Assembly: GCF_002269345.1 (NCBI RefSeq) | Contig: NZ_CP022889.1 | Location: forward strand, 1,922,001-1,986,000 | Direction: 5' to 3' | Source: Tsuneonella mangrovi | GTDB lineage: Bacteria > Pseudomonadota > Alphaproteobacteria > Sphingomonadales > Sphingomonadaceae | Length of the DNA: 64,000 bases | Part shown: positions 1 through 64,000 of the stretch, piece by piece | How positions within the stretch are numbered: position 1 is the first letter of the stretch | How the letters are laid out: the number at the start of each line of letters is the position of its first letter | The notes under the pieces: model-generated | Seen by the model: the letters and a program-made list of their open reading frames with translations, nothing else | What the model was told of the DNA's origin: nothing | The model's database searches: none | Translations under genes and position numbers: made by a program

Positions 1-206
1 GCCAATCTATTGTCGGTTTTGCGGCGGGCCATTGCGGAAACGGACTAGCACTTTCGGGTAGCGAACGGAGTCGATCGACCCAAACCATCCGAAAGGGTTG
101 CCACTACGTCGGATTGGTCAGTCGATACGCCCTTTGACAACTGGCACCGAAGTGCATTCACAGCGATTCTGCAAGTCACTGGCAAACGCACGAGGGGTGA
201 ACAACG

Positions 207-1481
207 GTGACGCGGCCGCACGACCATCGCATCCCACTGGAGGATGGCACGGCAGCGAAGCCATACTGGACGGCGGTGAAGCGCGGCTTCGTTCCGATGG
301 CGATAGCTTTGACCCCGATGGCGATTGTCACTTTGTCGCTGGCGCAAGCCATTCCGACCCGAACTGGGGCGAGTTATGGTCTCGTTGCCGCGCCGCCCAC
401 TCATTCCCGTTTCCGGACAGTTGCCGGTCCTGCGGTGCCGAAGCCAACTGATGTCGAGCTGACGGCGACCAGCGATGCGGGGGATCCGTACGCCAAGGGT
501 ACGTCAGCTGCACCGGGCAAGCTGGTGGCAGCTGTTCCTTACATGTTTCAGGGTTCGGCAAGCGCGCGGGAATACGCGGTTAGCTGCCTGGCAGCCGCGG
601 CATGGTACGAAGGAGGCAGCGACGCAGAAAGCCAGCGATCGGTAATCCAGGTCGTGATAAATCGGATGCGTCGTCCGGCTTACCCGAAGACCGCTTGCGG
701 CGTTATATTTCAGGGATCGGATCGGCAAACCGGTTGCCAGTTCACCTTTACCTGCGACGGTTCGCTCGATCGCCGACATCCATCTCAGAAGGCTTGGGAG
801 GCTGCGCGCCTTTTGGCGCAGGCTGCGCTCGATGGCGCGGTCGACGAGGAAGTAGCGCAGGCTACGCACTTTCATGCCGACTATGTTTCGCCATACTGGG
901 CGGCGAATCTTGTGTTGCTGACAAGTGTCGGGCGGCATCTGTTCTATCGCAATCCGCGAGCACATGAACGACTCGTCGTACAACCCATTGGTGGGGATGC
1001 CGACGATCGACAGTTTATGACGAAGATCTACGACAATGCGGCCGATCAAAAGGTGAAGGGTCTGGCCCAGATCGAACCCGCACAAGTGGCCGATGCCAGT
1101 ATTGCACAAATGCCCGCGTTGCAGGGCGTGACCGTATCCGGGATCATCCAGGCTGCAGGGGGCGGCAACACCAAATCGTTCGTCCAGGCATTTGATCCGG
1201 GTCAGCCCGCTGGGCGCTGGGCAGTATCGGCTCTCGGACGTTGCGGATCGATACCCGGGTGCTCGGTTTTCGGATACGTGTCCGCAGATCAAGCCGCAAA
1301 GAATAGCTTAGTCCCGCCGGGCCGGCGTGATCGGCCGGCGTTTCTCTATGCAAATGACGTGTATTCAAACGCCAAGTTGGTCCTGTGGGACTGCAGCCGC
1401 TTCCAGCGGCCCAGTGCCTCGCAGTGCCTGCCTGTAGGCGTTGCCGCCTATCACCAACTCAGTAATCGATTATCCGATTAG
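207..1481 (+). CDS. SleB-type cell wall hydrolase
   Basis: Predicted envelope-targeted peptidoglycan hydrolase of the SleB (Hydrolase_2) family, 424 residues. A hydrophobic stretch at about residues 28-49 is a likely signal or membrane anchor. The SleB-like domain spans about residues 120-235, with the family signature AWYEGG (Glu135 is the likely catalytic acid) followed by VVINRM and a GCQFTFTCDG segment. The rest, to residue 424, is a less conserved tail. The GTG start at 207 is supported by a GAGGGG stretch near 192-197. The gene stands alone at the left end of the exopolysaccharide locus. SleB-like proteins in non-sporulating proteobacteria are generally cell-wall remodelling enzymes, so a role in letting export machinery cross the wall is possible but inferred. 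Family assignment is fairly sure, the exact bond cleaved is not. Confidence 0.8.
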   Translation: MTRPHDHRIPLEDGTAAKPYWTAVKRGFVPMAIALTPMAIVTLSLAQAIPTRTGASYGLVAAPPTHSRFRTVAGPAVPKPTDVELTATSDAGDPYAKGTSAAPGKLVAAVPYMFQGSASAREYAVSCLAAAAWYEGGSDAESQRSVIQVVINRMRRPAYPKTACGVIFQGSDRQTGCQFTFTCDGSLDRRHPSQKAWEAARLLAQAALDGAVDEEVAQATHFHADYVSPYWAANLVLLTSVGRHLFYRNPRAHERLVVQPIGGDADDRQFMTKIYDNAADQKVKGLAQIEPAQVADASIAQMPALQGVTVSGIIQAAGGGNTKSFVQAFDPGQPAGRWAVSALGRCGSIPGCSVFGYVSADQAAKNSLVPPGRRDRPAFLYANDVYSNAKLVLWDCSRFQRPSASQCLPVGVAAYHQLSNRLSD

Positions 1482-1563
1482 CCAATTCCAAGACGGGTCG
1501 CAGACCTTGAATTTGATTTTAGTTCCATCCTGTCAATTAGACATAGAGACTTCGGACGCGACC

Positions 1564-1884
1564 ATGGGAAAGAAGAAAGAAAAGAAGAGGAAGCAGAGAG
1601 ATGCAGTGGAAGAACGTCCGAGTCCCGAGGTGCAGGCTCAAAATCTCTACGAGTTACTGATGGAAGGCGACCGCCCTCATTTTACCGACTTCATCGCGGT
1701 TAGCGAAACGATGATGAAGGGCTATTCGCGCTTCATCGATCTAGGGTTGCCGCGCCACACCATTGCCCTCGCAATGCTTGGTGGCGCGCTCAACCTCTAT
1801 GACATGTTCGATATGCGCCCCGAGCTGCCCGAATTGCTCCGTAGCATTGCCGACCGGATCGAGAACGGATCGGAACCCAACTGA
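1564..1884 (+). CDS. Small hypothetical protein, lysine-rich N-terminus
   Basis: I do not recognise this 106-residue protein. Its first 12 residues are strongly basic (MGKKKEKKRKQR), followed by an acidic, mostly helical-looking body with no transmembrane segment and no cysteines. The frame is open further upstream, but the ATG at 1564 is preferred because the upstream part reads like non-coding sequence behind the previous stop codon. The protein is followed after 49 bases by a glycosyltransferase gene on the same strand and could be co-transcribed with it. The body (ending in a leucine- and arginine-containing helix before a short polar tail) looks like a real soluble domain. Function unknown. 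Confidence 0.55.
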   Translation: MGKKKEKKRKQRDAVEERPSPEVQAQNLYELLMEGDRPHFTDFIAVSETMMKGYSRFIDLGLPRHTIALAMLGGALNLYDMFDMRPELPELLRSIADRIENGSEPN

Positions 1885-1933
1885 GCATGGACCCGCATCC
1901 CGTACCAATTGAACCAGCCGAAGGAGACGCATT

Positions 1934-2800
1934 TTGAGAGTGTGGGTCGCAGTTGCAACTGTTGGCCGAGCGGAGATACTGCGCGAATCCATTGGCTGGC
2001 TCGATCGACAGGTCAGACGGCCGGACGGCATTCTAGTTGTCGGTAGTTGCGCTGAAGATGTCGCCGGACTGGATGAGGCGTGTCCCGACGTGCAAATCGC
2101 ATTGTCGGACAAGGGGTTGTGCAAGCAGCGCAATGCGGCGCTTGCGCGTATTCGCGACGAGGCGGACGCCCTGGTGTTCTTTGATGACGATTTCGTTGCC
2201 GATCGGAATTACCTAGAACAGGTCGAGCAAATCTTCGCGGACAACCCCCAAGTTGTCGGCCTGACAGGCGAACTGCTTGCCGATGGTGCACGAACCGGGG
2301 AGCTCGATTTCAGCCAAGCGCTGGATATACTGGTGGAGGACGCGGACCAAGCGTCGGTGGCGCAGGCCGAATGCACTAGTTTGTACGGCTGCAATATGGT
2401 GATCCGCATGTCTGCTGCCCGCAATTTGACGTTCGACGAGACGCTGCCTCTCTACGGTTGGCAGGAAGACGTTGATTTCACGACCCAGCTCGGCCGACGC
2501 GGCGCGATGTGGTGCACTGCGCGACTGACCGGTATTCATTTAGGAGTCCGCAGTGGGCGCCAGTCTGGCGTAAAGCTTGGATACTCGCAGGTTGCCAATG
2601 TCGTCTATCTGCTGCGTAAGGGCACGATCGGGCGCTGGCACGGGATTTCGCTGATGGGACGCAACTTCATTGCCAACGCGGTCAGGAGCTTCCTGCCCGA
2701 GCGTGAGATCGACCGTCGCGGGCGGCTGGCGGGCAATTTGATGGCGGCTGCCGATTGCCTGCGCGGGCGGGTTTCGCCGCAACGGATCGAAAGCCTCTAG
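1934..2800 (+). CDS. Family 2 glycosyltransferase
   Basis: GT-A fold glycosyltransferase of 288 residues, probably adding a sugar to the polyprenyl-linked exopolysaccharide repeat unit on the cytoplasmic face. The N-terminus RVWVAVATVGR starts the nucleotide-sugar-binding fold, and FFDDDFVAD at about residues 75-83 is the metal-binding DxD-type motif. A WQEDVDF segment near residue 178 matches the ED(Y/F) acceptor or base motif of GT2 enzymes. The start is TTG at 1934, chosen because AAGGAG at 1921-1926 is a good ribosome binding site seven bases upstream and the protein begins exactly at the expected first beta strand. The following GT4 gene starts within or just after its end. Donor and acceptor sugars cannot be read from the sequence. 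Confidence 0.85.
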   Translation: MRVWVAVATVGRAEILRESIGWLDRQVRRPDGILVVGSCAEDVAGLDEACPDVQIALSDKGLCKQRNAALARIRDEADALVFFDDDFVADRNYLEQVEQIFADNPQVVGLTGELLADGARTGELDFSQALDILVEDADQASVAQAECTSLYGCNMVIRMSAARNLTFDETLPLYGWQEDVDFTTQLGRRGAMWCTARLTGIHLGVRSGRQSGVKLGYSQVANVVYLLRKGTIGRWHGISLMGRNFIANAVRSFLPEREIDRRGRLAGNLMAAADCLRGRVSPQRIESL

Positions 2801-2814
2801 TCGCGACGAATGGC

Positions 2815-3909
2815 GTGCCTGCTGTCCCCGATCTCCTTGTAAACGGTCGTTTCCTGACGCGCGACCCGACGGGTGTTGATCGTGTCGCAACCGAGCTCGT
2901 GCGAGCCTTGGCGCGGAACCGCAGCAACACGGCTTTTCGGATCGATGTAGCGCTGCCTGCCAGTGATCGTAGCGACGATGAGGTTCGCACGGCGCTCGAG
3001 CTCGGCGAGGATAGTCGTGTGTTCCGTTCACGGCTATCCGGTTATGCGTGGGAGCAGGGTGTGCTACCGCGGATTGCGCCGGACCATGTCTTGCTGAGCT
3101 TGTGCAACATCGGTCCCGTCGCGCGTCGTCGACAACTGGTGATGATCCACGATGCGCAGGTTTTCGACGTGCCAAAATCCTATTCGCGCGCCTTTCGCCT
3201 TGGCTATCAGGCAATCCTGCCGTTATTGGCGCGCCGTGTCCGTTGGCTGGCGACAGTGTCGTCCTATTCACGCGAACGATTGGCAGCCAACGGAATCGGT
3301 GCCGGACGATCGATTGCGGTGGTGCCCAACGGGGTTGACCATCTGGATGCCGTTTGCGCCACCCCTGACGCGGTGCGCCAGCATGGTCTCCATCCAGGCG
3401 GATACTTTCTCGTTGTCGGCAGTGCCGCGCCGCACAAGAATCTGGCAATGTTGAGCCGTGCCAATGCCATGCGGTCAAACCCGGGAATGCCGATTGCCGT
3501 CGTAGGCGAGGAAAATCCGGCGATCTTCGGCCATTCGGACGGTCGCGCACGGAATGACTTCGTATCACTTGGGCGAATCAGCGACGCCGAACTGAAGGGT
3601 CTTTATCGGCAAGCGCGGGCGCTGTTGTTCCCTTCGGTGACGGAGGGGTTTGGCCTGCCTGCCTTGGAAGCAATGCGCTGCGGCGTCGCAGTGATCGCCT
3701 CCGACGGCGGTGCAATACCTGAGGCCTGCGGCGACGCGGCGCTGTATTGCCGGCCTAGTGATCATGTTGCCTGGGCTGCTGCGATGGATCGCCTGGCGAC
3801 CGATACGACCCTTGCAGCAGAGCTTGTCGATAAAGGGCAAGCACAGGCAGCGCATTTCACCTGGGATTCCAGTGCACGCCGCTTGCTGGACATTCTCTCT
3901 GCGAATTGA
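2815..3909 (+). CDS. Family 4 glycosyltransferase
   Basis: GT-B fold glycosyltransferase of the GT4 family (about 364 residues). The C-terminal nucleotide-sugar site is clear: GSAAPHKNLAML, then EGFGLPALE, the EX7E motif of retaining GT4 enzymes, followed by VAVIASDGGAIPE. The open frame reaches back to TTG 2755 inside the previous gene, but GTG 2815 is preferred because it follows the upstream stop at 2800 and begins directly before the conserved first strand (LLVNGRFLTRDPTGVDR). The ribosome binding site is weak for either choice. It probably extends the exopolysaccharide repeat unit together with the preceding GT2. The RDPTGVDRV segment resembles the N-terminus of the mannosyltransferase-like GT4 group; sugar specificity remains unknown. 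Confidence 0.85.
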   Translation: MPAVPDLLVNGRFLTRDPTGVDRVATELVRALARNRSNTAFRIDVALPASDRSDDEVRTALELGEDSRVFRSRLSGYAWEQGVLPRIAPDHVLLSLCNIGPVARRRQLVMIHDAQVFDVPKSYSRAFRLGYQAILPLLARRVRWLATVSSYSRERLAANGIGAGRSIAVVPNGVDHLDAVCATPDAVRQHGLHPGGYFLVVGSAAPHKNLAMLSRANAMRSNPGMPIAVVGEENPAIFGHSDGRARNDFVSLGRISDAELKGLYRQARALLFPSVTEGFGLPALEAMRCGVAVIASDGGAIPEACGDAALYCRPSDHVAWAAAMDRLATDTTLAAELVDKGQAQAAHFTWDSSARRLLDILSAN

Positions 3910-3981
3910 TTTGTCCACGCAGCCTAAGGCGCTGCAATTAAGTGCATAAATTTGATCATGATATTGTCGCCTTATGAGGGC

Positions 3982-5553
3982 TCATGAACCCGGGCTTCCT
4001 GAGTTCGGGGGAATTATTGCTGTTCCATCGATAATCCGGGTCTTTCCGACTATTTCATCGATCGTGGGCGGGTGAAACGGGCCCAGCAGAAGCGAATCGT
4101 GATCGTCAACGTCCGTCAGTAGATTGGCATCTTGCAGAATCGGCAGTGGTTGCGTCGATCCGCGCTGGATCAAATAGACGTTCGCTCGCGTGGAAATTGC
4201 CAATTTCCCGTTCGGTGTGCTTGGGATCGGAGGGTTATACCCGGTTCCCCAGTTGGCCGATTGCGGTGTGGCCGAAGAAATGCCGATTATCGGAAACGGG
4301 CATGAGCTTCGGCGCAATTCGAGCGAACACGCCTCCTTTGCCGCGACAGCTTCCGGCCCACTTGTTACGATAAGCACGCCATTGGGGTCATGGGCCATGG
4401 TAGTGATTGCGCTGCGCCAGTCTTCCCATAGATAATCAGAATGCCTCGCGAGGTTGACTAGAAGCAAAAACGTGATGCCAACTGTTGAAACAACGTAAGC
4501 TTGATTTTTTTTAATGCTGCCAATGGCAGCGGCCGACAGCGTAATTGGAAACAAGCTCATCCACAGTAAAGTTCTATCTATTATTATATTTTGCTTAAAG
4601 CTGACTGCTAGATACGTGATGACGCTGACGGCCAAGCAGGTCATAATGAATTTTGTTGCGACGTTTGAGCGAGTGCGAATAATGCCGATCATTGCCAATA
4701 AGAGAACTATGAATGCAGTTCCTGTGGACCGGCGACCAAGAAGCGTACTGCTAAAAAGTAATTTTAAATACTCAAGTATCCCGGGGCGATGCATCCATGC
4801 GAGGAGGCTGTTTGGGGTCTTTGTCTGCAGGTACGTTATATAGATCCACCATGCCGCACAGACAAATATTGCGGTATCGGTTGCTATAAGGATAGCGAAA
4901 CGTCTGCCGCTTGCTGGGCGGAATCGTTTGTCAACCAGCATTAGGCTCAGCGTCGCGATCGCGGGCCAAAACAGAGCGGTAGTGTGGAGATAAATGGCCG
5001 TAGCGGCGCCAGCGCCATAGGCAATCCATGCAAATGTCGGCTCTCGCTCGACTGGCGCATTCGCAGTGATAATTCTCAGCAAGCCAGCGAACGATACAGA
5101 CAGTGCCAGAAACAAGAAGCTGTAGGTGCGCACTTGCACCGCATAATCGATCTGCTGCGCGGACACTGCGACCATTAGTGCGGCAGCCAGTGCGGCTTTC
5201 TTTCCGTAGATTGGTTTGATGCCGAAAAACAAGGCTGGAGCAGCGAGGGCACTTGCGACAATTGACGGGAAGCGGAGCATTGTCGCTCCGCTCATAGGCC
5301 CGACAAGGGCCATCCATCCATGTAGTATAGAATAGAAGAGCGGAGGATTGGTTTCTCGTACCATCCATTCGCTCCACAATTGGCTCAGTGGCAAAGATCC
5401 GAAGAAAACTGACGCGTATTCATCAAACCAAAACGAATGGCTGGAGAAATATAAACGTAAGGCAAGCGCAAATATGAAAATACCAGATAATACCAAATAT
5501 ATTATCTTTCTGTTATCATATCGAAGGTTATGCAATACGCTATTATGAGCCAC
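3982..5553 (-). CDS. GT39/ArnT-like integral membrane glycosyltransferase
   Basis: Polytopic membrane protein of 523 residues related to dolichyl-phosphate-mannose/ArnT-type (PMT_2, GT39/GT83) transferases, which move a sugar from a polyprenyl phosphate donor to an extracytoplasmic acceptor. After the first membrane segment comes FWFDEYASV with the conserved Asp-Glu of the family, then TNPPLFYSILHGW, the second signature of the first large periplasmic loop. About ten hydrophobic segments follow, then a soluble C-terminal tail from about residue 370. It is transcribed opposite to the two preceding transferases and is the only gene here with clearly AT-rich stretches (4490-4900 and 5400-5660), suggesting more recent acquisition. 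It could add a side sugar to the exported polymer or to lipid A. Substrates are unknown. Confidence 0.75.
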   Translation of the reverse strand: MAHNSVLHNLRYDNRKIIYLVLSGIFIFALALRLYFSSHSFWFDEYASVFFGSLPLSQLWSEWMVRETNPPLFYSILHGWMALVGPMSGATMLRFPSIVASALAAPALFFGIKPIYGKKAALAAALMVAVSAQQIDYAVQVRTYSFLFLALSVSFAGLLRIITANAPVEREPTFAWIAYGAGAATAIYLHTTALFWPAIATLSLMLVDKRFRPASGRRFAILIATDTAIFVCAAWWIYITYLQTKTPNSLLAWMHRPGILEYLKLLFSSTLLGRRSTGTAFIVLLLAMIGIIRTRSNVATKFIMTCLAVSVITYLAVSFKQNIIIDRTLLWMSLFPITLSAAAIGSIKKNQAYVVSTVGITFLLLVNLARHSDYLWEDWRSAITTMAHDPNGVLIVTSGPEAVAAKEACSLELRRSSCPFPIIGISSATPQSANWGTGYNPPIPSTPNGKLAISTRANVYLIQRGSTQPLPILQDANLLTDVDDHDSLLLGPFHPPTIDEIVGKTRIIDGTAIIPPNSGSPGS

Positions 5554-5696
5554 TTCATATCCCTTAGAGATAATTTGTTTGTAAGTAATTCAAGGTGATT
5601 GATCTTAACATTCTTATCGTGTGGAATTATATTATTATTTCTCCAATCAGTTTTCGAACTGAGCGCAGATTTCCGAATCCGTCTGCGTGACTTGCT

Positions 5697-6620
5697 TTAT
5701 GAAGGTGGCCCACTGGATATGTTGGGACCCCGGTGAATGGAGAGACCCGGTCCAGCCGATCTCCTCTGCTGAAGTAGCCACTCAAAATTCTCGCGCGTAT
5801 AAACCTGAGCCCTGATGTCGTGCCCCGCCCCGCGCAATTCCTTGTAGCGCGCAAGCGCGCCAACCTTGCGCAAGCTTGCTGCCAATTCACGGCTGTTGGC
5901 GACGGGCGTAGTGGTGTCGGCGCTTCCGTGAAAGAAACGAATTGGCAGCTTCCTGACCCTGTCCATCGCGCGCGGGTCACCCGCTCCATTCAGGATCAAG
6001 GCCGCAGCGAACAGATGCGGGTAATATGTTAGGGCGTCCCAGCTCCCCTCTCCGCCCATCGACATCCCAGTCAGGTAGATACGCGACGGGTCGGCGTGAT
6101 ATTTGCGGGAGACATCTCGCAGCAAGTCGATCGCTGTCTTGATATTCTCGCTTTCAGGGATCACGCGTTGGTCGAAATTGGTGAAGGGTGGGTCGAAGCT
6201 GGGATAGTTCACCCAGTGAGTGCGGATGCCCGCCTGTGGGGCGAGGACCATGACCGGCTCAATCCCCTGCAAAGTGTCGGAGAGCAGATATTGCACGCTT
6301 TCATCGAGCTGGCCGAGATTGTCGTCGCCACGGCCAGGACCGCCATGGAGAACCAGAATTATCGGCAAGCGCTTTGGGCTTCCACCGGCGCCGGGCGGGA
6401 CATACAACCGCCAAGGCATTACGTTGCCTGAGACAGGATCGGTAAATACGCCTGCCACCATGCGCGAAGCGAGCGAACGCTGCCTGCTTGTTTTCTCTAT
6501 CTTGTGGATGACCGGTTTGAAGGCGACGAGGCACGCCGCTGCCGCAACAGCCAGGGCTGCACTCACGGCGAGAAGCGGTAATTTCTTGCTCAACGATTTG
6601 CTCACGACGTGATCGATCAA
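5697..6620 (-). CDS. Membrane-anchored alpha/beta hydrolase (esterase/PHB-depolymerase-like)
   Basis: Alpha/beta hydrolase of 307 residues with an N-terminal hydrophobic anchor or uncleaved signal at about residues 13-32, so the catalytic domain should lie in the periplasm. It resembles esterases of the LpqC/PHB depolymerase group. The oxyanion region is LVLHGGPGRG, the nucleophile elbow is GMSMGG, the acid lies in HGSADTTTP and the histidine in GAGHD. The start is TTG at 6620, with GGTAAG a few bases upstream; a GTG at 6605 is an alternative. It begins 16 bases after the NRPS stop codon on the same strand, so the two are almost certainly one operon. Enzymes of this fold include acyltransferases, so it may release or transfer the NRPS product; that is inference. 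Confidence 0.75.
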   Translation of the reverse strand: MIDHVVSKSLSKKLPLLAVSAALAVAAAACLVAFKPVIHKIEKTSRQRSLASRMVAGVFTDPVSGNVMPWRLYVPPGAGGSPKRLPIILVLHGGPGRGDDNLGQLDESVQYLLSDTLQGIEPVMVLAPQAGIRTHWVNYPSFDPPFTNFDQRVIPESENIKTAIDLLRDVSRKYHADPSRIYLTGMSMGGEGSWDALTYYPHLFAAALILNGAGDPRAMDRVRKLPIRFFHGSADTTTPVANSRELAASLRKVGALARYKELRGAGHDIRAQVYTRENFEWLLQQRRSAGPGLSIHRGPNISSGPPS

Positions 6621-6636
6621 AACAGCTTACCGGCAA

Positions 6637-9600
6637 CTATCGGTTGGCAGCCGTCGGCGTCAGAACTCGCGCCTGAGGGGCAAACTCCTGCCGTTCATGT
6701 CCTTGCTCCTCGCCAAGCCCAAGTGCATCGCCGACAATCCTTGCCAATGCCTTTGCCTTTTCGCCCAGAAACATTTCGAGGTGGCCGGCCATCATGATGC
6801 GGACATCGACATCGCCTTCGGAAAACTCGCCCCACCCTCGTTCAACAATCTCCATCCCGTCACCGTAGGTGGCTTTAGTGGGCAACGGGCGCCTGACAAA
6901 AATAAGCGGAGCGCGCAGCCGATATTGGGGCCGGTAAATTCGATTTGCTTCCCACAATCGAGGAAATACTTCCTCCATTCCATGGTCCGGAATAATGTCC
7001 CAATTGGACATTGCGAATTTCAGTTCCCCCGCGAAAAGCCGATCGCCGGAGCGCACAGCTTTCTTTGCGGCGGCAAAACCGCGGGTCAAAATATCGCGCC
7101 AGCTCTTGGAACGAATGACCCGCAGCCGGTCTAGGAACTTCGATGCGAGCTTCTGCTTCGGGGGAAAGCCCGGGGCCGGCATGTCCATCGATATGAACCC
7201 GAGCAAGGGCTTGTTCAGGCTCTCAAGCTGTCGGGCAATTTCGAAGGCGACGCGCGCGCCCATAGAATAGCCGCTGGCGATGACAGGACCCTCAGGGCAA
7301 ATATTCTCAAGCTCGGCAACATACTTCGCGGCGATAGCCTCGAAGGTCGTCGGCAGTTCGTCGATATCGTCCACTCCGAACGGCTTGAGGCCGTAAACAG
7401 TCGCTTCGAAAGGCAGAGCCCGAGCAAAATTCAGGAACGAGAAAACGTGCCCGCCAGCGCCGGCAACCAGAAGCAAGACGGGTGATCCTGGCGCGCCCCT
7501 TCTAAGAGGTACGAAGACTGTGTTCACAGGGGTGAAGTGCTGGTTGATGGCTTCCGCAATGCGCTGGATTGTCGGTGCCTGTAGGAGGACATCCGGCGAG
7601 AATGAGTATCCAAACTGCGCCCTTATCCGCACCATTAGACTTGCTGCGGACAGTGAGGTGCCACCGAGATCCTGAAAGGAGTCGGTTATGCTGACCTTGT
7701 CGATTGCGAGAATCTCCATCCACATATGTGCCAAGATCTTCTCGGTCTCATTCCCTGGCGCCACGTAATCGCTGCCCACCGCTTCCAGGTCGGGAAGATA
7801 TGTCGGATCAGGCAACGCCTTCCGGTCCACTTTGCCATTTGGCGTGAGAGGAAGTGTTTCCAGCCCCATGTAGGACGATGGAATCATGTAATCTGGCATA
7901 CGTTCGCGCGCGAACGAACGAAGCGCATCGACGTCAATCGTCTCGCCCGTGCTGGCGAGCAGATAGGCCACAAGACGTTTTTCGCCCCCCTTGTCATTCC
8001 GCGCCACCACCACGCATTGCTTGACGGCCGGATGAGCTTCAAGATGGGTTTCGATGTCACCCAGCTCTATGCGGAATCCGCGCAGTTTGACCTGGTTGTC
8101 GATGCGACCGAGGAAGCGGATATCGCCGCTTGCCTGCCGCACGACGAGATCGCCGGTTCGGTACAGGCGTTCTCCCGGCGCGAAAGGATGGTCGATGAAC
8201 TTCTCGCGGGTCATCTCGTCCAGAGCGAAGTAGCCGCGGGCAAGCCCGTCGCCGCCAATGAGCAACTCACCCGGAACACCGACGGGCTGCAGCTCCAGAT
8301 CCGGGCTGCAAATCAGGAAGGATGTATTCGCAATCGGATAGCCGAGATTGATGGCGTCCTCCTGCGCCCTAACTCGGCGGACCGAGGACCAGATGGTGGT
8401 CTCAGTCGGTCCATACAGGTTCCAGACTTCGCACCCGGTAGCAACAAGCTGGCCTGCCAATTCCAGCGACATCGCTTCACCGCCACACAGCACCTTGATC
8501 GGCGGATCACCACGCCAGCCCTGATCCAGCAACATGCGCCAGGTCACTGGCGTGGCCTGCATGATCGTGGTGCCTGTCTCTTCCATGCTGGCGAGCAACA
8601 ACTCGGGATCGAGTGCGAGCTTCTGGGACTTGATCACCACCTGCGCACCGCAGATGAGCGGCAAGAAGAGCTCGAGCGCAGCGATGTCGAAGCAAATCGT
8701 AGTCAGGCTGTGCAATACGTCGCTGCGCCCGATGCCGGGTTCGTGCCGCATCGATTCCAGGAAATTCACGAGACCGCGGCGGACGACCTGCACCCCTTTG
8801 GGTCGGCCGGTAGAACCGGAGGTATATATTACATAGGCAAGATCATCGAGGCTGCCGGTCGGCGGCTGATCCGAGGCGTCTCCCTCCTCCAGACGCGGAT
8901 CGTTTGCTTCTAGCAGGACGGTTTCCGCTTCAACAGGTCCAAGCCGATCCACCACTCCGGGCTGGGAGATACAGACTTTGGCGCGGGAATTTTCCACCAT
9001 GTAGTGAAGGCGATCGACCGGGAAGGTGGGGTCCAGCGGGACGTATGCTCCCCCCGTTTTCATGACTGCGAGCAATGCGACCACGAGATCGGGGGAACGC
9101 TCCATGCAAACAGCGACGAGTTCGCCGGGCCCAACGCCCATTCCGCGAAGTCGCGCCGCCATTCGGTTGGCGCGAGCATTCAGCGCGGCGTAAGTTAGCG
9201 CAACGTTCTCGCCGATCACGGCGGGTGCATCTGGCGTGACTGCCGCCTGTTGTTCCACGAGTTGGTGCGGATGCAACTCCGGGAATTGCGTGGCGGGTGG
9301 ATTCCAGTCATGCAGCAGGGCTTCCCGCTCAGCGGCGTCGAGCATGTCGAGCATTGCCACCGGTATGTCGGGATTTTCGATCGCCCTGCCCATCAACGCG
9401 ATATAGTGAGCTGCTATCCGTTCGGCGCTGGCGTGCTCAAACAGATCGCTGCTGTATTCGAGCGTCCCCGACATGCGCTCGCCTTCCTCAAGCATGGACA
9501 GCGTGAGGTCGTACTTGGAGCCCCCCGTATGGAGCGGGACCCGAGAGAGCCTGAGGCCCGGGATTTCCCAGCGGCTGTGGGTATTGTTGCGATGAATGAA

Positions 9601-12591
9601 CAGGTGTTGGAAGAGCGGTGCATCGGCGCGTGAGCGCGGGAACTCGAGTTCTGCAACAAGATCTTCAAAGGGAAGCTCGTCATTGCTGAACGCATCGATA
9701 GTCACCTGCCGCATTTGCGCCAGCAGCCCCCGGAAGGTGAGGCCCGGTGTGAAACGCGCCCGCAAGACAAGATTGTTGATGAAGAGGCCAATCATGTCCT
9801 CCGTCTCGGCCAGGTACCGTCGCCCGGTTGGCGTGCCGATGAGGATGTCATCCTGCTGCGAATAGCGATGCAACAACATTTGCCAGCAAGCCATCAACGC
9901 CATGAAAGTCGTCGCCGATTCCGCTCTTGCAAAATCCGCAATCGCATTCGCCAGGTCGGAGGGTACCTGGAAAGCGACCTGCCCGCCCTTCAGCGAAGGC
10001 ATATCCGGGCGCAAATGGTCGCCCGGTACCTGCAGCGGTTCCGGCAGGTTGGCCAGTTGCTGCTTCCAGTAGGCAATCTGGGACTCCAGTTGGCTGTTGC
10101 TTGCCCGCTCGCGCTCCCAAACTGCATAGTCGGCAAACTGGTGCGCGAGTGGTGCCAAGGGAGATTGCGCTTCCCCGCTCGCAAAGGCGGAATACAGCGC
10201 GCCGAGTTCACGGAAGAAGATGCCGGAGGACCAGATATTGTCGTAAACGATGTGGTTGAACACCAACACCAGGATCGCGCTTTCCGGCCCCAGGCGCAGC
10301 AAGGCGCTCTGGAACAGGGGCCCGCGCTCCAGATCATGCTGGTGTTGCAGCAACTGCTTGGCCCGTGCCTGCCAGCGTGCCTCCTGCTCATCGGTCGGCA
10401 GGTCGCTAAGATCAATAACGTCCAGCGGCATTGGCGCCGCCGGGAGCACTTCCTGCCAAGGTTCCCGTTCGCCCTGCGGGAAGCGTGTGCGCAGCACTTC
10501 ATGGCGCTCGACGATTTCGCTTAGCGCCCGCTCCAGCGCGGCTACGTCCAGCGACCCGTCGAGGCGCACGGTGTTGCTGATATTGTAGGCCGAATTGCCT
10601 TTGCTCAGCATATCGACAAGCCACATCCGGCGCTGCGCCAGACTCACGGGCTGGCGATCTAATCGCGGAGCAGTCGATAGACGTGGCGTGATACCGGCGA
10701 CACGCGAATCGGCGTCGCGGATGATTTCGGCGATCGCTTTGAAATCGGGCGCTTCAAACACCTGGCGCATATCAAGCCGAACGCCAAAGCGGTGTTGTAC
10801 GCGGGCGATCAACCGGGTGGCTGATAGAGAATGGCCGCCAAGGTCGAAGAAGTTATGGTTGGTTCCGACGTCGCCCGCGCGCAGCAAGTCACTGGCGATT
10901 TCCAGCAAGCCGAGTTCCACGTCATCGACCGCAGGCACCGGAATGTCGTTCTGCAGCAAATTTCCCGGCAAGGGCGCGGGCAAAGCCAGTCGGTCGACCT
11001 TGTTGTTCGGCGTCCGCGGCATGGCGTCGAGCCTGACAAAGATCGTCGGTGTCATGTAATACGGAAGGCGGCGTTGCAGCCGCTGGCGCAGACTTCGAAC
11101 GCTGAAGTTCTCGGCACCTGCCTCAGTCACCAGATAGGCAACCAGTTGTTGCTCATCGCCTATCTCGCGGGCAACCACTGCCGCCTCGCTTATACCAGGA
11201 TGGTCGTGCAAGGCGGTTTCGACTTCGCCGACCTCGACGCGGAATCCGCGGATCTTGACCTGGAAATCCTTGCGACCGCGGTGCTGCAACAGCCCGTCGG
11301 CCCGCAGTTCACCCATGTCGCCTGTGCGATAAGTGCGTAGTTGGGAATCGTCCGGCGCGGCTTCGAACACCTTGGCCGTTGCTTCTGCATTGTTCCAATA
11401 GCCCAGCGCCAGATACGGGCTGCGCACGGTAATTTCACCGATCTCGCCAACGCCGACGGGCTGGCCATCATCGCCCCGCAGCACGATCTCCATCCCCTCG
11501 ACCGGGTAGCCGATCGGGACTGTGGCGTCGTCCAGCTCGGTCTTTGGACCGATATAGAAGTAGCGGATCGTACCTGTCTCGGTCGAGCCGAGGCCGGTAT
11601 AGAATTCGACCTGGTGCCCAAAGACTTCGCGAGCCAATTCCACGTCGGAGGTCAGCACGCGCTCGCCGCCGAAGACAGCAAGTCTTACGCGAAGCGCCGC
11701 CGATCCGCGGGGATAACTGGCAGCGAACTGCCGGAACACCGAAGCGACCGAGTGATAGATAGTGATGCGATGATCCGCGAGCCATTCGCCGAGTGCATCC
11801 ACGCCGCGTTCGCGGAAGTCATATGGGAACAGCGCGGCCCCGTTCAGCAGCGCGCCGAAAATGCAATAGACCGATCCCATGACGCTGCACGAATAGAACA
11901 GGGTCATGCGATCCTCGACGGTGACCCGCTGCAGCCGGGTCCGCCGCATACAACCATGCAACGTGTTGCGCTGGTTCTGCATCACCCCCTTGGGCTTGCC
12001 GGTCGAACCGGAGGTGTAGACGATATAGGCCAGCGCGTCCGGCGAGATGTCGATTTCCGGATTGTGATCCGACCCGGCCGGCAACGTATCGATATTGATC
12101 ACGCGCGCGTTGCCCGCGGAGAGGTTCTCCGCCATCTCCAAGTTGCGCGAGTTGGTGACCACCACCGTCGCTTGCGAGTCTTCGACGATGTATGTGTTGC
12201 GGCTCTCAGGGAATGCCGGATCGACTGGGACATAGGCGTGCCCAGCTTTCAGCACGCCAATGATTGCAGCAACGCATGTGGATCCGTTCTCTATGCAGAC
12301 GATCACTCGCCCGGCAGCGTCAGAGTGCAGCGTATGGGCCAGCCGATTTGCGAGCCGATTGAGTTCCTCATATGTCAGAGAAAGCTGTTCGTCGCTGACC
12401 GCCAACCGATGCGGCGTGCGCTCGACTTGCTGCTCGAAACATTCGGCAATCGATTGCTCGATGTCCATCAATGCGGCCGGTTCGGCGAGATCAGCAGCGA
12501 AGCGCGTCGGGACCGCATCGACAGTGTATCCGTCGATGGCCTGATCGATCATCCGAGAGGCGGTCGGCCTCCTTTCGGACCGTTCCCCCAT
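6637..12591 (-). CDS. Dimodular nonribosomal peptide synthetase, A-T-C-A-T-TE
   Basis: NRPS of about 1984 residues. Order of domains: adenylation A1 (about 45-535), carrier T1 (LGGHSLSA, Ser588), condensation C (646-1075), adenylation A2 (1118-1593), carrier T2 (LGGTSLSA, Ser1646), thioesterase (about 1700-1950, nucleophile in GYSMG, Ser1776, His1937 in AGHLEMF). Both A domains keep the phosphate loop (YTSGSTGKPKG, YTSGSTGRPKG) and the A10 lysine. A2 reads D-I-L-Q-L-G-L-I-W for its binding pocket, the code I know for glycine. A1 has Met where Asp235 should be, so it probably does not use an ordinary alpha-amino acid. The C motif is NHIVYDN rather than HHxxxDG. There is no starter C domain. 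The ATG at 12591 is chosen because AAAGGCGAG precedes it; the frame is open to 12732. The predicted product is an acyl- or aminoacyl-glycine made beside exopolysaccharide genes. Confidence 0.9.
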   Translation of the reverse strand: MGERSERRPTASRMIDQAIDGYTVDAVPTRFAADLAEPAALMDIEQSIAECFEQQVERTPHRLAVSDEQLSLTYEELNRLANRLAHTLHSDAAGRVIVCIENGSTCVAAIIGVLKAGHAYVPVDPAFPESRNTYIVEDSQATVVVTNSRNLEMAENLSAGNARVINIDTLPAGSDHNPEIDISPDALAYIVYTSGSTGKPKGVMQNQRNTLHGCMRRTRLQRVTVEDRMTLFYSCSVMGSVYCIFGALLNGAALFPYDFRERGVDALGEWLADHRITIYHSVASVFRQFAASYPRGSAALRVRLAVFGGERVLTSDVELAREVFGHQVEFYTGLGSTETGTIRYFYIGPKTELDDATVPIGYPVEGMEIVLRGDDGQPVGVGEIGEITVRSPYLALGYWNNAEATAKVFEAAPDDSQLRTYRTGDMGELRADGLLQHRGRKDFQVKIRGFRVEVGEVETALHDHPGISEAAVVAREIGDEQQLVAYLVTEAGAENFSVRSLRQRLQRRLPYYMTPTIFVRLDAMPRTPNNKVDRLALPAPLPGNLLQNDIPVPAVDDVELGLLEIASDLLRAGDVGTNHNFFDLGGHSLSATRLIARVQHRFGVRLDMRQVFEAPDFKAIAEIIRDADSRVAGITPRLSTAPRLDRQPVSLAQRRMWLVDMLSKGNSAYNISNTVRLDGSLDVAALERALSEIVERHEVLRTRFPQGEREPWQEVLPAAPMPLDVIDLSDLPTDEQEARWQARAKQLLQHQHDLERGPLFQSALLRLGPESAILVLVFNHIVYDNIWSSGIFFRELGALYSAFASGEAQSPLAPLAHQFADYAVWERERASNSQLESQIAYWKQQLANLPEPLQVPGDHLRPDMPSLKGGQVAFQVPSDLANAIADFARAESATTFMALMACWQMLLHRYSQQDDILIGTPTGRRYLAETEDMIGLFINNLVLRARFTPGLTFRGLLAQMRQVTIDAFSNDELPFEDLVAELEFPRSRADAPLFQHLFIHRNNTHSRWEIPGLRLSRVPLHTGGSKYDLTLSMLEEGERMSGTLEYSSDLFEHASAERIAAHYIALMGRAIENPDIPVAMLDMLDAAEREALLHDWNPPATQFPELHPHQLVEQQAAVTPDAPAVIGENVALTYAALNARANRMAARLRGMGVGPGELVAVCMERSPDLVVALLAVMKTGGAYVPLDPTFPVDRLHYMVENSRAKVCISQPGVVDRLGPVEAETVLLEANDPRLEEGDASDQPPTGSLDDLAYVIYTSGSTGRPKGVQVVRRGLVNFLESMRHEPGIGRSDVLHSLTTICFDIAALELFLPLICGAQVVIKSQKLALDPELLLASMEETGTTIMQATPVTWRMLLDQGWRGDPPIKVLCGGEAMSLELAGQLVATGCEVWNLYGPTETTIWSSVRRVRAQEDAINLGYPIANTSFLICSPDLELQPVGVPGELLIGGDGLARGYFALDEMTREKFIDHPFAPGERLYRTGDLVVRQASGDIRFLGRIDNQVKLRGFRIELGDIETHLEAHPAVKQCVVVARNDKGGEKRLVAYLLASTGETIDVDALRSFARERMPDYMIPSSYMGLETLPLTPNGKVDRKALPDPTYLPDLEAVGSDYVAPGNETEKILAHMWMEILAIDKVSITDSFQDLGGTSLSAASLMVRIRAQFGYSFSPDVLLQAPTIQRIAEAINQHFTPVNTVFVPLRRGAPGSPVLLLVAGAGGHVFSFLNFARALPFEATVYGLKPFGVDDIDELPTTFEAIAAKYVAELENICPEGPVIASGYSMGARVAFEIARQLESLNKPLLGFISMDMPAPGFPPKQKLASKFLDRLRVIRSKSWRDILTRGFAAAKKAVRSGDRLFAGELKFAMSNWDIIPDHGMEEVFPRLWEANRIYRPQYRLRAPLIFVRRPLPTKATYGDGMEIVERGWGEFSEGDVDVRIMMAGHLEMFLGEKAKALARIVGDALGLGEEQGHERQEFAPQARVLTPTAANR

Positions 12592-12743
12592 TCTATCTCG
12601 CTCGCCTTTCGATATGGAACCGTAAATCCCAGCCACGATTGAGTCGTCTACCTCCCGATCCTGTTTGTAGCGCTTGCGCGGGTGATCGCCTCTAACGCCA
12701 CTGCATCTGCGGCAAGCCCGATGGCAGCCCAAGACTGAACTCT

Positions 12744-13793
12744 ATGTCGGCGAACCGTAAGGCGAAATTACCAATCAGAAGGGGGCATCGCGCGCTGGGC
12801 GGTGGCCAACTAACCCAAGTGGGTAGGCCCTCGTTACGCCCTATGCCCGATTGTGCTTGGCGAGCGGTTTGCGAGACTTGCGCCGAGATGCTCATCGGCA
12901 CACGACATTGCGCGGCTTTGCCACTTGTCCCCGGTGCTCTGCCGGTTGGACACAATTCGCCGGATACGGTGGAGACTACTGGAACGGCGGAGCGGTTCGG
13001 GTTCCAGACAATCTGTGAGGTTCCCGCTGGGTATGCCGCTTCTTGGGCCGTTCGGGCGACGAGCGGTCAATCGTTTCGGACTCGGATTCTGCGCGATCCG
13101 GCGCAAGTGACAGGCATTTTGCCACCGGAGGGCGAGGTTTGGCTGGCGCTTGCGGTTCCGGACGATTCGATGCGGGAAATGCTGTCGGCATTATCGGACG
13201 AAGAAGCCGAGCGCATTGCGCGGTTTCGTCATGCGCCTGACCGTTGGAGCTTTTTTTCCGCACATGGACTGCTGCGTAGCTACATGGCTGCTATGCTGGA
13301 TTGCGCCCCACAAGACTTGCGCTTCAGCGGTGAAGGCAAGGCAGGCAAGCCATTGCTGGACCCTGAATTTGCGGCGCGGCAGCCCGAGCTGGAATTCAAC
13401 ATGAGCCATACGCGGGGGTTCGTCGCAGCAGCATTCGCAAGTTCGCCAATCGGGGTTGATGTCGAGCGGGTATGTCCAATCCCCGAAATGCGCGATCTCA
13501 TTGCCGATCTGATGCACCCAGTGGCGCTCAGCGCTTTCGATGCCGAAACCGACGCAGGCCGTCAGACTGCGCTGTTCTTTCGCTATTGGACGTTGAGCGA
13601 GGCATTCCTCAAAGCCACAGGGGAAGGCTTGACCGAAACGACGCGGGATCTTGCGTTCAATGCTACGGGTACGCCGCGATTGCGCGCGGCGGCAGGAGGG
13701 GACGCGCCGGAAATCTGGCACTTTGGACATGTATCGGACGGGTGCGAGGACTGGCTGCGCGCTCCAACTCCGAATGCGGCAATCGGGCAATGA
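12744..13793 (+). CDS. Sfp-type 4'-phosphopantetheinyl transferase
   Basis: Transfers the phosphopantetheine arm of coenzyme A to carrier-domain serines, here most plausibly Ser588 and Ser1646 of the neighbouring NRPS. The Sfp-family core shows GVDVERV (magnesium-binding Asp) and the ACPS signature WTLSEAFLKATGEGL, preceded by NMSHTRGFVAAA and RWSFFSAHGLLR. The frame is open from 12744 (349 residues), but the family core begins near residue 125 and the usual length is 220-250 residues, so GTG 13107 (229 residues) is a strong alternative start; neither has a convincing ribosome binding site. It is divergent from the NRPS. Its stop codon overlaps the flippase start as ATGA, so it is translationally coupled to polysaccharide export. 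The identity is secure, the start is not. Confidence 0.85.
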   Translation: MSANRKAKLPIRRGHRALGGGQLTQVGRPSLRPMPDCAWRAVCETCAEMLIGTRHCAALPLVPGALPVGHNSPDTVETTGTAERFGFQTICEVPAGYAASWAVRATSGQSFRTRILRDPAQVTGILPPEGEVWLALAVPDDSMREMLSALSDEEAERIARFRHAPDRWSFFSAHGLLRSYMAAMLDCAPQDLRFSGEGKAGKPLLDPEFAARQPELEFNMSHTRGFVAAAFASSPIGVDVERVCPIPEMRDLIADLMHPVALSAFDAETDAGRQTALFFRYWTLSEAFLKATGEGLTETTRDLAFNATGTPRLRAAAGGDAPEIWHFGHVSDGCEDWLRAPTPNAAIGQ

Positions 13794-15334
13794 CGGGAAC
13801 GCCCATCGCGCGCGGCGGGTCGGTGCGCAAACAGGTTGCCGCAGGTGCCGCGACGCTCACGGTCGCACGGATGCTGTCGCGCGGTTTCGACATGATCACA
13901 CTGATCATCCTCGCGCGCCACCTGACACCGGCGGATTTCGGGCTGGTTGCGATTGCGCTTTCAATCGTACAGATCGCCGAAGCCGTGCTCGACCTGCCGA
14001 CCGGCAGCGCGCTCCTGCAGCTGCCTTCGGTAACGCGGCATCACCTCAATACGACCTTCACGCTCAATCTGCTGCGCGGACTGGCGTTGATGGGCTTTCT
14101 GTGCGCCGTCTCCTATCCGGCATCCTTGTTTTTTGGCGATCCGCGGCTCGTCGGACTGATCTGTGCGCTCTCGCTTGCACCTGCTTTGCGCGGCGTGCGC
14201 AGTCCGAAGATGGAGCTGCTGTACAAACGATTGCGGTTCCGTCCCGATGCGACCGCAGAGATTGTCGGTAAGGCTGCCGCACTCTCGATTGCTGTGCTCC
14301 TTGCGCTGGAAACCGGGAGTTATTGGGCGATAGCCGCGGGCACAATCGCGAGCCCGCTGTTATACATGGCGACGACGTACGTGTTGGCTCCGGCTCGACC
14401 TCGCCTCAGTTTGCGCCACTGGCGTGCATTCCATCGTTATCTCGGTTGGTCGATGGGCGCTCAGGCGATGAGTGCAATAAATTGGCAGGCCGATCGCTTT
14501 GTGCTGGGCAAACTGGCCGCGCAGGCAACGGTGGGCCTGTTTACCACGGGGCGCGATCTTGCCTGGACAGCGAGCAAGATCATTTTCGGATCGCTCCTGC
14601 GACCATTGCTGGCGGCGTTGTCGCGCTCCAATGCGGACCTGGCACGCCAGCGGGCGGTCTATCGGCAGACGATTGCCACGGTCTTGTCGATCGGTTTGCC
14701 GGTCGCGTGCGGGCAGGCATTGCTCGGGCCGGAGATCGTGCGGCTGATCCTCGGTCCGAAATGGCTGTCTACCACGATCGTGTTTCAGGCGGTGTCACTG
14801 GCGCTCATCCCGGGATTCTATACTGGCCTTACGACGTCTTTGCTGTTTGCGAATGGGAAACCCGAACTCATTTTCAGCCGCAATATGTGGGATTTGTGTT
14901 TCCGTATTCCGGTGACAGTGGGGTGCATCGTCTGGCTGGGCTGGAAGGGGGCAGCCGTCGCTCTGCTCGCAGCGGACCTGTTCCTCGCAACGCTGTGTTT
15001 GCAGGTGGTCAAACGGACCATCGGCATTGGGATAGGGGACCAGCTGGCGCAGGCATTGCGCGGCAGCGTCAGCGTAGCGGCGATGATCGTCGTGTTTCTG
15101 GCTTTCCGGGAGGTACTGCCGCCGGCCGAAAGCGCGCTTGGTGCCGCAGGTATCATCGCTCTGATGGTCCCCGTTGCGGCTGTGGTCTACGCCTTTGTTC
15201 ATCTGCTTGTTTGGCGGTTGAGCGGCCGACCGGAAGGAATCGAGCAACTAGGCCTGCATCTTGCTGGATCACTCGCGGCCCGCTTCCTTGCCGGCTCGAG
15301 CGATGGACGCAGCATGACGGCAAGCGAGCGATGA
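13790..15334 (+). CDS. Wzx-like polysaccharide flippase
   Basis: Integral membrane protein of 514 residues of the MOP/PST flippase superfamily (Polysacc_synt type), which moves undecaprenyl-linked repeat units to the periplasmic side of the inner membrane. It has the repeating hydrophobic helices of the family, about 12-14 in number, and the typical N-terminal segment ending ARHLTPADFGLVAIALS. Charged loops carry GRDLAWTASKI in the middle and the chain ends in a polar tail. The ATG at 13790 overlaps the phosphopantetheinyl transferase stop (ATGA), and its own stop overlaps the next glycosyltransferase start the same way, so the three genes form a coupled operon. The frame extends further upstream but only inside the transferase gene. 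Confidence 0.88.
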   Translation: MTGTPIARGGSVRKQVAAGAATLTVARMLSRGFDMITLIILARHLTPADFGLVAIALSIVQIAEAVLDLPTGSALLQLPSVTRHHLNTTFTLNLLRGLALMGFLCAVSYPASLFFGDPRLVGLICALSLAPALRGVRSPKMELLYKRLRFRPDATAEIVGKAAALSIAVLLALETGSYWAIAAGTIASPLLYMATTYVLAPARPRLSLRHWRAFHRYLGWSMGAQAMSAINWQADRFVLGKLAAQATVGLFTTGRDLAWTASKIIFGSLLRPLLAALSRSNADLARQRAVYRQTIATVLSIGLPVACGQALLGPEIVRLILGPKWLSTTIVFQAVSLALIPGFYTGLTTSLLFANGKPELIFSRNMWDLCFRIPVTVGCIVWLGWKGAAVALLAADLFLATLCLQVVKRTIGIGIGDQLAQALRGSVSVAAMIVVFLAFREVLPPAESALGAAGIIALMVPVAAVVYAFVHLLVWRLSGRPEGIEQLGLHLAGSLAARFLAGSSDGRSMTASER

Positions 15335-16263
15335 GGGGGACTTTCGAAGTCGTTGCGGTGGCGCTCGAGCCGCGCGAGCGGATGGAACGCTTCGCGGGCT
15401 ACTACCTGTCGCAAGGGGCTAGCCGGGTCTCGATCTATTTCGATCGTGACGAGCGCCATGATTTCGCTGATCCGCGTATTACGTTTCGTCCATGCTGCGC
15501 CGATTTCTGGCGGGACCTGACCGGCGACAAGCCGGAGAGCGTGGAACTACGCCAGCGGGCGATCTACCGCATGGCCTATGGCCAATGTGAAGCGGACTGG
15601 TGCCTGTTCGTCGATCTCGACGAGTTCGTCTCAGGTGCCATGCGGCTCGATCGGTTTTTTGCGCAGGTCCCGGAGGAATCCCCCAGCGTCCGGTTCGAGA
15701 CGGCAGAGGCGGTGTTCGGTCCCGGCGACGAAATCGCGATGGCGTATGGTGCAACGCACTTTCGCACACCAATTGCACGACTGGCGGCGCCGGTCCTGGC
15801 ACGGGTACTTTATGGCCCGCTCGCCAGTCACTACTCACGCGGATTGCTCGGTCATTCGCGTGGCAAGCAGGCACTACGCAAAGGCCTGAAGGATCCGCAG
15901 ATTGGAATCCACGATACGGTCATCACGGGACGACGGATCGGATCGTTCGCCCTAAGCCGCGCGGCGGGGCTGTGGCTAGCGCACTACGACGCGATCGATT
16001 TCTCGCATTGGGAAGACAAGTTTGCACGGCGGTTGGCAAGGCAGGACGCGCATGAGATGGGCGTCAAGCGCGAACGACAAATCGCCCGATTTGCGGAGTG
16101 TTCGACCTTGCGCGACCGCGAAGATCTGTTTCGCCGGTTCTATTCATTGAATGGCTGGCAGGCGAGGTTGCTCAAGATGCTGGGCTTGCTGCATCGAGAT
16201 CCGCATCCGACGGGCGAGAATCCAGCGGCCGATCATATCGCAAGGGCCGGTTTGTCGTCCTAG
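15331..16263 (+). CDS. Glycosyltransferase, GT2_4/GT92-like
   Basis: Putative glycosyltransferase of 310 residues of the Glyco_tranf_2_4 type (PF13704-like). The N-terminus GTFEVVAVALEPRERMERF followed by YYLSQGASRVSIYFD is typical for this group, and CLFVDLDEFV at about residues 90-99 contains the DxD-like metal motif. The C-terminal half contains GLLGHSRGKQ and a histidine-rich segment (LAHYDAIDFSHWEDKF), also common in the family. The start ATG at 15331 overlaps the flippase stop codon, so it is translationally coupled to it. It ends 40 bases before the convergent Wzy-like gene. It probably decorates or extends the exopolysaccharide repeat unit; the sugar is unknown. Confidence 0.8.
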   Translation: MRGTFEVVAVALEPRERMERFAGYYLSQGASRVSIYFDRDERHDFADPRITFRPCCADFWRDLTGDKPESVELRQRAIYRMAYGQCEADWCLFVDLDEFVSGAMRLDRFFAQVPEESPSVRFETAEAVFGPGDEIAMAYGATHFRTPIARLAAPVLARVLYGPLASHYSRGLLGHSRGKQALRKGLKDPQIGIHDTVITGRRIGSFALSRAAGLWLAHYDAIDFSHWEDKFARRLARQDAHEMGVKRERQIARFAECSTLRDREDLFRRFYSLNGWQARLLKMLGLLHRDPHPTGENPAADHIARAGLSS

Positions 16264-16302
16264 TCCGCGTGGACAAATTCCGCACGAGCCACGGTTCGAC
16301 GT

Positions 16303-17766
16303 TCAGTGTGTCCGGATCGCCCGCGACTCATGGGTTAGGCGAGGGGCTTCGATCGACGCTTCCGTATCTTCGAGTGGGCCGTCATCGGTGCGCCGCTTGC
16401 GCGGTCGAAGTGCGATTGCAGCGCCTGAAAATAGCGCGAAAGCCACCCCAGGGTCCGGCTTGGGAGCGGACACAGAATTGGGGATCTGCATAAGAAGTGC
16501 GGAAGCGGCAAAGGCGCCGCCGACGCTCAATTCGGCCAGGCGAACACCTCCGTAAGTGGATCTGCGCAGCGGCTGGAACACCCGAAAGAAATAGAGCATC
16601 ATCGACACCGTGCCGACGATACCCGTCGCTCCCAGGACCGCGGTTAGGAAACTGGACGAGCGGAAGCTGCCCGGCCCGATCCCGACACCGTAGGATGCCT
16701 TGAATGCATCCCATCCCTGTACCGCCCAGAACAGCCGTTGTTGCGCCGATTCCGAGCCTGGTTTGTCGACCGTCATCGAGCGGACGACGTCGAGGAATTG
16801 CAGTGGCAGGGCGGGGATCGACAGCAACAGGATTGCAAGCATGACCGCAATGCCCAGCGTCGCCGCGCCGAACTGCACCAACCGAATTGCGTTGGCCGTG
16901 CCCGGCAGCACGATCGCCCTCCCGACAAACCAAACGAAGTAGCCGGCGAGTCCGACGTAGGCGGTTGACGATGTGCTAAAGAACAGCGCCGTTGCAAGCA
17001 TTAACGCCACTGGCCCGGTCGCTTGCGGGCGGATGGAACGGTACCACAGCTCGGCATTGAGCACGAACCAGGTGAAACCAAACCCGGCATATGCGGAGGC
17101 TTCGGGCATCAGACCGCGCATCCGTACGAAACCCTGATACGACTGGTTGAGTTGAGCATAGTTGCCGTTGCGGAACAGGTCGAAGAAGGCGTGGAGCGGG
17201 GTGCCATGCGCGGCAAGCACTGCGAGCCCGAGTATCACGTGAAGCCAGCCTACCGCTATTGCCGCGCTGATCAGGGTCTCTGTTCCGCCGCGGCAATAGC
17301 GATTGAAGACGAACGAGCTGCATGCGGCCAGCAGTGTACCCAACAGGTAGAACGCCGAAGTGAAGTTCTGTGAGCTGGGTCCGAGGAGCGTGGTGGCAAA
17401 CAGGTCCGCCGAAGGAAGGGGCTGTAACGGGGCTACCTGCATGGATCCGGCGAAAATCCGGGGGCCGAGATAGGCCAGAACGACACCATAGACGACATAG
17501 ACCACTAGCCAAAGATTGGCCCGTATCGCTTCGGGGATCACATTCAGGTAGCCGGCTGACGGTGCGAGCATACGCAGCAACACGAATAGTAAGGCGACCT
17601 GCATCGGGGGTATCGAGGAACCGCCGAGCGCAGGCAGCAGGATCGCCGCCGAGCCGCCGAACAAGCCCGAGATAACCAGCATTACGAAGGCGCTGCGCAG
17701 TGAACCCGCCAGCAGGATTGCCAGTCCTATGGCAATCTCGATCGCGCCGATGAAGGTCAGTTGCAT
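16303..17766 (-). CDS. Wzy-like O-antigen polymerase/ligase family membrane protein
   Basis: Polytopic membrane protein of 487 residues with about 11-12 hydrophobic segments and a large periplasmic loop around residues 320-370 (containing RLFWAVQGWDAFKASYG and GIGPGSFRSSSFL), the arrangement of Wzy polymerases and WaaL-type ligases. The segment GWDAFKASYGVGIGPGSF corresponds to the conserved loop seen in Wzy_C proteins. The last 40 residues are charged and cytoplasmic. It is seven bases downstream of a GT4 gene and in one minus-strand operon with that gene and the Wzc-like kinase. In this context a polymerase for repeat units flipped by the Wzx protein is most likely. Sequence alone does not distinguish polymerase from ligase. 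Confidence 0.72.
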   Translation of the reverse strand: MQLTFIGAIEIAIGLAILLAGSLRSAFVMLVISGLFGGSAAILLPALGGSSIPPMQVALLFVLLRMLAPSAGYLNVIPEAIRANLWLVVYVVYGVVLAYLGPRIFAGSMQVAPLQPLPSADLFATTLLGPSSQNFTSAFYLLGTLLAACSSFVFNRYCRGGTETLISAAIAVGWLHVILGLAVLAAHGTPLHAFFDLFRNGNYAQLNQSYQGFVRMRGLMPEASAYAGFGFTWFVLNAELWYRSIRPQATGPVALMLATALFFSTSSTAYVGLAGYFVWFVGRAIVLPGTANAIRLVQFGAATLGIAVMLAILLLSIPALPLQFLDVVRSMTVDKPGSESAQQRLFWAVQGWDAFKASYGVGIGPGSFRSSSFLTAVLGATGIVGTVSMMLYFFRVFQPLRRSTYGGVRLAELSVGGAFAASALLMQIPNSVSAPKPDPGVAFALFSGAAIALRPRKRRTDDGPLEDTEASIEAPRLTHESRAIRTH

Positions 17767-17773
17767 GGAGCGG

Positions 17774-18919
17774 CTATCCCAACATCCCGCCTACGAATTC
17801 GCGGAACTTGCGGTCGAACACCTCGGGCGCAAAGTGGCGTGCCCGGGCGACCGAATCCGCCGGATCGAAGTGATGCTCGAATGCGTCGAACCTCTCGATG
17901 GCAGCTTGCAAGGTCTCGGGCTCCTGCCGATCGAAGAACAGCCCCGTGCTTTGATCGACCACGCTGTCGAGTATGCCGCCGCGCCCGAAGCCGATTACCG
18001 GGCGACCCGCAGCCATCGCTTCGACCGGCGTAATGCCGAAGTCTTCTTCCGCAGTCATAACGAAGGCCCGCGCCTGTGCGTATGTCCTGCGCAACGAAGC
18101 AAAATCCATTCGTTCGACGAACCGTATGTTGGGCTTCGCCTTCGCGCGAAGGCGTTTGGTCATCGGGCCGGTGCCGACCATCAGAAGGGGCAGGCCGTTC
18201 GCATTGAATGCATCGACTGCAATGTCGGGGCGCTTGTAGGAAACCATCTGGCCGACCCACAGAAATTCCTCGCCGACTTCTTGTGTCGGTTCGAACTGCG
18301 CGACTTCGACCGGCGGATGGATCACGTCAGCTTCGCGCCGCCAGACCTTGCGGATTCGTTGCTGAATGAATTTGGAGTTGGCCGCGAAGCCGTCGACCAG
18401 TGCGGAGGAGGTCACGTCCCACTTGCGCATCCGGTGATAAAGCGGTGGCATCGCGAGGCGGGCAATGGGGTTCGCTGCGCTTTTGTAGCCGTGGTAGTGA
18501 TCCCACAGGTAACGCATCGGCGAATGACAATAGCAAACGTGGGTGCTGCCCGGGTCGGTGATCACGCCTTTGGCCGGCCCGGACTCGCTGCTGATTACCA
18601 AATCGTAGCCGCTGAGGTCGAGCTCCTCCAGCGCCATTGGCATCAGAGGAAGGTAGTATTGGTAAAGCCTCTTCGAAAATGGGAGCTGGGCGATGAAGGT
18701 CGTCGAGACCCTGGCATTGCGAATACGCGCCGACATACGCTCGCGGTCGTAGACGTGACAAAACAGATCGGCGCCGGGATAAAGGCCCAGCATCCGGTCG
18801 ATTACCCGCTCGCCCCCACGCATCGTCAACAGCCAATAGTGGACGATCGCCACCCGCGGCTCGGAGAAGGGCCGGATCGCGCGCAGGACGGCCGGAGCAG
18901 CGATCCGGCTCACCTCCAT
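17774..18919 (-). CDS. Family 4 glycosyltransferase
   Basis: GT-B glycosyltransferase of 381 residues. The N-terminal domain opens with VAIVHYWLLTMRGGERV, the glycine-rich acceptor loop of GT4 enzymes, followed by CYCHSPMRYLWD. The C-terminal donor domain has FLWVGQMVSYKRPDIAV and EDFGITPVEA, the EX7E motif. It resembles the GT4 group often next to wzc in sphingomonad and rhizobial exopolysaccharide loci. Its start codon shares a base with the stop of the upstream Wzc-like gene (TGATG), and the Wzy-like gene follows after seven bases, so the three are co-transcribed and probably translationally coupled. It should act on the cytoplasmic face during repeat-unit assembly. Donor sugar unknown. 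Confidence 0.87.
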   Translation of the reverse strand: MEVSRIAAPAVLRAIRPFSEPRVAIVHYWLLTMRGGERVIDRMLGLYPGADLFCHVYDRERMSARIRNARVSTTFIAQLPFSKRLYQYYLPLMPMALEELDLSGYDLVISSESGPAKGVITDPGSTHVCYCHSPMRYLWDHYHGYKSAANPIARLAMPPLYHRMRKWDVTSSALVDGFAANSKFIQQRIRKVWRREADVIHPPVEVAQFEPTQEVGEEFLWVGQMVSYKRPDIAVDAFNANGLPLLMVGTGPMTKRLRAKAKPNIRFVERMDFASLRRTYAQARAFVMTAEEDFGITPVEAMAAGRPVIGFGRGGILDSVVDQSTGLFFDRQEPETLQAAIERFDAFEHHFDPADSVARARHFAPEVFDRKFREFVGGMLG

Positions 18920-21051
18920 CAGGAATAGTACTCGCTGTACTGGCTGTAATAGTAATCAGGATCGTTTTCACCGAAGTGCGCGCGGCGGCGCATGTCGATC
19001 TTGTTGAGGACGATTCCGACCACGTTGACGAGGTCGCTCGGCAGCCGCTTCAGTGCGGCTTTCGCCGCTGCCTTCGGCGTCTTGCGCCACTTCACCGCGA
19101 AGATCACGGAATCGGCAACCTGGGCCATTTTGCGGGTTGCTGCGATCGGCAGAACCGGCGGCAGGTCGAGGATGATCCGATCGAAGCGTTCGCGCAATTG
19201 GGCGATGAGCTGTTCGAATGGCTCCCCGGTCAGCAAGCCCTCGGGCTCTTCGTCGCTCGGGCTGATCGGCAGGATGCAGAATACGTAGTCGTCCGATATG
19301 TTCTTGACCTCGAGTGGAGCGGCGCCGCTTAGGACCTCGACGAGGCCTGATTGTTCCGCCTTCACGCCTAACAGTTTGCTGATACCGCGCCGCCGCAGGT
19401 CACAATCGATCAGGATCGTGCGATAGCCAAGCTTGGCCGAGGTATGTGCAAGACAGCAAGAAATCACCGTCTTGCCTTCTCCTGGCAACGCGGAGGTGAT
19501 CGCCACTACCTTGTCATTGCTAGTCGTGAACTGGGTCAGAGCAGCGGATAATGCACGGAATGACTCGGCGAATACCGATTTAGGATTGTCCTGGATCTCG
19601 GCAATCGCGTGCGGGCTCGTCGAATCGCTTTTGTCGAGCAGGGGGATCGACCCGAGGAAGCGTTCGCCGAATGCGCCCTCGATTTCGTCGGACCGACGAA
19701 TTCCCTGATCGAGCGCTTCAGCTACGTATGATGCCATCAAGCCAAGGCCCAACCCTATTATCATTGCAAGAGCTAGGTTCAGCTTCAGGTTGGGGCTGAT
19801 CGGCTCGATCGGCACGGTCGCTTGAGTGACGACCTTCGCATCAGGTTGCTCCGTCCCTTCGGATGCAAGCAGTTGCTTGTAGCTGTTGAGATAAGTTTCG
19901 TAGATGCTTTGGGAAGCGGCTGCCTTGCGTTCGAGATCGCTCAAGCCAACCATTGCGGCGTTGTTTTGCGACAGCTTCTGCTTGGCGTTGCCAAGGCTGC
20001 CCGAGAGCGAAGCGAGGCGTTGCTGCGACACTTCCTGCTTGGCCCGCAGGTTGGAGATTACTCTCCCAATCTCGTCCTGAATCTGGGTTTGGATTTCCTT
20101 CAGTTTGCTGCGCGCACGGATCAACTGCGGATGGTTGGGGCCATATCGCGAGGAGAGGTCCGCTACGTCGGCTGCCGCCAACGACTCCTGATCGCGAAGC
20201 GAAGATATTACCGGCGAGTTCAATGCCGCGCCGACATCGTCTCCGGTTGAGCCCGATCTCAATTGCGACAGCGCAGTGTTGAGCATCGCGGTGTCTTCCG
20301 CTGCCGATGCGCGGGCCGTGGCGACTTGTTGTTCGTAGTTCGAGATCTCCTGCTCGGTCAGCGAAGTGCCTGACGTACTCAGCAGGTTGTTGCGGATGCG
20401 ATATTGCTGAAGAGCCTCGGTGTCCTGCTGGGCTTGGTCGCGCAGCGACCCGAGCCGCTGTTCGAGCGTCGCGCGCGCTTCGCGGTTGCGCTGCTGGTCT
20501 TCGCCCAGGCCCCAATTCGAGTACTGTTTGGCGAATTCGTTGACGATCCGTGCCGCCTGCTGAGGGTCGTGCGCATCGTAAGTGATTTCCAGCGCATAGC
20601 TCTCGCCGCTGCGGTAGGCCGCAACGTTGTGGCGCAACGTGCTTTCAATTTCCTGCTGCTGCGTCGGGCTCTTGCCGTCGAAAAGCCCGATTGCTTTGGC
20701 AACCCGGATTGTCATGTCCCTCGAAGTGATGATCTCGACCTGAGTTTCGACCAGTTCGTTGCTGACTACTGCGCGCCCAGCGGGTGACGGAGCCGCTCCG
20801 TTTACAGCGTCGGTTCCCTTGTCGAGAACCACCGTTGCTTCGGCTCGGTAGGTCTTGGGCAGCAGCAATGAAACGCCGAGCCCCACAAGTCCGGTCACCA
20901 AAGCAATGCCGAGAATGAGAGGGTACCAGCGCCTGAAGAAATTGACCGTTTCGGCAAGATCCAGCCGGTCGTCCTCCCGCCTCAGCCCATCGATCCTGGC
21001 AACATCGCTGCCGTGGTCGTGCGCACGAACGAGTGCCTGCGAAGCGTTCAT
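18919..21051 (-). CDS. Wzc-like polysaccharide co-polymerase and tyrosine autokinase
   Basis: Bacterial tyrosine kinase fused to a Wzz-type chain-length domain, about 710 residues. The N-terminal Wzz region has a membrane helix (LILGIALVTGLVGLGVSLLL, near residue 50) followed by TYRAEATVVLD. A long periplasmic coiled coil covers about 150-410, and a second helix (LALAMIIGLGLGLMASYV) returns the chain to the cytoplasm. The kinase domain has Walker A (ALPGEGKT), Walker A' (ILIDCDLRRRG) and Walker B (IILDLPP). The tail carries six tyrosines within the last 14 residues, the autophosphorylation cluster. The start at 21051 (MNASQA) is chosen because GGAG lies seven bases before it; an ATG at 21075 is less likely. 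It controls chain length and export with the Wza-like protein. Confidence 0.93.
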   Translation of the reverse strand: MNASQALVRAHDHGSDVARIDGLRREDDRLDLAETVNFFRRWYPLILGIALVTGLVGLGVSLLLPKTYRAEATVVLDKGTDAVNGAAPSPAGRAVVSNELVETQVEIITSRDMTIRVAKAIGLFDGKSPTQQQEIESTLRHNVAAYRSGESYALEITYDAHDPQQAARIVNEFAKQYSNWGLGEDQQRNREARATLEQRLGSLRDQAQQDTEALQQYRIRNNLLSTSGTSLTEQEISNYEQQVATARASAAEDTAMLNTALSQLRSGSTGDDVGAALNSPVISSLRDQESLAAADVADLSSRYGPNHPQLIRARSKLKEIQTQIQDEIGRVISNLRAKQEVSQQRLASLSGSLGNAKQKLSQNNAAMVGLSDLERKAAASQSIYETYLNSYKQLLASEGTEQPDAKVVTQATVPIEPISPNLKLNLALAMIIGLGLGLMASYVAEALDQGIRRSDEIEGAFGERFLGSIPLLDKSDSTSPHAIAEIQDNPKSVFAESFRALSAALTQFTTSNDKVVAITSALPGEGKTVISCCLAHTSAKLGYRTILIDCDLRRRGISKLLGVKAEQSGLVEVLSGAAPLEVKNISDDYVFCILPISPSDEEPEGLLTGEPFEQLIAQLRERFDRIILDLPPVLPIAATRKMAQVADSVIFAVKWRKTPKAAAKAALKRLPSDLVNVVGIVLNKIDMRRRAHFGENDPDYYYSQYSEYYS

Positions 21052-21112
21052 GTTCGCGCTCCTTCTGCTTCGCACATTGCTGGTATGACAGCGAGGTGGT
21101 CGAACGGGCGGT

Positions 21113-22510
21113 TCACACCGCGATCCTCACGCCGATCCCAGCCGAAAAGCCACCGTAGTTGCGCCCACCGTCTTGCGATCGATAGCCGGCCTGCGCAGTC
21201 AGCCCTACGCGATCATTGAGTCGATAGCGCGCGCTCACTCCGACCCGATAATATTGGTCGCTTCGGACGATTCCGCGATAATCCTCTGTTACTGCGGCAG
21301 CCTCGGCACCCACCAACATCCGGTCGCCCATCGAGTGCTGGACCCCCGCGATATACTGTGTGCGGAAAATCGCTGCTGTATCGAATCTCGGGCTGGGATC
21401 GACGTCACGGCGGACTTCCGCGCGAACAGCCCAGTCGCGCCGCGGAATCCAGTTGGCGCTGAGGCGGTAGTTGAGCGCCTTGACAGGGGTGAAGGCAGGA
21501 TCGTCGAAGTCTTGTTGCAGGTAGCCAGCACCAGCCTCGATATCGATCATGGCGCTCGGCTGGAACTGCACGCCTGCGAGAATGGAATAGCCGTGCGAAT
21601 TGCGCTGGGCACCGACCGTCGTGCGATAGTCGACCTGGCTTAATCCGCCTTCGATGAAGGTGGAGTAGCCTTCGTGCAGCCGATAACGAGCGCGTAGGCT
21701 GACGCTGCGTAAGGTGACGTCGCGGTCGCTGAGATCTATCGGCAAGCCGCCGACGCTCGCATCGTCATACGAGAGCGTTGTAATCCGTCCGCGCGCGGTG
21801 AGCCCCAGGATGCCTCGATCGCGCGCGACCTCGACGCCAACGTAGCGGCGGTGATAGGTCACAGGTTTGTCGGTCAGGAACTGGTCCCCGGCGGTGCCGC
21901 GCTGTTCGTATCCGCGTGCTGCACCCGCCTCTGGCCTCACGGTAACAAGACCGGCGAGATCGAGCCGCGACTTGAGATCGACGTAATACGCTTCGGCATT
22001 TTCTGCGGAATTGTTCGCGTAGCGCTTGATGTCCGCGCCGGCATCCAGCTCGATCGAATGGCGCGTGAAATCGGAATCCAGCACCAGCGATGGCCTGATA
22101 TGGCCGATTGCGTCCGAGCGCTTGCTGGATTCGACGTTGTAGATGTTCGAATCGAAATCGATTGTCGTTTCGACCGCCGGATAAAGTATGAATCCCGGAG
22201 TAATTCGAACTCCATCGCCGTGTTCGGGCACGAACAGGTCGACGGGAGTCAGGTCGGGATTGACAGTTTGCGCGACCGCAGGTCGTGACGCGATCGACGC
22301 GACGATAAACAATCCCATCGAGCGGACCCAACGGGCCTTTGCGACTGTTCGTCGGGCACCCTTAAGGCGGATGACCGAGGGCTTCGGCAGGTCGGTGTGT
22401 GCGGCTGGCTGGACCACGAACCGCACGACGGGGACGAGGTCCGAACAGAGCCGCCACATCGGGAACCGTCGCGCGCGAGGCCGGTTACACTTAGGAATGG
22501 GCCTGTTCAT
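21113..22510 (-). CDS. Outer membrane beta-barrel protein of a polysaccharide locus
   Basis: Predicted outer-membrane beta-barrel of up to 465 residues (BBP2-like). A signal peptide is visible well inside the frame (MGLFIVASIASRPAVAQ, cleavage after AVA), so the true start is probably downstream of 22510, perhaps at one of the codons within 70 residues before that segment. After the signal come alternating hydrophobic/polar strands and the C-terminal GGRNYGGFSAGIGVRIAV, consistent with a barrel closing strand. It starts upstream of the Wzc-like gene on the same strand (61 bases apart) and is widespread next to wzc in sphingomonads. It may be an alternative outer-membrane exit or modification port for the polymer; direct evidence is lacking. 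Confidence 0.7.
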   Translation of the reverse strand: MNRPIPKCNRPRARRFPMWRLCSDLVPVVRFVVQPAAHTDLPKPSVIRLKGARRTVAKARWVRSMGLFIVASIASRPAVAQTVNPDLTPVDLFVPEHGDGVRITPGFILYPAVETTIDFDSNIYNVESSKRSDAIGHIRPSLVLDSDFTRHSIELDAGADIKRYANNSAENAEAYYVDLKSRLDLAGLVTVRPEAGAARGYEQRGTAGDQFLTDKPVTYHRRYVGVEVARDRGILGLTARGRITTLSYDDASVGGLPIDLSDRDVTLRSVSLRARYRLHEGYSTFIEGGLSQVDYRTTVGAQRNSHGYSILAGVQFQPSAMIDIEAGAGYLQQDFDDPAFTPVKALNYRLSANWIPRRDWAVRAEVRRDVDPSPRFDTAAIFRTQYIAGVQHSMGDRMLVGAEAAAVTEDYRGIVRSDQYYRVGVSARYRLNDRVGLTAQAGYRSQDGGRNYGGFSAGIGVRIAV

Positions 22511-22588
22511 CGCGCTTCAACTGCGCGATAAGGGCAGGAACCCTGAATTGGGTTAGAGATAAAACGACAATCTTCGGGTAGCGAGGCG

Positions 22589-22717
22589 ATGTTCGAATCC
22601 AAGATACGCAAGGACCCGGGTTTTGTGCGCCCCCGTCGGGGTTTTGCCTCGGGAGCACTCGTCGCAGTGCCGATTGCCATGCTCTTGTGGGGCCTGATAA
22701 TTTGGGCAATCCTCTGA
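22589..22717 (+). CDS. Possible 42-residue single-pass membrane protein
   Basis: Short frame on the plus strand in the 226-base gap between two minus-strand genes. It encodes 42 residues: a basic N-terminal half (MFESKIRKDPGFVRPRRGF) followed by one strongly hydrophobic helix (ALVAVPIAMLLWGLIIWAIL) up to the TGA. The positive-inside pattern and position fit a small inner-membrane protein. The ribosome binding site is poor (GCGAGG just before the ATG). The gene lies between the sugar transferase and the outer-membrane protein, in antisense orientation to both neighbours. It could be coincidental; absence of homologues would argue against it. Confidence 0.35.
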   Translation: MFESKIRKDPGFVRPRRGFASGALVAVPIAMLLWGLIIWAIL

Positions 22718-22736
22718 TAATAAGTGGGTTGATCCA

Positions 22737-23510
22737 TCAGATTGACCCTTTCGCGAAAATCACTGCGGGCACAGTTGCGATTAGAATATAGGCGTCGAGC
22801 GCGACGCATTGACGACGTACATAAGTGACGTCAGCCGCCACGCGGCGACGATAAGTAGTCTCGCTCCGCCCGGTAACTTGCCAGAGGCCGGTGAGGCCCG
22901 GCCGGACGCTGAGATAATGTCCGGCGTAGCGGCCGTAGAAGGCAAGCTCGCTAGTAGTGATTGGCCTCGGGCCTACCAGGCTCATGTCTCCACGCAGTAC
23001 GTTGAACAGTTGGGGCAGTTCATCGAGGCTGGAGACCCGCAAGAACTTGCCAAGCTTCGATACTCGCGGATCGTCTTCCAGTTTGTGCGAGCGGGTCCAA
23101 GCGTCTTGAAGTTCAGGACTCAGGCGCAAAAGTTCGTCCAGAAGCTTGTCAGCGTTCACCCGCATCGTGCGGAACTTGAGGCATCCGAACTCTTTGCCGT
23201 CCTTGCCGACACGCTGGTGGACGAACAACGCCGGCCCGGGATCGAAGATTTTGATTGCAATCGCGACCAGCAACATGACCGGTGCGAAAAAGACGATCAT
23301 CACGATTGAAAGAAGTATGTCGGCAGCGCGAAGGACGGAGCTGCGCGGCCGAAACGGTAACTTGGCCCTCCGAATGCGAGCAGATTCGATGAGCGAGAGC
23401 TCGTGCTCGTCTATTGTTGGTAGCGACAAGCGCGCGAAGACTGACGGATCGGCTTTTGACCCGACGTCCAACTCAGCTTTGCCGTGCGCCGTACCCTCCA
23501 TGAGATTCAT
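22737..23510 (-). CDS. Initiating polyprenyl-phosphate phosphosugar transferase
   Basis: Bacterial sugar transferase of 257 residues (WcaJ/ExoY-like catalytic core). It transfers a phosphosugar from a UDP-sugar to undecaprenyl phosphate, the first step of repeat-unit synthesis. One hydrophobic re-entrant segment (RAADILLSIVMIVFFAPVML, residues about 65-85) precedes the core with CLKFRTM, SSLDELPQLFNVLRGDMSL, VGPRP and PGLTGLWQVTGRS, all diagnostic. It lacks the multi-helix N-terminal domain of WbaP/WcaJ enzymes, so it is the ExoY-like short form. The gene is divergent from the Wza-like gene over a 262-base promoter region. Sugar specificity (glucose, galactose or N-acetylgalactosamine class) cannot be read. 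Confidence 0.93.
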   Translation of the reverse strand: MNLMEGTAHGKAELDVGSKADPSVFARLSLPTIDEHELSLIESARIRRAKLPFRPRSSVLRAADILLSIVMIVFFAPVMLLVAIAIKIFDPGPALFVHQRVGKDGKEFGCLKFRTMRVNADKLLDELLRLSPELQDAWTRSHKLEDDPRVSKLGKFLRVSSLDELPQLFNVLRGDMSLVGPRPITTSELAFYGRYAGHYLSVRPGLTGLWQVTGRSETTYRRRVAADVTYVRRQCVALDAYILIATVPAVIFAKGSI

Positions 23511-23772
23511 TGCGATTTGTCCACCGTTGCGGAAGGTCCAGAACGACTGGCGGCCGTGGTTTCCCCGTTTCGCGCCAATAAGGAACTTGCCAGAGTGACC
23601 AATCAGCTCAATCGGGCATTGGGTGTAATGCTGAGCTATCCCGACGAGCTATCGTTCGGGCGGTCGGAGAAACTTTCTGCCACTTCGTGATAATTCCGCT
23701 CGTGGCCTGCTCCGTCTAAGGTCCAATTTTGTGCGGGAAAGGCCTGCGTGCTGCGGAGGTTAGTGATTCGAG

Positions 23773-24387
23773 ATGTCCATGGTTTTCTGGCGGCGTATCG
23801 AAAGCTCATTGTCGATCGTTTTGATCGCACTTTCGGGGCTATTCTTTTTGGCGGTTCCCGCAAGTGCACGAGACCGGATCGATACTGTTACCGTGCAGGC
23901 GCTCAATTCCCAGCTCAGTGGCGGCTATCGTGTGGCATCGGGCGACAAATTGCGAGTGACGGTGTTCGATGAACCCAACCTCAGCGGCGACTATGAGGTG
24001 GGCGTCGAAGGCAACCTGAGCATCCCTCTAATTGAATCGATTCGTGCAGCGGGTCAAACGACTTCTCAATTGAAGCAGCAAATCGCCGACAAGCTTGAAT
24101 CAGGCGGATACGTGCTTTCGCCCAGGGTCTCGGTCGAAATCCTTGAACACCGTCCATTCTACATTCTGGGGGAAGTAAAGCAGCCGGGCGAATACCCTTA
24201 CTCGGGCGATCTGACGTTTGAGCAAGCGGTGGCCAAGGCGGGGGGATTCACACCGCGAGCGAATACGAAGGTGATCTACCTCAAGCGGCAGGGCGAAAGC
24301 GAAAAGATTCGCGTGCGGCTCGATACTGATTTGCCGCTCAAGATTTCGCCTGGCGACACGATTGTCGTCCGCGAGGCGTTCTTCTGA
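23773..24387 (+). CDS. Wza/GumB-like polysaccharide export protein
   Basis: Outer-membrane polysaccharide export protein of the short GumB type, 204 residues. A signal peptide covers about residues 1-32 (hydrophobic LSIVLIALSGLFFLAV, end VPASA). The poly-export domain begins YRVASGDKLRVTVFDEPNL, and an SLBB-like domain follows at about residues 120-190, with FYILGEVKQPGEYPYSG and VAKAGGFTPRA. There is no lipobox Cys right after the signal, unlike E. coli Wza. It forms, with the Wzc-like kinase, the envelope-spanning exit for the polymer. ATG 23773 is chosen; a second in-frame ATG lies six bases later. Confidence 0.93.
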   Translation: MSMVFWRRIESSLSIVLIALSGLFFLAVPASARDRIDTVTVQALNSQLSGGYRVASGDKLRVTVFDEPNLSGDYEVGVEGNLSIPLIESIRAAGQTTSQLKQQIADKLESGGYVLSPRVSVEILEHRPFYILGEVKQPGEYPYSGDLTFEQAVAKAGGFTPRANTKVIYLKRQGESEKIRVRLDTDLPLKISPGDTIVVREAFF

Positions 24388-24540
24388 CCCCAAGAAGCCC
24401 GCGTCTTGTTAGCTGAAATGTCCCAAAATTGTGCATTTGCGAACATTTTCTTGAGTGAATCGGGCAAAGGAGTTAACTCTTAATTAATCCTGTTCGCTGT
24501 GAGTCGCGGCCGCCTTCTCCTCCTCGGGGAAAGTAAAAAA

Positions 24541-25251
24541 ATGAAGCCTGGCGAAACAGTTGGCCATATCTTCAGGATTTTATCTATGCCGGAATCGGTT
24601 TGCCTCATTTCCTCTAATGACCTGTCAAGAGAGGGTCTCAACGCGATACTGTTGCGGGAGGGCTTTGAGGTAATATACTCCGATAGCGATCTCAGTTCAT
24701 TTCGTGCGGGTAATATAAGTACACCTCTCATTTTCATTATCGATCTTGACACCAAACGCGATCTATTGGCCGCAGTTCAGTCGATAACGAGCAATTATGC
24801 CTCTGCATACGTTGCCGTGTTGGCCGACGAGTTCGATTTCGAATGTACGCTCAACTGCTATAAGGCAGGTGCTCGCGGTTACATCGTCAAATCTACAAGT
24901 TCGAAGCCGCTGATCACTGCCATGCAGTTGATCGCACTGGGCGAACGTTATTTCCCTTCCGAAGTTCTCGAAGTTCTCCAAGGCGAAGGTTTTAGCCGCT
25001 CGCGTGAAGCGAGCGTGGAGGAAGTCCTCGCCGATGCGAAGCTCTCACCGCGCGAACTGGACGTATTGTGCTGCCTTATGGCCGGCTATCCGAACAAGGT
25101 CATCGCGCGCCAGCTCGATGTTTGTGAGGCGACAATCAAAGTGCATGTCAAGGCGATCTTGCGCAAACTCAATGTCAACAATCGCACTCAGGCGGCAATC
25201 TGGGCGAACTCGCACAATCTTCCAGAGGTAGGCGGTGCGACAGTGAAGTGA
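24541..25251 (+). CDS. LuxR/NarL-type response regulator with degenerate receiver
   Basis: DNA-binding regulator of 236 residues. The C-terminal LuxR-type HTH at about residues 175-230 is complete (LSPRELDVLCCLMAGYPNKV, then a CEATIKVHVKAILRKL recognition helix). The N-terminal half looks like a receiver: the phospho-Asp candidate is in FIIDLD and the conserved Lys is in YIVKS. The acidic pair that binds magnesium is replaced by serines (LISSNDLSREGL) and the switch Thr appears to be Ala, so phosphorylation may not be normal. The start at 24541 follows GGGGAAAG; a GTG at 24499 is also open. It follows the Wza-like gene by about 150 AT-rich bases with no histidine kinase nearby and is the best candidate local regulator of the exopolysaccharide genes. 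Confidence 0.82.
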   Translation: MKPGETVGHIFRILSMPESVCLISSNDLSREGLNAILLREGFEVIYSDSDLSSFRAGNISTPLIFIIDLDTKRDLLAAVQSITSNYASAYVAVLADEFDFECTLNCYKAGARGYIVKSTSSKPLITAMQLIALGERYFPSEVLEVLQGEGFSRSREASVEEVLADAKLSPRELDVLCCLMAGYPNKVIARQLDVCEATIKVHVKAILRKLNVNNRTQAAIWANSHNLPEVGGATVK

Positions 25252-25321
25252 TTTGGGCAGACTTGGACGGGCCCGTAGCGAGACAGCGCTCTCGTTCGAG
25301 ATCTGAGTGAAAGGACAGGAA

Positions 25322-26641
25322 GTGGCTTCACGATCCGACAACGCGTTTTCCCTGCGTCGCTCGAATGAAGCCTTGTTCCGGATCTCAATCGGCGGTGAAC
25401 AGGAGCGTCGCCGCCAGTATGCGCCGCAGGTCCATTACGGGTTCGACACGGAGAACTTCCAGGAATCCGCGCGCAAATTGTGGCTGACGTTGGCCAGGCG
25501 CGAGCAAATTCCCGCCCTCGAAGCCTGCGTTTCCAATGTCCTTCCGATCTATCGTGTGCACGGCGTCCTGATCGAGATTGGGGACGGCGCTTACCTTTCG
25601 CGGATCTCGCACCTCGGCCTCGCGGTGGCGCGCATGCATGGGGTGGACCGGGCAATCGAAACGATGGCGGATGCGCCGCTCGATTCGATCATGGCGCGGT
25701 TGCCGGCATTTTTCGCGACCTTACGTCAATCCGCGCGACCGGTCTCGTTCAACGATCTTGCGGCGGTAGGTTCGGCAGGAGGGACGACCTTCGACGGCAT
25801 TCTGTTGCCTTTTGCGGATGGTAGTGGGCGGTTGACCCATGCGTATGCGATTATCTCCGAAAGGGAGAGGCCTATGACAAACGAGGAAGGTGTTCTCGAA
25901 CTCACAGCTGACTTGGTCGCCGAAGGAAAACGTCTTCAGGCGCACAACGATGTGCTTGACCTGAGCCTGGACCAAGTCGAGCGGGAAGCAAAACGCGTCG
26001 TTGCAGAAACTACTGCAACGACCATAGATCGCTCAGTCTCCTTGAGCGCGGTACTCGTCAGGGCACGTGAATTCGCGCGCTTGGCTCACGTTGCGGAAGG
26101 TCGCTCGCGCGATGCCTTGTATGAAGCGCTCGGCCATGCTTACGACTTTGCCCTTGAATCGGAGAAAAATGCTGCCGAATTTGCACGGCTGCTCGAAGAG
26201 ACGGGGCTGACGCGGCAGGATCGGGCCCCAATGACGCCGATCGTCAAGCTCGTGTTCGGAAAGGACTGCGATCCGACCCGAGTTACCGAGTACGCCGCGG
26301 TTCTGAGCTACGCGCAGGCGAGTGGCATCGCAGCCGACGAGCTTCCCACGTGCCTCAGGCAAACTGCCGGTGGCATAAAGGGAATAGTCACCGAAATGCG
26401 GCGGCTCCGGCGACACCATTCGGGCAGACCCGAAAGCAGGAGGCCAATTCGAACGACAACTGCCCGCAAGCTGCGTGCGCTTGCTTCGAGACCGATCAGT
26501 TCGATCGAGCTTTCCGACCAGGAGTACGGGGCAGTGTTGGTGCGGCGAGAGGCGGATGGATCGACGGTTGTTATCGGAGAGCTCAGCCCGACCTCGCCCC
26601 TTCTCGAACGTATCGGCAAAGAGGTCTTGGAAGGGAACTAG
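25322..26641 (+). CDS. Hypothetical protein with a PAS-like N-terminal region
   Basis: I do not recognise this 439-residue soluble protein with certainty. The first 190 residues (WLTLARREQIPALEACVSNV onward, through ILLPFADGSGRLTHAYAIIS) resemble the PAS-like folds of alphaproteobacterial PAS_5-type proteins. The next part (about 195-330) is helical and charged, coiled-coil-like, and the C-terminal part is basic. There is no kinase, HTH, GGDEF or transmembrane segment. GTG 25322 is chosen because AAAGGA precedes it by six bases; a GTG at 25307 is also open. It lies 70 bases after the LuxR-type regulator on the same strand, so a joint signalling role is plausible but inferred. Confidence 0.6.
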   Translation: MASRSDNAFSLRRSNEALFRISIGGEQERRRQYAPQVHYGFDTENFQESARKLWLTLARREQIPALEACVSNVLPIYRVHGVLIEIGDGAYLSRISHLGLAVARMHGVDRAIETMADAPLDSIMARLPAFFATLRQSARPVSFNDLAAVGSAGGTTFDGILLPFADGSGRLTHAYAIISERERPMTNEEGVLELTADLVAEGKRLQAHNDVLDLSLDQVEREAKRVVAETTATTIDRSVSLSAVLVRAREFARLAHVAEGRSRDALYEALGHAYDFALESEKNAAEFARLLEETGLTRQDRAPMTPIVKLVFGKDCDPTRVTEYAAVLSYAQASGIAADELPTCLRQTAGGIKGIVTEMRRLRRHHSGRPESRRPIRTTTARKLRALASRPISSIELSDQEYGAVLVRREADGSTVVIGELSPTSPLLERIGKEVLEGN

Positions 26642-27055
26642 GTGACTTAATTCGGGCACTGGAACGAGGCATAAAGACCGGATTTCAAAGCGAGGATGTG
26701 GCCGCTCTTCCATGGTTCCATGTTCCAGATGAATCAGAAGCGTACGAGGCTGCTCTGGTCACTACCAATTGACGCAATCGAACTGCGAACCTGTCACTTC
26801 CTGAGTCCCGGATTGCCTCGATCTGACAAGCCCATTCGTCGCGGACTGCGTCGCGCACCAGACAGTCCTGATCAGTCTTCGAGAATTCCTTCTCGAGCTT
26901 GAGAGACCCAAGAGTGGATTGCTCTGCAGCCGGGGCGCAAAGCTGCGTGATTCCAGGTAAAAGCAGTTTCGCGAACCGGTTCGGTCCGGGGCGGCCAGGA
27001 ATCGAGGTTGTATTATGGCATTTATAGTGCCATTTTATTCCGGACTGGAGGATGC
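26642..27055. other. Intergenic region without a recognised gene
   Basis: About 414 bases between the PAS-like protein and the metallo-hydrolase. The first 130 bases carry a plus-strand stretch in a different frame, ending at 26772, that reads fairly protein-like (LGDLIRALERGIKTGF followed by ALPWFHVPDESEAYEAAL) but has no good start; it could be the remnant of a frameshifted extension or chance. No RNA gene was recognised. The right end (27015-27033) carries the inverted repeat listed separately and the promoter of the metallo-hydrolase operon. Confidence 0.5.
27015..27033. promoter_or_regulatory. TetR-type operator, copy 1
   Basis: Inverted repeat ATGGCATTTATAGTGCCAT: the two arms ATGGCA and TGCCAT are perfectly complementary with a seven-base centre containing a -10-like TATAGT. 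It lies 22 bases before the metallo-hydrolase start codon. The same pattern (TGGCA, seven bases, TGCCA) recurs at 30578-30594 and 33115-33131. Confidence 0.75.
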
Positions 27056-28126
27056 ATGGCCAAGAAACTCGCAATTGCGATCGCGGCGCTTGTCGCGTTG
27101 TTGATCGCCGCGGCATTTGTGTTCCAAGCGCAGATCGGGATGGCCTTGTTCGACCATTTCGCGCGCGAGCGGATCGACCGCGATGCCCTGCGTGGATTGC
27201 CCGATGGCCTGTCGGTCGGGCTTTGCGGCACCGGGTCTCCCTTGCCCAACCCTGACCGGGCCGGGCCGTGCAACGTCGTGATCGCCGGTAAGCAGATCTT
27301 CGTCGTCGATATCGGTGAAGGAGGCGCGCGCAACCTTACGCTGATGGGGGTCGACGCGTCGAAGATCGAAGCGGTGTTCCTCACCCACCTGCATTCGGAC
27401 CATATCGACGGGCTCGGTCCGCTCGCACTGTTTCACTGGACGCGCGGGGGTTCGACCGTTCCGCTCGCGGTATACGGACCCACCGGGGTCGACGAAGTGG
27501 TGGCTGGCTTCAACGAAGCCTATGCGATCGATGCTGGATACCGCACCGCGCACCACGGCCCGATGGTCGCACCGCCGGGTGGCAGCGGTTCGACCGCACA
27601 CCCGTTCGCGATGGATGGCAACAGCGAAGTGGTCTACAGAGGCGGCGGGCTTGTTGTCACTGCGTTCAAGGTCGATCATGGCCCGGTGAAGCCCGCAGTC
27701 GGCTATCGCTTCGACTACAAGGGGCGCTCGCTGTGCATCAGTGGCGATACGCGCAAGACCGCCAACCTCCCGCGCGTATGCAACGGAGTCGATGTGCTGG
27801 TTCACGAAGCGCTTCAGCCGAAGATGGTCAGGGATATGGGGCGGATCATGGCGCGACAGGACGATGTTCGCGGTGCGAAGATCATGCTCGATATCCTGAG
27901 CTACCACTCGACGCCCATTGATGCGGCGGATAGCGCGCAGGAAGCAGGGGCGCATATGCTGGTGCTGTCTCACCTGATCCCGCCGTTGCCGAGCAAGTAT
28001 CTCTACCCTTCGTTCCTGGGGGATGCGCGCAAGCACTTCGATGGCCCGCTGGTGGTCGGCGAAGACGGGATGCTGTTCACGATGCCAGCGGGCAGCAAGG
28101 CCATCGAACAATCGAGGCTGATGTAA
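27056..28126 (+). CDS. Membrane-anchored metallo-beta-lactamase-fold hydrolase
   Basis: MBL-fold metallohydrolase of 356 residues with an N-terminal hydrophobic helix (residues about 4-26), so probably exported or anchored in the inner membrane. The metal site is clear: HLHSDHIDG at residues 111-119 with the HxHxDH signature, a further metal ligand region in CISGDTRKTAN, and VLSHLIPP near the C-terminus. The fold is closest in style to the RNase Z/AtsA arylsulfatase-type branch. The ATG at 27056 has GGAGG six bases upstream. It is followed after two bases by the GST-like gene, and an operator of the TetR regulon lies just upstream. The substrate is unknown; ester or sulfate-ester hydrolysis fits the neighbourhood. 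Confidence 0.82.
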   Translation: MAKKLAIAIAALVALLIAAAFVFQAQIGMALFDHFARERIDRDALRGLPDGLSVGLCGTGSPLPNPDRAGPCNVVIAGKQIFVVDIGEGGARNLTLMGVDASKIEAVFLTHLHSDHIDGLGPLALFHWTRGGSTVPLAVYGPTGVDEVVAGFNEAYAIDAGYRTAHHGPMVAPPGGSGSTAHPFAMDGNSEVVYRGGGLVVTAFKVDHGPVKPAVGYRFDYKGRSLCISGDTRKTANLPRVCNGVDVLVHEALQPKMVRDMGRIMARQDDVRGAKIMLDILSYHSTPIDAADSAQEAGAHMLVLSHLIPPLPSKYLYPSFLGDARKHFDGPLVVGEDGMLFTMPAGSKAIEQSRLM

Positions 28127-28128
28127 GT

Positions 28129-29130
28129 ATGCAGGACCGTTACACACTCTACGGCGCGCTCGCTTCGCCATATTCGATGAAGATGCGAGCGGTGTTGCGC
28201 TATCGCCGCATTCCCCACATCTGGTCGCACGGGCGCCATGCTCAGCAGGTCGCTCGCGACAATGTGCGGGCACCGGTGATCCCCGTGCTCGAGTATCCCG
28301 ACGGCACCTTCGCCAACGATTCGACGCCGCTGATCTACGATCTCGAGGCACGCCACGCCGATCGTTCGATCGTGCCAGCGGATCCGGGCAATGCCTTTAT
28401 CGCTCTCCTGATCGAGGACTTTGCCGACGAATGGCTGACCAAGGCGATGTTCGGCTATCGCTGGCTCGAGGACACCGACCAGGTCCAGATGAGCGAATGG
28501 CTGGCGTTGGACGCGTTCAAGGGCGGGGGTGCGGAGCGAACAGGGGCCTACGCCCGCGAATTTCGCGAGCGGCAGGTCGGCCGGATGGCGCTGGTGGGCT
28601 GCACGCGCGAGAATTTCGCGCTGATCGAACAATCGACGCGGCGCGTATTGCAGGCCCTCGAAGCCCAGGTCGCGAACCGACACTTCCTGTTCGGTACGCG
28701 CCCGTCGCTCGCCGAGTTCGGACTTTTCGGCCAGCTTTCGCAATTGGGAGTCGATCCGACCCCGCAGGCGATCATGCGCGCCGAATTCCCTAACACCTAC
28801 CGGTGGCTGCTGCATATCGACGACGCTTCCGGCATCGAGGGCGAATGGGACCGCGCGGATACTCCGCCCAACGCTGCGACATTGGCGCTGTTGGCCGAGA
28901 TCGGGCGCGTCTACGTACCGTTCCTGCTCGCGAACGCCGCAGCTCTCGAAGCTGGGGAGCCTACGTTCCGGTTCGAGGTAGATGGAATGCCGTACGAGCA
29001 GGGTCCGTTCAAATACCAGGTCAAATGCCTTGTCGACCTGCGCACCCGTTACTCGGCGTTGTCAGCTGATGCCCGTGAAAGGATCGATCCGGTGCTCGAA
29101 GCGACAGGGTGCGGAGCGCTGTTCGGCTAG
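28129..29130 (+). CDS. Glutathione S-transferase-like protein
   Basis: GST-family protein of 333 residues, longer than a usual 200-230 residue GST because of an extended C-terminal part. The thioredoxin-like N-terminus reads YTLYGALASPYSMKMRAVLR with the Ser/Tyr region expected at the glutathione site, and VPVL-type cis-Pro region is visible as VIPVLEYPDGTFANDSTPL. The helical domain follows (FLFGTRPSLAEFGLFGQL). It starts two bases after the metallo-hydrolase stop, so they share a transcript. In this catabolic block it may conjugate, isomerise or dehalogenate an intermediate; it could also be a non-catalytic homologue. Confidence 0.82.
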   Translation: MQDRYTLYGALASPYSMKMRAVLRYRRIPHIWSHGRHAQQVARDNVRAPVIPVLEYPDGTFANDSTPLIYDLEARHADRSIVPADPGNAFIALLIEDFADEWLTKAMFGYRWLEDTDQVQMSEWLALDAFKGGGAERTGAYAREFRERQVGRMALVGCTRENFALIEQSTRRVLQALEAQVANRHFLFGTRPSLAEFGLFGQLSQLGVDPTPQAIMRAEFPNTYRWLLHIDDASGIEGEWDRADTPPNAATLALLAEIGRVYVPFLLANAAALEAGEPTFRFEVDGMPYEQGPFKYQVKCLVDLRTRYSALSADARERIDPVLEATGCGALFG

Positions 29131-29136
29131 GTCGGC

Positions 29137-29550
29137 TTAGGACAATTTTGCGCTGGTACGGATGTTGAGCTGCCCCGCGAGCCCGGCGCTGCGATGAACC
29201 GCGATCTCCTGGTATTCGGGCGAAGTCATCATATCGCGAAACGCCTCAAGCGATGGATACTCGACGAGCGCGACCATATCCCAGTTGTTTTCCACATCAC
29301 CCAGTAACAGCCCCGTCACCGCTCCAGCGAAGATCGAGCGCCCACCATGCTTTTCGATGAGCTTGCTCACCCCGGCCGCATAGCGTGCATACGCGGCCGC
29401 CCCGGTCAGCCCGGGCTCGCGGCCATCGGGATAGACGGCCTGTTCCTTGAACGTCAGCAGGTTGACCATCACGAACGGCCCTGCCTCCTCAGCTGCAAAG
29501 AACTCCTCGATCTGCGCTGCGGTGGGGATTACCTGGTTGACGACTTGCAT
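29137..29550 (-). CDS. DUF1330 family protein
   Basis: Small protein of 137 residues of the DUF1330 family, which has a ferredoxin-like (dimeric alpha+beta barrel) fold. Recognisable parts are PFVMVNLLTFKE in the first strand and YPSLEAFRDMMTSPEYQEIAVHRSAGLAGQ, the family signature of helix plus strand. The ATG at 29550 is preceded by GAGGAG with six bases spacing; upstream in-frame codons lie inside the dehalogenase gene. It follows that gene by 10 bases on the same strand. The biochemical function of DUF1330 proteins is not established, although they often accompany catabolic or stress genes. Confidence 0.85.
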   Translation of the reverse strand: MQVVNQVIPTAAQIEEFFAAEEAGPFVMVNLLTFKEQAVYPDGREPGLTGAAAYARYAAGVSKLIEKHGGRSIFAGAVTGLLLGDVENNWDMVALVEYPSLEAFRDMMTSPEYQEIAVHRSAGLAGQLNIRTSAKLS

Positions 29551-29560
29551 CGGTTGCTCC

Positions 29561-30553
29561 TCAATTTTCGATGAAGGCGATGATCGCTCGCGAGAGCGGT
29601 CCGGGGCAGTCTTCCTGCAGGAAATGGCCGCCACCCTCGATGGTGACGTGATCGACACCCTGCGCACCGGGAATACGTTGCTGGAATGCCGCTTCTCCGC
29701 CCTTAGTGACCGGGTCGCCGTCGCTGAACGCCGTCAGCACCGGGCGGTCGAACCTCTCGAGCACTTTCCACGCCCGATCGTTCGCCTCGCGATCGGATTG
29801 CTGATGCGGGAGCAATGGGACGAGCGACGGAAATTTTCGCGCACCGGCGATGTAGCGGTCGTCCGGAAATGGCGCAGTATAGCCGCGTAGGATCTCCTCA
29901 TCCTCGATACCCGAAAGCATTTCGAATACCTGCCGGACCGAGAAGTCCGGACACTCGGCCGCGTACTTGACCCAGAACAGGAATGCACCGGGCGAACCGG
30001 CTTCGAACTGGCTGCGCACCATCGCTGCATCGGGCACCGGGATGCCGGGGTAAAGCGATCCCAGCATCTGCGACAGTTCGGGCGACACGGTTGTGCTCGA
30101 GGGAAGGCCGGTATTGGCTACCACCAGCCGCGCGAAGCGGTCGACGTTGTCGGCGACCACCCGCAATCCGATCAACCCGCCCCAGTCCTGGCAGACCAGT
30201 GTCACGTCGGAGATGTCGAGCGTCCGGAACCACTGGTTCATCCAGTCGACGTGTGCCTGGTAGGTATAGTCGTCGGTGCTCGTCGGTTTGTCCGATTTGC
30301 CGAAACCGATCAGGTCGGGCGCGATCACCCGCAGGCCCGCATCGACCAGCAATGGGATCATCTTGCGATAGAGGTAAGACCACGAGGGCTGGCCATGCAT
30401 GCACAGCACGATCGGCCCATCGCGTGGACCCTCGTCCAGGTAATGGACCCTGAGCGCCGTGCCGTCGTTGGCGGCGACGTCCACATAGTGCGGCGTGAAG
30501 TCGTAGCCCGACAGGTTCTCGAACCGGTCATCCGGGGTTCGCACAAACTCCAT
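29561..30553 (-). CDS. Haloalkane dehalogenase (HLD-I-like alpha/beta hydrolase)
   Basis: Alpha/beta hydrolase of 330 residues resembling haloalkane dehalogenases of the DhlA/DhmA (HLD-I) group, which cleave carbon-halogen bonds by an Asp nucleophile. The oxyanion region is HGQPSWSYLYRKM (residue 53 on). The nucleophile elbow is CQDWGG with Asp123 and the halide-binding Trp124. FLFWVKYAAE offers the second halide-binding Trp, AFSDGDPVT the acid and GGGHFLQED the catalytic His. This set matches a dehalogenase rather than an esterase (Asp instead of Ser), though epoxide hydrolases share the Asp nucleophile. The start has GAGAGG upstream. An inverted-repeat operator lies directly before it. Operon with the DUF1330 gene. 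Confidence 0.83.
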   Translation of the reverse strand: MEFVRTPDDRFENLSGYDFTPHYVDVAANDGTALRVHYLDEGPRDGPIVLCMHGQPSWSYLYRKMIPLLVDAGLRVIAPDLIGFGKSDKPTSTDDYTYQAHVDWMNQWFRTLDISDVTLVCQDWGGLIGLRVVADNVDRFARLVVANTGLPSSTTVSPELSQMLGSLYPGIPVPDAAMVRSQFEAGSPGAFLFWVKYAAECPDFSVRQVFEMLSGIEDEEILRGYTAPFPDDRYIAGARKFPSLVPLLPHQQSDREANDRAWKVLERFDRPVLTAFSDGDPVTKGGEAAFQQRIPGAQGVDHVTIEGGGHFLQEDCPGPLSRAIIAFIEN

Positions 30554-30577
30554 AGCGCATCCTCTCGCGATTTATAT

Positions 30578-30594
30578 TGGCACTATAAGTGCCA
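30578..30594. promoter_or_regulatory. TetR-type operator, copy 2
   Basis: Perfect inverted repeat TGGCACTATAAGTGCCA (seven-base arms around ATA), 25 bases upstream of the dehalogenase start and 68 bases after the TetR gene. It shares the TGGCA-N7-TGCCA pattern with copies at 27015-27033 and 33115-33131. The centre contains a -10-like TATAGT on the minus strand, which would fit repression by blocking RNA polymerase. Confidence 0.8.
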
Positions 30595-30661
30595 TATTAT
30601 GCGAGTCAAGCGGGAATCGGGCGGGATCGGTGCCCCGCGAATACGCCAAGGAGCAACACGG

Positions 30662-31291
30662 CTAACTCCCGATCTGGTCGAGGATGTCGCGCAGCAGTTG
30701 CTTGATCACATCCACGGTTTCGCGGGCGGACAGTTCTTCGTCATGGCGGAACAGCCGCCAACTGCCGAAGCTCGTCGCGAGCAGGATCGAGCGTGCCCGG
30801 TCGCTATCACTCCGGATATGATCGGGCAGGATGCGTTCGAGGTTCGCGCGTTCCTGTTCGATCATCCGGCGGTAGGTTTCCATCAGGACCGGAGAACTGA
30901 ACCGCTGGATACTGCTGGCAATCCGGAACGGCGCGATTTCCTCGTAGACCGAGGCGCGTCGTTCGATCAGTTCGAACAACTGCTCGCGCCAGTCGTTCGA
31001 TTGGAACGGGGCCTGGATGACAGGCGCATAGGCCTGCCACAGGATCTCGTTCATTTCGCGGTAGATCGATTCCTTGTCGTCGAAATGGCGGAACACCGTT
31101 CGCAGCCCGACGCCGGCGCGCTCGGCGACATTGGCCGCGCTGGGGTTGATGTTCCCGCCGGCGATGAGGTCCATCATCGCCTCGATGATCCTGCGCCGGC
31201 TCGAGCGGCTGCGCTCGCGCCTCCCGTCGGGATGCGGTCCGTTACCTTCGATTGCCTTGCCCACTGCCGCCGGACGCCGCCCCATGATCAC
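30662..31291 (-). CDS. TetR-family transcriptional regulator
   Basis: Regulator of 209 residues. The N-terminal HTH spans about residues 30-77 with VAERAGVGLRTVFRHFDDKE, typical of TetR. A very basic tail (GRRERSRSSRRR) precedes it. The C-terminal ligand-binding part is all-helical, ending QLLRDILDQIG. ATG at 31291 (MIMGRR) or 31285 are both possible. It sits 70 bases behind the sulfatase on the same strand. The three palindromes in this block (TGGCA-N7-TGCCA) are its likely operators, because all lie next to genes of the same block and one flanks this gene; direct binding has not been shown. Confidence 0.88.
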   Translation of the reverse strand: MIMGRRPAAVGKAIEGNGPHPDGRRERSRSSRRRIIEAMMDLIAGGNINPSAANVAERAGVGLRTVFRHFDDKESIYREMNEILWQAYAPVIQAPFQSNDWREQLFELIERRASVYEEIAPFRIASSIQRFSSPVLMETYRRMIEQERANLERILPDHIRSDSDRARSILLATSFGSWRLFRHDEELSARETVDVIKQLLRDILDQIGS

Positions 31292-31361
31292 TCCGCTTTT
31301 CCTGTCCTGTCCGCAATGGCGACCTTCGCGCGCAATTGCCAGCCCGTGGAACCGGGCCTCT

Positions 31362-33032
31362 TCAGTTGGGCCAGTAGATATATTCGTCGCCCTTCTCGAA
31401 TCGCTCGGCCATCGTCTTGTCGACCATCACCGGCATATCGACCGTGCTCGGATAGAGCGGAGGCTTGCGCCCGCGCTGATGGGCGTCGAGCAGCGCTTGC
31501 AGCTCGGCCCGCTTGGCCGGATTCTTCTCGGCGAGGTTGACCCGTTCGGTCGGATCGGTTGCGAGGTCGTAAAGCCACGCCTTGTGCTGCAGCCCGTCGA
31601 CCTGCAGCTTCCAGCCGCCTTTGCGTACAACCTGGTAATAGCCGCTGTTCCAGAATAGCGGCGCGTCGGGCCGCTCGAACTTACCGACCCCGGTCATCAG
31701 TGGCAGCAGGTTGCGCCCGTCGATCGTGACACCCTTGGGGAGCTCAGCACCGGTTGCAGTTGCCAGCGTCGGCATCAGGTCGACGTGGCTCACCGGTGCC
31801 GCGATCCGGGTGCCGGGTGCAATCCGCGCAGGCCAGCGAGCGAACAGCGGCACGCGGATCCCGCCTTCGAAGAAATTGATCTTGAACCCGCGATACTGCG
31901 CGTTGACGCCGGGCAATCCGATGTATCCGGCACCGCCGTTATCGCTCGAGATCACTACCAGCGTGTTCTTGTCGAGCCCGTCTTTCTTGAGCTCGGCCAT
32001 AATCCGGCCCACGCTGCGATCGAGCGATCGCACCATCGCTGCGTAGACCCGCAGCCGGTGCGGCTTGATGTCGCCAACCGCGTTATAGTCCTCTCTTGTC
32101 GCCTGTAACGGCGTGTGCACGCCCCAATGCGCGAGATAGAGGAAGAACGGCCGGTTGCGGTTGGCCCGGATCACCTTGATCGACTGGTCGGTCCAGTAGT
32201 CGGCCAGATACCCGCCCGGCTTGAATCGCGGCCCGCCATTGTACGAGGTCGAAAAACGCATCGCCGCCCACATGAAACGATCGATTGGGTCGAATTCGGT
32301 GGGCGCGTTGACGACATCGGGATCGTCCACCGGCAAATGCAGGCCGCTGTCCATCAGCAGGCTTTCGTCGAAGCCCTGGTCGTTGGGGCTCGATCCGTGC
32401 TCGCGGCCCAAATGCCACTTGCCGATATGAACCGTGTGATAGCCGTGCGCTTTTAGCACCTCGGCGATCGTCACTTCGCTGCCTGGCAGGCCCTGGTCCG
32501 CGAATGGCGGGGCTTTCGCGTCGGCTTCCGCATTGTAGATGATCGGTGGCATGTCGGGCCGGATCTTCTTTGAGACCATCGTCACCAGCCGTGCCATTCC
32601 GGGCGGTGTCGGGGTGTATTCGAAGCCGGTCCGCGTCGAGTAACGCCCGGTCAGTATTTCTGCGCGCGAGGGGGCGCAGGTCGCATTCCCGGCATACGCC
32701 TGGGTAAAGGTCGCGCCTTGCGCCGCCAGCCGATCGATGTTGGGCGTCGGCACGCGTCCTCCGGCAACCCCACCACCGAAGGTCGAGAGATCGTTGATCC
32801 CGAGATCGTCGAACAGGATGAATACGATATTGGGCGGCCGCTTGTCGGAGGGGAGGGCGGGCTTGGCCGGGCCTTGCTGCCAGGCGACCGGATGGTTGGG
32901 TGCGACCGGCTGGCTGTTCGCCTTGTAGTGGACATAGGCCAACGCGAGTTCGACCCGGTTGCTGTACGCGAGGCCGCCAAGACCCATGGCGGCTGCGGCC
33001 GAACCCAATGCCCACTTGTGCCAGCGCTTCAT
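31362..33032 (-). CDS. Sulfatase (alkaline-phosphatase superfamily)
   Basis: Type I sulfatase of 556 residues. The formylglycine site is CAPSRAEILTGR with Cys119, matching C-x-P-S-R. Metal-binding residues are in FILFDDLGIND (Asp75, Asp76), and SSDNGGAGYIG is the downstream metal segment. KWHLGREHG is also conserved. The N-terminus has a weak hydrophobic segment (residues 8-22) that probably exports or anchors it. It should hydrolyse a sulfate ester after maturation by a formylglycine-generating enzyme, which is not in this window. It is the first gene of an apparent sulfatase-TetR operon; a palindrome at 33115-33131 lies 83 bases upstream. Substrate unknown. Confidence 0.9.
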   Translation of the reverse strand: MKRWHKWALGSAAAAMGLGGLAYSNRVELALAYVHYKANSQPVAPNHPVAWQQGPAKPALPSDKRPPNIVFILFDDLGINDLSTFGGGVAGGRVPTPNIDRLAAQGATFTQAYAGNATCAPSRAEILTGRYSTRTGFEYTPTPPGMARLVTMVSKKIRPDMPPIIYNAEADAKAPPFADQGLPGSEVTIAEVLKAHGYHTVHIGKWHLGREHGSSPNDQGFDESLLMDSGLHLPVDDPDVVNAPTEFDPIDRFMWAAMRFSTSYNGGPRFKPGGYLADYWTDQSIKVIRANRNRPFFLYLAHWGVHTPLQATREDYNAVGDIKPHRLRVYAAMVRSLDRSVGRIMAELKKDGLDKNTLVVISSDNGGAGYIGLPGVNAQYRGFKINFFEGGIRVPLFARWPARIAPGTRIAAPVSHVDLMPTLATATGAELPKGVTIDGRNLLPLMTGVGKFERPDAPLFWNSGYYQVVRKGGWKLQVDGLQHKAWLYDLATDPTERVNLAEKNPAKRAELQALLDAHQRGRKPPLYPSTVDMPVMVDKTMAERFEKGDEYIYWPN

Positions 33033-33114
33033 TGCCTGCCCCTCATCCCGCGATTGCCGGGAAGCTTAACTGCCGCCTCGTCGCAGACCATCGCTCATAT
33101 CGACGGATAAATAT

Positions 33115-33131
33115 TGGCATATAGAATGCCA
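33115..33131. promoter_or_regulatory. TetR-type operator, copy 3
   Basis: Inverted repeat TGGCATATAGAATGCCA with six-base arms (TGGCAT and ATGCCA) around five bases, 83 bases upstream of the sulfatase start. Outer context (ATATT before, TAATAT after) resembles copy 2. It is the third occurrence of the TGGCA-N7-TGCCA pattern found at 27015-27033 and 30578-30594. Confidence 0.75.
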
Positions 33132-33201
33132 TAATATCTGTCAATGTAGTCGAGCCCGCGGGGACTTCGGGCGCGGCATGCAAGCCCTGGTGTAGGTCGG
33201 C

Positions 33202-33879
33202 TTAGGCGGTCCCGCGGGAAACCGGGATGCTCGCGCCGGTGATTGCCCGGGCTTCGTCCGACGCGAGGAAGGCAATGACCCTGGCGATTTCGCGCGGCTG
33301 CACCCAGCTCGAGAAATCCGCATCGGGCATGTCGGCGCGGTTGGTCGGGGTGTCGATGATGGTCGGCAGGATAGCATTGACCGTCACGTCCTTGCCAGCC
33401 AACTCGGCAGCGAGGCTCTCGGTGAGCCGCGCGACGCCCGCTTTCGATGCAGCGTAGGCGCCCATCCCGGCATCGGCGTTCGCGGCGGCACCTGCGCCGA
33501 TGTTGACGATCGCTGCGCCCGGCTGTCCTGCCAGCGTATCGAGCGCGACCTTGCACATCGTGACTGCCGTCAGCGTGTTCATGCGGAACATCCGCTCCCA
33601 CGTCCCGGGCCCGCCATCGCTGAGCTTTTCCCACACGAACCCGCCGGCGATATTGACCAACGCGTTCGGCTTGCCGATTTCGGCAAGGACCTTCTGCCAG
33701 GCTGCTTCCGCGATCTCCTGGTTGGTCAGGTCGAGCCCCCCGAAATACCCTTCCTCGTCCTTGGGAGCCGGGGCGTAGTCGATCCGCGCGACCTTCCAGC
33801 CGAGATCGGCAAAGTGATCGGAAACTGCCGAACCGAGAATCCCGAAAGCCCCGGTAATTGCGACGATCTTCTGGTCCAT
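33202..33879 (-). CDS. SDR-family NAD(P)-binding protein
   Basis: Short-chain dehydrogenase/reductase fold protein of 225 residues. The cofactor loop is TGAFGILG (residues 9-16), NIAGG occurs at about residue 76, and the active-site Tyr-x-x-x-Lys is YAASK (Tyr142, Lys146). The usual catalytic Ser, about 13 residues before the Tyr, is replaced by Gly/Ala (NIGAGAAAN). It may therefore have altered chemistry or act as a binding protein. It starts 13 bases after the acyl-CoA dehydrogenase stop, so the two share an operon. Substrate unknown. Confidence 0.85.
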   Translation of the reverse strand: MDQKIVAITGAFGILGSAVSDHFADLGWKVARIDYAPAPKDEEGYFGGLDLTNQEIAEAAWQKVLAEIGKPNALVNIAGGFVWEKLSDGGPGTWERMFRMNTLTAVTMCKVALDTLAGQPGAAIVNIGAGAAANADAGMGAYAASKAGVARLTESLAAELAGKDVTVNAILPTIIDTPTNRADMPDADFSSWVQPREIARVIAFLASDEARAITGASIPVSRGTA

Positions 33880-33892
33880 TTCTATCCGTGTC

Positions 33893-35548
33893 CTATGCTC
33901 GGGCAGCAGGTTGGCTCGCCAGCGTACCGCGACCGATCACTTGCGCCTGGATTTCCCCTGCACCTTCGAAGATGTTGAGGATCCGCGCATCGCACAGCAC
34001 CCGGCTGATCTCGTATTCGAGCGCGTAGCCGTTGCCGCCGTGGATTTGCAACGCGTTGTCGGCATTGGCCCACGCCACACGCGCGGCGAGCAGCTTGGCC
34101 ATGCCCGCCTCGATATCGCAGCGCTCGCCCTTATCCTTGTGGCGCGCTGCCGAATAGGTCAGTTCGCGCGCCATGACGAGTTCGGCAACCATCAGCGCCA
34201 GCTTGTCCGACACGCGCGGGAAAGCGAGCAGGTTCTTGCCGAACTGCTTGCGCTCGAGCGCGTACTTGAGACCGAGGTCGAACGCGTTCCAGCCGACCCC
34301 GATCGCCCGCGCGGCGGTCTGGATGCGCGCGCCCTCGAAGGTGCGCATCAGCTGCTTGAAGCCCTGCCCTTCCGCTCCGCCAAGAAGGCCATCCCCGGCG
34401 ACCGCGAAGCCATCGAAGCCAATCGCGTATTCCTTCATCCCGCGATAGCCGAGCACTTCGATCTCGCTGCCGTCGATGCCCTCGTCGGGGAACGGATCGG
34501 CGTCGGTCCCGCGGGTCTTCTCCGCGAGCAGCATCGACAAGCCGCCATAGCCTGGCGTGCCCGGATCGGTGCGCACGAGTACTGTCATCAGGTCGGCGCG
34601 GGCGGCGTGGGTGATCCAGTTCTTTGCCCCGTCGATTCGCCACGATCCGTCACCTTGTCGCGTCGCACGTGTGCGGACCGATGCGAGGTCAGATCCGGTA
34701 TCGGGCTCGGTGAAGACCGCGGTCGGGAGAATCGATCCGTCGGCGAGCCTGGGCAGGAATTTGGCTTTCTGCTCGGGCGTGCCGTTCTCGCCGATCAGTT
34801 CGCCGGCGATCTCCGAGCGGGTGCCGAGCGAGCCTGCGCAAATCCACCCGCGCGAAAGCTCTTCGGAGACAAGGCACATCGCCGTCTTGCCGAGGCCCAG
34901 CCCGCCGAATTCTTCCGCGATGCACACCCCGAATACGCCAAGCTCCGCCATCTCTTGCACGACTTCGATCGGAATCAACGCATCGGCGAGATGCCATGCA
35001 TGCGCGTTGGGGGCGATACGATCGGCGGTGAAGGCACGGAATTGCTCGCGGATCAGGTCGAGCGTTTCATCGTCGAACGTTTCGTCAGGCAACGCCCCTT
35101 CGGCTAGGAGCGTGGCCAGGCGCGCGCGGTTTGCGGCGGTATTACCGTCAGCGAGCAAGCGAGCGACGGCGGGCGTGTCCCCGAGCGCGTCGGCGGCGGC
35201 TTCGATCCCCAGTTCACCCGGCCGGACGTATTCGTTCTGGCTCATCGGCACCGCACTGACGAGCTGGCTGAGGTATTCGCCGAAACCGATCCGGAGAACC
35301 AGTTCCTCGACATCGCCGAAGCGCCCGGCCGTGTGCGAACGAGCAGCCCAGTCGGCGCACGATTCGAGCGCCGCGACAGTGGTCCCGATCCAGGCATAGC
35401 CATGCACGACCCGCTGGTGCTTTTCGACCAGCGTGGCTTCGGGCTTCCCGGACGGCGCAACAATCTCGGCGGTCGTGCAACGTGCCGCCTCGGCATACCC
35501 GCGGGCTGCGCCGCAAGCGTCTTGTGCCAGTGAAATCCAGTCGGTCAT
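33893..35548 (-). CDS. Acyl-CoA dehydrogenase with N-terminal extension, methylsuccinyl-CoA-dehydrogenase-like
   Basis: FAD-dependent acyl-CoA dehydrogenase of about 551 residues. The first 150 residues form an extension before the catalytic domain, with [20 protein letters not shown] and [20 protein letters not shown], which I recognise as the style of (2S)-methylsuccinyl-CoA dehydrogenase (Mcd) of the ethylmalonyl-CoA pathway. The ACAD domain follows: [17 protein letters not shown] for substrate and [20 protein letters not shown], and [20 protein letters not shown]. The start at 35548 follows GGAG by five bases; 35551 is an adjacent ATG. The ethylmalonyl-CoA pathway partner genes are not in the window, so a related branched-chain or dicarboxyl-CoA substrate remains possible. 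Confidence 0.8.
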
Positions 35549-35781
35549 CATTCTCCAGCCTTGATCGATTGCCCCAGCTTGCTGCGGCGGCGCAACCATA
35601 GGCACTGCCAGACAGACTGCACCTGATAGATAAGCCAGACGCAACGCGTAAGCAGCCCGATGGCGCGAGGCAAGCGGTCCGCTTTCAAGATGGCCCGTAG
35701 GTCGAGCTGGTACTGGATTGATGCGCCAGATACGCCTAGGGGCTGGGGCGAGAGTCGCACAAGCAACACCCGGATTTCCCC

Positions 35782-37134
35782 ATGAACCCAATCGAAAAGC
35801 GCGCTGCCATATCGCTGGCAGGCGTGTTTTCCGTCCGCCTGCTCGGCCTTTTCATGGTCTACCCGATCTTTGCCGACTATGCACGCCACCTGCCCGGCGC
35901 ATCCGCATCGACGATCGGCCTCGCGCTCGGCATCTACGGCCTCAGTCAGGGGCTGTTGCAGATCCCGTTCGGACTCGCTTCGGATCGGGTCGGACGCAAG
36001 CGGATGATCGTCCTTGGCCTGATCCTGTTCGCCATCGGCAGCGTAATTGCGGCCAATGCCGGCTCGATCTGGGGAATGGTGCTGGGCCGGGTGATCCAGG
36101 GCGCAGGCGCAGTCGGATCGGTGATCCTTGCGCTGGTTGCCGACCTTACCTCGGAAGAAAGCCGGACCAAGGCGATGGCAACTGTCGGTATCACTATCGG
36201 GTTCTCGTTCATGGTGGCAGTAGTCGCCGGACCGATCTTCGCCAGTCGGCTTGGCCTGTCGGGCATATTCTGGCTGATGGCGGGGCTGGCGCTGGTAGGC
36301 ATTGCGATCACTCTGTTCGTGGTCCCCACGCCCCCGGTATCGGGTGTCCATCACCGCGACGCCGAAGCGGTGCCGGCGCTGCTCGGCAGCATGTTGCGCA
36401 ATCCTGACCTGCTGCGGCTCGACTTCAGTATCTTCGCGCTCCACGCCATCCTGACTTCGAGCTTCCTCGTCATGCCGACCCTGCTCGATAGTGCACTCGG
36501 GATCACCACCCACGGCCAGTGGATGGTCTATTTGCCGGTGTTCGCTATCTCGGTGGTGGTTATGATCCCGGCGATCATCGTTGCCGAGAAGCATCGCAAG
36601 ATGAAACAGGTGGTGGTCGCTTCGGTCGCGGCGATGGCCGCTTCGCAAGCCGCACTATTCTTCGATGCGGCCAACGCGATCGCCCTGCTCGCCGCGGTGA
36701 CGATTTTCTTCGTCGGGTTCAACATCATGGAAGCGAGCCTGCCGTCGCTGGTGACCAAGACCGCGCCTGCCGGGGCCAAGGGCACTGCCAGCGGGATCTA
36801 TTCGAGCTCGCAGTTCATCGGGATCTTCTTCGGCGGGCTGGCAGGAGGGTGGGCGCACCACGGATATGGCGACACGGGCGTGTTCGCGCTCTCGACTGCG
36901 ATCGGGGTGGTTTGGCTGGTGGTAATGGCGACCATGCGCGAGCCGCGCTATCTTTCTTCGCGCTTGGTAAAGGTGGGCCCGGGCGTCGCTGCCGATACGC
37001 TGGCCGGTCGGTTGCGCGAAGTGCCAGGAGTGGCCGAAGCAACCGTTGTCGCCGAGGAAGGCGTCGCCTATCTCAAGGTCGATTCGCGCACCTACGATCC
37101 TGCAGCGGCAGAGGCGCTGGCGCTGTCCGCCTAG
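35782..37134 (+). CDS. YajR-like MFS transporter
   Basis: Major facilitator superfamily transporter of 450 residues with 12 hydrophobic segments. The first loop contains the A-like motif [14 protein letters not shown], and [17 protein letters not shown] starts the second half. The last about 65 residues form a small soluble domain ([20 protein letters not shown], then [20 protein letters not shown]) with the beta-alpha-beta pattern of the ferredoxin-like domain seen in YajR. That makes it a YajR-type exporter rather than a plain drug efflux pump. Substrates of this group are not firmly known. Its stop codon overlaps the hemN stop on the other strand in a shared CTAG. Confidence 0.85.
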
Positions 37135-38501
37135 ACCGCTGAACTAAAGCGGCGCGGGGAGTGCTGGCGAAATCGGTCGAACAGTGCGGCTATAGTGCGC
37201 GCGTAGGGCAGTCCTTGCGGCGGGATCGAGAGGATTTCACCTTCGACCCGGGCCAGGCCGCGGGCCGTAAACGGTTCGAGCGCATCGGCAACTTCGCCCA
37301 TGAGGCGACCGGGCACTCGCGTGTGCCCAGCGCACAGCAATTGCTCGATGAGCTTGCCGCGCAATTGGTCGTCCGTAGAACGCCGGACCCCGCGATCGGC
37401 AGCGAGCCTGCCTTGCGATGCGATCATTCGGTACCGCCCGCTGTTCTTCTCGTTCTGCGCCAGCAGGCCGGGAAACGCGCTGATCGCGGAGCTGCCGAGC
37501 CCGATCAGACTTGTCGCGTGATCGTCGGTAAAGCCCTGGAAGTTTCGGCGCAGCGTCCCGCCGCGCGCGGCCTTCGCCAGCGGGTCGTCGATAGTGGCGA
37601 AATGGTCGAACCCGACCGGAACATAGCTGCGCGAAGAGAGGAAGCCATACCCGAGCTGCGCCATCGCAAAGCGTTCATCCTGGGCGGGCATGTTGCTCGC
37701 ATCGATTGCCCGCTGGCGCGGCACGATATGCGGGACGTGGGCATAGCCGAACAACGCGATCCGGTCCGCTCCCAATTCGCACGTACGCACAAGCGTCTGT
37801 TCAAGATCGCCCTGGGACTGGCCGGGCAGGCCGTACATCAGGTCGAAGTTGAGCGATGACACGCCCGCTTTGCGGAGCAGGTTGACCGCATCGGCGATCA
37901 ACGCATCGGATTGCACCCGGCCGATCGTTTGTTGGCAGTGCGGGGCAAACGTCTGGACGCCGAGGCTGGCCCGCTCGATCCCGATCCGACCGATCGCTTC
38001 GCCCCAGTCGGCGCTGAGCGTGCGCGGGTCGAGTTCGATCGAGATAACCGGGTCGGTCAAGCCGAAGGCGATGTACAGAGTATCGATCAGGCGGATGAAA
38101 TCGACCGGTGCGATGGCGTTGGGGCTCCCTCCGCCGAATGCGATCCGCCTGACCCGTGCCTCGCGGGGAAGAAGCAAGGCGACCTGCGCGATTTCGTGAT
38201 GCAGCGCCGCGAGGTAGGACTCGAGCCGCTGGCGCCGCCCGGCAGCGCCGGTATTGCACCCGCAATAGAAGCAGATCTTCTCGCAAAACGGGATGTGGAC
38301 GTAGAGCGAAACGTCGCCTTCGACCGTCTCGAGCGCGTGGTGATAGGCATCCGGCTCGATCGCACCGAATTCGGCAGCGGTCGGGTAGCTGGTGTAGCGC
38401 GGAACCGGTGTCGCCAGCAGGTCGGGATGGTAGGACCACATGCCAGCGCCATGCGCGCCCTTCAGGAATGCGTCATTGCGCTCGATCAATTCGCTGCGCA
38501 T
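37131..38501 (-). CDS. hemN: Oxygen-independent coproporphyrinogen III oxidase
   Basis: Radical-SAM enzyme of 456 residues that converts coproporphyrinogen III to protoporphyrinogen IX without oxygen, needed for haem during micro-aerobic growth. The cluster motif is CEKICFYC (Cys73, Cys77, Cys80, CxxxCxxC), and PRYTSYPTA at the N-terminus and FGGGSPNAIAP are characteristic of HemN. The start at 38501 is chosen because GGGGAG lies eight bases upstream; an ATG at 38525 is also open. It overlaps the end of ccoS by 29 bases, so it is in the cco operon and likely under the same FNR control. Length and motifs are normal for the family. Confidence 0.95.
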   Translation of the reverse strand: MRSELIERNDAFLKGAHGAGMWSYHPDLLATPVPRYTSYPTAAEFGAIEPDAYHHALETVEGDVSLYVHIPFCEKICFYCGCNTGAAGRRQRLESYLAALHHEIAQVALLLPREARVRRIAFGGGSPNAIAPVDFIRLIDTLYIAFGLTDPVISIELDPRTLSADWGEAIGRIGIERASLGVQTFAPHCQQTIGRVQSDALIADAVNLLRKAGVSSLNFDLMYGLPGQSQGDLEQTLVRTCELGADRIALFGYAHVPHIVPRQRAIDASNMPAQDERFAMAQLGYGFLSSRSYVPVGFDHFATIDDPLAKAARGGTLRRNFQGFTDDHATSLIGLGSSAISAFPGLLAQNEKNSGRYRMIASQGRLAADRGVRRSTDDQLRGKLIEQLLCAGHTRVPGRLMGEVADALEPFTARGLARVEGEILSIPPQGLPYARTIAALFDRFRQHSPRRFSSAV

Positions 38502-38658
38502 CGTTCGTCTCCCCGTCATTTTCATCGTCGATCAGGATCCGCTGCGCGGCCCCGTCGAGATCTTCAAACTGCCCGTCGCGCATCGCCCAGAAGAACATCG
38601 CTAGCCCGAACGCGCCCATCGCGAGCGCAATCGGGATCAGGAACAGGAGGCCGGTCAT
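38473..38658 (-). CDS. ccoS: cbb3 oxidase assembly protein CcoS
   Basis: Small protein of 61 residues required for the maturation of cbb3 oxidase. One transmembrane helix (LFLIPIALAMGAFGLAMFF) begins at residue 5, followed by WAMRDGQFEDLDGAAQRIL, the family signature (GQFEDLDGxxxRIL). The start overlaps the ccoI stop (ATGA at 38655-38658) and its end overlaps hemN. The short acidic tail is variable in the family. Position after ccoI is canonical. Confidence 0.95.
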   Translation of the reverse strand: MTGLLFLIPIALAMGAFGLAMFFWAMRDGQFEDLDGAAQRILIDDENDGETNDAQRIDRAQ

Positions 38659-40778
38659 CGCGCCGACCTCGCGAGCCGCAGCGAATTGGCGACGACAATC
38701 AGCGAACTGAGCGACATCGCGATCGCTGCAATCAGCGGCGTGACGAGGCCTGCCAGCGCCAGCGGGACGGCGAGCAGGTTGTAGCCGAGCGCGAGCGCGA
38801 AATTCTGCTTCACGATCTGCATTGTCGCCCGTGCAACCGTGATCGCCAGCGCGACCGGGGCAAGTCGCTCACCGATGAACACCGCGTCGGCAGCCTGCTG
38901 GCTCAGGTCGCTCGCGGTACCCGGCGCGATCGAAGCGTGCGCGGCGGCGAGGGCGGGGCCGTCGTTGAGCCCGTCGCCCACCATCAACGGTCGGTGACCT
39001 TGCGTTTGCAGGGTGCGCAATTCGGCGAGTTTCTCGGTCGGGGTCATCCCGCCTTGCCCCACGATGCCGAGTTCGCGTGCGACATGCTCGACAGCTTCGG
39101 CCCGGTCGCCCGAAAGGACATGCGATTGCACGCCGTCGCGGGCAAGCCTGGCCAGGGTTTCGGCGGCGTCGGCGCGCAATGGATCCTCGAAATGGATGAT
39201 GCAATCGCGCCTGCCGATCGAGAGCCGCGTCGCAAGCGTTGCTTCGGTCGTGTCCGGCCTGCCGAGCGAGACCGGCACTCCGTTCCAGATGCCGGAAACT
39301 CCCGTGCCGCTCTGTTCGCGAATGTCGCTGATCTCGCTCGGCTTAGCGCCCGCCGTGCGCAGGCTGGTGGCAAGCCCCCGGCTGAGCGGGTGGCGGCTCT
39401 GTTGGGCAAGGCCAAGCGCTACGGCTCTCGATTGTTCGTCGAGGTCGGCGATGTCCGCGCGCGGCTCGCCGAGCGTCAGCGTGCCGGTCTTGTCGAACAC
39501 AGCCACGTCGATTTCCGCGAGGCGTTCGAGCGCGCTGCCGTCCTTGACCAGCAGTCCCTTGCGGATGAGCGCACCCGAAGCGACGACTTGCGCTGCCGGC
39601 ACGGCCAGTCCGATCGCGCAGGGGCAGGTGATGATCAGCACGCTGATCGCGATCACCAGTGCATGGTACCAGCCTGCGCCAGCGATCATCCATCCGACAA
39701 ACGCCGCCAGCGCCAGGGTATGGACAGCAGGCGCATAGATCCGCGCAGCGCGGTCGGCGATGCGGACATAGCGGCTGCGCGATTGGCCCGCTTCGTCCAT
39801 CAGCCGTGCGATCTCGGCGATGGCGGTATCGTCCTGCGTGGCGGTGATCTCGACGCGAAGCGGCCCATCGAGCGCGACAGTGCCGGCATGCACCTGGTCG
39901 CCGGGGACAACTTGTTCGGGGGCGCTTTCCCCGGTCAGCATCGAGCGGTCGATCGCGCCGGTACCTTCGAGCACGGTCCCGTCTGCCGCCAGCGCTTCGC
40001 CTGCCGCCAGGATCATGATCATGCCCGGCGCGAGGTCTTCGGCGGCGATCCGCTTGGTGGAGCCGTCGGGCTGGACCACGCTGGCGCTCTTGCCCATCCG
40101 CTGGAGCAGTGCGCCGATCCCGGCACGGGTGCGGTTGCGCATGGTCGCGTCGAGCGCTCTGCCGGCAAGCAGGAAGAACAACAGCATGACCGCACCGTCG
40201 AAATAGGCGTGCGGCCCCCCGGTCAGCGTTTCGTAGAACGACAGCCCGGTTGCGAGCAGCACCCCGATCGAAATCGGCACGTCCATGTTGGTGCGGCCAT
40301 AGCGCAGCGCCATTGCCGCGCTGGAGAAGAACGGGCGCCCGGCATAGGCGATCACCGGCAATGCGATCAGCGCGGAGAGCCAATGAAACATCTCGCGGGT
40401 AACGACATCGGCCCCGGCCCAGACGCTGACCGACAGCAGCATGATGTTCATCATGCCGAACCCGGCCACCGCCAGTGCGCGCAGCAGCATCCGCGCATCC
40501 TTGTCGTCTTCAGCGAGCGGGTTGGCCGATACCGGCTGCGCTTCGAAGCCCAGCCGCAGCAAGGCATCGACGATCTTGTCGTCGCTGAGCCGAGCATCGT
40601 GGCGCACTGCGACCCGCTTGGCCGAGAAGTTCACCCGGGCCGCTTCGACGCCCTCGAGTTCGCTCAGCCCGCGCTCGATCTTGGCGATGCAGCCCGCGCA
40701 ACGGATCGAGGGGACAGTGAACCGGCTGTCGGACAGGCCGGCCTCCTTCCCAACGTCGATCGGCGCGATGGCGTTCAT
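38655..40778 (-). CDS. ccoI: Copper-translocating P-type ATPase CcoI
   Basis: P1B-type ATPase of 707 residues, CcoI/FixI-like, that delivers copper for the binuclear site of cbb3 oxidase. An N-terminal metal-binding domain has RCAGCIAK (CxxC). ITCPCAIGLAVP holds the CPC transport motif, DKTGTL the phosphorylated Asp, HPLSRGL the HP motif, and GDGLNDGPAL the hinge. About eight membrane helices are present. It overlaps ccoH (ATGA at 40775-40778) and ccoS, so the genes are translationally coupled. Compared with general copper exporters, its place between ccoH and ccoS identifies the assembly role. Confidence 0.95.
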   Translation of the reverse strand: MNAIAPIDVGKEAGLSDSRFTVPSIRCAGCIAKIERGLSELEGVEAARVNFSAKRVAVRHDARLSDDKIVDALLRLGFEAQPVSANPLAEDDKDARMLLRALAVAGFGMMNIMLLSVSVWAGADVVTREMFHWLSALIALPVIAYAGRPFFSSAAMALRYGRTNMDVPISIGVLLATGLSFYETLTGGPHAYFDGAVMLLFFLLAGRALDATMRNRTRAGIGALLQRMGKSASVVQPDGSTKRIAAEDLAPGMIMILAAGEALAADGTVLEGTGAIDRSMLTGESAPEQVVPGDQVHAGTVALDGPLRVEITATQDDTAIAEIARLMDEAGQSRSRYVRIADRAARIYAPAVHTLALAAFVGWMIAGAGWYHALVIAISVLIITCPCAIGLAVPAAQVVASGALIRKGLLVKDGSALERLAEIDVAVFDKTGTLTLGEPRADIADLDEQSRAVALGLAQQSRHPLSRGLATSLRTAGAKPSEISDIREQSGTGVSGIWNGVPVSLGRPDTTEATLATRLSIGRRDCIIHFEDPLRADAAETLARLARDGVQSHVLSGDRAEAVEHVARELGIVGQGGMTPTEKLAELRTLQTQGHRPLMVGDGLNDGPALAAAHASIAPGTASDLSQQAADAVFIGERLAPVALAITVARATMQIVKQNFALALGYNLLAVPLALAGLVTPLIAAIAMSLSSLIVVANSLRLARSAR

Positions 40779-41221
40779 CCCAGCGACCTTTCGATAACCT
40801 TGTGCTTGCCGCCCGATCGCAAGGTCGCGCGGATCAGCCAGCGTCCCTCGGGCAGCCGGTCACGGCTGACAAACCGCCCGTTGCCGTCCTGCTCGAGCGT
40901 CCAGTACTGCAAGCCCACCTTGCCCAGTGGGTGTTGCAGTTCGGCGGTAACCGAGAGATCGCCCGGGGTGCCCGCAGTCGTCACTTCAAGCCGACCCTTG
41001 CCGTCGCGCATGATCTGCGCGTTCCAGCCCAGCGCATCTTCTGCGCGGGCCTCAGCAAGCCACTTGTTGTAATGTTGGCTGGCGACGTAGGAATTTTCTA
41101 CCACGAGGCCACCGAACCCCTCGATCGCTTGCGTGGCCATATAGAAATTGACCGCCATCACCGTGCCGAAGAAGCACACCAGGATGCCGGTCATGTGCCA
41201 GCCGGTGAAATTGCGCTTCAT
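40775..41221 (-). CDS. ccoH: cbb3 oxidase assembly protein CcoH (FixH family)
   Basis: FixH-family protein of 148 residues needed for cbb3 assembly. A single N-terminal membrane helix (MTGILVCFFGTVMAVNFYMA) precedes a periplasmic beta-sandwich domain with ASQHYNKWLAEARAEDALGW and a tail with WLIRATL. The start overlaps the ccoG stop by four bases (41218-41221) and its stop overlaps ccoI, so the three genes are coupled. No catalytic site is expected in this family. Confidence 0.93.
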   Translation of the reverse strand: MKRNFTGWHMTGILVCFFGTVMAVNFYMATQAIEGFGGLVVENSYVASQHYNKWLAEARAEDALGWNAQIMRDGKGRLEVTTAGTPGDLSVTAELQHPLGKVGLQYWTLEQDGNGRFVSRDRLPEGRWLIRATLRSGGKHKVIERSLG

Positions 41222-42720
41222 CGTTCGCCTCCGGGCGTTGTAAACAGGGTTTCGACGCGTGCACTTTCGGGCTGCTTGCCTGTGGTTCTTACCGTGAACG
41301 CAAAATCCTGCTGCGGGGTCGCATTGGGCGCGACGACATATGCGCGCACGGTGCTGGTCTCGTCGGCAGGCACGGTCACGGTCTGGCTACGCGCGGCCTG
41401 GTCACGGCCGATACTGTCGGTCCACATCACCGCACCGGATAGCCCGTCGATCGCGATCGTCATCCCTCGCGGCTGGCTTACCATGTTTCGCAGCTTGAGC
41501 GTATAGGCGTTGCGGATCGAACCGTCGCTCATCAGCATGAATGGCGGGTTGCGATCGGGCGCCGCACTGATGGCGACGTGATTGCGCGCGCCGAGCAGGA
41601 ACAACAGGCCCAGCCCGATGCCGCCCCACAACATGAAATAGGCAATCGTGCGTGGTCTTAGCAGCGCCTTCCATGCCGGGCGGGCGGGTTCGCCGGCCGC
41701 TTCGCGCTTGGCATCTTCCAGCGTGATATAGTCGATCAACCCGCGCGGCCTTCCGATTTCGGCCATCGTGCGGTCGCAGGCGTCGATGCACAGCGCGCAA
41801 GTGATGCAGCCGATCTGCGGGCCGTTACGGATGTCGATCCCGGTCGGGCAGACCGCGACGCATTGCAGGCAATCGACGCAATCGCCAAATTGGTCGGGAT
41901 TGCGCTGGGCTTTCTTGAGGCTGCCACGCGGCTCCCCGCGCCAGTCCTTGTATGTCACCGTGAGCGACTTTTCGTCCATCATCGCGCTCTGGATGCGCGG
42001 CCACGGGCACATGTAGACACACACCTGCTCGCGCATGAACCCGCCCAGCGTGACCGTCGTCAGAGTCAGCACGACGACCGTGATGTAGGCGACCGGAGCC
42101 GCCTCTCCGCGCCAGAAGTCGTGGACCAGCGTCGGAGCGTCGGCGAAATACATGATCCACGCGCCGCCGGTCCAGAACCCGATCACGACGTAGATCGTCC
42201 ACTTGAACGCTCGCCGCATCACCTTTCCCCAGGTCCAAGGTGCAGCGTCGAGCTTCATGCGGGCGTTGCGATCGCCGTCGACGAACCGGTCGACGTGCTG
42301 GAACACGTCGGTCCACACGGTCTGCGGGCAGGAATAGCCGCACCATGCCCGGCCCACGGCACTGGTTACCAGGAACAGCCCGATACCGGCCATGATCAGC
42401 AACCCAGCGACGAAGTAGAACTCCTGCGGCCAGATCTCGATGCCGAACATGTAGAACCGGCGATGGGCAAGATCGACGAGCACCGCCTGGTTGGGCGCGT
42501 AAGGCCCCCTGTCCCAGCGGATCCACGGGGTCACGTAGTAGATCGTCAGCGTCACGAACATGACGAACCACTTGAACCTCCGGAACGGCCCGTCGATCCG
42601 CTTGTTGTGAACCGCGCGGCGCGCCTCGTAGAGCTTCTCGGGCGGGTCCTGGCGAGGGGGTTCGCTTCGGCCGGTGCGTGCTTGTCCGATCGCTACTACT
42701 TTGGCTTCACTGCTGGACAT
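41218..42720 (-). CDS. ccoG: cbb3 oxidase accessory protein CcoG
   Basis: CcoG/RdxA-type membrane iron-sulfur protein of 500 residues. Five or so transmembrane helices flank two [4Fe-4S] motifs, CVDCLQCVAVCP and CITCALCIDACD. A periplasmic immunoglobulin-like C-terminal domain is suggested by the beta-rich tail from about residue 370. CcoG proteins are thought to reduce copper for delivery to the oxidase. The N-terminus PFRRFKWFVMFV and the segment WCGYSCPQTVWTDVFQ are conserved. It overlaps the ccoP stop by 14 bases and the ccoH start by four. Confidence 0.95.
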   Translation of the reverse strand: MSSSEAKVVAIGQARTGRSEPPRQDPPEKLYEARRAVHNKRIDGPFRRFKWFVMFVTLTIYYVTPWIRWDRGPYAPNQAVLVDLAHRRFYMFGIEIWPQEFYFVAGLLIMAGIGLFLVTSAVGRAWCGYSCPQTVWTDVFQHVDRFVDGDRNARMKLDAAPWTWGKVMRRAFKWTIYVVIGFWTGGAWIMYFADAPTLVHDFWRGEAAPVAYITVVVLTLTTVTLGGFMREQVCVYMCPWPRIQSAMMDEKSLTVTYKDWRGEPRGSLKKAQRNPDQFGDCVDCLQCVAVCPTGIDIRNGPQIGCITCALCIDACDRTMAEIGRPRGLIDYITLEDAKREAAGEPARPAWKALLRPRTIAYFMLWGGIGLGLLFLLGARNHVAISAAPDRNPPFMLMSDGSIRNAYTLKLRNMVSQPRGMTIAIDGLSGAVMWTDSIGRDQAARSQTVTVPADETSTVRAYVVAPNATPQQDFAFTVRTTGKQPESARVETLFTTPGGER

Positions 42721-43618
42721 CGTCCACCGTCGCAGCCGGTTGCTGCTGTTCGGGAGCGAAGTCTTCCCCGCCGCCGAGCGAGTGGACGTAGGCCGCCAGC
42801 ATCTTGATCGTGACCGGATCGAGCTTCTTGTCCCATGCCGGCATTACGCCCATGTGCGGCTTGACGACCTGCTTCTCGATCGCCGCGCGGCTACCGCCGT
42901 AGAGCCAGATCGCGTCGTTCAGGCGCGGTGCGCCGACCTGACGATCGCCGCCACCGTTCGCGCCGTGACAGATCGCACAGTTTTCCGCGAATAGCTTTGC
43001 GCCGGCCGCGCTGTCGGGCGCCTTGTGGCTGAGCGCCTGCACATGCTGTGCGAGGGCGTCGAGCTCGGCTGCGGTAAACATCCCCTCGAACGGCGGCATC
43101 GCGCTGTTGCGGGTCGCGTCGTCGCCCGGTTGGCGGATGCCGTGAGTGATCGTGGTCTGGATCGCCTTGAGGTCACCGCCCCACAGCCAGTCGTCGTCGT
43201 TGAGGTTGGGGTAGTGACCGACAACTCCGCCACCGCCCGATCCGTGGCACTGCACACAGTTGACCTTGAACGCGGCGGCACCACCGGCGACCGCCTGCTG
43301 CATCAGGTCGGGATGATCGGGCAGTTGCTCGATCGGGATTTGTGCAAGCTGCTCGCGTAGCGCCGTGCGGCTCTGCTCGGCCGCCTTCATGTCCTTGGCC
43401 AGCTGTCCCCGGCTGGTCCAGCCGAGTTCGCCTTCGGTCGCGCGATTGAGCATCGGCAGCGCGGGATAAGCGATGACGTAGCCGATTGCGAACACGATCG
43501 TCAGGTAGAAGGTCCACAGCCACCACCGCGGCAGCGGGGTATCGAGTTCCTCGATCCCGTCCCACTCGTGGCCGACGGTCTGGGTGCCAGTGAGTTGGTC
43601 GACGTGCTTATTGGCCAT
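42707..43618 (-). CDS. ccoP: cbb3 oxidase subunit III, dihaem cytochrome c CcoP
   Basis: Membrane-anchored dihaem cytochrome c of 303 residues that feeds electrons to the oxidase. An N-terminal helix (LWTFYLTIVFAIGYVIAY, about residues 33-51) anchors the protein. Two haem c sites are seen: CVQCH at 121-125 and CAICH at 214-218, each followed by a Met ligand region (AMPPFEGM and VMPAWDKKL). GHEWDGIEELDTPLPRWW is typical of CcoP N-termini. The start overlaps the ccoQ end by 11 bases. Confidence 0.96.
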   Translation of the reverse strand: MANKHVDQLTGTQTVGHEWDGIEELDTPLPRWWLWTFYLTIVFAIGYVIAYPALPMLNRATEGELGWTSRGQLAKDMKAAEQSRTALREQLAQIPIEQLPDHPDLMQQAVAGGAAAFKVNCVQCHGSGGGGVVGHYPNLNDDDWLWGGDLKAIQTTITHGIRQPGDDATRNSAMPPFEGMFTAAELDALAQHVQALSHKAPDSAAGAKLFAENCAICHGANGGGDRQVGAPRLNDAIWLYGGSRAAIEKQVVKPHMGVMPAWDKKLDPVTIKMLAAYVHSLGGGEDFAPEQQQPAATVDDVQQ

Positions 43619-43772
43619 CGGCTTCGTCCTCGAAGATCATGGTGGCGGCTGCGTTGTTTTGTTGCTTCGCGCCCGGCCGGAACGGCCACAGGCAGAGCGT
43701 GACGAAGATGCCCAGCATCACGACCAGCCCGATCCCGTCGGCAAAGTGGCGCAAGGTGTCGTAAGTGCTCAC
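43608..43772 (-). CDS. ccoQ: cbb3 oxidase small subunit CcoQ
   Basis: Short gene of 54 residues starting with GTG (43772), whose GTGA overlaps the ccoO stop codon. The protein [16 protein letters not shown] is followed by one hydrophobic helix ([15 protein letters not shown]) and a charged tail rich in Gln, Asn and Asp ending in DGQ. This matches the small CcoQ/FixQ subunit that stabilises the oxidase under oxygen. It lies exactly between ccoO and ccoP, the expected place, and overlaps ccoP by 11 bases. Confidence 0.9.
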
Positions 43773-44530
43773 CGGCCCTTCTCCTGCGCGAGTTTCTCCT
43801 GTGCAGCGGCGCTGTTCACATCGACCAGCGTGCCGAGCATCTGCAGGTAGGCGACCAGCGCGTCCATCTCGGTCAGCCGCTCGGGATTGCCATCGAAGTC
43901 GCGGATCTGCGCCTTGGGATAGCGCTTCTCCAGATCGCCCGGATCGGCGTTCGGATCGGCCTGCGCCTTCAAGTCCGCTTCGGCCATCGCGATATCCTTG
44001 TCGGTGTAGGGAACCCCGACGTCGCGCAACGCCTTGAGCGAGCCCGCCGGGTCCGCGTGCAGGTCGGTTTCAGCGAGGAAGCCGTACTTCGGCATGATGC
44101 TTTCCGGCACTACGCTGCGCGGATCGGTCAGGTGCTGGACGTGCCATTCGTCAGAATAGCGCCCACCTACGCGGGCAAGATCCGGCCCGGTGCGCTTCGA
44201 CCCCCACTGGAACGGGTGATCGTACATGCTCTCTGCCGCCAGAGAGTAGTGACCATAGCGCTCCACCTCGTCGCGGAACGGGCGGATCATCTGGCTGTGG
44301 CAGACGTAGCACCCCTCGCGGATGTAGATGTCGCGCCCGGCCTGCTCGAGTGGGGTGTAAGGCCGCATCCCGTCCACCTTCTCGATCGTGTTGTCGATCC
44401 AGAACAGCGGAGCGATTTCCACGATCCCGCCGATCGCGACCGTGATAAGGGTGCCCAGTGCGAGCAGGGTGATGTTGCGTTCGAGCCGCTTGTGGCCAGT
44501 CGGCTTTTCGTCAGCGATTGCATCGGTCAT
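43769..44530 (-). CDS. ccoO: cbb3 oxidase subunit II, monohaem cytochrome c CcoO
   Basis: Monohaem cytochrome c subunit of 253 residues. One N-terminal helix (about residues 20-42, [20 protein letters not shown]) anchors the periplasmic domain; the haem site is CYVCH at 74-78 in [29 protein letters not shown] and [13 protein letters not shown] contribute the haem surroundings and the Met ligand. It begins 10 bases after the ccoN stop codon. It overlaps ccoQ. Confidence 0.96.
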
Positions 44531-44540
44531 GGTCGGTCAC

Positions 44541-46205
44541 TCACTCGGCCGGGACCGCTTGGGGCAGCGGGCGATCGGCGGTTTCGTTGTAGGGGGTCTC
44601 GGTCATCGGCGCTTCATCGCGCACCCGACCTGCGAGGGTCTGCCACACATTCCAGATCATGATCAGGAAGCCGGTGAGGTACATCGCCCCGCCCACGGCG
44701 CGCATCACGTACATCGGATGCACCGCGGCGACGGTATCGACGAAGCTGTTCACGAGGTAGCCGTTCGCGCCGTATTCGCGCCACATCAGGCCCTGGGTGA
44801 TGCCCGCCACCCACATGCTCGCGGCGTAGAACACGATGCCGATGGTCGCGAGCCAGAAGTGCCAGTTGACCATTCGCAGGCTGTACAGGCGCTTGCGCTT
44901 CCACAGCCGCGGGGCGAGGTAATACATGCACGCGAACGTGATCATGCCGTTCCAGCCCAGTGCACCGGAGTGGACGTGGCCGATGGTCCAGTCGGTGTAG
45001 TGGCTGAGACTATTGACCGACTTGATGCTCATGACCGGCCCTTCGAACGTGCTCATGCCGTAGAACGCCAGCGCCATCACCATCATGCGGATAATCGGAT
45101 CGGTGCGGATCTTGTCCCACGCACCGTTGAGCGTCATCAGTCCGTTGATCATCCCGCCCCAGCTGGGCATCCACAGCATTACCGAGAACACCATGCCGAG
45201 CGTCTGCGCCCAGTCGGGCAGCGCGGTGTAGTGCAGGTGGTGGGGACCGGCCCAGATGTAGAGGAAGATCAGCGACCAGAAGTGGATGATCGACAGGCGG
45301 TACGAATACACCGGTCGCTCGGCCTGCTTGGGTACGAAGTAATACATCATTCCCAGGAACCCGGCGGTGAGGAAGAACCCGACCGCGTTGTGGCCGTACC
45401 ACCACTGGGTCAGCGCATCCTGCACCCCGGCAAAGGCGCTGTAGCTCTTCGAGCCGAGGAAGCTGATCGGAACCGCCAGGTTGTTGACCACATGCAGCAT
45501 CGCCACAGTGACGATGAATGCGAGGTAGAACCAGTTCGCCACATAGATGTGCGGTTCGTGACGGCGCACGATCGTGCCGACGAATACTGCGAGATAGGCC
45601 AGCCACACGATCGTCAGCCACAGGTCGACGTACCATTCGGGCTCGGCGTATTCCTTCGACTGGGTAATCCCCATCAGGTAGCCGGTCGCTGCCAGCACGA
45701 TGAACAGCTGGTAGCCCCAGAACACGAACCGGGCGAGCGAAGGGAACGCCAGCCGCGTCCTGCAAGTGCGCTGGACGACGTAGAAACTGGTCGCGAGCAG
45801 GGCATTGCCGCCGAAGGCAAAGATCACTGCGCTGGTGTGCAACGGGCGGACGCGCCCGAAGTTGAGGTAGGGCTCCACGTTGAGTTGCGGGAACGCAAGC
45901 TGGAGTGCGATGAACAGGCCAGCGAGGAAGCCCGCCAGACCCCAGAACATCGTCGCGAGCACAGCCCAGCGGACCGGGTCGTCGTCATAGCGCGACGCGT
46001 CGTCGGGCACCTTGAAAAACCGGTTGATCCGCGATGCCGGGTCGAACCGCGCGGCCGACATCCACACCAGTACGAACGCGATGAACGCGATGAGGCCCGC
46101 ATGGACCGCAAACCCGAAATCGTGCGCTTCCGCAGTCACGGCCAAGGCGACCACCATCACCCCGAACCACAGCCCGGCCCAGCCGAGAGCCTTCTCCGCC
46201 TGCAT
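44541..46205 (-). CDS. ccoN: cbb3 oxidase catalytic subunit I CcoN
   Basis: Haem-copper oxidase subunit of 554 residues with about 12 membrane helices. Metal ligands are visible in [12 protein letters not shown] (low-spin haem His), [13 protein letters not shown] and [13 protein letters not shown] (CuB histidines) and in [16 protein letters not shown] (haem ligands near the C-terminal end). It reduces oxygen at high affinity and pumps protons. The start at 46205 is chosen because GGAGG lies eight bases upstream; an ATG at 46226 is also open. A partial FNR/FixK box lies about 52 bases upstream. First gene of ccoNOQP-GHIS-hemN. Confidence 0.96.
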
Positions 46206-46256
46206 GAAATTACCCTCCTGTTTCACGCCGACTATCGGCGCGAAGGAGGCGAATCA

Positions 46257-46270
46257 TTGATCCAGCGCAA
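46257..46270. promoter_or_regulatory. Partial FNR/FixK-type box upstream of ccoN
   Basis: TTGATCCAGCGCAA matches the TTGA-N6-TCAA consensus at 7 of 8 half-site bases (second half GCAA instead of TCAA). It lies about 52 bases before the ccoN start and 40 bases after the FNR gene, the right place for an activator site of the oxidase operon. The deviation makes this tentative. Confidence 0.5.
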
Positions 46271-46309
46271 ATTAGCGGCAGCGCTGCCCGGTGCAGCCTG
46301 AATTTGCCG

Positions 46310-47035
46310 CTATTCCGCCAATTCCGCCAGCTTCGCGCGATCGCGAATGACGATCTGTCGGCGCGAAGGCAGTTCGATCAATCCGTCGCTCTTCATCCGG
46401 GTCATCTGGCGGCTGACGGTTTCGATCGTCAGGCCGAGCACGTCAGCTATTTGCTGGCGCGATAGCGGGAGCGTGAATTGGTCGGGAGATTCTGTTGAAT
46501 CGTGGCATCCCGCTGGAGCAAGCCGCTCGGACATTTCGAGCAGGAAGCTGGCCAATTTCTGTTCCGCGCTCATCCGCCCGAGCAGGAGCATCCATCGCCG
46601 TGTCCGGTCGAGCTCCGCGAGGGTCCGTTCGAGCAGCTTGTGCTCGAGCCGTGGGTGTTCGCGCGCGAAGCGATCGAAATCGGACCTGCGGAAGACGCAT
46701 ACCATCGCATCGGTAAGCGCTTCGACGCCGTATGGAGTCGTTTCGCCGAACGGACGCCCGAGGAAGTCCGACGGATAGACCAAGCCGAGGATCTGTTCGC
46801 GTCCATCGGCGAGCTGGTTGGACAGCTTGAGCACGCCCTCGACCACGTTGGCGACCAGCACCGCTTCGTCGCCTTCCCACAGCAGTTGCTCGCCGGGATC
46901 CAGGCGTCGCCTCCGCCCGATAGCGTTGAGCACCTTCAGTTCGTCGCTGTCGAGATCTGCGCAGATCGCACGATTGCGTACGGCACATGCCGCGCAAAAG
47001 TTCGCAGGTAGATCTGTGGCGGGGAGATCCATCAC
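46310..47035 (-). CDS. fnrL: FNR-type oxygen-responsive regulator
   Basis: Crp/FNR-family regulator of 241 residues with an iron-sulfur oxygen sensor. The N-terminal cysteines FCAACAVRNRAIC (Cys14, Cys17, Cys25, Cx2Cx7C) plus Cys113 in MVCVF give the four ligands of a [4Fe-4S] cluster as in FnrL. The cyclic-nucleotide-binding-like domain follows with PSDFLGRPFGE. The C-terminal winged helix has LSRQQIADVLGLTIETVSRQM; the E-x2-SR residues specify TTGA half-sites. It precedes the ccoN operon on the same strand by about 100 bases and likely controls it and hemN. The position rather than an experiment supports that. Confidence 0.9.
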   Translation of the reverse strand: MMDLPATDLPANFCAACAVRNRAICADLDSDELKVLNAIGRRRRLDPGEQLLWEGDEAVLVANVVEGVLKLSNQLADGREQILGLVYPSDFLGRPFGETTPYGVEALTDAMVCVFRRSDFDRFAREHPRLEHKLLERTLAELDRTRRWMLLLGRMSAEQKLASFLLEMSERLAPAGCHDSTESPDQFTLPLSRQQIADVLGLTIETVSRQMTRMKSDGLIELPSRRQIVIRDRAKLAELAE

Positions 47036-47163
47036 CTGAGAGGTAATGCGTTCGGCGTCTCAGGTCTATATTGGTCCCGCAAGTCGGTCCCTAGGGGCGA
47101 CATTCGCGCAACACTTCGCGTCCCTTGCAAGTGAAGCCCGCCCAGCCTCCATAAGCCCTCGAT

Positions 47164-47751
47164 CTATGCGCTCCCGACGAGAATTGGTTCGATCGCCTTG
47201 AGATCGTCAGGGGAATCGACGTCGCGCAAGCTGTCGACACTCGGCGGAGCGAGCGCTGCCGCCGCGACTCGGCTAGCAAGCGTCGCGGCTCCGCGTGCGG
47301 GGGGGAGCGAGCGAAGAAGGGCGAATTCGGCTGCAGGAAACGCTGCCGGGACGCCCGGCTTGCCATCGGCATGCAGTGTGAATGCGGCGCCTTCCATCGT
47401 TGCAAGCCGCACGAGATGGTCAGGCTCGACCAGCGGCATATCGGCGAGGGCAATGACCAGCCGGTCGCAGCCTTCCGCGGCGGCCACCGCGGCATGGATC
47501 GAAGTGCCAATGCCAAGGTCTGCATCGGGATTCTCGGTTATCGTCCACCCGTTGAGCGTTGCCGAAAAGGCGGGCCTGTCGGGCGGCACGACCAACAGGC
47601 GCATGGAAAAGCCGGCCGCCTCAGCAGCATCGGTCGCCCATCGCCCCAACGGCTTGCCGCAGAGCAATGCGTCGAGCTTTTTCCCGCCGAACCGCGTGCC
47701 CGCCCCACCGGCAAGCACTGCGATCGCCACGCTGTCAGGCAGGCTCGGCAT
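47164..47751 (-). CDS. MobA/MocA-like nucleotidyltransferase
   Basis: Nucleotidyltransferase-fold protein of 195 residues. The N-terminal pyrophosphorylase loop is LAGGAGTRFGGKKL, and LADMPLVEPDHL provides the metal aspartate. It resembles MocA-type molybdenum cofactor cytidylyltransferases. It starts inside the end of the XdhC gene (overlap of 17 bases), a pairing typical of molybdoenzyme maturation. No molybdoenzyme structural gene is nearby, so the partner enzyme must lie elsewhere. Cofactor specificity (CTP or GTP) is not certain. Confidence 0.82.
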   Translation of the reverse strand: MPSLPDSVAIAVLAGGAGTRFGGKKLDALLCGKPLGRWATDAAEAAGFSMRLLVVPPDRPAFSATLNGWTITENPDADLGIGTSIHAAVAAAEGCDRLVIALADMPLVEPDHLVRLATMEGAAFTLHADGKPGVPAAFPAAEFALLRSLPPARGAATLASRVAAAALAPPSVDSLRDVDSPDDLKAIEPILVGSA

Positions 47752-48565
47752 GGAGCTTGTCGTATTCGCCCGCGATTTCGGCGAGGACGGAGAGTGCCAG
47801 CGTTTCCGGGTCGCGGCACGAATCGATGCAGCCGATCGGGCCGCGAATGCGGGCCAGTTGGCTTTCCTCGATCCCCTCGGCAAGCAGTCGCGCGGCACGG
47901 GCTTCGCGCGCGACGAATCCACCCTGCGCGCCGATGTAGAACCCGTCGCCTTGGAGTGCGTGGCGCAGGATGGCGGCTTCCCATTCGTGGTCGTGGAACA
48001 GCAGGACCGTGGCGGTCCAGCGGTCGGGCGGCGCGATCGGCGGAGCCGCACCGAGCGCCAGTGTGTTCTTGGCGACCACACGCACGGCAATTCCCGCCGC
48101 ACGGGCAACCTGCACCAGCGCCGCAAGTTCGGGCCCGTCGCCGATCGCATCGATCGCGAGCCCGGGGATATAGCGGCGCCGTGCCAAAACCGAATTGGTC
48201 GGCAGTTCGAGCATCGCCGGTCGCCGTGTCGACAACGCCTCCATCGCGGCGCGACAGGCGGCCTGATCGGGCGCAGGATCGAGCAGGATATCGAGCCCTC
48301 CGCCGCATGGCAGGCGAAAGTCGATCAATGGCGAGCCCTGCCCGTATCGCCGTACTTCGGGTTCGCGCATCGCGGCAACGTCGCTCGCCAGCTGGTGTTC
48401 GAGACAGCCGTCGGCAAGCGATCCGGTGAGAGTTCCGTCGGGCAACACCGCGAGCTGCGCCCCGATGCGGCGGGAGAATGCCCCGTCGATCCCGACGATG
48501 GTGCACAGTCCGCCGCCGCTTTCTGCCACGGCGGCAAGCGCAGCATGGTCCGAAGGAACTGTCAT
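47735..48565 (-). CDS. XdhC-family molybdenum cofactor insertion protein
   Basis: XdhC/CoxF-like protein of 276 residues that normally binds and sulfurates molybdenum cofactor before insertion into xanthine-dehydrogenase-family enzymes. The N-terminal part (LCTIVGIDGAFSRRIG and GSLADGCLE, the family SGGC-like loop with a Cys) and PCGGGLDILLDP are characteristic. The C-terminal Rossmann-like half has FHDHEWEAAILRHAL and GFVAREARAARLL. It overlaps the thiolase-like gene stop (ATGA at 48562-48565) and the MocA-like gene, so all three are one operon. Confidence 0.88.
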   Translation of the reverse strand: MTVPSDHAALAAVAESGGGLCTIVGIDGAFSRRIGAQLAVLPDGTLTGSLADGCLEHQLASDVAAMREPEVRRYGQGSPLIDFRLPCGGGLDILLDPAPDQAACRAAMEALSTRRPAMLELPTNSVLARRRYIPGLAIDAIGDGPELAALVQVARAAGIAVRVVAKNTLALGAAPPIAPPDRWTATVLLFHDHEWEAAILRHALQGDGFYIGAQGGFVAREARAARLLAEGIEESQLARIRGPIGCIDSCRDPETLALSVLAEIAGEYDKLHAEPA

Positions 48566-50043
48566 GCCCGCCAGCGCGCGAGCTCATCCGCGCCGTCGAC
48601 AATGGGTCCGCTTGTCCCAACGGGCTCGACACCGCCGTCGGTCAGGAAGTCGATCATCTCGCTGTCGTCTCCGGGCACGTTGGCGAGCGTGCGCGTGCCT
48701 TCAGGAGTCAATGCCACGATCACACCGTTCTTCGGCGACCCATCGCGGTTGTAGAACACCGTGTAGGTCTCGATCGTCGCTGCCCCGCGATATTCCTCGT
48801 CGATGGGGGGGACGGGCCCGCGCGCTTCATCGGCCTGCGCCTGCACGTCGAAATCCTGCGGGAAGCGCGCGGCGGGTAGCGGCTCGGCCGAAATCGCAAT
48901 CGCATGATGATGGGTCGCATAACCGCCATTGGCATAGAGGAACCCGGTCCCGCCGCCGCTGCGCAGCTTATCGACCATGCACGCGAGCGGGTGGGCCATG
49001 TAGTTGCCGATCGGTCCGCCGCCGAAGGTAAGCCCGCCGAACACTGTAATGTCGCGCTCTTCCGGCCAGCCGAGCACGCGTCGCGCCATTTTCGGCACGC
49101 ATGGGAAGCACGAATAGAGCTCGACATGATCGAGATCGTCCACCGTCAGCCGGTTGAACGACAGTGCATGGGTAATCGCAGCCGACATGCTCGATGACGC
49201 ATAATATTTGTCGCGTTTGAGGATGTTCATCGGGGCATGGGCGGCCGCCCCCATGCCGACGTAGATCAGGCGATCTTCGGGCACTCCGCGCCGCCGGGCT
49301 TCGGCAAGGCTGGTGACGAGAAATCCAGCGCCCTGGTTAACGCTGGAATTGGCGACCTGCAACTTGGTGTAGGGAAATGCGATCGGGCGGTTGCCGGGGC
49401 CCGCCGCGACGATTTCCTCGGCAGTCCGAGGCTCGTGCAACCATGCCGAAGGCGTGCGCGCGGCAACCTCTGACATCCCCGCCCAGATCTCGCCGCTCTC
49501 CCGCTGCGCTTCTGCCAACGTCTGGCCGACATGCGCACGATAGGCATTCTCGATCAGCGGATAGATTTCGATCGGGATCACAAGACCATAGGATGGGCCA
49601 TAACCGACAATTCGGCGATGGGTGGCATTGCGCAGTGCATCGTGCTCTTTCGCCTGCGCAGCGGCGCGTCCTGCAGCTGTGCGCAGCGCTTCGCCGCCGG
49701 TCACCGCGCACACCAGCGATTCGCCGCGGGCGATCCGGTTGGCGGCTTCGTTGAGCAGCAATATCGGGCTGTCGCCGCTCGGAGTTGCAGTCTGGAACGA
49801 GTGCGCAGGAACTGCTCCGATGCCTTCCGCGACCCGCGCGGTTGCCGGGTTGAGTTCGGGGAAGGAAAGCTGGCTCACCACGGCCAGCGAATCGACGTCG
49901 GCCAGCCAGCCGCCGCCGGCATGTTGGTCGGCCGCCTTGAGCGCGGCGACCATCAGGCCAACCGAATCGAGACCTGCAAAAGGATCGCCGGGCCGGTCCT
50001 CGACCTGTCCGACGCCAACTATAACCGGAATTGCTTCATCCAT
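48562..50043 (-). CDS. Thiolase-like protein without catalytic residues
   Basis: Thiolase-superfamily protein of about 493 residues, usually labelled acetyl-CoA acetyltransferase. The fold is recognisable (PVIVGVGQVEDRPGDP at the N-terminus, GGLTFGGGPIGNYMAH and a C-terminal ANGGYATHHHAIA). All three catalytic positions look substituted: the nucleophile Cys region reads TPSGDSP, the GHP histidine region reads GGGP, and the C-terminal Cys region reads ANGG. The protein resembles thiolase-like (TLP/SCP2-like) proteins, which are thought not to be true thiolases. Start at 50043 (MDEAIPV). It is divergent from glpD and starts an operon with XdhC and the MocA-like gene. Confidence 0.8.
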   Translation of the reverse strand: MDEAIPVIVGVGQVEDRPGDPFAGLDSVGLMVAALKAADQHAGGGWLADVDSLAVVSQLSFPELNPATARVAEGIGAVPAHSFQTATPSGDSPILLLNEAANRIARGESLVCAVTGGEALRTAAGRAAAQAKEHDALRNATHRRIVGYGPSYGLVIPIEIYPLIENAYRAHVGQTLAEAQRESGEIWAGMSEVAARTPSAWLHEPRTAEEIVAAGPGNRPIAFPYTKLQVANSSVNQGAGFLVTSLAEARRRGVPEDRLIYVGMGAAAHAPMNILKRDKYYASSSMSAAITHALSFNRLTVDDLDHVELYSCFPCVPKMARRVLGWPEERDITVFGGLTFGGGPIGNYMAHPLACMVDKLRSGGGTGFLYANGGYATHHHAIAISAEPLPAARFPQDFDVQAQADEARGPVPPIDEEYRGAATIETYTVFYNRDGSPKNGVIVALTPEGTRTLANVPGDDSEMIDFLTDGGVEPVGTSGPIVDGADELARWRA

Positions 50044-50114
50044 CGCGTGCGACCCTTGCCATGCAGCGGCGCGCACGCAACCCCTTTCCAAGCGACCGCG
50101 TGCCGACTAGCCAA

Positions 50115-51602
50115 ATGGTTATGCGCGACCTGCTCGTCATCGGCGGAGGGATCAACGGTGTCGGGATCGCCCGCGACGCCGCCGGTCGCGGCATGGCGGT
50201 CACGCTGGTCGAGAAGGACGACCTTGCCTCGCACACTTCTTCGGCCAGCACCAAGTTGATCCACGGCGGGCTGCGTTACCTCGAAAACTACGAGTTCCGT
50301 TTGGTCCGCGAATCGTTGCGCGAGCGCGAAGTCATGCTGCGGATCGCGCCGCACCTGGTGCGTCCGATGCGGTTCGTGCTGCCATACGAGGACGGCTTGC
50401 GCCCGGCCTGGATGCTGCGCCTTGGGCTGTTCCTTTACGATCACATCGGCGGCAACCGCAGTTTGCCAGGCAGCTCTTCGGTCGATCTCACTGCACCGCC
50501 GCTCGGCGGGATCCTGCGCGATAGCCTGACGCGCGGCTTCGCCTATTCGGACTGCTGGGTCGACGATGCACGGCTTGTCGTGCTCACCGCGATGGATGCA
50601 GCCGAGCGCGGTGCGGAAATTCGTTTGCACACCCGCTGCACCGCGCTCGAGCGGGTCGGCGATCACTGGCGAGCGACGCTGGAAACCGCTGCTGGGACCG
50701 AGACCATCGATGCCCGCGCCGTGGCCAACGCTGCCGGTCCGTGGGTCGACGATGTTGCGGACCTTGCGACGGCGGGACGCGCGCAGGATCACTTGCGGTT
50801 GGTCAAAGGCAGCCACATTGCTGTGCCGCGCATATACGATGGCGCGCAGGCCTACCTGTTCCAGAACCGCGACGGGAGGATCGTGTTTGCGATTCCCTAC
50901 GAGCGCGATTTCACCCTGATAGGGACGACCGACAAGCTGTTTACCGGTGATCGCAACAAGGTTGCGATTTCCGAGGAAGAGACCGACTACCTGTGCGCTG
51001 CGGCGGGCGAATATTTCCGCCAACCCGTCACGCCCGAACAGGTCCGGTGGAGCTACGCCGGAATCCGCCCGCTCTACGACGATCATGCGGCCAAGAACGC
51101 GACCGTAACGCGCGATTACCGCTTCGAGATCGACGCCCCCGACCGTGGCGCTCCGCTGCTCAGCGTGTTCGGCGGCAAGATCACGACCTACCGCAAGCTG
51201 GCCGAACACGCGCTGGCGCGCCTCGCGCGACACATAGATGTTCCTGGCCGCGAATGGACGGCAGGCGCAGCGTTGCCCGGCGGCGATCTGCCGGGCGGTG
51301 ACTTCGCGGCCTTTCTTGCGGACGTAAGGAGCCGCTGGCCGTGGCTCGGCGAGGACCGGTCGCTGCGAATGGCGCACGCCTACGGCTGGCGGCTCGCGCA
51401 GGTCCTGGGCGATGCGGCAAGCGCCGCCGATCTGGGGCGCGACTTCGGTGCGGGTTTCACTGAAGCGGAGTTGCGCTATCTCGTCGAACGCGAATGGGCG
51501 CAAAGCACCGAAGATGTGCTGATGCGGCGGAGCAAACTGGGCCTGCATATGGACGAAGGCCAACGAATGGCCGTTGAAAGCGCGCTCGATCAGATGGCTT
51601 GA
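50115..51602 (+). CDS. glpD: Aerobic glycerol-3-phosphate dehydrogenase
   Basis: FAD-dependent glycerol-3-phosphate dehydrogenase of about 495 residues that oxidises sn-glycerol 3-phosphate to dihydroxyacetone phosphate and feeds electrons to quinone. The nucleotide-binding N-terminus is VIGGGINGVGIARDAAGRG, followed by STKLIHGGLRYLENYEFRLV, the classic GlpD signature. FAIPYERDFTLIGTTDK and VFGGKITTYRKLAEHAL mark the substrate and FAD parts. ATG 50115 is chosen because the Rossmann motif begins directly after it; earlier in-frame starts at 50031 add only unlikely sequence. Divergent from the thiolase-like gene with about 70 bases between. Confidence 0.94.
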   Translation: MVMRDLLVIGGGINGVGIARDAAGRGMAVTLVEKDDLASHTSSASTKLIHGGLRYLENYEFRLVRESLREREVMLRIAPHLVRPMRFVLPYEDGLRPAWMLRLGLFLYDHIGGNRSLPGSSSVDLTAPPLGGILRDSLTRGFAYSDCWVDDARLVVLTAMDAAERGAEIRLHTRCTALERVGDHWRATLETAAGTETIDARAVANAAGPWVDDVADLATAGRAQDHLRLVKGSHIAVPRIYDGAQAYLFQNRDGRIVFAIPYERDFTLIGTTDKLFTGDRNKVAISEEETDYLCAAAGEYFRQPVTPEQVRWSYAGIRPLYDDHAAKNATVTRDYRFEIDAPDRGAPLLSVFGGKITTYRKLAEHALARLARHIDVPGREWTAGAALPGGDLPGGDFAAFLADVRSRWPWLGEDRSLRMAHAYGWRLAQVLGDAASAADLGRDFGAGFTEAELRYLVEREWAQSTEDVLMRRSKLGLHMDEGQRMAVESALDQMA

Positions 51603-51655
51603 TTGCAATTGAAACTAGGTGCAGGGGCGCGCCGAATTACCTAGTGAGTCCGCCA

Positions 51656-54600
51656 ATGAACCAGCCGCTCGACCGCCTGCAACTCCGCAAAGCCTACCGG
51701 CAGGAAGAAGACGCTTGCGTCGCCGAGCGCTTGCGCCAGGCAGCGCCCGCGCAAGCGGTCCACGGTGAAGCAGCGGCTTTGGCGGTCAAGCTCGTCGAAG
51801 GGGCTCGGCGGCACAAGGCGAGCGGGATCGACGCTTTCCTGCAAACCTTCGGCCTCGCGACCGAGGAAGGCGTAGCGTTGATGTGCCTCGCCGAAGCGCT
51901 GCTGCGGGTGCCCGATGCCGGCACCGCGGACGCGCTGATCAAGGACAAGATCGGCGATATCGACTGGGGCGAGCACCTCGGCGAATCGAGCTCGACTTTC
52001 GTCAATGCCGCGACCTTCTCGCTCATGCTCACCGGCGAAGTGCTCGAGCAGCCCGAGCTGCACCAGAAGGGCATGGGCGCGACGCTCAAGCGGACGGTCG
52101 GGCGACTGGGAGAACCGGTCATCCGCAAGGCCACATTGCAGGCCATGAAGATCCTCGGCGGCCAGTTCGTGTTCGGGCGGACGATTGGCGAAGCCTTGAA
52201 GCGCGCTACTCCGGCGCGGGCGCGAGGCGAAACGCACTCGTTCGATATGCTTGGCGAAGGCGCTATGACCTTCGCTGACGCCGAGCGCTATCTCCAGTCC
52301 TACGAACGCGCGATCGAGCGGCTGGCGAAAGAAGCCAAAGGCGGGGTGGCTGCATCGCCGGGTATTTCGGTCAAGCTGTCCGCGCTCTACCCGCGCTACG
52401 ATTTCCTCCACGCAGAGGCTGCGACCAAGGCGCTGGTTCCGATGCTGCGCGCGTTGGCCGAGAAGGCGCGCGATGCCGACATCCACTTCACGATCGACGC
52501 CGAAGAGGCCGAGCGGCTCGAATTGAGTCTCGATATCATCGAAGCGTTGGTTGCTGACGACACCTTGTTTACTCGCCCCGACGGCAGCAGCTGGAGCGGA
52601 TTCGGACTTGCGATACAGGCCTACCAGAAGCGCGGCTATCACGTTTGCGACTGGGTGGTGCGGCTCGCGCGTCATCACGGGCGGCGATTGTTCGTGCGGC
52701 TGGTCAAGGGCGCCTATTGGGACACCGAGATCAAGCTCAGCCAGGTCGGCGGATACAGCGACTACCCGGTGTTCACCCGCAAGGTCTCGACCGACGTCTC
52801 CTACCTTGCTTGCGCGGCGCGGCTGTTCGAGGCACCGGACGCGATCTACCCTGCGTTCGCGACGCACAACGCCTACACGATCGGTGCGATCAAGGCCCTT
52901 TCTCAAGGTCGCGAATTCGAGTTCCAGCGCCTCCACGGGATGGGCGAAGAAGTCTACGCTGAACTCGGCAAGCTGGAAGGGCGCGTGCGTACCCCCGTGC
53001 GGGTCTATGCCCCGGTCGGGGTACACAAGGACCTGCTGGCCTATCTCGTGCGCCGCTTGCTTGAGAACGGTGCGAACTCCAGCTTCGTCAACCGGATGGC
53101 CGATGCCGAAGTGCCGGCGATCGAACTGGCGGGCGACCCGGTGGCCGAACTCGCGGCGCTCGAACCCAAGCGCGAACCGGCGATTGCGCTTCCCGCGGAT
53201 ATCTTCCCCGGTCGCCGCAACAGCACAGGGGTCGATCTTGCGGATCCGCTGGTGCGCGAACCGCTGCTCAAGCGGCTGGCCGCGCTCGATGCACGCCACT
53301 GGGATGCCGGACCGACCTTCCCGGCCCGCGACGCCGGGGAAGTTGCCCCGATCACCTCGCCGCAAGACCTCACCCACGAAGTCGGCACCCGGCGCGATTC
53401 GACCGAGGCCGAAGTGCGCGTGGCGATCGGGCTGGCAGCGGAGGTCCAGCATGGCTGGAACGCGCTCGGCGGTGAAAAGCGCGCGCTGCTCCTCGAAGCA
53501 GCCGCCGACGCTTTCGAGGATCATACCGACGAGGTCCTGAGCCTGTGCCAGCGCGAAGCGGGCAAGACGCTGGTCGATGCCGTGCTCGAACTGCGCGAAG
53601 CGGTCGATTTCCTGCGCTATTACGCCAGCGAAGCGCGGCGTTTGTTCGCCGCCCCGCTGATCCTGCCGGGGCCGACGGGCGAGGAGAACCGCTTGAGCCT
53701 TGCTGGGCGCGGGGTGTTCGCGACGATCAGCCCGTGGAACTTCCCGCTGGCGATCTTCATTGGCCCTGCGGCGGCAGCGCTGGCTGCAGGCAATACTGTG
53801 GTTGCCAAGCCGGCGGAACAGACCCCGCTGATCGCTGCGTTGGCAGTGAAGCTGTGCCACCAGGCGGGCATTCCCGAGCAGGTGTTCCAGCTGTTGCCCG
53901 GTGCGGGCGATGTCGGGCAGTTCATTACCTCGGACCCGCGGCTCGCCGGGGTCGCGTTCACCGGATCGACCGAGACCGCGCAGGCGATCAACCGCAGCCT
54001 TGCCGCGCGCGAAGGGCCGATCGCGACATTTATCGCCGAGACCGGCGGGCAAAACGCGATGATCGTGGACAGTTCGGCGCTGCCCGAGCAGGTCACCCGC
54101 GATGTCGTGGCGAGCGCGTTCCAGAGCGCGGGCCAAAGGTGCAGCGCACTGCGCACGCTCTACATCCAGGACGACGTCGCCGATGAAATGCTGGCGATGA
54201 TCCGCGGTGCGTTCGAGGCATTGGTGATCGGCGATCCGGAAAGCCTCGCGACAGATGTCGGGCCGGTGATCGACCCCGACGCCAAGGCTGCGCTCGAACG
54301 CCACGTCGCGCGCCGCAAGAAGGGCGGACAGACCGTGTGGCGCAGGAAACTACCGAGGGGAGCCGCCGCAGGATGTTACGTGGCCCCGACGATCATCGAG
54401 ATTCCCTCGATCCTCGACTTGAAGCGCGAAAACTTCGGGCCGGTGCTCCATGTCGTGCGTTTCAAGGCGAACGAGCTCGAGCAGGTCGTCGCAGACATCA
54501 ACGCCACCGGCTACGGTTTGACACTGGGTCTCCACAGCCGGATCGCCGCAACCCGGCGGACGGTCGAACGGCTGGCGAGCGTCGGCAACTTCTACGTCAA

Positions 54601-54775
54601 TCGCAACCAGATCGGCGCGGTGGTCGAAAGCCAACCGTTCGGCGGCGAGGGAATGAGCGGCACCGGCCCGAAGGCGGGCGGGCCGCACTACGTCGCCCGG
54701 TTCGCGACCGAGCGGGTGGTGTGCATCGATACGACCGCTGCGGGTGGTAACGCGTCGCTGCTGGCGGGAGGTTAG
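51656..54775 (+). CDS. putA: Bifunctional proline dehydrogenase / glutamate semialdehyde dehydrogenase
   Basis: Bifunctional PutA of about 1039 residues that oxidises proline to glutamate. The FAD-dependent proline dehydrogenase covers about residues 60-470 (ISVKLSALYPRYDF, then LVKGAYWDTEIK and FATHNAYTI). The NAD-dependent aldehyde dehydrogenase covers about 530-1000 with ISPWNFPLAIF, GGNTVVAKP-like AGNTVVAKPAEQTPL, GFTGSTETA-type VAFTGSTETAQ, and the catalytic Cys in GQRCSALRTLYI. The N-terminus lacks the ribbon-helix-helix repressor domain, as is usual in many alphaproteobacteria. ATG 51656 is chosen over 51599 because the domain sequence begins there. Convergent with the serine hydrolase. 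Confidence 0.95.
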   Translation: MNQPLDRLQLRKAYRQEEDACVAERLRQAAPAQAVHGEAAALAVKLVEGARRHKASGIDAFLQTFGLATEEGVALMCLAEALLRVPDAGTADALIKDKIGDIDWGEHLGESSSTFVNAATFSLMLTGEVLEQPELHQKGMGATLKRTVGRLGEPVIRKATLQAMKILGGQFVFGRTIGEALKRATPARARGETHSFDMLGEGAMTFADAERYLQSYERAIERLAKEAKGGVAASPGISVKLSALYPRYDFLHAEAATKALVPMLRALAEKARDADIHFTIDAEEAERLELSLDIIEALVADDTLFTRPDGSSWSGFGLAIQAYQKRGYHVCDWVVRLARHHGRRLFVRLVKGAYWDTEIKLSQVGGYSDYPVFTRKVSTDVSYLACAARLFEAPDAIYPAFATHNAYTIGAIKALSQGREFEFQRLHGMGEEVYAELGKLEGRVRTPVRVYAPVGVHKDLLAYLVRRLLENGANSSFVNRMADAEVPAIELAGDPVAELAALEPKREPAIALPADIFPGRRNSTGVDLADPLVREPLLKRLAALDARHWDAGPTFPARDAGEVAPITSPQDLTHEVGTRRDSTEAEVRVAIGLAAEVQHGWNALGGEKRALLLEAAADAFEDHTDEVLSLCQREAGKTLVDAVLELREAVDFLRYYASEARRLFAAPLILPGPTGEENRLSLAGRGVFATISPWNFPLAIFIGPAAAALAAGNTVVAKPAEQTPLIAALAVKLCHQAGIPEQVFQLLPGAGDVGQFITSDPRLAGVAFTGSTETAQAINRSLAAREGPIATFIAETGGQNAMIVDSSALPEQVTRDVVASAFQSAGQRCSALRTLYIQDDVADEMLAMIRGAFEALVIGDPESLATDVGPVIDPDAKAALERHVARRKKGGQTVWRRKLPRGAAAGCYVAPTIIEIPSILDLKRENFGPVLHVVRFKANELEQVVADINATGYGLTLGLHSRIAATRRTVERLASVGNFYVNRNQIGAVVESQPFGGEGMSGTGPKAGGPHYVARFATERVVCIDTTAAGGNASLLAGG

Positions 54776-54810
54776 GCCCAGTCAGGCCAAAGGAGCGGGC
54801 ACTGGACTCC

Positions 54811-56004
54811 TCAGCCCTCGACCCAGCTTTGTATGACAGCCTTGCGAATTGCGCGGAACGGAACAGCGGGGTTCATGTCGGTGTTGAACAGCGCCGCCAA
54901 GGTCACGCGGGGTTCGGTCCAGGTCTGCAGTAAACTGCTGAAGCCCGAGATGAAGCCGTAATGCATGATGTTCGGTTGCGGCTCGCTCGACCCTGAGACC
55001 AGCAGTCCGCAGGCGTATTCGGTATCGCCGTAAACGGCATCGTCTGGCGAATGGCGGTTCGCGCTCGACAGCCTTCCGTCGCGCAAACGACCCGGGGCAA
55101 GCATCAGCTCGGTGTAATGTCTGTCGAACAAGGCGTTGTGCAGCAGCAGGTGGTGCCACCGGCAAAGGTCGCCCACCGTCGAGCGCATGGCGCCCGCACC
55201 CCCGGCCTGCGAGGGATCGAGATAGTCGCCGTGTACGAACGCGGGCTCATCCTCACCGGTGGCGTTGTATCCCGAGGCCCGGCCGGGCACTACGTCCTTC
55301 GCGTCGTCCATGGCAGTTTTGTTAAGACCTAGCGGATTGAACACCAGATCGGTCATGGCCCTTGCCAGGGGTTTGCCCGTTACCTGTTCAATTACCGCAC
55401 CTAGGACGATGTAGTTGGCATTGCTGTAAAGCCATGCGGTGCCTGGCGCAAAGTCGAACGGATCGGACTGCGCAGCGATCTGTGCCGCCAGTTCGACCTG
55501 CGTATGTTCGGGCGTGGCAACGACCGATGGCTCTTTGTCCTCGTCGCTGTGCAGACCGGCAGTCTGATGCATGAGTTCGAGCAAGGTGAATGGGGCGAGG
55601 TGGACGAAATCCGGAAGATAGCCCGACACCGGCGCGTCAAGATCGACCTTGCCGAGAGCGGCAAGCCTAATCGCGGCGGCCGCGGCGAATTGCTTCGTCA
55701 ACGATCCGATACGCAAGATGCTGTTGGCGGTCATTGGAGTGGCGGTTTCGAAATTGGCCCGCCCGTACCCGCGCGCCAACACCGTCTGTTCTGCGTGCGT
55801 CACGCAGATCGTGGCGCCCGCGACAGAGCGCTGCGTCAGGGCTTCGGACAGAGCAGCTTCGATCCCGTCGTCTGGCTTCGTTGTGCCGGCGAGCCTCTGT
55901 CCGCCTGCGGGCATGGATCGGGCCAGCGCGGGGGCGATCATGGTGCCGGCGGTCGATGCCATCATGGACCTGCGAGACATCAAGATCACGGCGCTCTCCG
56001 TCAT
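54811..56004 (-). CDS. Serine hydrolase, class C beta-lactamase-like
   Basis: Serine hydrolase of 397 residues of the beta-lactamase/esterase class C family. The active-site SxxK is RIGSLTKQFAA, the YxN motif is YSNANYIVLG and the HxG-type motif is HYGFISGF. The N-terminus has a Tat-like or Sec signal: SRRSMMASTAG followed by a modestly hydrophobic region. The start is uncertain: ATG 56004, or ATG 55980 (MSRRSMMA), which keeps the twin-arginine near the N-terminus. Likely periplasmic or secreted. Substrate unknown; could act on an ester or a peptide rather than a beta-lactam. Confidence 0.82.
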   Translation of the reverse strand: MTESAVILMSRRSMMASTAGTMIAPALARSMPAGGQRLAGTTKPDDGIEAALSEALTQRSVAGATICVTHAEQTVLARGYGRANFETATPMTANSILRIGSLTKQFAAAAAIRLAALGKVDLDAPVSGYLPDFVHLAPFTLLELMHQTAGLHSDEDKEPSVVATPEHTQVELAAQIAAQSDPFDFAPGTAWLYSNANYIVLGAVIEQVTGKPLARAMTDLVFNPLGLNKTAMDDAKDVVPGRASGYNATGEDEPAFVHGDYLDPSQAGGAGAMRSTVGDLCRWHHLLLHNALFDRHYTELMLAPGRLRDGRLSSANRHSPDDAVYGDTEYACGLLVSGSSEPQPNIMHYGFISGFSSLLQTWTEPRVTLAALFNTDMNPAVPFRAIRKAVIQSWVEG

Positions 56005-56139
56005 TTGACACAATCTCGCGCTCATTACTGCAAGCCCAAAGCGTTGCAAGTGAAGCCATGACCAATTCGATTGGAACGCGAGTGGGGATAAGCGCACGGC
56101 GGACTTGCCCGCGTCGGGGATGTCGGGAATCACCGGGAA

Positions 56140-56694
56140 ATGGCGATTCTTTCCGATAGATGGATCCGCGAGACTGCCCAGTCGCGCGGCATGATCGAAC
56201 CCTTCGTCGAGGCCCAGCGGCGCGACGGGTGCATTTCCTATGGCCTGTCGTCGTACGGCTACGACGCGCGGGTGGCGGACGAGTTCAAGATCTTCACCAA
56301 TGTCGATTCGGCGGTGGTCGATCCGAAAGATTTCGCGGCCAACAGCTTTGTCGACCGCAAGACCGATGTTTGCGTGATCCCGCCCAATTCGTTCGCGCTT
56401 GCCCGCACGGTCGAATATTTCCGAGTGCCGGAAGACGTGCTGGTGATTTGCCTCGGCAAGAGCACCTATGCCCGCTGCGGGATCATCGTGAACGTCACTC
56501 CGCTCGAACCGGGATGGGAAGGGCACGTGACGCTCGAATTCTCCAATACCACGCCGCTTCCGGCCAAGATCTACGCCAACGAAGGCGCGTGCCAGTTCCT
56601 GTTCCTCCAAGGCAACGAGCGGTGCGAGACGAGCTACAAAGACCGGGCGGGCAAATACATGGGCCAGCGCGGCGTGACGCTCCCGAAGCTTTAA
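56140..56694 (+). CDS. dcd: dCTP deaminase
   Basis: dCTP deaminase of 184 residues that makes dUTP for thymidylate synthesis. Recognisable: [17 protein letters not shown] at the N-terminus, [15 protein letters not shown], and the catalytic region [21 protein letters not shown] followed by [19 protein letters not shown]. The tail GVTLPKL is also typical of the alphaproteobacterial enzymes. The start ATG at 56140 encodes [11 protein letters not shown], the usual N-terminus. It follows a divergent serine hydrolase gene. Confidence 0.96.
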
Positions 56695-56769
56695 GGCTTC
56701 CGATGCCGTAGCGGCTTTGACTCCGGCGCACCGCCGGCGCATGCCTTGCTTCGCAAGAGGAGAGCATCG

Positions 56770-57951
56770 ATGGCCGACAATCCCCGCGAATTCGACATCA
56801 TCGTCTATGGCGCTACCGGCTACACCGGCCGGCTCGTCGCCGAGCATTTCGTGCGCGAATACGGCGGCAAGCCCGAAGCCCCCAAATGGGCGATGGCAGG
56901 CCGCAGCGAAGCGAAGCTGGCGGAAGTGCGCGACCTGATCGGCGCTCCGGCGGATACCCCGTTGGTGGTTGCCGATGCCAGCGATCCGGCCAGTCTGACT
57001 GCGATGTGCGAGCGCACGCGCGTGGTACTGACCACGGTCGGCCCCTACCAGCTCTACGGCGATGAACTGGTTGCGGCCTGCGTGGCGACCGGGACTGATT
57101 ATGCCGACCTGTGTGGCGAACCGGTGTGGATGCGCCAGAAGATTGACCAGCACCACGAAGCCGCCAAGGCCAGCGGCGCGCGCATCTGCTTCTCGTCCGG
57201 GTTCGATTCGATCCCCTTCGATCTCGGCGTGCTGATGACCCAGAAGGAGGCGAGGGCACGTTTCGGCAAGCCTGCACCCAGGATCAAGTGCCGGGTGCGC
57301 TCGATGGTCGGCGGCGCGTCGGGTGGCACAGTCGCCAGCCTTACCGAGACGATGAAAACGGTCGCCAAGCACCCCAGCCTGTTCGGCATCCTGCGCAGCT
57401 CGTTCGGCCTGACGCCGGGGTTCGAGGGGCCGGACCAGCCTTCGGGCATGATCCCGGCTTACGAAGACAAGTTCGGCAAATGGGCGGCGCCGTTCGTGAT
57501 GGCACCGATCAACACCAAGAACGTCCACCGCACCAATTTCTTGCTTGGACATCCCTATGGCGAAGACTTCGTCTACGACGAGATGGTGCTGACCAGTCCC
57601 GGCGATGCCGGTAAGGCGGCGGCGAGGGCAGTCGCGGAGACGATGAAGAACCCGTTCGGTGCAAAGCCTCCCAAGCCGGGCGAAGGGCCGACCCCGGAAG
57701 AACGCGAAAACGGCTCTTACGACGTGGTGTTCCTTGCCGAAATGCCCGACCGGCAGGACCTGCGCTACGCGGTCAAAGGCAAGTACGACCCGGGTTACGG
57801 GTCGACCAGCCGGATGCTTGGCGAAACCGGGATGGCGCTGTTGTCGTGCACCGCGCCGGGTGGGGTCGGCACGCCCGGCGCGTTCCTTGGCGAAGCGTTG
57901 GTCGAACGGCTCCGCGAGCACGCGGAGCTGACGTTCGGGCCGGAGGCCTAG
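56770..57951 (+). CDS. Saccharopine-dehydrogenase-family reductase
   Basis: Oxidoreductase of 393 residues with an N-terminal NAD(P)-binding Rossmann domain (FDIIVYGATGYTGRLVAEHF). It resembles the saccharopine dehydrogenase / trans-acting enoyl reductase group, in which the C-terminal part carries VGGASGGTVASL and a lipid- or membrane-interacting segment. The ATG at 56770 has GAGGAGA about seven bases upstream. Sequence CYAD-type features (TGTDYADLCGEP) match the group. It probably reduces an unsaturated or oxo substrate; the physiological substrate is not known. Stands between dcd and a convergent TonB receptor gene. Confidence 0.82.
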   Translation: MADNPREFDIIVYGATGYTGRLVAEHFVREYGGKPEAPKWAMAGRSEAKLAEVRDLIGAPADTPLVVADASDPASLTAMCERTRVVLTTVGPYQLYGDELVAACVATGTDYADLCGEPVWMRQKIDQHHEAAKASGARICFSSGFDSIPFDLGVLMTQKEARARFGKPAPRIKCRVRSMVGGASGGTVASLTETMKTVAKHPSLFGILRSSFGLTPGFEGPDQPSGMIPAYEDKFGKWAAPFVMAPINTKNVHRTNFLLGHPYGEDFVYDEMVLTSPGDAGKAAARAVAETMKNPFGAKPPKPGEGPTPEERENGSYDVVFLAEMPDRQDLRYAVKGKYDPGYGSTSRMLGETGMALLSCTAPGGVGTPGAFLGEALVERLREHAELTFGPEA

Positions 57952-57967
57952 CTCCCTCTAGATGCGA

Positions 57968-60106
57968 TCAGAAGCTCACCCGGACGCTCGCTGAAATGTC
58001 GCGTCCGGGCTGCGGGGTGTAATCCTTCGTCAGGCTGGTCGCGAGGCGTCCTGTGACGTTGAAGATATTGTCCGCCTTGAGCAGTACGGTAACGTTGTTG
58101 TCGCCCTGCAGCGGACGCCACGTCAGTTCGGCATTTACGAAGGTATAGCCGTCGGTCGGGGTTTCGTTGGGTGCGACTTTGTCCTGCCGTCCGAACCACG
58201 CGACTTCGCCGCGCAAGCTGACCCTACCTGCATCCGCCTGCAGCGCGCCGAACAACGACAGCGGTGGGATCAGCGGGACATTGGTGTCGTTGGTCAATTT
58301 TGCGCGCACGTAGGAAGCGCGGGTCTCCGCCTTCAGCGCGAAACTGTCGGACTGCACCAGCGGCACGTCGAACTCGCCCTCGAAGCCCGAGTAATTCGCA
58401 TCGCCCTGCGCGAACTGGTAGAGCGGTGCGCCGCCGATCGTGAGGCCGGTGTTGTACTGGTAGATGTAATCCTGGAAGTGGTCGTAGAACCCGGTAAGGC
58501 TGACGCGGGCTTCGCCAATCGTGCCGCGCGCGAACAGCTCGCCGCCGACCGCCTTCTCGGGCACCAGCGAAGCGTCTCCTCGCTCGTAGGTTTGCGTGGC
58601 ATCGTGATAGCCGTCGATGAACAGTTCTTCGGGGCTGGGCGAACGGGCCACACGGTTGAGGTTGGCCCCGAGCTCCAATCCGTCTGTGACTAAGTAGCTG
58701 AGACCCAACGCGCCCGAAAACGAGCCGTAGCTCTTGTGTTCGCCGATGTCGGGCGCGGCGATACTCGCGTGCTCATAGCGTCCTGCGACTTGCATCTGCA
58801 GCCCACCGAGCGGCACTTGCTGCATCGCGAACACGGCGAACTGGCTGAGCAGGTTGCGCGGCAACAGCGGGTCGCCGATCGTGTCGAGGTGGCGCGAGGT
58901 ATACTGCACCCCGAGCGAGCCGGACCAGCCCGAGCGCTCGGCTTCCACGAGTTCGCTGCGAGCCTCCAGCCCTTCGACGTTGAAGGTCGTGCCGATATTC
59001 GGGCCGTCGTATTCGGAATGGGTATAGTGGCTGAAGGCGACGCGGCTGTTGAGCTTGCTGAACAGCCCGTCACCCAGCGCAAGGTCGGCACGCAGGTCGC
59101 CGCGCCATTGCCTCAGGCCGATATGGCCCGGTTCTCCGCCGACATCGCCCGGGCGATTGGGAACGCCATAATATGTGTCATAGTAGCTGAGCGAGGCACC
59201 CATGTTGCTGTCGCCCTGGAAGAACGCAATGCCGCCGGTGATGTCGTAGGTGCTGGTGCCGCTGTCGGGAAGTGAGCCGCTCTGGTCTGCCTGGCCGCGA
59301 AGGGCAGCGGCCAGTGCCGGGTCAGTGGCTTGAGCGGCATCGGCTTGGGCCAGCAGGCTTGCGCGCAGCGGCTCCGCAACAGTGTAGCCAGGCACGCTGA
59401 CATCGCCGCTCCGGTGATACGATCCGTCAAGATGCGCCGCGAACCCTCCGCCGATCGGCGCATCGAGCGACAGTGCGCTTTCGCGCATGTCGGCAGCGTT
59501 TCCCGCACCCAGAAGGGCGTCGATATGGATCGGTTCGTCGGGCAGGCGGTTGGGAATGCGCTTGTCGATCACGTTGACCGCGCCGCCGATCGCCTGGCTG
59601 CCGTAGAGAAGCACTGCCGGCCCGCGCAGCACGTCGATCCGTTCGGCGTTGAACGGGTCGATCGCCACCGCGTGGTCGTCCGACACGTTCGATGCGTCGA
59701 TCGATCCGATCCCGTCGATCAGCAGCTTGACCCGACTTCCCGAGAATCCGCGCAGCACGGGCCGCGAGGCCCCCGGCGCAAACCCGCTCATCGAAACCCC
59801 GGGCTGGCTCTCGAGCACCTCGCCAATTTGGCCCGCGAGACTGCGCTGGAGTGCGACACCCTGCACCACGGAAGTCCCTGCGAGCGTATCGAGCTTCGGA
59901 AGCCCCGCACCGGTGACGACGATTTCCTTTGAGTGATAGTCATCGTCGGGCGCATCGCTAGCGGGGGCGGCGGGTTTGGACGCTTCGTGCTTCTTCGGCG
60001 GGGGGATCGATCGATCCTGCGCGAAGGCGGGCGCGGTCGATGCGAGGGCAGTCGCGGCGAGCAGGGAGGTAAATGCGACACGCGCCGCTGAATGATATAT
60101 AGTCAC
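57968..60106 (-). CDS. TonB-dependent outer membrane receptor
   Basis: TonB-dependent receptor of 712 residues. An N-terminal signal peptide (VAFTSLLAATALASTAPAFA, end AFA) is followed by an acidic linker (DAPDDDYHSKEIVVTG) and the plug domain with QPGVSMSGFAPGASRPVLRG, DVLRGPAVLLYG and GGAVNVIDKRIPN. The remaining about 550 residues form the beta-barrel, ending in a Phe-terminated strand (GRDISASVRVSF), as expected for BAM targeting. The start is GTG 60106. The ligand cannot be inferred; the acidic linker with His-containing EASK/HSKE segment might bind metal. Convergent with the saccharopine-family gene. Confidence 0.93.
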   Translation of the reverse strand: MTIYHSAARVAFTSLLAATALASTAPAFAQDRSIPPPKKHEASKPAAPASDAPDDDYHSKEIVVTGAGLPKLDTLAGTSVVQGVALQRSLAGQIGEVLESQPGVSMSGFAPGASRPVLRGFSGSRVKLLIDGIGSIDASNVSDDHAVAIDPFNAERIDVLRGPAVLLYGSQAIGGAVNVIDKRIPNRLPDEPIHIDALLGAGNAADMRESALSLDAPIGGGFAAHLDGSYHRSGDVSVPGYTVAEPLRASLLAQADAAQATDPALAAALRGQADQSGSLPDSGTSTYDITGGIAFFQGDSNMGASLSYYDTYYGVPNRPGDVGGEPGHIGLRQWRGDLRADLALGDGLFSKLNSRVAFSHYTHSEYDGPNIGTTFNVEGLEARSELVEAERSGWSGSLGVQYTSRHLDTIGDPLLPRNLLSQFAVFAMQQVPLGGLQMQVAGRYEHASIAAPDIGEHKSYGSFSGALGLSYLVTDGLELGANLNRVARSPSPEELFIDGYHDATQTYERGDASLVPEKAVGGELFARGTIGEARVSLTGFYDHFQDYIYQYNTGLTIGGAPLYQFAQGDANYSGFEGEFDVPLVQSDSFALKAETRASYVRAKLTNDTNVPLIPPLSLFGALQADAGRVSLRGEVAWFGRQDKVAPNETPTDGYTFVNAELTWRPLQGDNNVTVLLKADNIFNVTGRLATSLTKDYTPQPGRDISASVRVSF

Positions 60107-60257
60107 GCGGCGCGAGATACTGCCTCTTCCAGCGATGGCAAGGCATTATTGCAGGTGCGAACGACCAATCGCATTTGCGAGACGACGAACTGCGACGAGC
60201 AATTCGGGCCTGACGCAGACCGGTCGGTCGTACGGCGTGTTCGCAAATCCGGAAAAA

Positions 60258-60304
60258 TGGAGCGGGCGAGGCGATTCGAACGCCCGACCCCAACCTTGGC
60301 AAGG
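60258..60304 (-). tRNA. 3' fragment of tRNA-Gly(GCC), probable integration site
   Basis: On the minus strand this reads CCTTGCCAAGG (anticodon GCC with its stem), the variable loop TTGGGGTCG, a T-arm GGGCG-TTCGAAT-CGCCT and acceptor end CGCCCGC-T-CCA. That is the 3' two-thirds of tRNA-Gly(GCC). The D-arm and 5' acceptor (GCGGGCG) are absent, and the sequence diverges just past the anticodon stem. An integrase gene follows 170 bases away. It is therefore a truncated copy left by integration of the element, not a functional tRNA; the intact gene should lie at the other end of the island, outside this window. Confidence 0.8.
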
Positions 60305-60444
60305 AGCGCCTCTTACGATTTTCCCGGGGTCTAGACAGTTTTCCCGGATCGAAAAACATTAGGTTCCCTGAGACTTACACGCTACTCCCGCTCTCGGAGG
60401 GTTCGGCGCGGTTCGGCGCGGACCGCTTCCCGGTATCCCTAGCG

Positions 60445-60458
60445 GTATCCCGGGATAC
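60445..60458. promoter_or_regulatory. Perfect 14-base palindrome upstream of the integrase
   Basis: GTATCCCGGGATAC, a perfect inverted repeat 15 bases before the integrase start. CGGTATCCC occurs once more at 60431-60439 as a direct half-site. It may be an operator or arm-type site for control of integrase expression. Confidence 0.5.
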
Positions 60459-60473
60459 GAGAAGGAGCACGGA

Positions 60474-61751
60474 ATGGCAGATAGGAAGAAGAGGGAGCCG
60501 ATGGAGCGCAAGCGGCTCGCCAACACGGATATTGATGGCCTCAAGCCGTTCAAGGACCGCCGTCGGGAGATAATCGACACGGGCTGCGACGGGCTCCGGC
60601 TCCGTATCACGACCAGCGGCAAGCGAAGCTGGTCAGTGGTCTATCGGGTCGCTGGTCAGGCAACCGGAGAGAAGGGCCTGCCCAAGAAGGGGCCGCCCCG
60701 GCGCGTGACGCTCGGCTCGACCGAGATGCCGTACAAGGTCGCCCGGCGGAAGGCCCTCGAGGTCATCGAGATGGCAGCGGAGGGTGGGGACTACATCGAG
60801 AAGCGCAGCGAGGAGGCCTCCGGCCGTTCCGCTCGCTCGGTCGAGGCGCTCATCGACCGCTTCATTGATGAGTACGCGAAACGCAAGGGCCGGGAAGAGC
60901 TCGCCCGGCAATGGCTCAAGAAGCCCGAGGTCAAGAAGTGGCACGGAAAGGAGCTCGCCCAGATCGCCCGCGCCGACATTCACCTCCTACTCGACCGCGT
61001 TGCTGTGGGCCGGGGAAAGGCCGCCGCAATCGAGATGCGGAAGCACCTGAGCAAGCTCTTCCATTGGGCGGTGGACCGGCAACTCATTTCCTCCAATCCG
61101 ATAACACGGCTGGACCGGGACGAGGTGTATGTCGAGCGGGACCGCGTGTTGTCGCTGGACGAGCTACGGCGCGTCTGGGACGCCTGCGGCGACGAGAAGG
61201 GCGAGGATATGTGCTACCCCTTCGGTCCGCTCTACCGCATGATAATCCTGACCGGCGCGCGCCGGGCCGAGATCGCGGAGATGGAGCGAGGTTGGCGGAA
61301 GGAAGTCAAGCTCGACATGGACGATGAGGAGACAGTGCCGGCCATCGTAATCCCGCCGTCGAAGCACAAGAGCCGTCGCGGCCACACCATCTACCTATCG
61401 CCGCCCGCCGTCGCTGTCCTCGACAGCATCCCGGACCTCGGGGGCAAGTACCTGTTCTCCTCGACCGCCGGAAAGACCCCGGTGAGCGGATACTCGAAGG
61501 GCAAAGCTCGGCTAGATCGCATCCTCGCAGATCGAGCGGAGAAGGATGAGCTCGAGCCGATGGAGCATTGGACCGTCCACGACATTCGCCGGTCGGTCGC
61601 AACCGGCATGGCCGAGATGGGCGTGCCGGGCGAGCATATCGAACATGTGCTTGGGCATTCGGTCGAGAAGCTCCGCCGGACCTACAACAAGCACACCTAC
61701 GCCTCTGAGGTGCGCGAGGCGCTGTTACGGTGGGGAGCGCTTTGGGCATGA
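60474..61751 (+). CDS. Tyrosine-type site-specific integrase
   Basis: Phage/island tyrosine recombinase of 425 residues that integrates the element. An N-terminal arm-binding domain and SAM-like core domain precede the catalytic domain. Catalytic residues are seen in LTGARRAEIAEME (Arg), HDIRRSVATGM (His-x-x-Arg), HVLGHS (His) and RRTYNKH (Tyr nucleophile), the R..H-x-x-R..H..Y set. ATG 60474 has AAGGAG seven bases upstream. It sits next to the tRNA-Gly fragment and reads away from it. The stop overlaps the next gene's start by ATGA, which is unusual for an integrase. Confidence 0.93.
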   Translation: MADRKKREPMERKRLANTDIDGLKPFKDRRREIIDTGCDGLRLRITTSGKRSWSVVYRVAGQATGEKGLPKKGPPRRVTLGSTEMPYKVARRKALEVIEMAAEGGDYIEKRSEEASGRSARSVEALIDRFIDEYAKRKGREELARQWLKKPEVKKWHGKELAQIARADIHLLLDRVAVGRGKAAAIEMRKHLSKLFHWAVDRQLISSNPITRLDRDEVYVERDRVLSLDELRRVWDACGDEKGEDMCYPFGPLYRMIILTGARRAEIAEMERGWRKEVKLDMDDEETVPAIVIPPSKHKSRRGHTIYLSPPAVAVLDSIPDLGGKYLFSSTAGKTPVSGYSKGKARLDRILADRAEKDELEPMEHWTVHDIRRSVATGMAEMGVPGEHIEHVLGHSVEKLRRTYNKHTYASEVREALLRWGALWA

Positions 61752-62377
61752 CGTTGGAAGAGGCTAGGAAAGCCGCGCGTTATGCTTTCGCTGAGGCCCG
61801 AGCGAATGAGGCAGAGGGTCGGAAGTTTAGCGAAGCACGCCGGGAGGCTCGCCATGCCCAGACCCCAGCACGGTTGGAGGGTATACGCGCAAAAGACCCG
61901 GACCTTGCTGACCTTATCGAGCAAGACCTTCAATGGTTGGCGCAAACAACACGGGGCTTCGCGGAATGGCCTTTCTCGGAGAAGATTGCCTACTGGTATT
62001 GGCTGTTCACCATCGACCACGATCTCATGCCCGAGCCATTCAATGAGTTCCTTACTCGAAGAGAAAAGGGCTTGAAGCGCGAGCCGAGCGATTGGGGGAA
62101 GGACCCGGGTCTGAAATCTCGCCGGGGCCACACGTCACAATGGCAGGGGCTTCGGGCGGCTGCCTTCATCCTACTTGATTGGCACGAAACGAAGATGGGT
62201 AAGACTGCCACGATAAAATGGCTGGCAGACGAGCTCGCCCTTATCGAACCGAATGTCAGCAATGCCCCAGCCAGTGGTCAGAGCATCGGCAAGGACCTAG
62301 CCGCCAAGTTTCGCCATTGGTGGCTGGACGAAAAGGAACCTCGTACCGAATTGGGTAAATCCCCTCGCCCCTCATAA
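61748..62377 (+). CDS. Hypothetical protein coupled to the integrase
   Basis: Unrecognised soluble protein of 209 residues starting at ATG 61748, which overlaps the integrase stop (ATGA). The N-terminal third is helical and charged (LEEARKAARYAFAEARANEAEG), the middle has aromatic residues (GFAEWPFSEKIAYWYWLF) and the C-terminal part ends basic. No membrane helix, no nuclease or HTH motif. The frame is also open from 61730. Translational coupling suggests function in integration, excision or copy control of the element. Confidence in its being a real gene is fair. Confidence 0.6.
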   Translation: MTLEEARKAARYAFAEARANEAEGRKFSEARREARHAQTPARLEGIRAKDPDLADLIEQDLQWLAQTTRGFAEWPFSEKIAYWYWLFTIDHDLMPEPFNEFLTRREKGLKREPSDWGKDPGLKSRRGHTSQWQGLRAAAFILLDWHETKMGKTATIKWLADELALIEPNVSNAPASGQSIGKDLAAKFRHWWLDEKEPRTELGKSPRPS

Positions 62378-62430
62378 TCGGCGAATACCCTCCCGAACCG
62401 CAGCGAACCGCCGGAGATAAGGAGGACCAC

Positions 62431-62700
62431 ATGGCCGACCAGGCACCCACCGAAGTACGCGCCGATGATGCGCCGGAGCAGGACGAGGAGGAGCAGCGCT
62501 CGTCCATCTATATGCTCTGGCCCGAGGTGATGTGCGAGAGCACGCTCAGCAAGACCGTGATCCAGCGCTTGATGAAGCGCGGCAAGTTCCCCTTCCCCGT
62601 CCAGCTATCGCCAAATCGCGTCGCTTGGGTCCGCAGCGAGATCGAGGAGTGGGTCGAGGCGAAGAAGCGCGAACGCGTCTTCGAGGTTGAGGCCGCCTGA
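62431..62700 (+). CDS. AlpA-family DNA-binding regulator
   Basis: Small protein of 89 residues with an AlpA/MerR-type winged helix: VIQRLMKRGKFPFPVQLSPNR is followed by RVAWVRSEIEEWVEAKK. AlpA proteins control integrase or excision in P4-like elements. The first 30 residues are acidic (APEQDEEEQRS). The ATG at 62431 has AAGGAGG six bases upstream. Position between integrase and replication gene fits an excisionase or activator. Confidence 0.85.
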   Translation: MADQAPTEVRADDAPEQDEEEQRSSIYMLWPEVMCESTLSKTVIQRLMKRGKFPFPVQLSPNRVAWVRSEIEEWVEAKKRERVFEVEAA

Positions 62701-62776
62701 GTGACGGGCCGCCCGGCCTGAAGCCGCAAGTCGGACGGCCCTAACCATCACCTTGGCTTGGAAAGGGAGACTTTCC

Positions 62777-64000
62777 GTGAATGAGTATAGTGTCCCCGAC
62801 TCCGGGGACGAAGGCCTAAGCGTTGAAAACGAGTTTCTCGAAGCGAAGCTCGGGGAAGCCATCGACCACCTCAAGTGGCTCCGGCCGGACGGCCCGTGGA
62901 CCCTGACGGCCATCTTCCCGGACGGCGGCCCCACCAAGACAGAGACCTTCGGCCCCGAGACCGAGGAGCAGTGCCTGCGCTGGCTCGAGGACCGGACCTC
63001 TGAGGGCATGAACCTATATTTCATGGTCAATCCGGCGCGTAGCAAGCTGCGCTCCAAGGCCAAGAAGGAGGACGTGGAGGACCTCGCTTGGCTCCATGTG
63101 GATTTGGACCCGAGGAAGAAGCCAGACAGTGACAGGTCTGAGCCTGTTGAGTGGTTCAAGAAGGAACGCGAGCGTGTGCTCGGGGCTTTGCGCGACTTCA
63201 CCCCGCCTCCTTCGCTCATCATCGACAGCGGGGGCGGCCTTCAGGGCTTCTGGAGGCTCGAGGAGCCGCTGTACATCGGCGGCAACAAGAGCGCGGCCGA
63301 GGAGGCGGAGGCCTACAACCAGCAGCTTGAAATCATGCTCGGTGGCGACGCTTGTCACAATTGCGATCGCATCATGCGGCTTCCCGGGACGATCAACCGG
63401 CCCAACAAGAAGAAGAGAGCTACTGGCCGCGTCCCCCGGGTGGCAGCGGTTCTCGAGCGCCATGATGACGAAGAACACATCTATGGTTTGGGCATCTTCA
63501 CTCCAGCCCCTCGGGTCCAGAGCGATGACGGCGGCTTGGTGGCTCCGACCGTGAAGATCAGTGGCAATCTTCCGCGCCTGAAGGACCTCGATGAGCTGCC
63601 GGAAGCGGTAACGCCGCGCACCAAGATGCTCATCGTGCAAGGCGATGATCCAGACGACCAGTTGCGCTACGATTCGCGGTCTGAAGTCACGTTTGCGGTA
63701 TGCTGCGAGCTCGTCAGGGCCGGATGCGATGATGATATGATTGCGGCTGTAATAACTGATCCCGACTTTGGCATCGCAGCCCATACTCTCGCCCAGAAGC
63801 GGTACATGGAATATGCCGCTCGGCAAATTCGGCGCGCACGCGAGGAGGTCGAAGAACCGATGCTCCGTAAGCTGAATGAGCGCCACGCGGTGATCAGCGA
63901 CATCGGCGGCAAGTGCCGCGTGGTTGGCGAAGTATTAGATCGCAATCTTGCCAGACCGCGCACACGCATCTCGAAGCAGAGCTTTGAGGACTTCCGCAAC
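62777..64000 (+). CDS. Primase-like replication protein, 3' end beyond the window
   Basis: Open from GTG 62777 to the last base of the window (408 codons, cut off). The N-terminal half looks like an archaeo-eukaryotic-primase/RepB-type domain: LAWLHVDLDP contains the DxD metal motif, IIDSGGGLQGFWRLEEPL is the second motif and RIMRLPGTINRPNK the third (R-x2-R-L-P-G-T-x-N). This pattern is seen in phage and island replication proteins, normally followed by a helicase. GGGAG precedes the GTG at a spacing of seven. The helicase part, if present, lies beyond 64000. Strong case for a replicative gene of the element. Confidence 0.75.
   Translation, partial: MNEYSVPDSGDEGLSVENEFLEAKLGEAIDHLKWLRPDGPWTLTAIFPDGGPTKTETFGPETEEQCLRWLEDRTSEGMNLYFMVNPARSKLRSKAKKEDVEDLAWLHVDLDPRKKPDSDRSEPVEWFKKERERVLGALRDFTPPPSLIIDSGGGLQGFWRLEEPLYIGGNKSAAEEAEAYNQQLEIMLGGDACHNCDRIMRLPGTINRPNKKKRATGRVPRVAAVLERHDDEEHIYGLGIFTPAPRVQSDDGGLVAPTVKISGNLPRLKDLDELPEAVTPRTKMLIVQGDDPDDQLRYDSRSEVTFAVCCELVRAGCDDDMIAAVITDPDFGIAAHTLAQKRYMEYAARQIRRAREEVEEPMLRKLNERHAVISDIGGKCRVVGEVLDRNLARPRTRISKQSFEDFRN

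Follow-up and report, generated by a model that had tools for sequence, protein, structure and literature searches.

What is a nonribosomal peptide synthetase (NRPS) doing among the genes of an exopolysaccharide (EPS) locus? The question is raised by a 64,000-nt stretch of the Tsuneonella mangrovi genome (NZ_CP022889.1, positions 1,922,001 to 1,986,000 of the forward strand), called the window here, whose own numbering is used throughout (Table 1). The reading we favor, with a probability of roughly 0.6, is that the NRPS is the decorating machine of the EPS locus, and that it would put an N-(2-oxo- or 2-hydroxyacyl)-glycyl group on the repeat unit before this is flipped by Wzx.

Table 1. Features of the EPS locus, in window positions; NRPS domains are listed below the NRPS.
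Feature	Positions	Strand	Basis and remarks
Cell-wall-hydrolase-like protein (Hydrolase_2)	207..1481	+	PF07486 78 bits; tblastn homologues in most kindred EPS loci
Glycosyltransferase family 2-like	1934..2800	+	PF13641 25.2 bits (cut-off 27) and PF00535 21.6 bits (cut-off 23.3), both below cut-off; conserved in kindred EPS loci
Glycosyltransferase family 4, putative start	2755..3909	+	PF00534 76.9 bits
Membrane glycosyltransferase-like (PMT_2)	3982..5553	-	PF13231 29.1 bits; 8 hydrophobic segments
Alpha/beta hydrolase, esterase type	5697..6620	-	PF00326, DLH and others; downstream of NRPS
Dimodular NRPS, A-T-C-A-T-TE	6637..12732	-	Pfam; candidate ATG starts 12591, 12552, 12468
A1	10981..12468	-	code MGYHVGGTI; no Asp235; GSTE instead of GPTE; non-amino-acid acid predicted
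T1 carrier	10723..10908	-	DLGGHSL; PF00550 at residues 609-670
C domain	9313..10656	-	PF00668 348.6 bits; NHIVYDN instead of HHxxxDG
A2	7813..9255	-	code DILQLGLIW; glycine predicted
T2 carrier, approximate limits	7549..7755	-	second PP-binding stretch; DLGGTSL
TE	6742..7476	-	PF00975 65.5 bits; Ser nucleophile GYSMGA; C-terminal His AGHLEMF
Sfp-type PPTase	12744..13793	+	PF01648 43.8 bits; first part of ORF may be untranslated
Wzx flippase	13790..15334	+	PF13440 173.4 bits; ATGA overlap with PPTase
GT2-type glycosyltransferase	15331..16263	+	PF13704 31.7 bits; ATGA overlap with Wzx; 47% homologue at the corresponding position in G627
Multi-pass membrane protein, putative Wzy polymerase	16303..17766	-	8 predicted hydrophobic segments; conserved in kindred EPS loci
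Glycosyltransferase family 4	17774..18919	-	PF00534 67.8 bits; where found in kindred loci, at 52-70%
Wzc-type co-polymerase with tyrosine autokinase domain	18919..21075	-	PF02706, PF13807, PF13614
Outer-membrane beta-barrel BBP2_2	21113..22510	-	PF10082 232.7 bits
WbaP-type initiating sugar transferase	22737..23510	-	PF02397 207.3 bits
Wza-type export protein (Poly_export, SLBB)	23773..24387	+	Pfam
LuxR-type regulator	24499..25251	+	PF00196 71.2 bits; conserved at the end of many kindred loci

The locus is of the Wzx/Wzy type and runs for ~27 kb, from ~1.9 kb before the window, where a GH16 gene and an additional GT2 gene are located (fetched locus L046, 18141-19994), to ~25.3 kb. Pfam domain matches confirm what an earlier note on this DNA had described, a six-domain NRPS with a hydrolase and a phosphopantetheinyl transferase (PPTase) inside an EPS locus, with glycosyltransferases on both flanks (GT2, GT4 and PMT_2-type on one side, GT2 and GT4 on the other). 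The note had also called the cluster complete. This holds for the initiating transferase, Wzx, co-polymerase/kinase, OPX and glycosyltransferases, all identified by family models as a Wzx/Wzy-dependent EPS locus requires, but the locus starts before the window and the Wzy candidate has no Pfam or NCBIfam match. Its AlphaFold single-sequence model (pLDDT 41.6) was too poor for use; Wzy-like proteins occur in 29 of 397 family genomes, with that of T. mangrovi counted.

Pfam finds two AMP-binding, two PP-binding, one Condensation and one Thioesterase stretch in the NRPS. As in modular (type I) NRPSs, the A, T and C domains are arranged in modules, both carriers have their serine (DLGGHSL, DLGGTSL), A2 has a glycine code and a release domain with a GYSMGA motif is present; in contrast to such systems the NRPS sits in an EPS locus, with no MbtH protein or dedicated exporter among the locus ORFs scanned. 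Readings as a DltA D-alanine ligase (TIGR01734, 456 bits; cut-off 559.85) or an exosortase A-associated ligase (TIGR03098, 421.8 bits; cut-off 592.35) were rejected on their scores.

The nine A2 positions read agree with the code DILQLGLIWK, which we take to specify glycine, supporting the earlier proposal of glycine as the second unit. In A1, an aliphatic Met occupies position 235 in place of the amine-binding Asp, and Ser replaces the conserved Pro of the GPTE motif. Lacking this Asp, A1 probably uses an acid without an alpha-amino group, 2-oxo or 2-hydroxy, so that of the acyl- or aminoacyl-glycine originally envisaged the acyl form is favored and the aminoacyl form disfavored. The alpha-keto acid A domains StsA and CesA likewise have an aliphatic residue for Asp235 and a replaced GPTE Pro (PMC11253843, PMC5238615, PMC10949194; on the role of the Pro, PMC11253843), and they resemble A1 in having Gly at 236 and 301. 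A1 differs from these domains in that its module lacks the ketoreductase typical of depsipeptide synthetases, none being found among the Pfam matches of the NRPS protein, and its code matches none of those tabulated for alpha-keto acid A domains.

For decoration of the polymer, the following sequence can be envisaged. The locus PPTase, as the only one besides AcpS, would activate T1 and T2; A1 would load its acid, most likely 2-oxo or 2-hydroxy; and the C domain, judging from the pocket codes, would couple this acid to the glycine loaded by A2. The TE may pass on the N-acyl-glycyl group, as an ester to a hydroxyl or as an amide to an amine of an acceptor, which might be the undecaprenyl-linked repeat unit or a sugar precursor, after which the coupled Wzx would flip the decorated unit and the Wzy-like protein would polymerize it. 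The hydrolase could trim or rearrange acyl groups outside the cytoplasm. It belongs to the alpha/beta hydrolase fold family, and the solved structures nearest to it in sequence are those of esterases (3doh, 125 bits; LC-Est1C, 94 bits); its AlphaFold single-sequence model (pLDDT 47.2) was too poor for use. The periplasmic orientation given for it earlier is suggested only by a single stretch of strong hydrophobicity near the N-terminus (residues 16-34), a predicted membrane anchor or secretion signal. Several features argue against decoration: an enzyme that would transfer the group to a sugar was not identified, the TE could simply hydrolyse its substrate, the locus has no amino-sugar aminotransferase (the one DegT gene of the genome is ~275 kb away), and the C-domain motif is degenerate, with the second His and the Asp retained and the first His and the Gly replaced.

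That the NRPS is part of the polysaccharide locus, as the earlier note had it, is strongly supported by gene coupling and by the recurrence of this locus type with a PPTase. ATGA overlaps at both the PPTase-Wzx and Wzx-GT2 junctions couple the carrier activator to the EPS genes, which argues for decoration; the program-made ORFs begin too early, at 13472 for Wzx and 14323 for GT2, and were replaced by the coupled starts at 13790 and 15331. The NRPS is the only C-domain gene of the genome, and the PPTase its only PF01648 gene besides AcpS. As the locus makes up 1% of the 2.70 Mb genome, the presence of both within it is more than chance, and this too favors decoration.

Recurrence was found at two distances, in five family genomes and on rhizobial and rhodobacterial plasmids, both of which count in favor of decoration. 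Five further family genomes from two genera (G269, G708, G374 and G627 of genus g110; G526 of genus g73) share the EPS locus and a homologue of its PPTase but carry a different line. There the line is A-T, KS-AT-ACP-aminotransferase-C-A-T, C-TE, predicted to use a Val-like unit with a beta-amino extension, so that substrate predictions are available for both lines. Its aminotransferase domain was detected in four of 119 g110 genomes and one of 397 family genomes, in all five cases within the EPS locus. G627 has the same PPTase-Wzx-GT2 order, with a 12 bp gap followed by a 4 bp overlap, and PPTase and Wzx are 7 bp apart in G269. At the level of gene content and predicted specificity, the comparison shows one EPS chassis that accommodates interchangeable assembly lines as cassettes, a keto/hydroxyacyl-Gly dimodule here and a PKS-aminotransferase-NRPS in the relatives.

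On the plasmids, 19 records carry the aminotransferase domain of the counterpart line at at least 54% identity. All 11 neighbourhoods examined, from annotation or, for the unannotated L167, L174-L176 and L178, by tblastn, are EPS loci with a PPTase, and the remaining eight records have a Wzy-like match 8.1-8.3 kb from the domain. Assembly lines in EPS loci are found across three alphaproteobacterial orders, with a PPTase every time, and this recurrence in distant relatives with a different line suggests that such machines decorate the polymer. A broader proposal, to which we give an even chance, is that NRPS or PKS-NRPS cassettes, each accompanied by a PPTase of its own, are interchangeable parts of the EPS loci of Alphaproteobacteria, and that the acyl-amino acid or beta-amino peptide groups they build are loaded onto lipid-linked repeat units by a TE, or in relatives by a degenerate C domain and a TE with a Cys nucleophile, before Wzx flips these units, as a general route to non-sugar polysaccharide chemistry. 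If so, two separate fields would be joined: assembly lines would add programmable non-sugar groups to a cell-surface polymer rather than make free natural products, and some "orphan" natural-product NRPS/PKS clusters would be polysaccharide genes. Since the arrangement also occurs outside the window's family, in rhizobia and rhodobacters, the idea can be tested in workable strains.

EPS loci might also be insertion hot spots, with the NRPS cassette as cargo unrelated to the polymer. Both the NRPS and the EPS locus are absent from the ten congeners searched, differing lines occupy the same place, and most EPS loci of the window type have no line: in the survey of 397 family genomes none was detected in 27 of 29, a count in which little DNA was covered for G505 (5.3 kb contig), G566 (12.1 kb), G072 (20.0 kb) and G588 (20 of a 52 kb contig), and weak A-like matches in G067, G087 and G436 (61-98 bits, 23-26%) were assumed to be acyl-CoA ligases. 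This scarcity counts against decoration as well. Hitchhiking is nevertheless improbable in view of the PPTase-Wzx-GT2 coupling, the recurrence in three orders with a PPTase each time, and the retention of a homologous PPTase beside a different line.

The trees point in both directions. In favor of decoration, five of the six assembly-line loci form one Wzx clade together with G211 (SH-aLRT 99), all six form one Wzy-like clade, again with G211 (92), and the six family EPS-locus PPTases, that of the window included, form one clade (96/98); the wider set of 12 EPS PPTases tested is not a single clade (3 changes). Against it, G211 has no line, G374 retains its line with a distant Wzx (29%), and the assembly-line loci also cluster in the Wzc tree (2 changes), so that the clustering of Wzx and Wzy may be plain linkage. 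We consequently dropped the Wzx/Wzy phylogeny as proof of function.

The main competing explanation is that the NRPS product is a small molecule that stays free, an acyl-glycine or its hydrolysis product, released by the TE and exported perhaps by Wzx, and that it shares only its regulation with the EPS, as a metabolite associated with the matrix might. Homologues bear on this. The absence of an NRPS orthologue counts against decoration: among 147 relatives there was none, with eight other genomes matching at E<=1e-100, all partially and at 30-42% identity; none was seen in 19 loci drawn from 84,980 species genomes, where no segment exceeded 42%, in a scan that requires exact 8-residue patterns and may miss distant kin; none among 876 plasmid records, all below 60%; and none with an A1-T query in 396 genomes of the order. 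The top plasmid matches inspected were ordinary large NRPS clusters; siderophore plasmids are treated in PMC10059132. The complete NRPS closest in sequence among those examined, from genus g108 (37% over ~1160 aa), has Leu and Gly codes and lies in an NRPS-PPTase-flippase group (MOP flippase) with no EPS machinery detected in ~30-40 kb, so that flippases of this kind may act on what an NRPS makes. The planctomycete L002, also away from detected EPS machinery, has an A1 lacking Asp235 followed by T-C-A(Gly)-T, and its terminal Hexapep domain, of a kind occurring in sugar acyltransferases, replaces the TE; this ending speaks for decoration. In the neighbourhood comparison asked for earlier, no true orthologue was found, all five positional counterparts in the family lie in EPS loci, and these two NRPSs lie away from detected EPS machinery.

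In 20 kb around the NRPS match of seven of the eight NRPS-matching genomes (all except G109), six had no match to the window's EPS proteins apart from the PPTase in two, by a BLAST comparison that is blind to unrelated glycosyltransferases. In the seventh, G053, a formyl-Gly-coded NRPS (DILQMGMIW) and a KS-AT-KR-ACP-TE adjoin a WbaP-type gene. Within 37 kb there are matches to Wzx-, Wzc-, Wza- and GT-like proteins and none to a PPTase. A free product is also in line with the NRPS-MATE-PPTase-NRPS arrangement on a Rhizobium CB3060 plasmid and with the Ser nucleophile of the TE, which is capable of hydrolysis. We nonetheless consider it unlikely: the single flippase detected in the locus is required by the Wzx/Wzy system, the line sits among glycosyltransferase genes in the window and five relatives, the EPS chassis stays while the line is swapped, and Pfam finds no ABC or MFS exporter among 20 locus ORFs, which in turn favors decoration.

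Slightly less probable even than hitchhiking is a product that regulates or primes within the cell, perhaps by altering the lipid carrier or initiating the chain, instead of decorating each repeat. LuxR-type and other regulators are present at the locus, and an analogy exists in S. meliloti, where the fatty-acid-synthase-like RkpA is reportedly linked to K-antigen production. No acceptor or receptor gene suggests such a role, and the Wzx/Wzy clades track the lines as expected for differing repeat units, a pattern that linkage could also give.

Decoration of the polymer has partial parallels in known systems. In D-alanylation by DltA/DltC and glycylation by AlmEFG, a stand-alone A domain and a carrier protein put amino acids on envelope glycans, with Gly used by AlmE; here, by contrast, the line has two modules, includes C and TE domains, and sits in an EPS locus together with a PPTase. 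Exosortase/PEP-CTERM EPS loci contain an acyl-CoA ligase (TIGR03098), an AMP-forming ligase adjoining EPS genes as here, and are not known to include a multi-module line. The earlier note knew of no described system of this kind, and among the titles and opening lines of abstracts of the open-access literature searched (PMC), none appeared to describe an EPS locus that contains an assembly line. Sugar chemistry offers a precedent that argues for decoration: polysaccharides known from O-antigen structures, for which no linked assembly line was seen, have sugars bearing N-acetylglycyl and N-(3-hydroxybutyryl)alanyl groups (PMC3210612), acyl-amino acid groups as expected from an acyl-Gly line.

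The earlier note had placed a six-domain NRPS, with a hydrolase and a PPTase, amid exopolysaccharide (EPS) genes, and this was borne out by the domain matches (A-T-C-A-T-TE) and the families of the neighbouring genes. In the closed 2.70 Mb genome (window, bases 1,922,001-1,986,000) the NRPS is the sole gene carrying a condensation domain, the motif of which is degenerate; a KR domain is absent from the Pfam matches of the protein. Downstream lies an alpha/beta hydrolase of esterase type whose N-terminus holds a hydrophobic segment, the PPTase is divergently oriented, and the surrounding EPS machinery is a typical set, with GH16 and another GT2 directly before the window start. Kin proteins are found on Novosphingobium resinovorum plasmid pSA1 (GT4, 67%; Wzy-like protein, 46%). 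ATGA overlaps join the PPTase to Wzx and Wzx to the following GT2. That the carrier-protein activator shares one operon with a flippase and a glycosyltransferase is direct evidence, from gene structure, for assigning the assembly line to the polysaccharide. Besides the PPTase, the genome has one further PF01648 gene, which lies behind pyrE and a pdxJ-like frame (names assigned by reading) and which we take to be AcpS.

Coordinates of features in the window and in related loci (L numbers)
Feature	Position	Strand	Basis
NRPS, A-T-C-A-T-TE, six domains	6637-12732	-	Pfam
ATGA overlap, PPTase and Wzx	13790		
ATGA overlap, Wzx and GT2	15331		
Wzy-like protein (putative polymerase)	16303-17766	-	multi-pass, without family match
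C-TE protein without A or T (G269)	L081:12558-14864		
Cupin_8-like protein	L098:16324-17313		22.2 bits, below cut-off
Planctomycete NRPS, A1(no Asp235)-T-C-A(Gly)-T-Hexapep	L002:537-6410		
Nostoc sp. UHCC 0926 plasmid, assembly line and glycosyltransferases	L162:17725-28873		

Among 396 genomes of the order, the top non-self Wzx matches were in G211 (50%) and G269 (49%). G269 has the same EPS locus as the window; a PKS-type line (A-T, KS-AT-ACP-aminotransferase-C-A-T, C-TE, plus an alpha/beta hydrolase) takes the place of the NRPS there and runs divergently from PPTase and Wzx. Its aminotransferase domain was matched four times in 119 genomes of its genus and once in 397 family genomes; all five carriers (G269, G708, G374, G627 and, with a line of the same type in a different genus, G526) have it in this EPS locus, together with a PPTase. 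The layout of G627 is nearly that of the window, including the PPTase-Wzx-GT2 order. In G269, G708, G526 and G374, but not in G627, the line is followed by a hydrolase of secreted type; the hydrolase of the window is of a different alpha/beta-hydrolase family. The Wzy-like protein occurs in 29 loci of the 397 family genomes surveyed, two of them with an assembly line (window, G526) and 27 without a visible one, with 5-20 kb read for G505, G566, G072 and G588. In G211 (L078 and L079) the EPS locus has Wzx and Wzy-like proteins of the assembly-line type and no line; by eye, genes resembling a DegT aminotransferase and an N-acyltransferase take its place, as if an ordinary N-acyl sugar stood in for the assembly-line group.

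On named plasmids the aminotransferase domain gave 50 matches at E<=1e-60, of which 19 were at 54-62% identity (15 rhizobial, Rhodobacter sp. CZR27, two of Loktanella salsilacus, Jannaschia sp. M317). All 11 neighbourhoods read contain an EPS locus and a PPTase, as judged from the annotation or from tblastn searches using genes of Rhizobium sp. SL42, and the remaining eight records have a Wzy-like match 8.1-8.3 kb from the domain. The PPTase adjoins a DegT aminotransferase in the rhizobial loci and a CocE/NonD hydrolase in those of Rhodobacter and Loktanella. From the 31 records below 54%, four neighbourhoods were read: Aliiroseovarius M344 lies within an EPS locus, whereas the other three do not: Variovorax WDL1, with a single glycosyltransferase and three TIGR04325 methyltransferases, Spirosoma, and Agrobacterium tumefaciens, where the cluster is of siderophore type. 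EPS therefore goes with this PKS-aminotransferase-NRPS branch, and remoter branches need not follow.

In the PKS-type lines the code of the first A domain is Val-like (5/5), that of the second is DALWLGGTF in 4/5, and the TE nucleophile is Cys in 5/5. The C-TE proteins, present in all five carriers, have as second His of HHxxxDG an H (G526, G374), Q (G269, G708) or P (G627), and possibly pair a C domain that binds the acceptor with a TE that does the transfer. The Cupin_8-like protein, which ends a PKS-type line and has homologues in G374 and G627, perhaps hydroxylates the bound chain. The C-A-T-TE of the window's NRPS is closer to Leu/Gly synthetases of genus g108 (about 37%) than to the PKS-type lines, and its PPTase stays within the EPS PPTase clade (96/98), so the line was probably exchanged within a retained EPS chassis.

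The first A domain (A1) of the window's NRPS has the code MGYHVGGTI, with Met at the amine-binding Asp235 and GSTE instead of GPTE; that of the second, DILQLGLIW, we read as Gly. Asp235 is replaced by an aliphatic residue in A domains for alpha-keto or alpha-hydroxy acids, and StsA has Met at the conserved proline position, according to PMC11253843, PMC10949194 and PMC5238615. Since A1 lacks Asp235, the second domain has a Gly code and there is no KR, the predicted product is a 2-oxo- or 2-hydroxyacyl-glycine; an aryl or fatty acid is a less likely A1 substrate. The nearest kin of A1, both missing Asp235 (the former by eye), are an A-T of the Nostoc plasmid (41.6%) and the planctomycete NRPS (37.6%). 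On the plasmid, C-A-T-C with a second A code of Thr type by eye and three consecutive glycosyltransferases follow. The planctomycete protein, with a Gly-type second A code and a C-terminal Hexapep domain (left-handed beta-helix type acyltransferase) where the TE would be, is a possible acyl-glycyl transferase in one protein.

We propose that the locus PPTase would activate the carrier domains, the line would form an acyl-glycine, and the TE would transfer the acyl-glycyl group to a sugar hydroxyl or amine; the decorated unit would then be flipped and polymerised, and the hydrolase might trim. The observations behind this are anatomy, coupling, recurrence and pocket residues. The expected chemistry has precedent, as N-acyl-amino acid groups occur on bacterial polysaccharides (PMC3210612). 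Whereas the rhizobial loci have a DegT aminotransferase, no amino-sugar aminotransferase was found in the window's EPS locus, the one DegT gene of the genome lying about 275 kb off; the linkage could be ester or amide. The main rival is a free molecule exported by the flippase, for which genus g108 speaks with NRPS, PPTase and flippase without detected EPS genes: L047, L048 and L050 (G398, G365, G150) are small clusters of A-T (Leu code), C-A-T-TE (Gly code), PPTase and a Polysacc_synt_3 flippase, L048 with a P450 gene alongside the A-T. Assembly-line loci do cluster in the Wzx (99) and Wzy-like (92) trees, which is weak support for the EPS role, given linkage and the similar result for Wzc. 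The degenerate motif of the condensation domain also speaks against the proposal. No orthologue of the window's NRPS was found, so its own EPS association comes from one genome. In G053 (L051, flanks L091 and L092), a formyltransferase-like domain, a Gly-coded A-T and KS-AT-KR-ACP-TE adjoin a WbaP-type sugar transferase; this is a further assembly line close to EPS-type genes, and no PPTase matched there. In the open-access literature, as far as consulted, no paper apparently describes an assembly line in an EPS locus; the NRPS and EPS parts are each known, and their recurring combination suggests a role for assembly lines that is new.

The EPS locus looks acquired, because GC per kb is 0.50-0.63 across it against 0.61-0.67 on its right, and in the 10 congeners neither this NRPS nor a close WbaP or a Wzy-like homologue was found. 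Along bases 1-30000 of the window, GC dips to about 0.50 at 4001-6000, over the PMT_2 gene and the hydrolase, against about 0.60 for the locus, which suggests that these two are of separate origin from the rest.
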